From: a virus | IMG/VR virus record: IMGVR_UViG_3300048032_000906 | Span: 1 to 32,689 of that record | DNA: 32,689 nt | Strand: one strand, 5' to 3' | Notes under the pieces: generated by a model | What the model was told of the DNA's origin: nothing | Databases searched by the model: none | The model's input: the letters and a program-made list of their open reading frames with translations, nothing else | Made by a program: the position numbers and the translations under genes | Shown: one piece after another, positions 1 to 32,689 of the stretch | Layout: each line of letters begins with the position of its first letter | Position numbering within the stretch: the first letter of the stretch is position 1

Positions 1-1203
1 GCTGGCAAGATGACAGAAGAGGAAAGAACCGAATGGCCATCTAATAAAATGATTGGTTTGTCGTCAGCATCATACAAGTTTGAATATCTCTACAAAATGT
101 ATCAAGCCTATGAGAACATGATCTTTAACCCTGGAGCAAAAAATCAAGGCAGAAGATGCATTATGCAGTTTAGTTATGATTGCGCCCCAAAAGCCCTATA
201 TGATGAAAACTTAATATCCCAAGCAAGAGGAACAATGAGTCAGTCGCAAATCGACCGAGAGTTTAATGCTCAATTTACCGATGACAGTGCTGGCTATTTT
301 AAGATTAGTAAGATGGCTGAATGCACTATTGAGGATGGGGAATCACCTGCTGTAGAAGTGGCTGGCGATCCAGACGCAGAGTATATAATGGCGTTTGACC
401 CCTCTTGGTCTGAGTCAGAAACTTCTGATGATTTTGCTATACAAGTTATAAAGCTCATGCCAGAAAAAAAGAAAGGTGTCGTTGTCCACAGTTACGCACT
501 TCCTGGGACAAACCTAAAAAAACATATGACTTATTTTAAATATCTTTTAGATAGTTTTAATATTATTATGATTGTGGGGGACTACAATGGAGGAGTACAG
601 TTTATAAACTCCTGCAACGAAAGCGATATGTTCAAAAAAGAAAAGTTGGAAATAGGGGTTTTTGATCCAAAACTAGATAATCCACACGATTATGAGAAAG
701 ACTTGAGGGACGCCAGAAGCAGTTATAATAAAAGTAGTAATGTTATATGTATCTTAAGAAAGCCAGTTTCCAACTGGATTAGAAGCGCAAATGAAATGTT
801 GCAAACAGCGTTTGATAGAAAGAGGTTATATTTTGCTGCGACCGCTATGGATGATAATTATTCTTTGCAAAAAGCAAAAAAGATTCCGATCAAGGAATTA
901 AAGTTTTCAAAGTATGAAGACGAAAAGAATGTTGGGGCAAAGATGATTGACTTCATTGAACATCAAAAGGATATGATAGACTTAACGAAAGCTGAATGCG
1001 CACTTATACAAGTAACTTCGTCTGCTGGGGGAACTCAAAGTTTTGATCTTCCTAGCAATTTAAAAAGACAAAAGGGCGTAGACAGACCTAGAAAAGACTC
1101 CTATTCCGCTATTGTGCTAGGCAATTGGGGTATGAATATTTATTACGATATGATGAATATTCCCGAAGAAGTTAACCATGGATTTACTCCGATGTTTATT
1201 TAA
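1..1203 (+). CDS. terL: Terminase large subunit, C-terminal part (5' end outside window)
   Basis: This is the DNA-packaging motor subunit that cuts and translocates genome DNA into the prohead. The frame is open from base 1 (Ala-Gly-Lys before the first Met at 10), so the N-terminal ATPase with Walker A/B lies upstream of the window. The visible part begins near the end of the ATPase (coupling-motif-like LSSASYKFEYLYKMYQ) and continues into the RNase H-like nuclease. Nuclease acidic residues are plausible in MAFDPSWSESETSDD, in IMIVGDYNGG and in the late RKDSYSAIVLGNWG motif. The family is typically 500-650 aa, so 400 residues here fits a loss of roughly the first third. It precedes the small gene at 1253 and the portal, the normal packaging-module order. 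The family call is firm; the exact catalytic residues are inferred by position. Confidence 0.9.
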   Translation, partial: AGKMTEEERTEWPSNKMIGLSSASYKFEYLYKMYQAYENMIFNPGAKNQGRRCIMQFSYDCAPKALYDENLISQARGTMSQSQIDREFNAQFTDDSAGYFKISKMAECTIEDGESPAVEVAGDPDAEYIMAFDPSWSESETSDDFAIQVIKLMPEKKKGVVVHSYALPGTNLKKHMTYFKYLLDSFNIIMIVGDYNGGVQFINSCNESDMFKKEKLEIGVFDPKLDNPHDYEKDLRDARSSYNKSSNVICILRKPVSNWIRSANEMLQTAFDRKRLYFAATAMDDNYSLQKAKKIPIKELKFSKYEDEKNVGAKMIDFIEHQKDMIDLTKAECALIQVTSSAGGTQSFDLPSNLKRQKGVDRPRKDSYSAIVLGNWGMNIYYDMMNIPEEVNHGFTPMFI

Positions 1204-1229
1204 AAAGTTCGAAAAGTGACTTTTAAAAA

Positions 1230-1248
1230 GTGTAACTAACTTTATAAT
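1230..1248 (+). promoter_or_regulatory. GTGTAA element plus TATAAT upstream of the small head gene
   Basis: GTGTAA at 1230-1235 is followed by TATAAT at 1243-1248, 4 nt before the ATG at 1253. GTGTAA recurs before many transcription-unit starts in this window, and the same GTGTAA...TTATAATAG pair precedes the gene at 7180. A 6-bp inverted repeat (AAAAGT-G-ACTTTT, 1212-1224) lies just upstream. The promoter role is inferred from recurrence, not shown. Confidence 0.45.
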
Positions 1249-1252
1249 AGCT

Positions 1253-1408
1253 ATGCCAATACCAAAACCAGGAAAAAAGGAAGAACAAAAACAATTCATG
1301 TCTCGCTGCTTGGGCGACAAGATGATGAAAGAAGAATTTAAAGACATCAATCAGAGAATTGCGGTATGCATAACATCATTTAAAGAAAAGGACAAAAAAG
1401 ATGGCTAA
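1253..1408 (+). CDS. Small conserved phage protein (51 aa) between terminase and portal
   Basis: This 51-codon frame starts MPIPKPGKKEEQ and contains F-M-S-R-C, then E-E-F-K-D and Q-R-I-A-V-C. That pattern (MPxPK...F...C......EF.D..QR.AVC) is one I recognise from short phage proteins next to portal or protease genes, sometimes fused to the protease. No catalytic function is known to me. The two cysteines, about 20 residues apart in a lysine-rich protein, could bind metal, but that is speculation. Its stop overlaps the portal ATG (1401-1408), so translation is probably coupled. It has its own upstream GTGTAA element. The reality of the gene is supported by the motif, the overlap and the tight fit between neighbours. 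Confidence 0.75.
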   Translation: MPIPKPGKKEEQKQFMSRCLGDKMMKEEFKDINQRIAVCITSFKEKDKKDG

Positions 1409-3347
1409 AAGAAAATATACGAAAAAATCTAATTATTGGAATAAATTTCAAAAGGTTGCGCCACAATCATCGCAAGCACAAGAGATTGCCGAACCAGCAA
1501 CTGCTGGCGAGTCCTATCATACTTCCCTGGGGTCGTACAGCCGATCTGGTTCTGTGAGCAATCTATCATCATCAAACACATCCACAAGAATAAACAGATC
1601 TTCTGTTACGGCCCCGCTTAATAAGTTTAGTCAAATTCGTAGCGGGTTACTTCCTTACGAGATTTCTGGCGATGGAATTAACGTAAGAGAGGCTATTGAA
1701 CTCTGTCAAAAGGCTTATGCAAATGTTCCGATTTTTAGAAACACGATTGATATGATGTCAGAGTTCGCTAATGCGGAGGTTTATTTGGAGGGCGGAAACG
1801 CAACATCCAGAGAATTCTTCATGAAACTTTTTGACAGAATCAAACTGTGGGATTTGAAAGACCAATATTTTAGAGAATACTACAGAAGCGGAAACATCTT
1901 TCTATATAGACTTGATGGAAAGTTTGACCTTAATGACTTCAAGAAGTTTTCTAAAATTGTAGAGGGGACCCCGAAAGAAAATAAATTTCCGCTTAAGTAC
2001 ATTGTTTTAAATCCTTTTGAGATTGTTGCCAAGCGCAGTACTGTTTTTAGCACAAAGGATGGAGCGTATGCCAAAATTCTTTCTGAGTTTGATATGGAAA
2101 GACTTGCCAACCCTAAAAATGATTACGACAGGGCTGTGTTTGAGGCGTTGGATCCAGAAGATCAAAAATTAATTGAAGATGGCGCTTATTTTAAAGATGG
2201 TCTTAAAATTAACCTAGACAACGAAAGACTGGCATACAGCTTCTACAAAAAACAAGATTATGAACCGTTTTCTATTCCGTTTGGCTACCCTGTGCTTGAG
2301 GATATTAATGCCAAGATGGAAATGAAAAAAATGGATCAGGCGATAATGAGAACCGTAGAAAATGTAATTCTCATGATCACAATGGGAGCAGAACCAGATA
2401 AGGGCGGAATTAATGCAAACAATGTCAAGGCCATGCAAAAACTTTTCCAAAACGAATCGGTTGGTCGTGTTCTTGTTTCTGATTACACAACAAAGGCAGA
2501 TTTTGTCATACCAGACATTAACAAGGTTGTTGGCCCAGGAAAATATGAAGTCATTAATAAAGATATTAAAGAAGGATTACAAAACATTATTCTTAATGAA
2601 GACAAATATAGTGGCGCACAAATCAAAGCTCGCGTTTTCCTTGATAGACTTAAGGAAGCTCGTGAGGCATTTATCCATGATTTTCTTCAGCCAGAAATAC
2701 GTCGAATTGCCAAAGACTTAGGTTTTAGACAATATCCAACTGTTAAATTTAAAGATATTGACCTTCGTGACGAAACCCAACTTATGCGTGTGGCGACAAG
2801 GCTTATGGAGTTGGGCGTTATGACCGCAGAACAAGGTATGGATTTATTTCACACTGGAAGGTTTCCCCTTGCTGAAGAGCTAGAAGGAGCGCAAGAAAAG
2901 TTCGTGGAGCAAAGAGAAAAAGGTTACTTTAATCCAGTAGTTGGAGGAGTTCCGATGATTGAACCCGATGAAGAATCCAACGAGCAAAAAAAGAAGCCAG
3001 ATGGTGGAATGGCTGGAAGGCCAGAGGGTTCTAAGGATCAATTCTCAAGAGAAAGTATTCAAGGCACGATTTATGAAGTGGAAGCGCTGAGCTCTATCGC
3101 AAAAGAAAAAATGTTAGAAAAGCTTGATTCAGAATCATTAAGCGAAGATCAAGAAAAAATGCTGAGCAAGCTATGCGAATCTGTTGTTTGCGCTTCAGAA
3201 AAAGAAAATTGGCAGGAAACAATTATTTCTTGTGTAAATGATTTTGCGGAGATTGAAAGACTGGGAACCCTGAACGGTGTTTTTGAGATTTCAGACGCTC
3301 ATAAATTAGAAGTTTATCCATCAGCAATATTATATCACTCAAAATGA
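1401..3347 (+). CDS. Portal protein
   Basis: The portal forms the dodecameric ring at the head vertex through which DNA passes and onto which the terminase docks. The 648-aa length, the position right after terL and the content support the call. There is a low-complexity Ser/Thr/Gln-rich N-terminus (about residues 10-75), then a mixed alpha/beta core (about 80-530) with the portal-like stretch FRNTIDMMSEFANAEVYLEG and a later DRLKEAREAFIHDFLQPEIR. A charged C-terminal tail (about 530-648) contains GGMAGRPEGSKDQF and may face the head interior. The start ATG overlaps the preceding 51-aa gene by 8 nt and is preceded by an A/G-rich AAAGGACAAAAAAG. The stop overlaps the next start at 3344 (ATGA). 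Family assignment rests on composition, size and context. Confidence 0.85.
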   Translation: MAKRKYTKKSNYWNKFQKVAPQSSQAQEIAEPATAGESYHTSLGSYSRSGSVSNLSSSNTSTRINRSSVTAPLNKFSQIRSGLLPYEISGDGINVREAIELCQKAYANVPIFRNTIDMMSEFANAEVYLEGGNATSREFFMKLFDRIKLWDLKDQYFREYYRSGNIFLYRLDGKFDLNDFKKFSKIVEGTPKENKFPLKYIVLNPFEIVAKRSTVFSTKDGAYAKILSEFDMERLANPKNDYDRAVFEALDPEDQKLIEDGAYFKDGLKINLDNERLAYSFYKKQDYEPFSIPFGYPVLEDINAKMEMKKMDQAIMRTVENVILMITMGAEPDKGGINANNVKAMQKLFQNESVGRVLVSDYTTKADFVIPDINKVVGPGKYEVINKDIKEGLQNIILNEDKYSGAQIKARVFLDRLKEAREAFIHDFLQPEIRRIAKDLGFRQYPTVKFKDIDLRDETQLMRVATRLMELGVMTAEQGMDLFHTGRFPLAEELEGAQEKFVEQREKGYFNPVVGGVPMIEPDEESNEQKKKPDGGMAGRPEGSKDQFSRESIQGTIYEVEALSSIAKEKMLEKLDSESLSEDQEKMLSKLCESVVCASEKENWQETIISCVNDFAEIERLGTLNGVFEISDAHKLEVYPSAILYHSK

Positions 3348-3811
3348 AAGAAATCAAAAATCCCCTAGAAATGAGCGTAGACCGCTCCAACGGCAATATA
3401 GAGATATCTATTGCGAAAAAATATAGCAAAACTGAAGAAGCTATGTACAAGTCATACATGAATATTTGCTCTATGGATGACAAAGCCTTAGTTGATACTT
3501 CTGGTATGGACGAAGAGTCTACCGCCAAAAGCTGTGGAATGCAATACGATAAAATGAGGGCAATGATGAACGAAGTCGGAGAAGGGGGATTGACTGAAGA
3601 CCAAAAAAAGCTTCCCAAGCCTTTGCAAAAAGCCATTTTAGAAAAAATGAAAAAAGAAGGAAAGGCTTCCGAATCCGATGAAAAGAATTTCAAGCCTCAT
3701 ATGATGTATGATCCAAAAACTGGCAAAGGCTACGAAGCAAAAACCTACAAAGATCATATAGATATGAAAAAAATGGGCTATACCCATGAGAATTCCAAGA
3801 AGAATGCATAA
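3344..3811 (+). CDS. Small head-module protein of unknown function (155 aa)
   Basis: I do not recognise a named family. The protein is hydrophilic, rich in Lys, Met and Glu, with no membrane segment. It contains LPKPLQKAILEKMKKEGK mid-protein and ends with a compact motif (MMYDPKTGKGYEAKTYKDH, then a GY) that I associate with small conserved proteins of unknown function in phage head operons. Its ATG overlaps the portal stop (ATGA) and its end overlaps the protease start, so it is tightly embedded in the packaging/head operon. A role in head assembly is inferred only from position. It could be an assembly chaperone or a minor head protein; nothing in the sequence decides this. Confidence 0.65.
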   Translation: MKEIKNPLEMSVDRSNGNIEISIAKKYSKTEEAMYKSYMNICSMDDKALVDTSGMDEESTAKSCGMQYDKMRAMMNEVGEGGLTEDQKKLPKPLQKAILEKMKKEGKASESDEKNFKPHMMYDPKTGKGYEAKTYKDHIDMKKMGYTHENSKKNA

Positions 3812-5330
3812 GTACACAGCAAAATTCGATTTCGAAATTAAAGCCTGCGAAGAGATTTCAGGCATTAATGTAAGTAAGGCTAATATTGAAAATTTAAGAG
3901 AGTTGATACCAACCTCTGTAGATTTAGAAAAGAATATTGACTTGATGGGCGTGGCATTTAACGCTGCAGTTGTTAACGAGTTTAATAAGAATGGCGATGG
4001 GATTGATACAAAAACAGCAATCGATTCAGTTCAGCAGTTTATTCATAAACCAACAAATATCGAGCATAATAAGAAAAAGGTTGTTGGTCATATTGTAAAT
4101 GCTGGCTTTAGCGATTACTCTGATAGCTCTATCTTGATTAATGTTGATGAAAACGAAAAAGATGCGTTTAATATCGCTTTGGGTGCTGTGGTATATAAGA
4201 CCGTAGACAAAGAATTTTTTGAAATACTAGAGAAAAGCACCGACCCAAAAAACAAAATGCACAATACGGTTTCTGCGAGTTGGGAAATTGGGTTTAGCGA
4301 ATATAAAATCGCAGTAGGCAGTAAGAATCTCAAGGACGCAGAAATTATTTCTGATCCCGATCAAGTAAGGGAAATGAAAGGGATGCTGAGAGCCTTTGGA
4401 GGTAAAGGGAAGACCGAAGATGGTCGTCCAGTCTACCGACTCATCACTGGTCAAGTTTATCCCCTGGGCATAGGATTTACTATGAAGCCAGCTGCAAATG
4501 TTAAGGGTGTAATCAGTCAAGAGTACAAGCTAGATGAACCCAAAAACGAAAACTCTAATAAAGGGCAAGCATCACAATTAGAAAAAACGTCAAAGAAAAT
4601 TTCACAAAAATTAAAAAATACTGTAAACAATACTAAAATTATGGAACTAGAAACTCTACTATCAGAACTAAAAGACTCTCTTGCGGAAAAGAAATTTTCT
4701 GAAGAAGCGGTCGCTGGCATGACTTCGACATTTGCCGAAGCCATTAAACAAAAAGATGATGAGTACAAAGCTTCTCTTGAAGCTGCGGAACAAGAAAAGG
4801 CCGAAATCGCTTCTGCGAAAGAAGAGCTTCAAGCTTCCGTAGAATCTATCAAGGAAGAGCTTGGAGCTGCTCAAGAACGCATTGCTGAATTTGAAGCTGC
4901 AAAAAATGCTGAAGAAGCAGTCGCTCGTTTCAACGCTCGCATGGAAGAAATTGATTCTCTTTACGACCTAGAAGAAAGCGACAGCGCTTTCATTGCTGAA
5001 AAGATTAAAGGTCTTGACGACACTGAAGAATCTTTCGCTTCGTTTAAGAGCGAGCTCGAAGTTTTTTGGTCATCCAAAAATAAAGAAGCTAAAGCGAAAT
5101 TCGAAGAAGAAGTTAAGGCTCGCGTCGATGCAGAAATCGAAAGACGTCTGACTTCCCAAGCTTCCGAAGAAGAAGAAGAAAAAGAAGAAGAAGTCGATGT
5201 TGAAGAAGCTCTCGCGAATGCAGAGCAAACCAACGAAGAAATTCCTAACAATAACGAAGCTCAAGCTTCTGCAAAAACTTTGAAGGATAAGTTCGCTGCT
5301 GCTTTTAGTCGCGAAAATATTCTTGGATAA
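3804..5330 (+). CDS. Prohead protease with C-terminal scaffold domain
   Basis: The N-terminal ~235 residues form a prohead protease that would cleave scaffold and capsid protein during head maturation. Candidate catalytic residues are the His in KPTNIEHNKKKVVGH (about residue 88) and the Ser in TVSASWEIGF (about 157), the His/Ser order seen in phage prohead and herpesvirus-like proteases. The second half is a scaffold: from about residue 280 it is Glu/Lys/Ala-rich, predicted coiled coil, and ends with a strongly acidic run and a short basic tail. I chose ATG 3804 because it overlaps the previous stop (ATGCATAA) and has AAGAAG just upstream. ATG 3786, six codons earlier, is also open. The internal Met at 4641 probably gives a separate scaffold product. 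Confidence 0.8.
   Translation: MHKYTAKFDFEIKACEEISGINVSKANIENLRELIPTSVDLEKNIDLMGVAFNAAVVNEFNKNGDGIDTKTAIDSVQQFIHKPTNIEHNKKKVVGHIVNAGFSDYSDSSILINVDENEKDAFNIALGAVVYKTVDKEFFEILEKSTDPKNKMHNTVSASWEIGFSEYKIAVGSKNLKDAEIISDPDQVREMKGMLRAFGGKGKTEDGRPVYRLITGQVYPLGIGFTMKPAANVKGVISQEYKLDEPKNENSNKGQASQLEKTSKKISQKLKNTVNNTKIMELETLLSELKDSLAEKKFSEEAVAGMTSTFAEAIKQKDDEYKASLEAAEQEKAEIASAKEELQASVESIKEELGAAQERIAEFEAAKNAEEAVARFNARMEEIDSLYDLEESDSAFIAEKIKGLDDTEESFASFKSELEVFWSSKNKEAKAKFEEEVKARVDAEIERRLTSQASEEEEEKEEEVDVEEALANAEQTNEEIPNNNEAQASAKTLKDKFAAAFSRENILG
4620..4640 (+). promoter_or_regulatory. Putative internal promoter/leader for the scaffold
   Basis: ACTGTAAACAATACTAAAAT (4620-4639) sits inside the protease gene immediately before the internal ATG at 4641. 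Nineteen of its 20 bases match the box directly upstream of the tail-tube gene on the other strand (9672 down to 9653). A 20-nt near-identity at two start codons, one of them inside coding DNA, argues for a selected control element. Confidence 0.6.
4641..5330 (+). CDS. Scaffold protein made from an internal start (nested in the protease gene)
   Basis: This is a 229-codon product in the same frame as the protease, starting MELETLLSELKDSLAEKK. It is almost entirely charged helix (Glu, Lys, Ala), as expected of a scaffold that fills the prohead and is later removed by the protease. Nested protease/scaffold pairs are well known, for example lambda C/Nu3. Support here comes from the 20-nt box before the ATG shared with the tail-tube gene, and from a codon shift at this point: Arg switches from AGA/AGG towards CGT/CGC, and GCT and GAA dominate, like the neighbouring capsid genes. 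That fits much higher expression than the protease half. There is no Shine-Dalgarno sequence. Separate expression is inferred. Confidence 0.6.
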   Translation: MELETLLSELKDSLAEKKFSEEAVAGMTSTFAEAIKQKDDEYKASLEAAEQEKAEIASAKEELQASVESIKEELGAAQERIAEFEAAKNAEEAVARFNARMEEIDSLYDLEESDSAFIAEKIKGLDDTEESFASFKSELEVFWSSKNKEAKAKFEEEVKARVDAEIERRLTSQASEEEEEKEEEVDVEEALANAEQTNEEIPNNNEAQASAKTLKDKFAAAFSRENILG

Positions 5331-5364
5331 AATAAAAAAAACTAAATTTAACTAAAAAAAAATT

Positions 5365-5982
5365 ATGGCACTAAGATTACTTCCATTCAGACAGTATGAC
5401 GAGCAAGACGTTGTTAACGTTTTCGCTCTCCAAAACGCCGATGTTCTTGAGTCTACCACTGGTGACGGCAAGGGCTCTAACGGTGTTTTCGTCAAGGTCA
5501 CTGACGGTAACTTCGACCAAGATGTTATTACTTACGGTTCTAACAGCTATCTTGGTAAGACAGATTACCCTCACGTCGGTGGCGACATGTATCCTACCAA
5601 CCCTCTTGAAGTTGCTGCTGCTGCTTCTGGCGAAATCCCTCTTGGATTGACCCTGAATCAAACAGCAAAGACTGATGAGAATGGTGAGAAACTTCTTTAT
5701 AATGCAACCAAGAAAGAAGAGCTTCAAGCTGTTCTTCCTGGCCAAAGCGTTCCTGTCGCAACTAAAGGTATCTTTACCTTGAGCGCAAACGCTATCGAAG
5801 GTAACGCAGCTTCTGTGTTCACTATCGGAGATGGTTTTGAGGTTGCTGGTGATGGAACAGTTGGTCCTGCTACTGTAGGTTCTGCTGATTCGCTTGGTAT
5901 GGTTCTTGGAACTGGCTCGCGTACTTCTAACACTGTTACTGATCAGTTCGCTGGTGATTATGTTATTGTTAAACTTGGATAA
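5365..5982 (+). CDS. Head decoration-type structural protein
   Basis: This 205-aa protein lies between the scaffold and the major capsid gene, where capsid decoration or auxiliary proteins are usual. The sequence starts MALRLLPFRQYDEQDVVN, is rich in Gly, Thr and Val with many short beta-prone stretches, contains PLGLTLNQTAKTDENGEKLLY and ends with a beta-rich segment. No enzyme motif or membrane segment is seen. Codons are strongly biased (GCT, GGT, ACT, CGT), like the capsid gene, so it is probably abundant in the virion. The ATG follows an A-rich leader (ACTAAAAAAAAATTATGG) resembling the one before the internal scaffold start. There is no clear Shine-Dalgarno sequence. Capsid-binding function is inferred from position and expression signature. 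Confidence 0.65.
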   Translation: MALRLLPFRQYDEQDVVNVFALQNADVLESTTGDGKGSNGVFVKVTDGNFDQDVITYGSNSYLGKTDYPHVGGDMYPTNPLEVAAAASGEIPLGLTLNQTAKTDENGEKLLYNATKKEELQAVLPGQSVPVATKGIFTLSANAIEGNAASVFTIGDGFEVAGDGTVGPATVGSADSLGMVLGTGSRTSNTVTDQFAGDYVIVKLG

Positions 5983-5983
5983 C

Positions 5984-5992
5984 AAGAAAGGA
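5984..5992 (+). promoter_or_regulatory. Shine-Dalgarno-like site of the capsid gene
   Basis: AAGAAAGGA lies 10 nt before the ATG at 6003. It is one of the few purine-rich ribosome-binding sites in this window and fixes the capsid start. Confidence 0.6.
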
Positions 5993-6002
5993 ACTTTATA
6001 AT

Positions 6003-7094
6003 ATGAAAATTACTTTAAAAAATACTCCAGAACAAGTCGAGCTTGTAAAAGCAATGGCTTCTCGCAACCGTGATGTTGCTTACGAAGCTCAAACTGCTCT
6101 TGCTGAGTTTATCGGCCCTGTTCTCGCTGAAGTTATCAACAATGCTCCTGCTTTGTCGAATCTCTTCACGACTCTTCAGTACAATGCTGATGACAATCCT
6201 TCGATTCCGTTGGATCTGTACTTCGACATTTCTGATGAAGATTACGTACAAGTTTATAGCCAAAGCCGTGCTGGTGGCCTTCCAACTTCGGAAGTTCTTC
6301 CAACATCTGCTGAGCTTAAGATCGCTACATACAGCCTTGATTCCGCTGTAAGCTTTGATCGTCGTTACGCTGCTAAGAGCCGCATGGACGTTGTCGCTAA
6401 GACAATGACTCGTGTTGCACAAGAAATCCTTCTTAAGCAAAACACAATCTCTGCTAATGTTATCATGAAAGCTCTTGGTGCTGCTTCTACTAACGGACTC
6501 GCTCACGTTATTGGAGCCGACACTGCAGATCGTTTCACTCTTGCTGACTTGAATGCTCTTATGACTCGCTCAAAGAGAATTGTCACTTCGTTTACAGGTG
6601 GTACTCCTGATGCTCGTCAAGGCCGTGGTCTTACAGACATCATTGTTTCTCCTGAAATCGTTGAAGAGCTTCGCGCTATTGCTTACAATCCAATCAACAC
6701 CAAGGTAGCCCCTGCTGGCGCTGGTACTGATTCGGTTCAAACTGCTGACGTTATTGCTGAAGAAGCCTATCGCGCTGCTGGCGCTCCTGAGTTCTACGGC
6801 ATCAATGTCATTGAGCTTAATGAGTTTGGTGATGGACAGAAGTTCAACGCTATTTTCAATAACAGCTACTCTGGTTCTTTCAATCCTGCTAGCCAGCAGA
6901 TTGTTGTTGGTGTCGACCGTAGCCGCGAAGCACTGGTTCGCCCAGTTGCTATTGACGCTGAAAACGGTGGTGAGTTTAGCCTCATCGCTGATGACCAGTA
7001 CAGCATTCGCCAAAGCAAGATCGGATACTTCGGTTCTCTTGAAGAGGGTCGTATCGTTCTTGATGACCGCGCTCTTGTTGGTTGCATCGTTTAA
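6003..7094 (+). CDS. Major capsid protein
   Basis: This 363-aa protein, placed after protease, scaffold and decoration genes, is the HK97-fold shell subunit by position, size and composition. It has an N-terminal helical segment (about 1-60), then an E-loop/P-domain-like region with the basic SFDRRYAAKSRMDVVAK around residue 120. A central A-domain-like part contains LTDIIVSPEIVEELRAIAYNP. The C-terminal part ends with an acidic, arginine-containing strand. It is translated from a good Shine-Dalgarno site, uses strongly biased codons and is followed at once by a strong terminator, all consistent with the most abundant virion protein. I see no separate N-terminal delta domain; the scaffold gene supplies that role. 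Confidence 0.88.
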   Translation: MKITLKNTPEQVELVKAMASRNRDVAYEAQTALAEFIGPVLAEVINNAPALSNLFTTLQYNADDNPSIPLDLYFDISDEDYVQVYSQSRAGGLPTSEVLPTSAELKIATYSLDSAVSFDRRYAAKSRMDVVAKTMTRVAQEILLKQNTISANVIMKALGAASTNGLAHVIGADTADRFTLADLNALMTRSKRIVTSFTGGTPDARQGRGLTDIIVSPEIVEELRAIAYNPINTKVAPAGAGTDSVQTADVIAEEAYRAAGAPEFYGINVIELNEFGDGQKFNAIFNNSYSGSFNPASQQIVVGVDRSREALVRPVAIDAENGGEFSLIADDQYSIRQSKIGYFGSLEEGRIVLDDRALVGCIV

Positions 7095-7115
7095 TCGAAC
7101 AAAATACTTAAAACT

Positions 7116-7144
7116 AAGCCGTCCCGAAAGGGGCGGCTTTTTTT
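7116..7144 (+). terminator. Rho-independent terminator after the capsid gene
   Basis: A 10-bp stem (AAGCCGTCCC / GGGGCGGCTT, one G-U pair) closes a GAAA tetraloop at 7126-7129 and is followed by a run of T to 7144. It ends the capsid transcript. The GTGTAA element at 7145 abuts the T-run, so the next unit starts afresh. Confidence 0.9.
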
Positions 7145-7173
7145 GTGTAATATTTACGCTTTTGTTTTATAAT
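7145..7173 (+). promoter_or_regulatory. GTGTAA element and TATAAT before the SAP-like gene
   Basis: GTGTAA (7145-7150) directly follows the capsid terminator. TATAAT (7168-7173) lies 6 nt before the ATG at 7180. A fresh promoter is expected here because the terminator blocks read-through. Confidence 0.5.
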
Positions 7174-7179
7174 AGGGTT

Positions 7180-7842
7180 ATGGATAATATATCAAAAAAA
7201 ATTAATGAAGAGGGAAGTAAGTGCGAACAATTACCAGAAGCTATCCCTGTGAACGAAGAAAAAGTAAAAGAGTTCATGAAGAAAGTCCAGAAAACAATTA
7301 ATGCAGACGAGAGAGATATTGCGACTGCAGTTGAAAACGACGAACCTAATAACGAAGAAATGCAGAAGGATGTTCGGGCTAACACTTTGGACAGTTTAAA
7401 CTATGCAGATGGAAAAGAGAGGGATGAAATTGATGAAATTGAAGCTAAAGAAAAGCTAATGGGTGTAGATGTCATTTCTCCGTTTGGCACAAGCAATCCC
7501 AAAGTTTTTAAAAGAAAGCTAGAGTCCATGGGGCATGTTAGAAAATCAACACTCGCAGAAAAAACAGGAACAAGAGTTTTTGCGGATGAAGAAATGCAGA
7601 ACGAAGCTCTAATTAGAGCTTTTCACGAATGGAGGGGGAGCAATTGGGGGTCGAAAGGGAGTAAGACTGAAGCCAAAGCGAAGATGCTCGCGTCCGATTC
7701 TGTGCAGGACTTCGAGAACAAACTTAAAAGAAAAACCCTATCTGAGCTTCAAGAAATGGCAATGAAGTTGGGCTTTACTCCAAGTTTCGATAGGACTAGG
7801 CTAATATCTGCCTTAAGGCAGGAATATCTTAAGAGGAGTTAA
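7180..7842 (+). CDS. Head-module protein with C-terminal SAP-like motif (220 aa)
   Basis: The frame stays open upstream through the capsid gene, but ATG 7180 is the logical start: it lies after the capsid terminator and a promoter-like element. The protein is very acidic in residues 1-90. It then has a basic stretch AFHEWRGSNWGSKGSK and ends with LSELQEMAMKLGFTPSFDR plus a final helix, which looks like a SAP helix-extended-helix DNA-binding motif. Between capsid and head-tail adaptor genes it may be a minor head or DNA-associated protein. The SAP reading rests on the hydrophobic pattern and the leucine/glycine spacing. No better family is recognised, and the function is unknown. Confidence 0.7.
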   Translation: MDNISKKINEEGSKCEQLPEAIPVNEEKVKEFMKKVQKTINADERDIATAVENDEPNNEEMQKDVRANTLDSLNYADGKERDEIDEIEAKEKLMGVDVISPFGTSNPKVFKRKLESMGHVRKSTLAEKTGTRVFADEEMQNEALIRAFHEWRGSNWGSKGSKTEAKAKMLASDSVQDFENKLKRKTLSELQEMAMKLGFTPSFDRTRLISALRQEYLKRS

Positions 7843-7849
7843 TTTTTTA

Positions 7850-7855
7850 GTGTAA
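7850..7855 (+). promoter_or_regulatory. GTGTAA element, 8 nt before ATG 7864
   Basis: GTGTAA followed by exactly 8 nt and an ATG, the spacing also seen at 13624, 30187, 30943 and (reverse strand) 11594. There is no ribosome-binding site between element and ATG. Confidence 0.5.
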
Positions 7856-7863
7856 TATACTAT

Positions 7864-7929
7864 ATGAAAGACGAATCAGAAAATATTTTAGATAAAACTT
7901 GCTATGGGCAACATCGGAGATTTAGCTAA
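7864..7929 (+). CDS. Possible 21-codon leader peptide overlapping the adaptor start
   Basis: The ATG placed 8 nt after GTGTAA opens a short frame (MKDESENILDKTCYGQHRRF then Ser and stop) that runs across the start of the adaptor gene at 7904 in another frame. It could couple translation to the adaptor, or mark a frameshift or sequence error. The peptide has no recognisable domain. It is reported because its ATG, not the adaptor's, fits the recurrent element-to-start spacing. Confidence 0.3.
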   Translation: MKDESENILDKTCYGQHRRFS

Positions 7930-8365
7930 GTCTATTTACATTAATGAATTTGATTCCTCTGGAGTACCAGTTGAATCTATTTCTGGATGGATTGAAAACA
8001 ATATTGGCCAACTGAACAATATAATCTATACTAGTTTTTCTGGGGTTAGCGGCGTTGTTGATGGACTAAATCTTGAAGAGCAAAGCATCTTGAAGGAAAT
8101 GTATTTGTATCACTACTATACCAAACAAACAAGAAATACAATTCGTGGGATCGCCAATGACACAAATGGCAATATTCTGAGCGTCAGGGATGGCGATAAT
8201 TCCATTACTTTTGTAAATAAGAACGAAGTGTCCAAGGTCTATAAAAATCTCGCTCAGGACGCAAATGAAAAGCTTATGGATTTAGTCTCTAGATACAATA
8301 GCTACCAAGCTAGCCCAAGACAGGTCGGAGGAATTGAGTCAAGAGTTCCAGGGAGCGAAGCTTAA
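7904..8365 (+). CDS. Head-tail connector adaptor
   Basis: This 153-aa mostly helical protein sits after the head genes, where the ring that binds the portal is encoded. The core LNLEEQSILKEMYLYHYYTK, followed by a basic segment, SVRDGDNSITFVNKNEVSK and a final helix with SRYNSYQASPRQVGG, matches what I know of adaptor proteins of the HK97 gp6/SPP1 gp15 type in marine phages. The start MGNIGDLAK has no Shine-Dalgarno sequence and lies inside a 21-codon leader frame. Two hairpins with T-runs follow, after which the strand switches. The remaining neck genes are found in order on the opposite strand. Confidence 0.7.
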   Translation: MGNIGDLAKSIYINEFDSSGVPVESISGWIENNIGQLNNIIYTSFSGVSGVVDGLNLEEQSILKEMYLYHYYTKQTRNTIRGIANDTNGNILSVRDGDNSITFVNKNEVSKVYKNLAQDANEKLMDLVSRYNSYQASPRQVGGIESRVPGSEA

Positions 8366-8394
8366 TTATTTACCGCTAGAGCACATCCCTGATA

Positions 8395-8429
8395 GCGTGA
8401 CCACTGCATGGCGGAGGTTGCGCTTTTTT
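8395..8429 (+). terminator. Rho-independent terminator after the adaptor gene (+)
   Basis: GCGTGACC (8395-8402) pairs with GGTTGCGC (8416-8423) using two G-U pairs, with a 13-nt loop, and is followed by six T. It ends the rightward head transcript. Confidence 0.75.
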
Positions 8430-8435
8430 GTAGGC

Positions 8436-8470
8436 ACAAAAAAACCCCGTCGAATTCGACGGGGTTAGTT
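8436..8470 (-). terminator. Bidirectional terminator between convergent units, strongest leftward
   Basis: A perfect 24-nt palindrome (8443-8466), half-site AACCCCGTCGAA, forms a GC-rich hairpin. On the minus strand it is followed by a run of T (plus-strand A-run before 8443). On the plus strand AGTTTT follows, so it can act both ways. It separates the adaptor unit (+) from the tail-tube unit (-). Confidence 0.85.
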
Positions 8471-8512
8471 TTAAATAGGAGGGGTTTCTTAGCGTTAGCT
8501 CCACCCCATAGA

Positions 8513-9649
8513 TTAGATGCTCGTACGCGCGTTTCCTAGAACGGTAGTAGTGTTTGATCCAGAGAAGAAAACGTTATTAACGTTATCATCTGGCCCACCA
8601 ATAGAAAGCGAGAAGGTAAGATCAACGGTCTTATTTGGACCAATGCTCGAACTGAATGATTCGCTATCTAGTTTGAGGTTTGTCATCTTGTAAGACGCCT
8701 TGGGAACACTGTTTGAATCCTTGAATGTAAATTCTAGGTCAGAGATGAATGAATCACCATTGATGATGCTGGTCAAAGCTCTAGTTTGAGTTTCAGAAAC
8801 GATTGCAGAAACAGATAAGGTTGGTGTGATTGGGAAATCAACAACACGAGCAAACGAGAAGCGGGTTCCAAGTCTGTCAATTGGTGTTCTACCAAGAGGG
8901 ATCGACATAGAAACGCTTTGTACGTGAGCGCCGCCTGCACCGTCGAGGTCGACAATAGTGCTGTTATCCGCATTTGCAAAAGACAGTGTGATATCTCCTG
9001 GGCGAAGGGCTGTAGGAATAGCTGCTCCAGTGCCTTCAGAGGCTGCAGGAAATCTTACGCCAGAATTCTGGGATGGGAGAATTGTTCCAGCTTCTGGATC
9101 GATACCAGCACCAGAGATTCCAGAGAAACCACCAGCACTACCACTAATACCAGCAGTAGCATTCATGTTCGTTCCCTCAAGAGAAACGCTGATAGTTGGG
9201 ATGCCACCTACAGAAGCCTCAAGAGAGTAGTCTGTTAGGAACGCATTACCTATACCAATTGTGCTATAGTCAGTCGATACTGTATTGAAATTAGCATCTA
9301 CGCCTTCTGGGGCTGTTAGGATATAAAAGTTGTTTCCACTTGTGGAGGAAATTTGTCCAGAGATAAAGCCAGCGTTGAAATTTGTGTCATTGGCAAAACC
9401 AAGAGCTTGTTCATTGAAGCCGTCTCCAAGATAATACGATGTATCAAACGACACTGTTGGGGACTCAAGAATGATAGCTTCAAGTCGAGAAAGCTGACCA
9501 AATTGATTAATATCTTGTCGTGTGATATTGAATGAATAATTCGCTGATTGTACTCTGCGAAGTTGGGCGTGTTCGTTGCTTCCAGTAGAATTTACTGTTT
9601 TGCTGGTGAACAGCGCGTCGGATTGATAAATAACTCTATTTTTAGCCAT
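8513..9649 (-). CDS. Major tail tube protein
   Basis: This 378-aa protein would polymerise into the tail tube. It is the last gene of a minus-strand block whose order (closure, completion, terminator-like, tube) is that of siphovirus necks. The sequence is beta-rich, Ser/Thr/Gly-heavy and low in Cys. It has an N-terminal tube-like segment (about 28-75), GIGNAFLTDYSLEASVGGIP in the middle, a Gly/Ser-rich loop (about 165-210, possibly an Ig-like insertion boundary) and SMSIPLGRTPIDRLG later. The same landmarks recur in the protein at 22226, so the two are paralogues. It has its own 20-nt upstream box and strong codon bias, as expected for hundreds of copies per virion. Confidence 0.75.
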   Translation of the reverse strand: MAKNRVIYQSDALFTSKTVNSTGSNEHAQLRRVQSANYSFNITRQDINQFGQLSRLEAIILESPTVSFDTSYYLGDGFNEQALGFANDTNFNAGFISGQISSTSGNNFYILTAPEGVDANFNTVSTDYSTIGIGNAFLTDYSLEASVGGIPTISVSLEGTNMNATAGISGSAGGFSGISGAGIDPEAGTILPSQNSGVRFPAASEGTGAAIPTALRPGDITLSFANADNSTIVDLDGAGGAHVQSVSMSIPLGRTPIDRLGTRFSFARVVDFPITPTLSVSAIVSETQTRALTSIINGDSFISDLEFTFKDSNSVPKASYKMTNLKLDSESFSSSIGPNKTVDLTFSLSIGGPDDNVNNVFFSGSNTTTVLGNARTSI

Positions 9650-9672
9650 GATATTTTAATATTGTTTACAGT
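9650..9672 (-). promoter_or_regulatory. Promoter/leader box of the tail tube gene
   Basis: On the minus strand ACTGTAAACAATATTAAAAT runs from 9672 to 9653, just before the ATG at 9649. It matches the box before the internal scaffold start in 19 of 20 bases. CTGTAA is 16 nt from the ATG here and 14 nt at the scaffold. Confidence 0.6.
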
Positions 9673-9692
9673 TAAAAGGATTGATTGTGAAA

Positions 9693-10541
9693 TTAAGAGC
9701 GGGGAAATCTACTTGTACAAACTTCGAAGTCTATAAAGCCTATTTTCAAGCCCTTGGGTATTTTTGAGGTTGTTTTTTCTGAAAATTTAGAAACAGTGAC
9801 ATCCTCGATATAGTAAGGATTGGAATCTAAATAGGTATTAGAAAGGTTTACGTAGTTATATGAGCCATTTTTCATGTCTCCATATTCTGTAGATGGGTAT
9901 TCAGAAAATGGTATTTTAGCTATAACTTTGCGAGCCGAATCTGCGAATATTGACAATACTCCATCTAGCTCATACGAGTTTTGCGCAAAGACTACACCTT
10001 TGATAGTGTTAGTAGTCTTATCTTCTCCACCAAAAGCAAAACCTTGATTTGTCATATATTCGCAATTTAAAAAGACGGCTGGTACTACTTGATCATAAGG
10101 GGCAATGCCGCTTAGAGATTCGCCATACCTACTATTTAATTCAAATGCGTTTTCTAATATGAGATCTTCTTCTGTTTGGTCGGTAAAATATACATTAAAA
10201 TCTTTAACTGCAAAAGTCCCAGTAAGATTTTGAGTTGGTTGAAAGTTTCCTCCAGTTTCTATAATTCTTCCATTATCGAAATCAAAAATGAGGTCATCAG
10301 TTCTATCATAACCATTGAATGACGTCGGGATGATTGGGTTAACGTCTCCAGTTATTGAAGAGTCGGTGACCCATTGTTTGTAGGCGCTCGAATAAGATTT
10401 AAAAGGGTCGGGAAGTCTAGAGTCTGAAGAGTAATAGAGAGTTCCAGTTTGATTAGAATACGCTTCGCCCTTTTGCAGTAATTGGTTGTCAAACCAAAGC
10501 AAAAAACTAGTCATTAATTCATGTTGGTATTGAGCCTTCAT
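9693..10541 (-). CDS. Tail terminator-like or neck structural protein (282 aa)
   Basis: I do not recognise the family by sequence. The protein begins with a helical segment (MKAQYQHELMTSFLLWFDNQ), followed by an aromatic- and Asn-rich, beta-prone body with no enzyme motif, signal peptide or membrane helix. Position decides the proposal: it lies between the tail completion gene and the tube gene, where the tail terminator is usually encoded, although 282 aa is longer than the common 130-150 aa. It could instead be a neck or minor virion protein with an added domain. Its ATG overlaps the previous stop (ATGA at 10541), so it is co-translated with the upstream genes. Confidence 0.55.
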   Translation of the reverse strand: MKAQYQHELMTSFLLWFDNQLLQKGEAYSNQTGTLYYSSDSRLPDPFKSYSSAYKQWVTDSSITGDVNPIIPTSFNGYDRTDDLIFDFDNGRIIETGGNFQPTQNLTGTFAVKDFNVYFTDQTEEDLILENAFELNSRYGESLSGIAPYDQVVPAVFLNCEYMTNQGFAFGGEDKTTNTIKGVVFAQNSYELDGVLSIFADSARKVIAKIPFSEYPSTEYGDMKNGSYNYVNLSNTYLDSNPYYIEDVTVSKFSEKTTSKIPKGLKIGFIDFEVCTSRFPRS

Positions 10542-11122
10542 ATTTCTAAGTTTTCAAATTTTTTCTTATATTTTTTTATTAATGCAGATATATAAGATAT
10601 GTTATTAAACTTTACACCTTTTTTCCTAACTTTGCGTGGGGATTGAATACCTAATCCAGATCTACTGTTGTCTCTGTCCACCTTCAGGTAATAACCCAAG
10701 CCAGAAATCCCTGTTTCTATGCCTTTGGCCCAGCTTCTTCCAGTGGCCCAAGGTATGGGAGTGACTGCAAAAATCTCTTTTGCGTCTGGGATATACACAG
10801 AATATATTATCTCTTTGCTTGTGTATCTGTCGAATTTAAAACTCGTTCTATATAACATATCCTCTATCTGGTCCGTGGGATTTGAAGATCTATCGAACCC
10901 TATGAAAGAAAAAAGATTTGTGACGCCATCTAGTGTACCGCTTAAGTTCTTAGCCCCGATACCTTCTTTGATTTCTATAGTCACTGGGTGATTTAGGAAT
11001 TCTGCGATCATTTCGTTTTTGACTTTTTGAAAGGCTGCGCGAAACTGTTTCTCGACTTGTGGTCGAGCTATTTTGGGGACCTGTTTAGATAAGTTGCTTA
11101 TTATGTTGGGATCTAGGGCCAT
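10538..11122 (-). CDS. Tail completion / HK97 gp10-like neck protein
   Basis: This 194-aa protein has an N-terminal helix with VEKQFRAAFQKVKNEMIAEF, a beta-rich middle and a basic C-terminus (SPRKVRKKGVKF, KKYKKKFE). The size, the basic tail and a position just after the head-closure gene fit the tail completion (HK97 gp10-like) family that joins the neck to the tail. The stretch YIPDAKEIFAVTPIPWATGRSWAKGIE is typical of phage neck proteins in that the protein's conserved core is aromatic. The start overlaps the upstream stop (TAATG) and the end overlaps the next start. Assignment is by architecture and synteny, not by a diagnostic motif. Confidence 0.6.
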   Translation of the reverse strand: MALDPNIISNLSKQVPKIARPQVEKQFRAAFQKVKNEMIAEFLNHPVTIEIKEGIGAKNLSGTLDGVTNLFSFIGFDRSSNPTDQIEDMLYRTSFKFDRYTSKEIIYSVYIPDAKEIFAVTPIPWATGRSWAKGIETGISGLGYYLKVDRDNSRSGLGIQSPRKVRKKGVKFNNISYISALIKKYKKKFENLEI

Positions 11123-11580
11123 TACTCTTCAAGGGGTGACAAATAAAATTGATAGTACTGTGGGCCAAACATCCCAGTTGGGTTGCCCTTACTATTTATT
11201 GTGTATTTTCTCCCCTCAAATTCGCAACGTTTTGCTTTTTTCATTATATTGAAACCAGCTAAATCTACTGTAATTCTAACGGAGCCGTCTATAATATTTA
11301 TTCCTAATTCACTTTTTATTTTTGCATCTGAGACGCTTATCTCTTTTGCATCGATATATTTTATCCTTGCATTAAGGGTGTGAGCCACTACAACATTTTT
11401 TGTTGTTTCTGAACCGCTCGAAGTCCTGCCGTAGATTCCATTAAATTGAGAACTCGCAGCTATTAAGATTTTTTCGCCCTCTTCATACACCGTTATGTTT
11501 CTAGCAAAAGTTTCGTGAATATCATCAATTATAGCTTTTATTGTATCTTTTTGTGAATCTGAAATTAAGGAGGTCGCCAT
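11122..11580 (-). CDS. Head closure (stopper) protein
   Basis: This 152-aa, beta-rich protein is the first gene of the minus-strand neck/tail-tube unit. After a short helix (DTIKAIIDDIHETFAR) it has NITVYEEGEKILIAASSQFNGIYGR, a pattern I associate with head-closure proteins where a loop near the N-terminus plugs the channel. The C-terminal part (GSVRITVDLAGFNIM, YQFYLSPLEE) is strand-rich. The ATG at 11580 lies exactly 8 nt after a reverse-strand GTGTAA, without a clear Shine-Dalgarno sequence, suggesting a nearly leaderless message. Role assignment depends on gene order and on the tyrosine/glycine core, so an equivalent connector role is possible. Confidence 0.6.
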   Translation of the reverse strand: MATSLISDSQKDTIKAIIDDIHETFARNITVYEEGEKILIAASSQFNGIYGRTSSGSETTKNVVVAHTLNARIKYIDAKEISVSDAKIKSELGINIIDGSVRITVDLAGFNIMKKAKRCEFEGRKYTINSKGNPTGMFGPQYYQFYLSPLEE

Positions 11581-11587
11581 GTTTGTT

Positions 11588-11610
11588 TTTACACTATTTT
11601 TTAGTGTAAA
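11588..11610. promoter_or_regulatory. Divergent palindromic GTGTAA promoter pair
   Basis: TTTACACTA (11588-11596) and TAGTGTAAA (11602-11610) form a perfect 9-bp inverted repeat around five T. Each arm carries one GTGTAA element, one pointing left to ATG 11580 (8 nt away) and one pointing right to ATG 11634, which also has AAGGA at 11624-11628. It separates two divergent transcription units. Confidence 0.65.
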
Positions 11611-11633
11611 GGGTATAGTAGGTAAGGATTATT

Positions 11634-11924
11634 ATGATTGCAAAAGATTTTTTAAATGATCGCTCAGATCATCATATCAGGTTTCTGTTCAAGTATTTTC
11701 TGCAAACTTTAGAGGAAATGCAGGCAATTCACGAAATTAATTTTGCTAAACTTTACGATAACCTACCACCAGAAAGCCACCCAATTGTTGAAATGGCTGA
11801 CTATTTTGACGAAGAGCATTACGAATTATATAGAAAAAAAATTCTAGATATTGGAAATTCTGTTTTACGGGATTATAATAGTGAGTTAGATAATCTAACG
11901 GTAGAATTTAGGTTTAAACAATAA
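11634..11924 (+). CDS. Small tail-module protein of unknown function (96 aa)
   Basis: First gene of the rightward tail unit. It is short, acidic and probably all-helical, with FLFKYFLQTLEEMQAIHEIN and a second helix LYRKKILDIGNSVLRDYNSE. There is no membrane segment, zinc site or enzyme motif. It has one of the clearer ribosome-binding sites in the window (AAGGA, 5 nt before the ATG). The gene ends 3 nt before the next start, so it is part of the same operon as the two assembly proteins and the tape measure. A tail-assembly or chaperone role is inferred only from this position. Confidence 0.6.
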   Translation: MIAKDFLNDRSDHHIRFLFKYFLQTLEEMQAIHEINFAKLYDNLPPESHPIVEMADYFDEEHYELYRKKILDIGNSVLRDYNSELDNLTVEFRFKQ

Positions 11925-11927
11925 AAT

Positions 11928-12659
11928 ATGGCTAAGGAAATTATTTACGAATTCACGATCAAAAAATCTGAGGTAAAAAAAGTAGAAACTCAGAGAAAAA
12001 ATAAAGATGGCGAGGAAGAGACTGTTTTGTCAAACAAGACCGTCAAGACTCCAGTAAAAATCGTTGTGCAAAAGCCGACGAGAAGAATGGCTGATGACGC
12101 CGAGGTGCATTATTCGGTAGAGCTTAGTAAAGCTATTAAGATGGGTATTGTGACAAAGGCAATGCTTATTAAAAAATATGCAGATAACGGCGGAGCTTTA
12201 ACCGAAGATGAGTCAAAGGAGCTTTTGAGGTCTTTGAAAAAACTCAACGATCTAGAGAATGAGTATCAGTTAATTGTAGGAACAAAGGATAAAAAACAAA
12301 AGAAAAAAGCGGATGAACTTGAAGTGGAGATCATTTCACTAAAAAGAGACATGCAAGCTTTAGAAACTTCTCTCCAATCTGTTTACCAGCATACCGCTGA
12401 TGCCAAGGCGGAAAGATCTACTCTGATGTGGTATGTTATTAATTTAGCAAAGGAAGAAACTAGCGATGGCTCTCTAGTAAGTTTTTTCAATGGGGTAGAC
12501 TTTGAGCAGCAACTTGAAGATTTTTATGATAAATTTGAATCTGGAAAGGGTTTTGACTATGAAGTCGTATCTAAAGTTTCCAAGATTATTGGTTATTGGT
12601 TTTATTCTCAAGAGTCCACAAAAGAAGATATAGATAAATTCATCGAGAGTGATGAATGA
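11928..12659 (+). CDS. Tail assembly chaperone-like protein 1
   Basis: This 243-aa protein begins with a beta segment (IIYEFTIKKSEVKKVE), then a helical, Lys/Glu-rich middle with predicted coiled coil (about 115-165), and a helical C-terminus with FFNGVDFEQQLEDFYDKFES. Two overlapping genes directly before the tape measure are the classic place for tail assembly chaperones (lambda gpG/gpGT type), which coat the tape measure before tube polymerisation. The next gene overlaps by 8 nt in another frame. I see no convincing slippery heptamer at the junction, so separate initiation is more likely than a programmed frameshift. Function is inferred from synteny. Confidence 0.6.
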   Translation: MAKEIIYEFTIKKSEVKKVETQRKNKDGEEETVLSNKTVKTPVKIVVQKPTRRMADDAEVHYSVELSKAIKMGIVTKAMLIKKYADNGGALTEDESKELLRSLKKLNDLENEYQLIVGTKDKKQKKKADELEVEIISLKRDMQALETSLQSVYQHTADAKAERSTLMWYVINLAKEETSDGSLVSFFNGVDFEQQLEDFYDKFESGKGFDYEVVSKVSKIIGYWFYSQESTKEDIDKFIESDE

Positions 12660-13623
12660 TGACAAAAATTTAGAAATTATTTCTGAAATACTGCAGGGTA
12701 CTACTGTCACTAGTAGTACCTTTGGTGTTTTATATTTCAAGCACTTGTCTCAAAACGAGCAGAGATTAATACTATCTCAAAAAAAAATATACGAAGAAGA
12801 AGCCAAGAAGAAGGGTCTACTCTCAGAAGAGGAAGTTTTGCTAGATCTTTTTGAGCAAGGCATGTGGAGTCAACGGGAAGAAGATATTATAAAAGAGTAT
12901 GAAAAAGAAATTGAAAGCTTGTTTAAAATAATATCTCAAATAATACTGCCCTCAAAAAAAAGAGAGGCCCAGAAAAAGCTGGAGAAAAAAAGAAAAAAAC
13001 TATCTGAGATTGAATCAGAAAAAAAGCAAATTTTAGGGTTAACCGTAGAAAAATATATAGACTCTCGTATGCAAAAGTCTATAATCAACGACATACTCTA
13101 TTATGATGAGCATCATACCCAGAAAGTTTTTGAAGATCTATATATAAATCAGCCTTTTAAGGAAATAGAAATATACAAATTGCAAACAAGGTTTTTTGAA
13201 AAATTTAGTGATGACAGCATCTCTAGGGCTGTTTTGAGCGAATACTTTGCTATGTATTTACCTTTTTGCGAAGATGTGATTGGTGTTTTTGGCAAACCAT
13301 TGAGGGAACTTACAAATTATCAACTAAAACTCATATCCTACGGAAGATATTTTTTAAACATATTCAAAAACTGCAATAAGAAAATACCAGATAATGTAGC
13401 TAAAGACCCAGATCTTTTGATTGGTTTTTATCAAAACCAAAGAGAGGATACGGGAGACAGAATGAGAACCGATGAAGGAGCATCTACTTTTTTTGGTGCA
13501 GATAAAGAAGATATAGAAATGATTAAGTCTGAAAATGAAGACGCTGTGGATTTATCGGAGGAGATTAAGAGGAGGGGAGGGTCGATGAACATGAAAGAAA
13601 TGATGGATCTGCATGGAGTTTAA
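12652..13623 (+). CDS. Tail assembly chaperone-like protein 2
   Basis: This protein of about 323 aa starts at ATG 12652, which overlaps the previous stop in ATGAATGA; a GTG one codon earlier is also possible. It is highly charged, with a long coiled coil at about residues 75-130 (runs of Lys/Glu) and a helical body including LREYFAMYLPF-like aromatic segments. The tail at about 270-323 contains FFGADKEDIEMIKSENEDAVDLSEE and ends MMDLHGV. Lying immediately before the tape measure, it is the best candidate partner of the preceding protein in tape-measure folding. It is larger than most chaperones, so an additional role is possible. Expression is probably coupled to the upstream gene. Confidence 0.55.
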   Translation: MNDDKNLEIISEILQGTTVTSSTFGVLYFKHLSQNEQRLILSQKKIYEEEAKKKGLLSEEEVLLDLFEQGMWSQREEDIIKEYEKEIESLFKIISQIILPSKKREAQKKLEKKRKKLSEIESEKKQILGLTVEKYIDSRMQKSIINDILYYDEHHTQKVFEDLYINQPFKEIEIYKLQTRFFEKFSDDSISRAVLSEYFAMYLPFCEDVIGVFGKPLRELTNYQLKLISYGRYFLNIFKNCNKKIPDNVAKDPDLLIGFYQNQREDTGDRMRTDEGASTFFGADKEDIEMIKSENEDAVDLSEEIKRRGGSMNMKEMMDLHGV

Positions 13624-13629
13624 GTGTAA
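13624..13629 (+). promoter_or_regulatory. GTGTAA element, 8 nt before the tape measure ATG
   Basis: GTGTAA begins right after the TAA stop of the previous gene and is followed by 8 nt (TACTTCAT) and the ATG at 13638. There is no Shine-Dalgarno sequence. It is one of the clearest examples of the recurrent start-site element. Confidence 0.55.
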
Positions 13630-13637
13630 TACTTCAT

Positions 13638-16600
13638 ATGGCAAAGGCGAAAATACCAGTAGAGTTTGATCCAGTAATAACCTCCAAGGTCGATGCGGCA
13701 TTGGCTAGAATACAGTCAAAAGCGAAGGGTATTGATTTTGGTGGAGGGGCGAGGTCACTAGATAAATTATCTAGACCCTTAGGAAAGATAACAGGGCAAG
13801 CTGACGAATTCGAAAAATCACTTAATGCTTCTAATGCTCGTGTTTTGGCTTTCGGTGCCTCTGTCGCTGTTATAAATAAACTCTCACAAGCTTTCTCTGC
13901 TCTTATTGCCAATACGGTTAAAGTAGAAGCTACATTTGCGAAAATTAACACCATTCTTGGCGGAACTGATAAGCAGTTACGACAATTTGGAGATGGAATT
14001 TTTAAAGTGGCTCAAAAAACAGCTACCTCATTTGACGAAGTGTCTGAGGGTGCGCTGGAGCTAGCTAGACAGGGCCTCAGTGTCGAAGAATCTCTTTCTA
14101 GGGTAGAGACAGCATTGAAGCTTGTGCGAGTTGCTGGTGTCAGCTCAGAGCAAGCGGTGGCTGGTTTAACTGCAGCTATTAAAGGTTTCGAAGGTGCTGG
14201 TTTAACCGTTGCCGCTATTGGCGACAAGCTATCGGAAGTTGATACAAAATTTGCTGTATCTACTGAAGATTTAATTAATGGTCTTGAGCGAGCATCGGCA
14301 TCTGCTCGTGTAGCTGGCGTTTCGTTTGATGAATTGTTGGCGGTAGTAACAACCGTGCAAGAAAGAACTCAGCGCGGCGGTGCTGTTATTGGTAATGCTT
14401 TTAAAACAATTTTTGCTAGACTAGGTAGAACAGATACTTTATCAGCGCTAGAAGAGTTGGGTATTAATGTTCTAGATACACAAGGTAATGTTAGATCTGC
14501 TATTCCTTTATTTCAAGAATTAGCTGGAGAACTAAACAAGCTTGGACTAAAAAGCGTTGAGGCTGGAGATATTATCCAAAAGGTAGCTGGCGTCCGCCAA
14601 AGAGATATTTTAATTAGTTTGGTTGAGGATTTAAACTCTAGTCAAAGTCAATTTTCAAAAGCTTTACAAACTTCAGCAACTGCTGCTGGAGCATTGGATT
14701 CAAAAAATAATTCACTTAACCAAACCTTAGAAGCTTTAATAAATAATTTAACTGTCGGTGGGCAAAAACTGGCTTCAGTTTTAGGTGAATTGGGATTTAC
14801 TGATTCAGTTAAGGATATATTGAAAGTATTCTCGTCCGTGGTTAATGGTCTTAGTGATTTATTGCAAGGCGATTCGCTGGGGGCAAAGTTCGCTCAAGGG
14901 ATAGTGAAAGGTATAGGCGGTGTTTTAACTGGGCCAGGGCTCGCTTTGGTTGGAGCTATATTTATAAAATTGTTTGTAGATTTAGCTAAGTTTGGAGCTA
15001 AATCTCTTGCTAGTTTACTAGGAATCAATAAAGCCGCTCAACAGCAAGCCGCCTTGCAGCAGTCTGTTTTACAAACCCTGTTTCAGAACGAAAATATACA
15101 AAGAGAAATTTTAGCTCTTGAGGGCAATAAAGTTGCACAAGAACAACTTCTACTAAAAATTTACAACCAACAAGCTGCCGCCCTTGCTAGGGTTCAAAAA
15201 GCTGCCGCAACTGTAACTCCTACACTTTTTGGCGCTGGATTTCGTGGCGGGACAAGCGGCGTAGGAAAAACTGGAAGAGGTGCTAGTGGTTATGTAGCAG
15301 CTGAAGCTCGTGATGTATCTAGAGGAGTTGGTGGAGCGCCCACAAGCTCTAAGGTAGTCTCGATTCCAAACTTTGCTTTTGGTGGCGGTAAGCGGGGAAC
15401 AATGGTAGCAAATACAAGTGAGTATTTTGTTCCTAATTATGCTGGAGGTGGAGATGCTATATTTAATCAAAATATGGTTAAGGCTATGGGTCTTCCTGCT
15501 GGCGCTAAAAAAATAAATGCAGCTGGTGGTTTTATACCAAACTTTGCCGTTGCTCCTTCAGCATTCCAGGATTTCATGAGATCTAGGGGCATTACCCCAA
15601 GGCAATTAAGATCTACAAATTATGACTCAGCATATTCTGGAGGAAGATATAGGGAAGAGTTCGATTCACTTTCCCCTTTAGAACAAAGGAATATTTCAAA
15701 AACTGCTGCGCAAAGAGCGCAATTAAAAAGACAAAAAGGAGCGGGCGCAAAAGCTGAATTCGGAATAATGTATTCAGATGTTATTGGTGGCACTAAGGCT
15801 ACTAATTTACTTACTCCTGGGAAAAATACAATTAAAGCCATTCCCGTAGATACCGAACCGCCAAATAAACTATACAAAGATTTAAGAGATGGCATGGTAA
15901 AAAGCGCAGTCGTTTTTGCTCAAACTTTAGGATTTCAACCAGATATAATACAAGATAATAAATTTAAAAAAGCCGCAGACAAAAGTTTGAATCCAGGAGC
16001 CGTAGAGGGCGCATTTGGAACAGTATTTGAAGCGGCGTTCCAGGGCGCATTAGGAATATCGCAAAAATCAAATTCTATTTTTGATTTACCATCTGCGACG
16101 GCAATTAGTCAATTAGTAGCTAAAGGAAAAGCTGGAGGTATTATAGAAAGTATAGGCGGAAACCTTCTTGGGTTAAAAGCTGTAGATGTTAAAAATGCTT
16201 TAAATGTAGAGAATATTAAGAGCATTGACAACAAAATAAGAAACAGAAAAATGAAAAGGGGGGCTAGTGGATATATTCCCAACTTTGCTGGTGGAGCTTT
16301 AGATGAAGCTGTCGCAAGAGAGCAGGCTGCAGGTCTTCCAATAAATCAAATAAGAATCAATCAAAGTGGCAAACTACGTAACTCGCAAAACCCAATGGGT
16401 CTTGCTGTTACAAATACCAGAGATGAGCCAACTGGAGCTATTCCAAATTTTGCTAAAAGAGGTGCAGGAGGGGCCGAGGAATCTATAAATAAATTTTCGA
16501 GTGCTGCACTAGGAGCATCTACTAGTTTATTTTTCTTAAGCTCTGCTTTTAGTGGGGCTGAAAGTGGGGTTGGAAAGTTTATAAGTGAGCTGACTTTGGC

Positions 16601-18932
16601 TGCATCATTATTGAGTGGATTAAGCTTATTAAAAGGACCGCTTGAAAATGTTGGGGCTAAGTTATCTAGTTTCGGCACAGAGTTGTCTACCTTTCGTAGT
16701 CCGAGGACGGGTGGAATAATGAGGGGTTCAGAGGGTAAACTGAGAGGAGCTAGGGGTAGTCTGGGCAGAGGTATAGCTGGAGTTGGTAGAGCTTTGCCAG
16801 GAATTGGGACTGCTGTAGCTATCGGCGCTGTAGTTGCGCCGCTTGTTTTAGAATTAACAAAAACAAAAACAGGATTTGAGAAACTAAACGAATCAATTAA
16901 AAATATTGATTTGGGAGAGTTATCAGCTGGATCAAAAGAAGCTTCCGCCTCTTTGAAGTCTGCTTTCGCCGCAGAGGTAAAAAGGGCGAACGAAAGAGCT
17001 CAACTTACAAAAAAATTAGGTGTTGAAGAGGATGCAAATATAAAAGATATAATCGACGCACAATTAAAAGGGTTAACTGGAATTGATAGAGGATTTTTTG
17101 GAGGAGTAAAAGATAAGGAAACATTAAGTGCGTCTTTAGCAAAGATTGGAGACAAAAATGTCTTACAAAGCATAATACTGGATAGTCAAACAAAAACTGA
17201 CAGAAACCTTCAAGATGAGTTTGGAAGTGTTATTGAAGGGGCATTTGAGGTTGAGTTTGATCCAGTTTTATTTGCGAAAAATATGATCATAGCTATCGAC
17301 AAAATAGATGCCGCTGCTAAAAAAGCCGCCGAAACTGCATTAATAACTGAAGCTGGTTTTGGAGAAGGAGCAGTGACTGGAGCTACAGCGAAAAGAAGAT
17401 TTAAAGAAAGCATAGATCAAGGAAAATTTGCAGCTGCTGGATTTGGAGAAGGTGGACCAAAATCTGCCATAAGAGAAAAGGAGCTTGAGTTAGCTAAAGC
17501 TGTAACAACTACAAGAAAAATAGGTCTAGAAAATGAGATAGCTTTAAAGAAATTTCTAGTAGAAAAAGCTGAAGAAGAATTCAGAATCACAGAAGATTAC
17601 GTAAAATCAATCAAAGATTCTAGTGTGTTCTCGGCAAAGCAAAAAGAATTTATAGATGGCAGGGTTAAGTCGGGCCGTGATTTATTGTCGATCGAATTGG
17701 ATTTACAAAAATTAGGAATTGAATTAACGGGACAAGCTAAGACCGATTTTGATCTTGCTGTAGGTAAGGCAGAAAATCAAAGAAAGGTATTAAAAGATAA
17801 GTATGAAGAAATAAAATTACAACAAGAAATAAACAATCTTAACAAACCGCAAGGATTTGGTGAGGGAATAAGGAAGGGTCTTGGTAATTTAGAGAACGAT
17901 ATAGCTTTCTTTGGTGATGAGTTGGGTGAAAATATACCAATTCAATTTAGTGATAATTTAGGATCCGCTATGCAAGAGGCTGTTAGCGGGGCGAAAGATT
18001 TAGATGACGCCTTATCCGACGCTGGAAGAAACTTTTTAGGATTTATAAGAGATGCGTTTTTACAACAAGCTGCAAGTCAACTTACATCTGGTATATTCGG
18101 AAGCTCAACAGGCCAAGGAGGTTTGTTTGGTGGAGGTTCTGCTGCGGCCGATGGTGGCTTATTTGGGGGAATAAAAAGTTTATTTGGCGGAAAAAGTGGC
18201 GCATCTTCACCAGACGGAACTCCAACAAACCCAATATATACAGCAAGCTCTGCTTCAGGTACTAATCCAGTTGATGCTTTAACTGGAGGAGAAAAAGGAG
18301 AGGGAATTTTTGCGAAACTAAAAAGCACTCTAACTGATTCGTTTGGGACTCTTAAAACTACTTTTTCTGATTTATTTGGATCACTAAAGGATAACTTTGC
18401 AAGTATTTTTAAAAACCTCACAAGTAATTTAAGTAACTTGTTCACTAGCGGCGGAGGCGGCGGAGGCGGCGGCGGGTTTTTTCGGACAGTATTAGGTGCT
18501 TTTGGTTTTGGTTTTGCAAATGGGGGTCCAGTTGGTTTTGCGAACGGAGGTTCTGTAGGATCAACCGACACAGTTCCAGCGATGCTAACTCCTGGTGAGT
18601 TTGTGATGAAAAAATCTGCGGTCGAAAAGTATGGATCTGGATTCTTGTCGAGTATAAACGAAGGGGTCATGCCTATGCGCGGATTTCAAAACGGAGGTGT
18701 TGTCGGCCCAGTATCCGCTGAAGCTGGCACAGGTTATAGTGTAGGATCTCCAACAACAAACAATTCAGATTTTACTTTTAATATTCAAGATGGCACAGCG
18801 GAGCAAACGGGCGGGCAGAACAACACAGATCAACAGCGAGAATTCGCGCAGAAGGTTAAGGCTGCGGTCACTACGGTTGTCCAAGAGGAATCCAGAACTG
18901 GTGGAACACTGAGCTACTTATATAAAAAATAA
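13638..18932 (+). CDS. Tail tape measure protein with nuclease-like insert
   Basis: This 1764-aa protein sets tail length and fills the tube. The N-terminal ~400 residues are the TP901/PhageMin tail core (NARVLAFGASVAVINKLSQA, then GGTDKQLRQFGDGIFKVAQK). Hydrophobic segments lie near 431-455 and 1050-1075. Five IPNFA-type motifs occur at residues 576, 598, 633, 880 and 935. Between the third and fourth lies a segment with E798, D816 and D850-x-K852, spaced as in PD-(D/E)XK nucleases. A poly-Gly run near 1604 and DTVPAMLTPGEFVMKK near the C-terminus are typical of tape measures. The start is fixed by GTGTAA 8 nt upstream. The stop abuts the next ATG. Tape-measure identity is firm; the nuclease reading is inference. 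Confidence 0.92.
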   Translation: MAKAKIPVEFDPVITSKVDAALARIQSKAKGIDFGGGARSLDKLSRPLGKITGQADEFEKSLNASNARVLAFGASVAVINKLSQAFSALIANTVKVEATFAKINTILGGTDKQLRQFGDGIFKVAQKTATSFDEVSEGALELARQGLSVEESLSRVETALKLVRVAGVSSEQAVAGLTAAIKGFEGAGLTVAAIGDKLSEVDTKFAVSTEDLINGLERASASARVAGVSFDELLAVVTTVQERTQRGGAVIGNAFKTIFARLGRTDTLSALEELGINVLDTQGNVRSAIPLFQELAGELNKLGLKSVEAGDIIQKVAGVRQRDILISLVEDLNSSQSQFSKALQTSATAAGALDSKNNSLNQTLEALINNLTVGGQKLASVLGELGFTDSVKDILKVFSSVVNGLSDLLQGDSLGAKFAQGIVKGIGGVLTGPGLALVGAIFIKLFVDLAKFGAKSLASLLGINKAAQQQAALQQSVLQTLFQNENIQREILALEGNKVAQEQLLLKIYNQQAAALARVQKAAATVTPTLFGAGFRGGTSGVGKTGRGASGYVAAEARDVSRGVGGAPTSSKVVSIPNFAFGGGKRGTMVANTSEYFVPNYAGGGDAIFNQNMVKAMGLPAGAKKINAAGGFIPNFAVAPSAFQDFMRSRGITPRQLRSTNYDSAYSGGRYREEFDSLSPLEQRNISKTAAQRAQLKRQKGAGAKAEFGIMYSDVIGGTKATNLLTPGKNTIKAIPVDTEPPNKLYKDLRDGMVKSAVVFAQTLGFQPDIIQDNKFKKAADKSLNPGAVEGAFGTVFEAAFQGALGISQKSNSIFDLPSATAISQLVAKGKAGGIIESIGGNLLGLKAVDVKNALNVENIKSIDNKIRNRKMKRGASGYIPNFAGGALDEAVAREQAAGLPINQIRINQSGKLRNSQNPMGLAVTNTRDEPTGAIPNFAKRGAGGAEESINKFSSAALGASTSLFFLSSAFSGAESGVGKFISELTLAASLLSGLSLLKGPLENVGAKLSSFGTELSTFRSPRTGGIMRGSEGKLRGARGSLGRGIAGVGRALPGIGTAVAIGAVVAPLVLELTKTKTGFEKLNESIKNIDLGELSAGSKEASASLKSAFAAEVKRANERAQLTKKLGVEEDANIKDIIDAQLKGLTGIDRGFFGGVKDKETLSASLAKIGDKNVLQSIILDSQTKTDRNLQDEFGSVIEGAFEVEFDPVLFAKNMIIAIDKIDAAAKKAAETALITEAGFGEGAVTGATAKRRFKESIDQGKFAAAGFGEGGPKSAIREKELELAKAVTTTRKIGLENEIALKKFLVEKAEEEFRITEDYVKSIKDSSVFSAKQKEFIDGRVKSGRDLLSIELDLQKLGIELTGQAKTDFDLAVGKAENQRKVLKDKYEEIKLQQEINNLNKPQGFGEGIRKGLGNLENDIAFFGDELGENIPIQFSDNLGSAMQEAVSGAKDLDDALSDAGRNFLGFIRDAFLQQAASQLTSGIFGSSTGQGGLFGGGSAAADGGLFGGIKSLFGGKSGASSPDGTPTNPIYTASSASGTNPVDALTGGEKGEGIFAKLKSTLTDSFGTLKTTFSDLFGSLKDNFASIFKNLTSNLSNLFTSGGGGGGGGGFFRTVLGAFGFGFANGGPVGFANGGSVGSTDTVPAMLTPGEFVMKKSAVEKYGSGFLSSINEGVMPMRGFQNGGVVGPVSAEAGTGYSVGSPTTNNSDFTFNIQDGTAEQTGGQNNTDQQREFAQKVKAAVTTVVQEESRTGGTLSYLYKK

Positions 18933-21900
18933 ATGACTGATTCTATAAACAGATACGACAGGGATCACAATATAGATGGACCCGTTTTGCCGTTCACTTT
19001 TGTACCAGAATATGGCTCAACGGTGTCTTTTGAAAATAAAAATGTCCATTTTAATGCAGCGGACAATTATTATAAAAAATTCTCAAAAGGAGTAAATGGA
19101 ACTAATATAAAGCTTAATTTAAAGTTTTCCAATAAAACAGAAGATGAGGCTAGGTCTTTTTTACATTTTATAGAAACCGTTCTTGATACTGATAAAAATT
19201 ATCTTGACTTTAATTCATTGACTCCTAGTGGGGTAGAAATAGCTTTTCCAACTGGCTCTATATACAAAAATATAGACGAACTATTTATAGAAAATTACGA
19301 CTTTAAGTTCCATAATGGGCTTTTTGATATAGATTTAAATTTATCAAAAAATGGGTATTCTTCACTTTTTGATTGGAGCGGCTCTTCTTATTTAAATGCT
19401 GCTAATTTTTATACTGGATGGGATACTGGTATTAATTATAAAGAGTTCGACGTAATTTTCTACTCAGGTTATGCCGAGCAAATTTCAAGTGATTTTCAAA
19501 CTGGAAATTATTATAGAATAGCTGATAGGAGAGAAAATTTTTATTACTGCTTGTCTGGTCATACATCTGAATATACAAACAGCCCTACTGGTTCGAACTC
19601 ACACTGGTCAAAATCTTTTTTTTACGAAATAGATGATGATATATCTATAGGCTCCGATAGGTCTAATAATATTTTTGACCTAAAAGATTCGTTTTCTTCT
19701 TTTATTAAACAAGACCAAAATGGTGGGTTAATAAAAGATTTATCTTTATCTTTAAAAAATAGATCGGATAAAGAAGCTAGATCCATTATTCATTTTATAG
19801 AAAAGCATGAAGATTATAGGCCACTTGAGTTAACATTGCCCCAGCTATATAATAAGAAGAAGTTCTTTGTAGTAAAATCTTTTGAGCACAAGTTTGTATA
19901 TAAAGATTGCAACGATTTAGATATAGTTCTAGATGAAATATTTTTATTTAAGAAACCTGGTCTTTTCGATAACTATAGAGGTAATTCAGATAGTAATGAA
20001 TTTATAATGAACATCTCAACTACAGCACCTAATCAGCAAATAGTAATTTCTGGGGAAAATGAAGATGGAAACGATGTAAAAATTGGATGGGGAGATGGGC
20101 AAATAGTAACCATTACTGGGTACAACGATCCTGATTTAACTCACCTATATACGGGTGTTGGAGATTATCAAATAAGAATAAGTGGTTATATGCCAAATAT
20201 AGCTTTGCCTATTGCTAGCGACAAAACAAAAGTTACATCGATTGATCAGCTTGGAATTATGGGTTGGACCGATATGAGTAATTCATTTTTTGGTTTTTCA
20301 AACATGACTTCGTTTAAAGCGGGAAACACGGATACTTCTTTGGTAGCTAATATGGAAGGAATGTTTCGAGATTGCTATGCTTTGACGGGGATAGATTTGA
20401 GTAGCATCAACTCTTCTAGCGTTACTGGCATGCAGGATATGTTTACAAACTGTGAGCGTTTAACTGGACTAGATTTATCTAGCTTTAATACATCTTTGGT
20501 AGCCGACATGTCTGAAATGTTTTATGGTTGTTACGATTTAACTAGACTAAATTTATCTAGTTTCAACACTGCCTCAGTTGAAGATATGACTCGAATGTTT
20601 AAAAATTGTGGGGATTTAACTGTACTAGATTTATCTAATTTTGATACTTCTTCGGTTGTAGGTATGCACGGCATGTTTGATTCCTGCTATCAAATGAATA
20701 CATTAAATGTTTCTGGTTTTGATACATCTTTGGTTGCTGATATGAGTTTTATGTTCTCGGATTGTCAAGATGTGTCAGGATTAGATTTGTTCAGCTTTAG
20801 CGCTGAGTCGGCTCTTAATATGAGTAGTATGTTTGAAAATTGCTTTTTGTTGACTGGTTTAAGTGATTTAAATTTTAGCCCATCTGTTGTTACTGGTACG
20901 TCTAAAATGTTTGAAAATTGTGGGGATTTAACTGTACTAGATTTATCTAATTTTGATACTTCTTCGGTCACCGACATGTCTGAAATGTTTCATGGTTGCC
21001 AAAATCTATCGAATTTGAATTTATCTAATTTTAATACTGCCTCGGTTGAAGATATGACTCAGATGTTTCGTAATTGCCAAAATATATTCGTTTTGGATTT
21101 ATCTAGCTTTAATACGTCTTTGGTAGCCGACATGTCTGAAATGTTTTATGGTTGTTACGATTTAAGTGTACTAAATTTATCTAGTTTCAACACCGCCTCA
21201 GTTGAAGATACGACTCAGATGTTTCGTAATTGCCAAAGTCTATTGGCTTTAGATTTATCTAGTTTCAACACCGCCTCGGTTGTTAGCATGAGTCAGATGT
21301 TTTATGGTTGCTACAATTTAAGTGAACTAAATTTATCTAGTTTTAATACGCCTTCTGTAACCACATTTTATGAAACATTCCGTGATTGTTCTCAGCTGAC
21401 TGGGCTAGACCTGTCTTCCTTTGACACATCTTCCGCTACTACTATGCAAAGAATGTTTTATAATTGCCAAAGTATATTGGATTTGGATTTATCTAGCTTT
21501 AATACATCTTTGGTTAACGACATGTCTGAAATGTTTCGTCGCTGTTTCGATTTAACTGGACTAAATTTATCTAGTTTCAACACTGTCTCAGTTGAAGATA
21601 TGACTCGGATGTTTGATAGTTGTAAGGATTTAAGTGGACTAGATTTATCTAATTTTAACACTGCCTCGGTTGAGGATATGACTCAGATGTTTTATATTTG
21701 CCAGCATTTAACTGGACTAGATTTATCTAGTTTTAATACCGCCTCGGTTGTTAGCATGAATCAGATGTTTTATGATTGTGAGGATTTAACTGGACTAAAT
21801 TTATCTAGTTTTAATACGTCTTCTGTAACCTCATTTTATCAAACATTCCGTGATTGTTCCCAGCTGACTGGACTGGATCTGTCTTCCTTTGACACATCTT

Positions 21901-22205
21901 CCGCCACTACCATGCAAAGAATGTTTTATAGAGATTCATCGCTAGTAGATATAATTGGCGTGGATAAATTTAATGTAGAGTCTTGTGTATCAAGTAATAG
22001 TTTATCTCAATTTGCCTTTAATGTAACGTTACCAACCTTTCGTTATGATTCTTTGTTAACGGGGTGGAATTCTCAAAGTGTAGCAAATGGAATCGATGCT
22101 CATTTTGGTAATAGCCAATACACTCTTGGTAGTGCGGCCGATGCAGCAAGAACTAATCTAACTGGCGTGTACTTTTGGAATATCACTGATGGAGGCCCTG
22201 TGTAA
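18933..22205 (+). CDS. Tail-tip adhesin with BspA/DUF285 leucine-rich repeats
   Basis: This 1090-aa protein is probably a tail-tip receptor-binding subunit. N-terminally it has two related tail modules (about 25-150 and 255-350), marked by DEARSFLHFIE and KEARSIIHFIE. Between them is a carbohydrate-binding-like segment (Trp/Tyr-rich, ending in SNSHW). A PKD-like domain follows at about 355-430 (GWGDG, then HLYTGVGDYQIRISG). Residues ~442-1000 hold about 21 repeats of 26 residues with consensus C..L..LDLSSFNT..V..MS.MF, i.e. DUF285/BspA surface-protein repeats. The last ~90 residues (GNSQYTLGSAADAAR, W.I.DGG) are the usual end of such proteins. It starts directly at the tape-measure stop (TAA then ATG), so translation is likely coupled. 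Receptor binding is inferred. Confidence 0.8.
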   Translation: MTDSINRYDRDHNIDGPVLPFTFVPEYGSTVSFENKNVHFNAADNYYKKFSKGVNGTNIKLNLKFSNKTEDEARSFLHFIETVLDTDKNYLDFNSLTPSGVEIAFPTGSIYKNIDELFIENYDFKFHNGLFDIDLNLSKNGYSSLFDWSGSSYLNAANFYTGWDTGINYKEFDVIFYSGYAEQISSDFQTGNYYRIADRRENFYYCLSGHTSEYTNSPTGSNSHWSKSFFYEIDDDISIGSDRSNNIFDLKDSFSSFIKQDQNGGLIKDLSLSLKNRSDKEARSIIHFIEKHEDYRPLELTLPQLYNKKKFFVVKSFEHKFVYKDCNDLDIVLDEIFLFKKPGLFDNYRGNSDSNEFIMNISTTAPNQQIVISGENEDGNDVKIGWGDGQIVTITGYNDPDLTHLYTGVGDYQIRISGYMPNIALPIASDKTKVTSIDQLGIMGWTDMSNSFFGFSNMTSFKAGNTDTSLVANMEGMFRDCYALTGIDLSSINSSSVTGMQDMFTNCERLTGLDLSSFNTSLVADMSEMFYGCYDLTRLNLSSFNTASVEDMTRMFKNCGDLTVLDLSNFDTSSVVGMHGMFDSCYQMNTLNVSGFDTSLVADMSFMFSDCQDVSGLDLFSFSAESALNMSSMFENCFLLTGLSDLNFSPSVVTGTSKMFENCGDLTVLDLSNFDTSSVTDMSEMFHGCQNLSNLNLSNFNTASVEDMTQMFRNCQNIFVLDLSSFNTSLVADMSEMFYGCYDLSVLNLSSFNTASVEDTTQMFRNCQSLLALDLSSFNTASVVSMSQMFYGCYNLSELNLSSFNTPSVTTFYETFRDCSQLTGLDLSSFDTSSATTMQRMFYNCQSILDLDLSSFNTSLVNDMSEMFRRCFDLTGLNLSSFNTVSVEDMTRMFDSCKDLSGLDLSNFNTASVEDMTQMFYICQHLTGLDLSSFNTASVVSMNQMFYDCEDLTGLNLSSFNTSSVTSFYQTFRDCSQLTGLDLSSFDTSSATTMQRMFYRDSSLVDIIGVDKFNVESCVSSNSLSQFAFNVTLPTFRYDSLLTGWNSQSVANGIDAHFGNSQYTLGSAADAARTNLTGVYFWNITDGGPV
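20258..21935 (+). repeat. Tandem 78-bp coding repeats (DUF285 leucine-rich repeats)
   Basis: About 21 imperfect copies of a 78-bp unit encode the DUF285 repeat array. Units differ at the exposed positions but share LDLSSFNT and MF..C. The segments 21273-21462 and 21741-21930 are unusually similar and lie exactly 468 bp (six units) apart, pointing to block duplication within the array. Confidence 0.85.
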
Positions 22206-22219
22206 TCATAGTCATGTGA
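22200..22219 (+). promoter_or_regulatory. GTGTAA element followed by a start-stop ATGTGA
   Basis: GTGTAA (22200-22205) overlaps the stop of the adhesin gene. Eight nt later comes ATG followed at once by TGA (22214-22219). The likely real start of the next gene is the ATG at 22226. The element-to-ATG spacing is the recurrent one, but chance is possible because Val-stop happens to spell GTGTAA. Confidence 0.3.
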
Positions 22220-22225
22220 ATTAAT

Positions 22226-23347
22226 ATGAATAGACCGATAATAACTTATGAAAATATAGCTTTATTAAAGAGCGATTTTCCTGCATATAGCGCAGAATCA
22301 AATAGTGGCAATAATATCTCGTTTCTGCCTCTGATCGAAAGTATTGATTTTTCTTTTGACATTGATAGAACGAATGTCGCTTCGCTGGGCACAAAAAGCT
22401 TTGTTAACCAGTCGATAACAAAAGCTCCAGATATAAATATTACAATTAATTCATTTGAAGATTTTGGAGATTTATTTTCTTCAATGTTTACTAGTAGTGA
22501 GACGAAAAGTAATTTAGATTTTGACAGAAATTTTTATGCAGTAGTAGGAGACAAAAGGGGCGTCGATGTTTATGGTTCTAATTTGTCTGGTAAAGACGTT
22601 ATTGGTTTTGGAAATTGTTTTTTAAAAGACATTTCAATGTCTCAATCCGTCAATGGCATAATAAATTCTAGCTACTCTTTTGTTGGTAGCAATGTCGAAG
22701 CTCAGGCATTACTGCAAGGCGGTTCCGTATTTAGCGGAAAATGCCCAGCGTTAAATTTATCGGGAAACCAGTCACAGGATCTTAGTTTTCAAATATCTGA
22801 AATCAGCGGGTCTTCTTCGGTGATTGAAACCGTAATTCCACATTACTCGACAAATGTTACTATAAGTGGGAATGGGTCTGTGGGTAATTTTTTAATTAAA
22901 TCTGATTGTATTCAAAATTTTAGTTTGGACCTACCGATCAATAGAAAAGATATCTATGGAATAGGAAAAAAATACCCCTTAATAAGAAAGTCTTTATTTC
23001 CTAATCAGGGTAATTTTAATTTTTCTAATAAAGTTTCAACTTTTGAGGTTAGTGGCGTACGTGCAAATTTAAAAGATTTTTTAAATTCAGAAGAGTCTTA
23101 TACTTTAAATATAAGTGGGCAAAACTACGGCAAACAAGCATTTAATATACAGCTTAATGAAGCAAGGTTTCAATCTCAAGGTAATTCTTTGTCGATTAGC
23201 CAAGAACTAAATTCCGAGCTATCCTTTAATTTTGATATTCATAAATGCGAAGTTCAACTTCCTAATATTTCTGGTTCGTTGTTGCTAGAAAACTCAAGCC
23301 ACTTGTTGCTGAGTGATGGTAATTTCGTTTTGTTAGAGCAAGGTTAA
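22226..23347 (+). CDS. Second tail-tube-like protein (paralogue of the tube protein)
   Basis: This 373-aa beta-rich protein is Asn/Ser-heavy with no enzyme motif. It shares landmarks in the same order with the tube protein at 8513-9649: an early LIESIDFSFDIDRTNVASLG resembles RRVQSANYSFNITRQDINQFG, GFGNCFLKDISMSQSVNGI resembles GIGNAFLTDYSLEASVGGI, and FSLDLPINRKDIYGIGKKYP resembles SMSIPLGRTPIDRLGTRF. I infer an ancient duplication, with this copy serving at the distal tail or tail tip because it lies beside the tape measure and the adhesin. Its last residues overlap the 3' end of the convergent FmdB-like gene by a few bases, with no clear terminator between. Confidence 0.6.
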   Translation: MNRPIITYENIALLKSDFPAYSAESNSGNNISFLPLIESIDFSFDIDRTNVASLGTKSFVNQSITKAPDINITINSFEDFGDLFSSMFTSSETKSNLDFDRNFYAVVGDKRGVDVYGSNLSGKDVIGFGNCFLKDISMSQSVNGIINSSYSFVGSNVEAQALLQGGSVFSGKCPALNLSGNQSQDLSFQISEISGSSSVIETVIPHYSTNVTISGNGSVGNFLIKSDCIQNFSLDLPINRKDIYGIGKKYPLIRKSLFPNQGNFNFSNKVSTFEVSGVRANLKDFLNSEESYTLNISGQNYGKQAFNIQLNEARFQSQGNSLSISQELNSELSFNFDIHKCEVQLPNISGSLLLENSSHLLLSDGNFVLLEQG

Positions 23348-23757
23348 AGATCTACCTTTAGCCCCTTTTTCTCTGCATTTTTTATCGCTTTTTGAAACTT
23401 TTCTTTTTGCTCATTTGGGTGTAGTTTGCCGTTTGTCTTTTTCTTGTAATTGTCGTAATATTTTTCTTTAACTGGGTCTACTCCCCCGTTTTTTTGCGCT
23501 CTAATTTCTGATGCTTCTGCGGCTCTATTTTGTAGGTCTCCATATGTGTCATTTTTATTGACAGTTGAAGCAACAAAAGATTTAGAGTCGAAGGCGTCCA
23601 TCTTCGTGTCAAAAGATAGCGAGGGATTGACATAAACACGCCTCCAGAGACCTTTCTCTGATCCATCCTCACCGTGATACTCGTGGGCATCATTCATACC
23701 CTGAAGGACCTCTACGATCTCTTCTGTTTCTTTATTTTCGTATAAGTATAATGGCAT
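23344..23757 (-). CDS. FmdB-like protein lacking the zinc cysteines (137 aa)
   Basis: The N-terminus MPLYLYENKETEEIVEVLQG followed by WRRVYVNPSLSFD matches the fold pattern of the small FmdB zinc-ribbon family (MPxYEY...FE...), but the four cysteines are absent. The C-terminal half is Lys/Glu/Asn-rich, predicted helical and probably disordered. Cysteine-free versions are, to my knowledge, found in T4-like and other aquatic phages, with no proven role. It lies downstream of a hairpin terminator, with TATAAT (23763-23768, minus strand) in the terminator tail 5 nt before its ATG, so it may have its own promoter. Its end overlaps the convergent tail gene. Confidence 0.6.
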   Translation of the reverse strand: MPLYLYENKETEEIVEVLQGMNDAHEYHGEDGSEKGLWRRVYVNPSLSFDTKMDAFDSKSFVASTVNKNDTYGDLQNRAAEASEIRAQKNGGVDPVKEKYYDNYKKKTNGKLHPNEQKEKFQKAIKNAEKKGLKVDL

Positions 23758-23763
23758 AACAAA

Positions 23764-23799
23764 TTATAAAAAAGCCCCCGACTTTTTCAATCGGAGGCT
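23764..23799 (-). terminator. Rho-independent terminator after hsp20 (-)
   Basis: On the minus strand AGCCTCCGA (23799-23791) pairs with TCGGGGGCT (23781-23773) with one U-G pair, followed by six T and TATAATTTG. It ends the metabolism/regulation operon and lies just before the FmdB-like start. Confidence 0.8.
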
Positions 23800-23806
23800 T
23801 TGTAGT

Positions 23807-24172
23807 TTATTCTACTGAAATTTGGACTGTTTTTGAATTTTCAGATTTTGGTAATTTAATCTGCAAGATTCCGTTTTTTAGTTTAGATGAAATCTTAGCG
23901 GCATTAATATAATCAGTGTCAATTCTAAGGCTGACGATATCGATTGGTTTCTCTTTTTCGTTGTTAACAAAAACCTTCAAAATACTCTTACGAACATTTG
24001 CGGTAATTTCTTCTGACCCAAAACCGACAATAACTTTTTCGACGATGTAATGATTTTCTTCGTCTTTGATTTTTATTGGTCCAACATAACCCTTACCATG
24101 TTTATGGAAAGAGGTATCATTAAAGCCTTCATAAAAGGCGTTTTCAATTTGATCTATTAAATTTGAATACAT
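23807..24172 (-). CDS. Small heat-shock protein (Hsp20/alpha-crystallin)
   Basis: This 121-aa protein carries the alpha-crystallin beta-sandwich, ending in the signature NGILQIKLPKSENSKTVQI, equivalent to the conserved NGVL.I.LPK strand pair of Hsp20. Small heat-shock chaperones are common in T4-like cyanophages and would hold unfolded proteins during infection. The frame extends ten codons upstream to a TTG (24202), but ATG 24172 is preferred because the extra residues overlap nothing functional and TTG is rare. Neither start has a clear Shine-Dalgarno sequence. It follows the glycosyltransferase closely and is the last gene before the hairpin terminator. Confidence 0.8.
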   Translation of the reverse strand: MYSNLIDQIENAFYEGFNDTSFHKHGKGYVGPIKIKDEENHYIVEKVIVGFGSEEITANVRKSILKVFVNNEKEKPIDIVSLRIDTDYINAAKISSKLKNGILQIKLPKSENSKTVQISVE

Positions 24173-24204
24173 AGGCGTTTCTATTTGCAGGCAGTATGCC
24201 AAAA

Positions 24205-25296
24205 CTAACCCAGCTCTTCAATCCCTTTAAGTAAGCGGTCTACAGAGCGACCGTAAGAAAATTCTTCTTTTAGCTTCTCTCCTTCTGTGTTAATTTGTCC
24301 CTTTTTTGAGACGGCTGTATCCATAGCTTGTGCCACAACGTCACTATCCCAGGTGTAAATATTTCCCTGATTAAATGGTGAACCTTCTTGGAAAAACTTT
24401 CCGTCATAGCATGGCTCAATTCCATTTGAGTCAACAATAATTGAGTTAGAATTATTAGCCCAATCTTTGTGGGCTGTAGCATTGAGAACAATAGACCACT
24501 TGCCGAGGCAGCTTGCGTTGAAGGATGGTAGGTTCCAGCCTTCCGCACCGCTTAGTCCAGTAAGATCAATGTCAATCGCATTTAAAAAATCATTAACCTC
24601 TGTGTTTGTTTTTAAATAAGGCAGAAAGTTGATATTTGTATATCGCTTGCCTTCTAAACAGTTTGCAAAAAGATTTTTGTTTTCTTCTTCTTTGAAAAAT
24701 GGGTTTGTAATAAGAACGCTTAATTGGTATTTGTTATTGTTCCCATATTTAGATAGCCAAAGTTTTATAATTTTTTCTGTATGTTTGCGCTTTTCAAATT
24801 TTCCCATAAGCCCGAAATGGACCACATCTGGATTTAAGTATTGTCTATTTGTTCTGTGAAAATCTTCGTCAAAACCAACAGGTATGACGCCAGCATCTAC
24901 GCCCGCTTCTTTAAACAGTTCTGCGGCGTGGTTACTAGAAAACCAAATTTTATTTTGAAATTTTGCTAAATTAACTTCTTCTTCTGTTGGCTTATCGAGT
25001 TCATAAAATGAATATAGAAACTGCTTGCTACCTATCCTAGATTGAGACCCATTAAGGTGCCAAAGTTTAAAGCAAGGTATATCCTGATTAATTTTCTTAT
25101 TTGCGTTGGCGGCTGATTCTTGTAACCATTCTCCAAAATTTTTGTCTAATTTATCGCTAAAAGATTCAAAATTTGAATTGCCTGATAGTGGATACCAAAT
25201 AACGTCAACGCCCTTGCGCCAAAACTGACGCAAGAGGTTGTACGTTACGTTTCCGAAACTCAACGAATTGACAGGAGCTTCTACAATTAATTGCAT
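24205..25296 (-). CDS. GT4-like (GT-B fold) glycosyltransferase
   Basis: This 363-aa protein is close to the size of a GT-B enzyme. An N-terminal Rossmann-like half begins QLIVEAPVNSLSFGNVTYNLL. The C-terminal half has HFGLMGKFEKRKHTEKII (like the common G....KG...LI) and SGAEGWNLPSFNASCLGKW, matching the donor-binding SxxEGxxLPxxEAxxxGxPV of family GT4. It would transfer a sugar from a nucleotide donor, perhaps to a virion protein, DNA or a host surface glycan; the acceptor cannot be read from sequence. Its ATG overlaps the SSB stop (TAATG), so it is expressed with the replication genes, which weakly favours a DNA or host-takeover target over a structural one. Confidence 0.75.
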   Translation of the reverse strand: MQLIVEAPVNSLSFGNVTYNLLRQFWRKGVDVIWYPLSGNSNFESFSDKLDKNFGEWLQESAANANKKINQDIPCFKLWHLNGSQSRIGSKQFLYSFYELDKPTEEEVNLAKFQNKIWFSSNHAAELFKEAGVDAGVIPVGFDEDFHRTNRQYLNPDVVHFGLMGKFEKRKHTEKIIKLWLSKYGNNNKYQLSVLITNPFFKEEENKNLFANCLEGKRYTNINFLPYLKTNTEVNDFLNAIDIDLTGLSGAEGWNLPSFNASCLGKWSIVLNATAHKDWANNSNSIIVDSNGIEPCYDGKFFQEGSPFNQGNIYTWDSDVVAQAMDTAVSKKGQINTEGEKLKEEFSYGRSVDRLLKGIEELG

Positions 25297-25667
25297 TAGA
25301 AAGGAATATCTTCGTCTGTCCCTGTGCTAGTATTTGTAGTAGCCGCTGGAGTGGTCTGCCCATCCGACTTGCTTCCCAAAAACTGGACGTTATCCGCTTT
25401 TACGTAAAGCTTAGACTGTTTCTTTCCGTCTTTTTCCCAAGTATCTTGGACAATACGGCCGTCAGCCAAGACTTGTCGACCTTTGGTTAGATACTTCTGG
25501 CAATTTTCTCCAAGCTTGCCCCATGCTTCTACGTCGACATAAGAAACCTTGTCCTTTTGACGACTATCGTTTACTGCTACCACAAGGCGTGTGACGTTAT
25601 ATTCACCAGCCTGACGCGATTCTGGATCTCTTGCGAGATTTCCTACCATTGTTATATTACTATACAT
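25296..25667 (-). CDS. ssb: Single-stranded DNA-binding protein
   Basis: This 123-aa bacterial-type SSB has a complete OB fold: MYSNITMVGNLARDPESR at the start, YVDVEAWGKLGENCQKYL in the middle, and the GRIVQDTWEKDGKKQ strand pair. A short disordered linker (about 103-117) ends in the acidic tip DEDIPF, the hook that recruits replication and repair proteins in bacteria. It coats single-stranded DNA at replication forks. The bacterial tip, unlike T4 gp32, suggests it works with host-like partners or displaces host SSB. The ATG lies within the end of the sigma-like gene (8-nt overlap) and the stop overlaps the glycosyltransferase start, so all three are translationally coupled. Confidence 0.92.
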   Translation of the reverse strand: MYSNITMVGNLARDPESRQAGEYNVTRLVVAVNDSRQKDKVSYVDVEAWGKLGENCQKYLTKGRQVLADGRIVQDTWEKDGKKQSKLYVKADNVQFLGSKSDGQTTPAATTNTSTGTDEDIPF

Positions 25668-26217
25668 ATTTTTTTATTTCTGTTAAATGTTTATTGTGTA
25701 TGTTTATACATCCTTGTATTGATAAGTCAAGCTTTTTTGCAATTTTTTTCCAAGGCGTCAACTTTTTATTGTTTTTATACCTCATCTTAAATATTTTTTT
25801 TACCCTTTTATCTTTTATCAGATCTATAGACGAAAATACCCTTTCAATATCTTCTTTGTTTTGTATTTCTGTCATTCCCGAATCGCATGACACTTTGTCG
25901 TCAAAAGACTCATCTACGGAATAATGGGGAAATTTTTTATTTTTATTAAAAATATTCAAACATTTCCATCTAGCCAAGTTTCCAACATAAGTGCTGAATT
26001 TGGTATTTTTGTTTTCGTCAAATTTAATAGCCGCATCGTAAATGCAGAAATTTTTGTCTTCCAGAACGTCGTCCTTTATAACGCCACTCATATCATTTGG
26101 TAAATACTTATTTACCATTTCGATATATATCCCAGAGTGTCTATCTATCAATTCTTGAACAGAAGACGAATCTTGGAGTTTTTTTACGTTATTTATTAAT
26201 TGTAAATCTTCTTCCAT
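25660..26217 (-). CDS. Phage sigma-70-like (late) transcription factor
   Basis: This is a 185-aa protein from ATG 26217; the open frame reaches 26274 but that would overlap the kinase much further. Region 2 is recognisable: LIDRHSGIYIEMVNKYL (22-39), a degraded DD segment, then AAIKFDENKNTKFSTYVGNL and ARWKCLNIF (62-90), equivalent to sigma 2.3-2.4 (FD...G.KFSTYA..WIR). The C-terminal 45 residues (TPWKKIAKKLDLSIQGCINI) form a region-4 helix-turn-helix. Region 3 is missing. Size and layout resemble phage late sigma factors such as T4 gp55. It would direct host RNA polymerase to phage promoters, and the GTGTAA elements are the obvious candidates. The family is likely; the target link is inference. 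Confidence 0.8.
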   Translation of the reverse strand: MEEDLQLINNVKKLQDSSSVQELIDRHSGIYIEMVNKYLPNDMSGVIKDDVLEDKNFCIYDAAIKFDENKNTKFSTYVGNLARWKCLNIFNKNKKFPHYSVDESFDDKVSCDSGMTEIQNKEDIERVFSSIDLIKDKRVKKIFKMRYKNNKKLTPWKKIAKKLDLSIQGCINIHNKHLTEIKKYV

Positions 26218-26783
26218 TTTTTTCCGTGAGACTCTTTTAACATTTGCCACAAAATTTGTGCGTGATCGTGACATTGTTCCATGTCATTTAGTTTATACTC
26301 TGGCCAAGTATGGGACAAATCTGAAACAGCTTTAACAAGTGGGTCGTTTTTTGATTCGATATCGTTTGGTGGTTTATTGCCTATTTTAGATAAATGTATG
26401 ACTGCGCCGCCCTCTTTTTTCACTCTTTCCGCTTCAGGATCAAATCTAACATCAGGAATTATAGGAAATATTTTTTTATTCACATTTCTATCCTCTTCAA
26501 TCTTAGCCATAAGTTCTTTTAGCCAAAAATCTTTGCCCCAATTTTTCTTCATCTGCTCTCCGTGAGCAACTAATAGGGGTCTAATTATAAGCTTTTCTTC
26601 AGTATCGTCTGTAAATGCCGATATATGATAATAGTCTTCCAATAAATTAGACATCTGGCACTTTATTGGCACAGCAAAAGAATACGTTCTAACCTCGTAC
26701 CCCATGTCCGCCTCGATAATATCGGTTAAATTTTGAGCCAATGTATCTTTACCTGATCTTGCTAATCCGCCTATTCCTATCAT
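26196..26783 (-). CDS. Deoxynucleoside monophosphate kinase
   Basis: This 195-aa P-loop kinase has the Walker A motif GLARSGKDT at residues 6-14, an LID/NMP-binding-like region with HGEQMKKNWGKDFW, and PDVRFDPEAERVKKEGG, the segment typical of T4 gp1-type dNMP kinases. It would phosphorylate deoxynucleoside monophosphates, feeding precursors freed from host DNA and, with ribonucleotide reductase encoded on the other side of the control region, raising the dNTP pool. Start ATG 26783 overlaps the stop of the preceding gene (ATGA). Its 3' end overlaps the sigma-like gene by about 20 nt. Substrate specificity (dGMP, dTMP or hydroxymethyl-dCMP) cannot be decided. Confidence 0.8.
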   Translation of the reverse strand: MIGIGGLARSGKDTLAQNLTDIIEADMGYEVRTYSFAVPIKCQMSNLLEDYYHISAFTDDTEEKLIIRPLLVAHGEQMKKNWGKDFWLKELMAKIEEDRNVNKKIFPIIPDVRFDPEAERVKKEGGAVIHLSKIGNKPPNDIESKNDPLVKAVSDLSHTWPEYKLNDMEQCHDHAQILWQMLKESHGKKWKKIYN

Positions 26784-27067
26784 TTTACGTCTTTTAAAAG
26801 TTCTGAAACTATCTTAGATTCTTTGTGCATACCTATATCAGCAAACACTTGATCTATTCTAAAAACAATATCTTGATCTTCAAGTTCTTCTTGAATTTTT
26901 TTCACCCTAATGCAAGGAGAAACAAGTAAACCTTCTCCATAAATAAAATTTGCCTCTTTTACAGCCTTGCCCGCAGCTTCTGAATTTGACTCCGCTAAAA
27001 TAACCGAAGACCAATCTGCGCTCTCACAGAAGTAAAAACTTCTTTCATCCTTTTCGTTTTTGATCAT
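26780..27067 (-). CDS. Small protein of unknown function, first gene of the minus-strand cluster
   Basis: From ATG 27067 it encodes 95 aa, with ERSFYFCESADWSSVILAES early, a helical AAGKAVKEA and a helical C-terminus (QVFADIGMHKESKIVSELLKD). I recognise no family. The alpha/beta pattern could be a small regulatory or nucleotide-linked protein, but there is no catalytic motif. The open frame extends to a TTG at 27103, which more plausibly belongs to a -35 box (TTGACT). The stop overlaps the kinase ATG. As the first gene it will be made earliest and perhaps most from this transcript. The gene is real judging by overlap and codon pattern; its role is unknown. Confidence 0.6.
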   Translation of the reverse strand: MIKNEKDERSFYFCESADWSSVILAESNSEAAGKAVKEANFIYGEGLLVSPCIRVKKIQEELEDQDIVFRIDQVFADIGMHKESKIVSELLKDVK

Positions 27068-27103
27068 TGACTGCCATTTTGAAGTATTTTCTAAAAAAGT
27101 CAA
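27068..27103 (-). promoter_or_regulatory. Candidate sigma-70-type promoter of the minus-strand cluster
   Basis: TTGACT (27103-27098), 16 nt, CAAAAT (27081-27076), then 8 nt to ATG 27067. The -10 match is only 4/6. If used, transcription would start at or beside the ATG. Confidence 0.35.
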
Positions 27104-27288
27104 TATTATTTTGTATATATTTAATAATAAATACTTATATATATTTTATAAAATACTTATAAATATTTACTTATATATATTACTCTCTCGCGTCCTCCGT
27201 CCGCTCGTTCGTAATAATACTCAATATTACAACGAATACACAAAAAGTCAAGTACAAAAAAATATATTTTTGATTTCGAAAAAAATAA
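27104..27288. other. AT-rich divergent control region (possible origin)
   Basis: This is the non-coding stretch between the minus-strand cluster and nrdB. 27105-27182 is almost only A and T and holds three 14-nt repeats. It is followed by a sharply GC-rich patch (27185-27211) and an imperfect inverted repeat (TTCGTAATAAT at 27208, ATTACAACGAA at 27226). No gene is seen. The make-up suits an origin or a regulator-binding region. Confidence 0.4.
27132..27181 (+). repeat. Three iteron-like 14-nt direct repeats
   Basis: TACTTATATATATT at 27132-27145 and 27168-27181 are identical. TACTTATAAATATT at 27154-27167 differs at one base and abuts the third copy. An 8-nt spacer separates copies one and two. 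Confidence 0.6.
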
Positions 27289-27316
27289 TTGACATATCGG
27301 CTGTGTCGTGTAAATT
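27289..27316 (+). promoter_or_regulatory. nrdB promoter: TTGACA with overlapping GTGTAA
   Basis: A perfect TTGACA (27289-27294) is followed after 16 nt by TAAATT (27311-27316), which overlaps GTGTAA (27308-27313). The ATG at 27324 is 7 nt from the hexamer, so the message would be leaderless or nearly so. Confidence 0.55.
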
Positions 27317-27323
27317 GACTCAT

Positions 27324-28295
27324 ATGCTATTTGAAGAACAATTATCAAGAAAACCAAATCTGTATCCGTGGACGGATGATTTTGTAAACGCCATGCATAA
27401 TGGCTTTTGGACTGACAAAGAATTTAATTTTCAGTCTGACGTTCAAGACTTTAAGGTAAATTTAAACGACCAAGAAAGAGAAATTATAAAAAGAACTTTA
27501 TCTGCAATTGGCCAGGTAGAGGTATCTGTAAAAAAGTTTTGGGCGAACCTCGGAGACAATCTTCCGCACCCAGGCATTACTGACCTTGGATACGTTATGG
27601 CTAATATTGAGGTCATTCATAATAATGCCTATGAGAGGCTTTTGAGCGTCCTTGGGCTTGAAGATATATTTGAAGAAAATCTAAAACTTCCAATAATTAA
27701 AGGTCGAGTTGATTATCTGAAAAAGTACCTAGAAAAGTGCTACAAAGACGAGAAAAAACAATATATCTACTCAATGATATTGTTTACGCTTTTTGTCGAA
27801 AACGTATCTTTGTTTAGCCAGTTCTATATCATCAATTGGTTCAATAGATTCGATAACGTTCTTAAAGATACTGCCCAACAAGTGGCGTATACAAGTCGTG
27901 AAGAAAATATTCATGGGTTAGTTGGGACTAAAATTTTAAATACGCTTAGAGAAGAGTATCCAGAGCTTTTTAATGCAGATCTGCCAGACAAGCTCAAAGA
28001 AGAAGCTCAATCTGCGTTTGAAGCAGAATCTAAAATTATTGATTGGATTTTGGATGATTATGACCGAGAGGGGCTAAATGCTGATATTTTAAAAGAGTTT
28101 ATTAAAAATAGACTAAATGAGTCACTTGAACAAATTGGATTTCAACCCGTTTTTGATGTTGACAAAGATAAAATAAGCCTTACTATGTGGTTTGATGAAG
28201 ATGTATTAGGCAATTCCGCCACAGACTTTTTCTTCAAGCGTCCTGTCGAATATTCCAAAAAGGACAAATCATTTGACGAAGACGATTTATTTTAA
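27324..28295 (+). CDS. nrdB: Ribonucleotide reductase beta subunit (class I, NrdB)
   Basis: This 323-aa radical-generating subunit makes deoxyribonucleotides with NrdA. The frame is open back to 27060, but ATG 27324 follows the promoter and starts MLFEEQLSRKPNLYPW, a normal NrdB beginning. Metal ligands are in place: E66 (in QVEVSV, where E. coli has Asp), E96-x-x-H99, E159, and E194-x-x-H197. Y103 sits at the radical-tyrosine position (EVIHNNAY versus E. coli ETIHSRSY). The Glu-type first ligand resembles NrdB of Bacteroidetes and chlamydiae, but the Tyr is kept, so a tyrosyl radical is expected. The acidic C-terminus (DEDDLF) is the usual NrdA-docking tail. It starts a three-gene nrd operon. 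Confidence 0.93.
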   Translation: MLFEEQLSRKPNLYPWTDDFVNAMHNGFWTDKEFNFQSDVQDFKVNLNDQEREIIKRTLSAIGQVEVSVKKFWANLGDNLPHPGITDLGYVMANIEVIHNNAYERLLSVLGLEDIFEENLKLPIIKGRVDYLKKYLEKCYKDEKKQYIYSMILFTLFVENVSLFSQFYIINWFNRFDNVLKDTAQQVAYTSREENIHGLVGTKILNTLREEYPELFNADLPDKLKEEAQSAFEAESKIIDWILDDYDREGLNADILKEFIKNRLNESLEQIGFQPVFDVDKDKISLTMWFDEDVLGNSATDFFFKRPVEYSKKDKSFDEDDLF

Positions 28296-28297
28296 TT

Positions 28298-28531
28298 ATG
28301 AATTATCTAGAAGCAATATTGCAAAAATTAGTAGGCCAAAGAGCTATAGAAACACAAGATTTAATTATCTACCTAAATAGTCCCGTTGGCGTCGGAGAGC
28401 ACTCTAATATAGGAGAGGAAGTGGAGCTTAAAATAGAGAAAATTGAATCAATCAATTCAAAAATAGAAACAACCCAAAAACTCATAGATCAGTTATATAA
28501 GAAAAAAGAAGCAGATACAACTCCTAACTAA
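28298..28531 (+). CDS. Small protein between nrdB and nrdA (77 aa)
   Basis: This short protein has a first helix (MNYLEAILQKLVGQRAIETQ) with a short strand, VGVGEHSNIGEEVELKIEK, then a long helix that is probably coiled coil (about 44-72). It has no cysteines or catalytic motif. It begins 2 nt after the nrdB stop and ends 2 nt before the nrdA start, so it is certainly co-expressed with the reductase. It is not glutaredoxin- or NrdI-like. A regulator or adaptor of the reductase is possible from position alone, and I recognise no family. Confidence 0.65.
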   Translation: MNYLEAILQKLVGQRAIETQDLIIYLNSPVGVGEHSNIGEEVELKIEKIESINSKIETTQKLIDQLYKKKEADTTPN

Positions 28532-28533
28532 TA

Positions 28534-30186
28534 ATGAATAATAAACCATATTACTGGCTAAATAAAGACTCTCGCACCTTTTTGAAACGTGGGTACCTAG
28601 AAGAGGGTCAGACCCCCGAAGAAAGAATCAAGCAGATTGCGGAGTCAGCTCAAAAAACACTTGGAATTCCAGGTTTTGCAGATAAGTTTGTAGAATACAT
28701 GTCTAAGGGTTTCTACAGTCTTTCTAGTCCTATCTGGGCCAACTTTGGTCTAAAGAGAGGTCTACCGATTTCTTGTTTTGGTTCTTATGTGGACGACACT
28801 ATGGAAGCTATCCTCAGTAAAGGGTCAGAAGTCGGCATGATGACGAAGGGTGGAGGCGGAACCTCTGGATATTTTGGAGACCTCAGAGAGCGTGGCGCTG
28901 AAATATCAAGTGGCGGCAAATCAAATGGCCCCGTTCATTTTCTTGAGATCTTTGAAACTGTAGCTAATGTTGTTTCACAAAGTAACGTTAGGCGCGGAAG
29001 CTTTGCGGCTTACATGCCCGTTGAGCATCTAGATATTTTAGAATTTCTAGAAATTCGAAGTGACGGACACGAAATTCAAAACTTGTCAATTGGCGTGACC
29101 ATTGGAGACGATTGGATGAAAGAGATGCTTGCAGGTGACAAAGAAAAACGTAAGATTTGGGGATGCATCGTAAAGAAGCGCTTTGAAAGCGGATATCCTT
29201 ATATCTTCTTTTCGGACGCCATGAACAACAATGCTCCGCAAGTCTACAAAGATAAGGGATTAAAAATCCACGCAAGTAATCTTTGCTCTGAAATTGCGCT
29301 TCACTCAAATCCAGATGAATCTTTTGTATGCAACCTTTCTTCTATGAATTTGGTTGAATATGACCAATGGAAAGAGACTGACGCTCCAGAAACTCTAACT
29401 ATGTTTCTAGATGCAGTCATGACAGAATTTATACAAAAATGTAAAAAAATACCATTTATGGATGCTCCAGCAAAATTCGCTGAAAAACAAAGAGCTCTTG
29501 GTATTGGTGTTCTCGGCTGGCACTCTTTGCTTCAATCTAAAAATATAGCTTTTGAATCAATGCAGGCCAAATTTCTTAATTCTGAGATACATAAACTTAT
29601 CTATGAAAAGACGCAGAACGCTTCTAAACAAATGGCTCAAGTATATGGAGAGCCAGAAGTATTAAAAGGATATGGCTTAAGAAATGTGACTACCATGGCT
29701 ATAGCGCCGACCACATCAAGCTCCTTCATCCTTGGCCAAGTCTCTCCAAGCATTGAACCACTGAATTCAAACTACTTTGTAAAAGACTTAGCTAAGGGTA
29801 AATTTACCTACAAAAACCCATATTTAGAAAAAGTTCTAGAAAAATATGAAAAAAATGATGCGACAACATGGAAAAGCATTTTGGTTAAAGGGGGATCAGT
29901 CCAACACCTTAAATTTCTTTCTGACGACGAAAAATCGGTTTATAAGACCTTTGGAGAAATCAGCCAAAAAGAAGTGATTATCCAAGCGGCTCAGCGCCAA
30001 AAATTCATCGACCAGTCTCAAAGTCTCAATATTATGGTTCATCCCAAGTCGTCTCCTAAAGACGTCAGCCAACTGATGATTTTCGCCTGGGAACAGGGAG
30101 TTAAAAGCCTTTATTATCAAAGAGGTACAAACCCATCTCAAGAGCTAAGCAGGAATTTGCTAGAATGTTCATCTTGCTCTGGTTAA
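28534..30186 (+). CDS. nrdA: Ribonucleotide reductase alpha subunit (class I, short NrdA)
   Basis: This is the catalytic subunit that reduces ribonucleotides. Active-site residues are present: C81 and C266 as the redox pair, N249-x-C251-x-E253 with the thiyl Cys, Y527-Y528 for the radical path, and the C-terminal C545-x-x-C548 shuttle ending the protein. A loop GGGGTSGYFGDLRERGAEI and SNVRRGSFAAYMPVEH are typical of the barrel. At 550 aa it is much shorter than E. coli NrdA (about 760). The N-terminal ATP-cone that senses dATP is missing, so the enzyme probably escapes that feedback, a common phage feature. Start ATG 28534 follows the 77-aa gene closely. No frameshift is seen. Confidence 0.93.
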   Translation: MNNKPYYWLNKDSRTFLKRGYLEEGQTPEERIKQIAESAQKTLGIPGFADKFVEYMSKGFYSLSSPIWANFGLKRGLPISCFGSYVDDTMEAILSKGSEVGMMTKGGGGTSGYFGDLRERGAEISSGGKSNGPVHFLEIFETVANVVSQSNVRRGSFAAYMPVEHLDILEFLEIRSDGHEIQNLSIGVTIGDDWMKEMLAGDKEKRKIWGCIVKKRFESGYPYIFFSDAMNNNAPQVYKDKGLKIHASNLCSEIALHSNPDESFVCNLSSMNLVEYDQWKETDAPETLTMFLDAVMTEFIQKCKKIPFMDAPAKFAEKQRALGIGVLGWHSLLQSKNIAFESMQAKFLNSEIHKLIYEKTQNASKQMAQVYGEPEVLKGYGLRNVTTMAIAPTTSSSFILGQVSPSIEPLNSNYFVKDLAKGKFTYKNPYLEKVLEKYEKNDATTWKSILVKGGSVQHLKFLSDDEKSVYKTFGEISQKEVIIQAAQRQKFIDQSQSLNIMVHPKSSPKDVSQLMIFAWEQGVKSLYYQRGTNPSQELSRNLLECSSCSG

Positions 30187-30192
30187 GTGTAA
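30187..30192 (+). promoter_or_regulatory. GTGTAA element, 8 nt before ATG 30201
   Basis: GTGTAA directly follows the nrdA stop codon (TAA). Eight nt (AGTAATGT) separate it from the ATG. There is no ribosome-binding site. It marks the switch back from metabolism to virion genes. Confidence 0.55.
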
Positions 30193-30200
30193 AGTAATGT

Positions 30201-30938
30201 ATGGCTTCATTTCACTTAGCGGACATACAAAGAAAAACTGGCAAGTTTGTCAGAAAATTTGGAACACATGAGGATGTAAATTCGTCTACCTCAAACGAAG
30301 CTATCTGGAGTTATGCAGATGTTGCTGGAGATTATGTTTTTCCCAATAATCTTGGAGAAACAATGTACATCTCTAGCAATAATGCGCTAGATACCATGCC
30401 AATCAGAATTCAAGGATTAGATGAAAATTTTGAAGAAAAGGAGCAGACCGTGCTTATGCAGGGTCAAACCCGCATAACACTAGATGGAAAATGGTCAAGA
30501 ATCAATAGGGTTTTTAATGATGACACCAATGATGTTGCTGGCAATATATTTGTTTACACAAATGGAGCGAATACAAACGGAGAGCCAGACACGCCAAATA
30601 CAGTCAAAAGTATAATTGAAAATGGCCACAATCAAACAATGCAGGCCATATATACAGTGCCAATTAACAGGCAGTTTAACTTGTCTTCATATCACGTTTC
30701 TTGCGATGCAAAAACTACAAATTCAAACGCCAACCTTACAATAAAATTAGTTGTTAGGCTTAAAGATTCTGTTTTTAGAACTCAAGAAATTGTAGCGCTT
30801 TCTAACCATTCCCCTTCTGTGATAAATTTTGACATGCCTCTTCCTATAGCGGGCGGCAGCGATGTAATGTTTCAAGTAGTTTCTTCGACAAACAACAATA
30901 TGCATGTCCACTGCGTTTTTGAGGGAATGTTATTGTAA
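30201..30938 (+). CDS. Virion structural protein (245 aa)
   Basis: I do not recognise a named family with certainty. The protein starts MASFHLADIQRKTGKFVRKFG, then a beta-rich body with many Asn and Thr (GNIFVYTNGANTNG, IYTVPINRQFNLSSYHVSC) and ends HVHCVFEGMLL. Such N-terminal sequences and jelly-roll-like strand patterns occur in phage structural proteins near tail-fibre genes. No signal peptide or membrane helix is seen. It has its own GTGTAA start element and is followed by another virion gene with the same element, so each may be a separate late transcription unit. A fibre, capsid-fibre or baseplate role is inferred. Confidence 0.6.
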   Translation: MASFHLADIQRKTGKFVRKFGTHEDVNSSTSNEAIWSYADVAGDYVFPNNLGETMYISSNNALDTMPIRIQGLDENFEEKEQTVLMQGQTRITLDGKWSRINRVFNDDTNDVAGNIFVYTNGANTNGEPDTPNTVKSIIENGHNQTMQAIYTVPINRQFNLSSYHVSCDAKTTNSNANLTIKLVVRLKDSVFRTQEIVALSNHSPSVINFDMPLPIAGGSDVMFQVVSSTNNNMHVHCVFEGMLL

Positions 30939-30942
30939 AAAT

Positions 30943-30948
30943 GTGTAA
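30943..30948 (+). promoter_or_regulatory. GTGTAA element, 8 nt before ATG 30957
   Basis: GTGTAA is followed by ATACCTCT and the ATG. The layout is the same as at 30187, 13624 and 7850. The element lies in the 18-nt gap between two virion genes. Confidence 0.55.
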
Positions 30949-30956
30949 ATACCTCT

Positions 30957-31295
30957 ATGGCAGCAGGAGTACACAATATAATAATCGAAAAAAGAGCTAC
31001 TTTTTCAATTACTCTAACTATAAAAAATGAAGACGGAAGCGCTTATGATCTTTCTAATGCGACCTTAGTTTCTCAAATCAGAATAGATAGCTCTAATAAT
31101 CTACAAGCAGATTTTACTACTACTGTGGTTGGAGACGCCACAAATGGAGTAGCTACTCTTTCTCTTACAAAAACTCAAACCTCGGCGCTATCTACCGCAA
31201 ATAGCTCTTACGATCTATTTGTAGATAAAACCGATGGAACCTCCGAAAAACTTTTAAAAGGCTCCGTGTCTATTATTGAAAATGAAACAGCATGA
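30957..31295 (+). CDS. Small Ig-like/BppU-type virion protein (112 aa)
   Basis: The sequence MAAGVHNIIIEKRATFSITL, then SAYDLSNATLVSQIRID, SYDLFVDKTDGT and a final strand reads as a small beta-sandwich. It resembles the N-terminal domain of baseplate upper proteins (BppU type) and short virion proteins placed before fibres in aquatic phages. It likely links the tail fibre to the baseplate or tail tip. Its stop overlaps the fibre ATG (ATGA at 31292-31295), so the two are translated together, which supports a direct structural partnership. No catalytic residues are present. The family call is by pattern only. Confidence 0.6.
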   Translation: MAAGVHNIIIEKRATFSITLTIKNEDGSAYDLSNATLVSQIRIDSSNNLQADFTTTVVGDATNGVATLSLTKTQTSALSTANSSYDLFVDKTDGTSEKLLKGSVSIIENETA

Positions 31296-32689
31296 GCATA
31301 TCTGTAACAGTTTCTGGCGAAGACTCTACTTCAGTTATATTAGCGCAGGCGCTAAGTGACGCTGTAACAATATCTGGCTCAAGTGCGGTAGAAGTAACAA
31401 CCACAAGCGGCAACTCTGCTACAATAACGGTTAGTACTGGTGACCCAATAACAATAACGGGCAATTACAGTAATTATGTTACAGGAGACGTTGTTAGGCC
31501 CCCAGAAATATCCGACTTCTTAACAGAAAATCAGATAAATTCTAAAATATCTACTGCGACTGGTGAATATGATTCAATTGCCACCAATAAATTTTACGCA
31601 TCATCCAATCCCAGCGGCTTTATAACTGGGGTTGATCTTTCTTATTTAGAAACGGCGACAGGCAATTTAGATAGTAGAATCACATCAAATGATGGCGACA
31701 TTTCTGATCTTCAAACTGTGACTGGCTTACTGGTTCAAAAAACAGAAACTGGCGATTTTGTCACAACCTTCGATACGGGAGCTTTTTATGCCAATTCAAA
31801 CCCCAGCGGCTTTATAACTGGCGTAGATTTATCTTCTTATGTGCAAAACTCTGAGACTGGATTATTTTTGGTTTCTGGCCAGGATGCGGTAGTTAATAAT
31901 CTTACAGCTTCTGGTAATGTTGGTATAGGAACTGATACACCATCTGACATTCTCACCGTAGCTGCTGCTTCTGACGCTTTTATTACATCAATAGAAACAA
32001 CTCGTGGAGCAAAAGCAAGTTTTACTGCTTATTCAGTCTCAAACAATTATCCAAGAGCGGTATTTAGAATAGGAGATAGCGCTTCTGATAATAATGTTGG
32101 ATTAGCTGTTAACGCTGAGAACTCATCGGCTGGAAATAATATTCCATCTTTTATATTTTTAGGTAATAACAAAGATTTTAGTGACGCTGGTTATCAATCA
32201 TTATATATGGGTATGGATGCTAATGGTAATGGTAAAATTGCCACAGCAGGTCAAAACAACAGTTCGGATTCTGGAGGCTCATTAACTCTAGGCAGAGGCG
32301 TAAATAGAAATAATATTGTTATTGAATCGAATGATGATATTGTATTCAATACAAATGATTTATTTATTGACGCTTCAACAAGCAATGTTGGTATAGGCCA
32401 AACTAACCCTGCTGCACCATTATCTGTAAATGGAAACGTATTAGTTAATACAAATAATCCAGATGTTGATGGAACACCTTTGGTTGTTCGCGGTAATACA
32501 GATTTTCACGGCATAGCAATTAAAGGCCCACGTAGTCCACGTATATATTTTGATGAAGGTGCTGACGGTTCTGAAACGGAACTAGCTTTCTTTGGCATAC
32601 AAGATAATGACAATGCTTTTGTCATGAGAAACTGGGGTGGTTCATCAAATGATTTATTGTTTGCGGTTCAAGGTGGTGGTGGTAGAGCA
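31292..32689 (+). CDS. Tail fibre protein, N-terminal 466 aa (3' end outside window)
   Basis: The frame opens at ATG 31292 and is still open at the last base. Residues 1-60 are Ser/Thr/Val-rich short strands (TVSGEDSTSV, TITVSTGDPI). Two repeats carrying NPSGFITGVDLS (near residues 108 and 173) alternate with ETGxF-type linkers. NVGIGTDTPSDILTV and NVGIGQTNPAAPLSV are the GIGT..P...L.V motifs common in phage and bacterial fibre/adhesin stems. The rest is Asn/Gly/Asp-rich and beta-prone. Such proteins trimerise and bind host surface. A C-terminal chaperone or receptor domain would lie beyond the window. Overlap with the preceding stop indicates coupling. Confidence 0.8.
   Translation, partial: MSISVTVSGEDSTSVILAQALSDAVTISGSSAVEVTTTSGNSATITVSTGDPITITGNYSNYVTGDVVRPPEISDFLTENQINSKISTATGEYDSIATNKFYASSNPSGFITGVDLSYLETATGNLDSRITSNDGDISDLQTVTGLLVQKTETGDFVTTFDTGAFYANSNPSGFITGVDLSSYVQNSETGLFLVSGQDAVVNNLTASGNVGIGTDTPSDILTVAAASDAFITSIETTRGAKASFTAYSVSNNYPRAVFRIGDSASDNNVGLAVNAENSSAGNNIPSFIFLGNNKDFSDAGYQSLYMGMDANGNGKIATAGQNNSSDSGGSLTLGRGVNRNNIVIESNDDIVFNTNDLFIDASTSNVGIGQTNPAAPLSVNGNVLVNTNNPDVDGTPLVVRGNTDFHGIAIKGPRSPRIYFDEGADGSETELAFFGIQDNDNAFVMRNWGGSSNDLLFAVQGGGGRA

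Follow-up and report, generated by a model that had tools for sequence, protein, structure and literature searches.

The first gene after the tape measure gene in an incomplete 32.7 kb (32,689 nt) metagenomic virus contig, IMG/VR record IMGVR_UViG_3300048032_000906, which was analyzed over its whole length and is referred to as the window, encodes a two-domain tail protein to which a long array of DUF285/BspA-type leucine-rich repeats is fused. The array is an exchangeable add-on, and compact and extended forms of this one distal tail protein are found in related phages. On the analysis as a whole, it is probable that the array belongs to an adhesin cassette that is held on the distal tail ring for binding to the host surface. 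The features of the window on which this reading is built are as follows.

13638..18932, + strand: tape measure protein, 1764 aa (PF10145, E 3.4e-27; phrog_4211, E 1.8e-43)
18933..22205, + strand: tail-tip protein with DUF285 array, 1090 aa (open reading frame with ATG start)
18987..19358, + strand: core domain 1 (about aa 19-142), gpM/tail-tube-like beta-alpha-beta fold (weak PF05939 match, structure model)
19395..19607, + strand: linker between the core domains (about aa 155-225), earlier described as carbohydrate-binding-like (CBM_5_12, E 0.37)
19608..19952, + strand: core domain 2 (aa 226-340), gpM-like, duplicate of domain 1 (lambda tail-tip structure match, hhalign)
19992..20222, + strand: PKD-like beta-sandwich (aa 354-430), start of the cassette (PF00801, E 0.027, below cut-off)
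20223..20360, + strand: N-terminal solenoid cap (aa 431-476), conserved with the related contigs L008 and L009 and with Salinibacter
20361..21998, + strand: 21 DUF285/BspA-type leucine-rich repeats (aa 477-1022) (PF03382, repeat register, TRF, model)
21999..22202, + strand: C-terminal cap (aa 1023-1090) of the YDSLLTGW...WNITDGG type (Salinibacter and Zobellviridae phage matches)
22226..23347, + strand: next gene, 373 aa, paralogue of the putative tail tube protein at 8513-9649 (- strand) (24.7% identity, E 2.5e-11)

The stop codon of the tape measure gene directly abuts the start codon of the tip gene (junction TAAATG), which is the gene order of gpM-type tail-tip genes. The placement of tail modules directly after the tape measure, proposed in the initial annotation, was thereby confirmed, given the PF10145 and phrog_4211 matches upstream and the lambda/T1 tail-tip fold described below. 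No signal-peptide-like or membrane segment was seen in the tip protein in a hydropathy test, used in place of a dedicated predictor (highest 19-residue hydropathy 1.02), and a Pfam search returned no sorting domain. The lack of a signal peptide or membrane segment fits a virion protein, unlike a secreted adhesin. It is accordingly very improbable that the protein is non-virion cargo, host-expressed or secreted, which is merely located in the tail operon; in other phages a DUF285 gene can lie a long way from the tail genes (Campylobacter CPt10) or beside the terminase gene (Zobellviridae phage KZY1), but here the array is fused to a conserved two-domain tail fold that abuts the tape measure. 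Searches of 50,697 phage records with the core and with the terminase gave 0 matches, so that there is no cultured relative among them, and the tape measure had no relative in 84,980 bacterial and archaeal genomes.

The N-terminal part of the tip protein was compared to tail proteins by both sequence and structure. Phage_min_tail (PF05939, the lambda gpM family) matched residues 21-81 of the window protein at E 4e-4 and 21.1 bits, below the cut-off of 39. Stronger matches were obtained in relatives for domain 1 (L035, 4.2e-9; L008, 1.4e-5) as well as for domain 2 (L026, 1.3e-8; L031, 3.2e-8; L038, 2e-7), the best score among them being 37.2 bits, which like that of every other member tested lies under the curated cut-off. 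Alignment of the two domains with hhalign gave an E value of 2.3e-7 at a probability of 93.5. In an AlphaFold2 model of the core, built from 11 family sequences at a mean pLDDT of only 64.8, the order strand-helix-strand-strand occurs twice (E57-68, H70-85, E117-127 and E130-141 in domain 1). Domain 2 of the model aligned to lambda tail-tip chain 8iyk_E with Z 10.1 over 97 of 109 residues, the core model to the T1 tail tip (9l9p_H) with Z 8.2, and both domains together to the JBD30 baseplate with Z 9.4 (210 aligned, residues 21-340). The tail-tube-like beta-sandwich flanked by one helix, which is the gpM-type feature, is thus found in the core through its likeness to 8iyk_E and 9l9p_H. Hub-type proteins (VgrG and the gp27-like tail protein 3d37) followed at Z 6-7, a level that may reflect a common arrangement only. 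The tail-tip matches came from this second structural search; Foldseek with the core returned nothing under E 0.001, SPP1 Dit (2x8k) appearing at E 0.066, and a search with the core profile against the sequences of solved structures gave no match. The resemblance of the N-terminal part to tail-tip proteins, which had been suggested from the sequence alone, is therefore upheld by PF05939 in relatives and by the structural matches, and the model supports assignment of residues 1-347 as a distal tail ring protein of two tandem fused gpM-like domains.

Lambda gpM shares the fold and the place after the tape measure (PMC10721106). It is however a single domain of 109 residues (PMC10721106), whereas the window protein has two fused domains and add-ons and a Pfam score below cut-off. 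A carbohydrate-binding-like segment had also been annotated, and this did not hold; CBM_5_12 was rejected for the linker (about residues 155-235) as it matched at E 0.37 only, and because the segment is also present in orthologues that have no array it is part of the core.

The PKD-like segment with which the cassette begins (about residues 354-430) has a WGDG...H.Y..G.Y motif, a predicted beta-sandwich and structural matches to beta-sandwich proteins at Z about 7; the PKD-like domain named in the initial annotation is consequently plausible on motif and predicted fold, while its Pfam match (PF00801) stays below cut-off. The annotated count of about 21 DUF285 copies proved accurate. PF03382 (DUF285) matched the window protein at E 1.8e-110 and 363.7 bits against a cut-off of 25, and the repeats stand in register as 21 units of exactly 26 aa with the consensus MFxxCxxLxxLxLSxFxTSxVxDMxx, a cysteine being kept, one per repeat, in 20 of the 21. 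At the DNA level TRF reported periods of 78, 156 and 234 bp. Positional entropies showed tandem repeats with conserved hydrophobic and variable polar positions, as is characteristic of BspA-type leucine-rich repeats, and the array is acidic with a net charge of -47 over 546 residues. A separate model of residues 343-1090 (mean pLDDT 75.5) gave a leucine-rich repeat solenoid, for which the closest solved structures were two BspA-type proteins from the cell surface of gut bacteria, 4gt6 (Z 14.8) and 4fd0 (Z 13.3).

The core and the tape measure were each used to scan IMG/VR for relatives, in which the gene immediately downstream of the tape measure was then compared. Six complete genes (L010, L011, L026, L029, L033 and L035) encode a compact form of 344-348 aa that consists of the core only, and the extended tip proteins of the family range from 663 to 1433 aa. 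L008 (1143 aa) and L009 (1302 aa) share the core, the PKD-like segment and the C-terminal cap with the window and have about 23 and 29 repeats, respectively. In L032 (663 aa) the C-terminal extension is of another kind, and in L031, L034 and L038 (1001, 1224 and 1433 aa) roughly 410-760 aa are inserted near the N-terminus and a further 200-480 aa in the linker between the core domains. The N-terminal insertions of these three are mutually related (22-27% identity and a 41-aa stretch at 44%), and no Pfam match was found in the insertion pieces tested (L031 and L038 N-terminal, L034 middle). The tip gene has three ports for added modules, namely N-terminal, between the core domains and C-terminal, and the DUF285 cassette is one of the modules that fill them. 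The earlier proposal of a swappable module is borne out, since orthologues either end at residue 344-348 or bear other modules. For L010 and L011, two phages with the compact form, the records (112.8 and 86.9 kb) contained no DUF285 at any position, although they may themselves be incomplete.

As the window is a metagenomic contig, the fusion might have arisen during assembly as a chimera of bacterial and phage sequence. This is hardly conceivable and was rejected, since the fusion occurs independently with different arrays in L008 and L009, with conserved genes on both flanks. In a tree of tape measures the window, L008 and L009 formed one group together with L012 (support 99/98), the tip gene of L012 being cut by the contig end; a single gain of the cassette is therefore the simplest reading for the three DUF285 phages. 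The L012 tape measure (628-5997) is 91-97% identical to those of L008 and L009 over most of the first thousand columns, but its end (85-89%) and the first 81 residues of its tip gene (from 6001; 86% vs 70%) are closer to L010 and L011. This sequence pattern suggests that L012 is a mosaic in which the tip gene was exchanged between the DUF285 and compact lineages.

A mechanism can be proposed on this basis. The two-domain core would dock at the tail end just below the tube and, with two gpM-like copies per chain, either three chains would close a pseudo-hexameric ring or six would form two rings stacked on each other. To the C-terminus of this protein a complete bacterial surface-adhesin cassette has been added in one phage clade, made up of the PKD-like stalk, the 21-turn DUF285 solenoid and the C-terminal cap. 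The tip protein would in this way be part of the virion, and three to six solenoids would stand out around the tail tip and attach to the surface of the host cell at adsorption, the array serving as an accessory or as the main receptor-binding element. Since most family members have no extension here, the array cannot be the sole means of binding in the family, and another fibre, possibly encoded outside the incomplete record, may be the primary receptor-binding protein. The grip of the array would be retuned by point change, by gain or loss of repeats or by replacement of the whole module.

Turnover of the array was investigated by comparison of L008 with L009. Their cores share 96% amino acid identity (dS 0.09), the PKD-like segments 79% (dS 0.30) and the C-terminal caps 87%, while the arrays, which differ in length, are 63% identical with 157 gapped codons and a dS of 0.69 that is subject to an uncertain repeat alignment. 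The higher dS in the added part suggests recombination or repeat turnover beyond selection alone. Within the window array, recent duplicate repeats were compared, with structural and variable positions picked from L008 and L009. The dN/dS ratio was 0.07-0.21 at positions conserved in these relatives and 0.94-1.03 at positions variable there, a contrast which indicates that the scaffold is kept and that outer residues are free to change. A ratio of about 1 could be produced by either relaxed constraint or diversifying selection. No case is made for positive selection, as the dN/dS of 1.27 obtained from positions chosen within the same array is circular and independent choice gave the 0.94-1.03 above. 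In the window 16 of its 21 repeats, and in L009 22 of 28, were closest to a repeat of their own array, but in L008 this held for only 3 of 23, and homogenisation of every array within its phage was for that reason dismissed as a general process. Conservation of the repeat scaffold alongside fast change in exposed residues and repeat number would allow the grip to be retuned.

The same data bear on the possibility that the array has no binding role and is a repeat decoration or spacer which spreads as a mobile, self-duplicating element, as in the PARCEL idea. Horizontal transfer and shuffling within genomes have been proposed as the ways in which DUF285 repeats spread (PMC2996958), and both the dN/dS near 1 at variable positions and the difference in repeat number between close relatives agree with such an element. 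We nevertheless regard it as quite unlikely, given the strong purifying selection at structural positions, the retention of both caps and a reading frame that is unbroken in all three phages, which come from at least two metagenomes. The dyad symmetry of PARCEL DNA (PMC2996958) was furthermore not seen, the fold energy, a rough proxy for palindromes, being no lower than that of synonymous shuffles (z -0.65).

The origin of the cassette was examined through its flanking parts. Of its length from the PKD-like segment to the C-terminal cap, 99% can be aligned with a plasmid-borne BspA surface protein of Salinibacter ruber (pSR35, SRU_RS15030), with 38% identity (E 7e-15) between the PKD-like part and the Salinibacter N-terminus and 36% (E 1e-11) between the C-terminal cap and the equivalent Salinibacter position; the cap is also 42% identical to a Zobellviridae phage protein. 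The Salinibacter protein has the same order of PKD-like N-terminal cap, DUF285 array and a YDxLLxGW...WTINDGG C-terminal cap, but is secreted, carries a sorting domain at its C-terminus (weak PF18962 match) and lacks the tail core. In the Zobellviridae phage, KZY1 ORF63 carries the PKD-like/DUF285/C-cap cassette, with the differences that there is only a short N-terminal adapter, that the array is shorter and that the gene adjoins the terminase. Capture from a bacterial surface gene, as first surmised, is likely because the cassette aligns end to end with the Salinibacter surface protein, and the simplest reading of the alignments is that a whole bacterial adhesin cassette was captured, possibly via other phages. 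The donor itself was not found, the PKD-like segment having no relative in 84,980 bacterial and archaeal genomes. A bacterial adhesin cassette would thus be reused as a viral tail part.

The use of DUF285 at phage tails had been called uncommon, and this was contradicted by wider searches. DUF285-like arrays were present in 122 of 50,697 phage records and in 116 IMG/VR stretches, many of them adjoining tail genes, and two other clear fusions to tail domains were found, namely Tail_P2_I with Big_2 and a BspA-type array in Klebsiella phage ST16-OXA48phi5.4 and DUF285 with Phage Tail Collar in L119. The Klebsiella P2-like protein (QBP07953; MK416015 23679-26705, equal to L050 4846-7872) is annotated just as tail protein and has a long BspA-type array. 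It resembles the window protein as an independent fusion of a tail baseplate domain to BspA-type repeats, and differs from it in the gpI core of a contractile tail, the Big_2 linker and longer, irregular LRR_5-type repeats in which DUF285 reaches only E 9.5e-8. Very large DUF285 proteins of 2658-3927 aa with 47-67 repeat matches, some of which run off the locus, were observed in L098, L102, L095 and L060, and these likely represent a different use of the repeats. Only the window, L008 and L009 showed DUF285 joined to a gpM-type ring protein, and the open-licence literature yielded no paper on a distal tail protein with DUF285 fused to it. As far as these tools show, this fusion and the family-wide swap hotspot are new.

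In function the nearest counterpart of the tip protein is the evolved Dit found in siphophages that infect lactic acid bacteria. This is a distal tail protein to which a carbohydrate-binding module (CBM) has been added, and for which binding to host cells has been shown (PMC6669499). Both proteins are distal tail ring proteins with compact and extended forms and an exchangeable surface-binding module. They differ in that the CBM is inserted into Dit, whereas in the window a 21-repeat solenoid lies C-terminal to a duplicated gpM-like core and would bind by analogy. If so, the evolved-Dit principle would be extended from carbohydrate-binding modules to leucine-rich repeats. The array, though carried on the tail tip, could alternatively be an environmental adhesin, one that tethers virions to particles, mucus or algal polymer in the habitat of the hosts and does not contact a host receptor. 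In favour of this, DUF285/BspA proteins are mainly familiar as surface proteins that bind a broad range of ligands, most of the family can do without the extensions, and the array itself is strongly acidic. This alternative is unlikely, as a position on the distal ring, not on the capsid, favours contact with cells and host-binding modules usually sit at the tail tip, for example the CBMs of evolved Dit (PMC6669499).

Host-surface binding by the cassette is the reading we prefer, and it can be widened to the family. Tentatively, and as something possible more than expected, the first gene after the tape measure may be a general docking platform, in which a duplicated gpM ring exchanges unrelated surface-binding modules at three ports and the leucine-rich repeat array of one clade, by rapid turnover of its length and exposed residues, provides a quickly retunable surface for host recognition. 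Phages of no cultured host usually come without a clue to their receptor-binding part, and here comparison of sister genomes with and without the module singles out this protein and the part of it that is likely to contact the host.

Some further observations were made in the neighbouring genes. The gene after the tip gene is a second hotspot of extension, its product reaching 818-1023 aa in L026 (17053-19518), L031 (18456-20912) and L032 (10320-13391). A small protein at 30957-31295 (+ strand) has a weak match to an LtfC-like beta-sandwich (PF23926, E 2.6e-5), and 3' of it lies a possible fibre gene that runs off the end of the window. The large subunit of a ribonucleotide reductase (28534-30186, + strand) is closest to those of Agrobacterium, Sinorhizobium, Rhodobacter and Ruegeria phages at 58-64% identity, and this sequence likeness to alphaproteobacterial phages may be a weak hint to the host.
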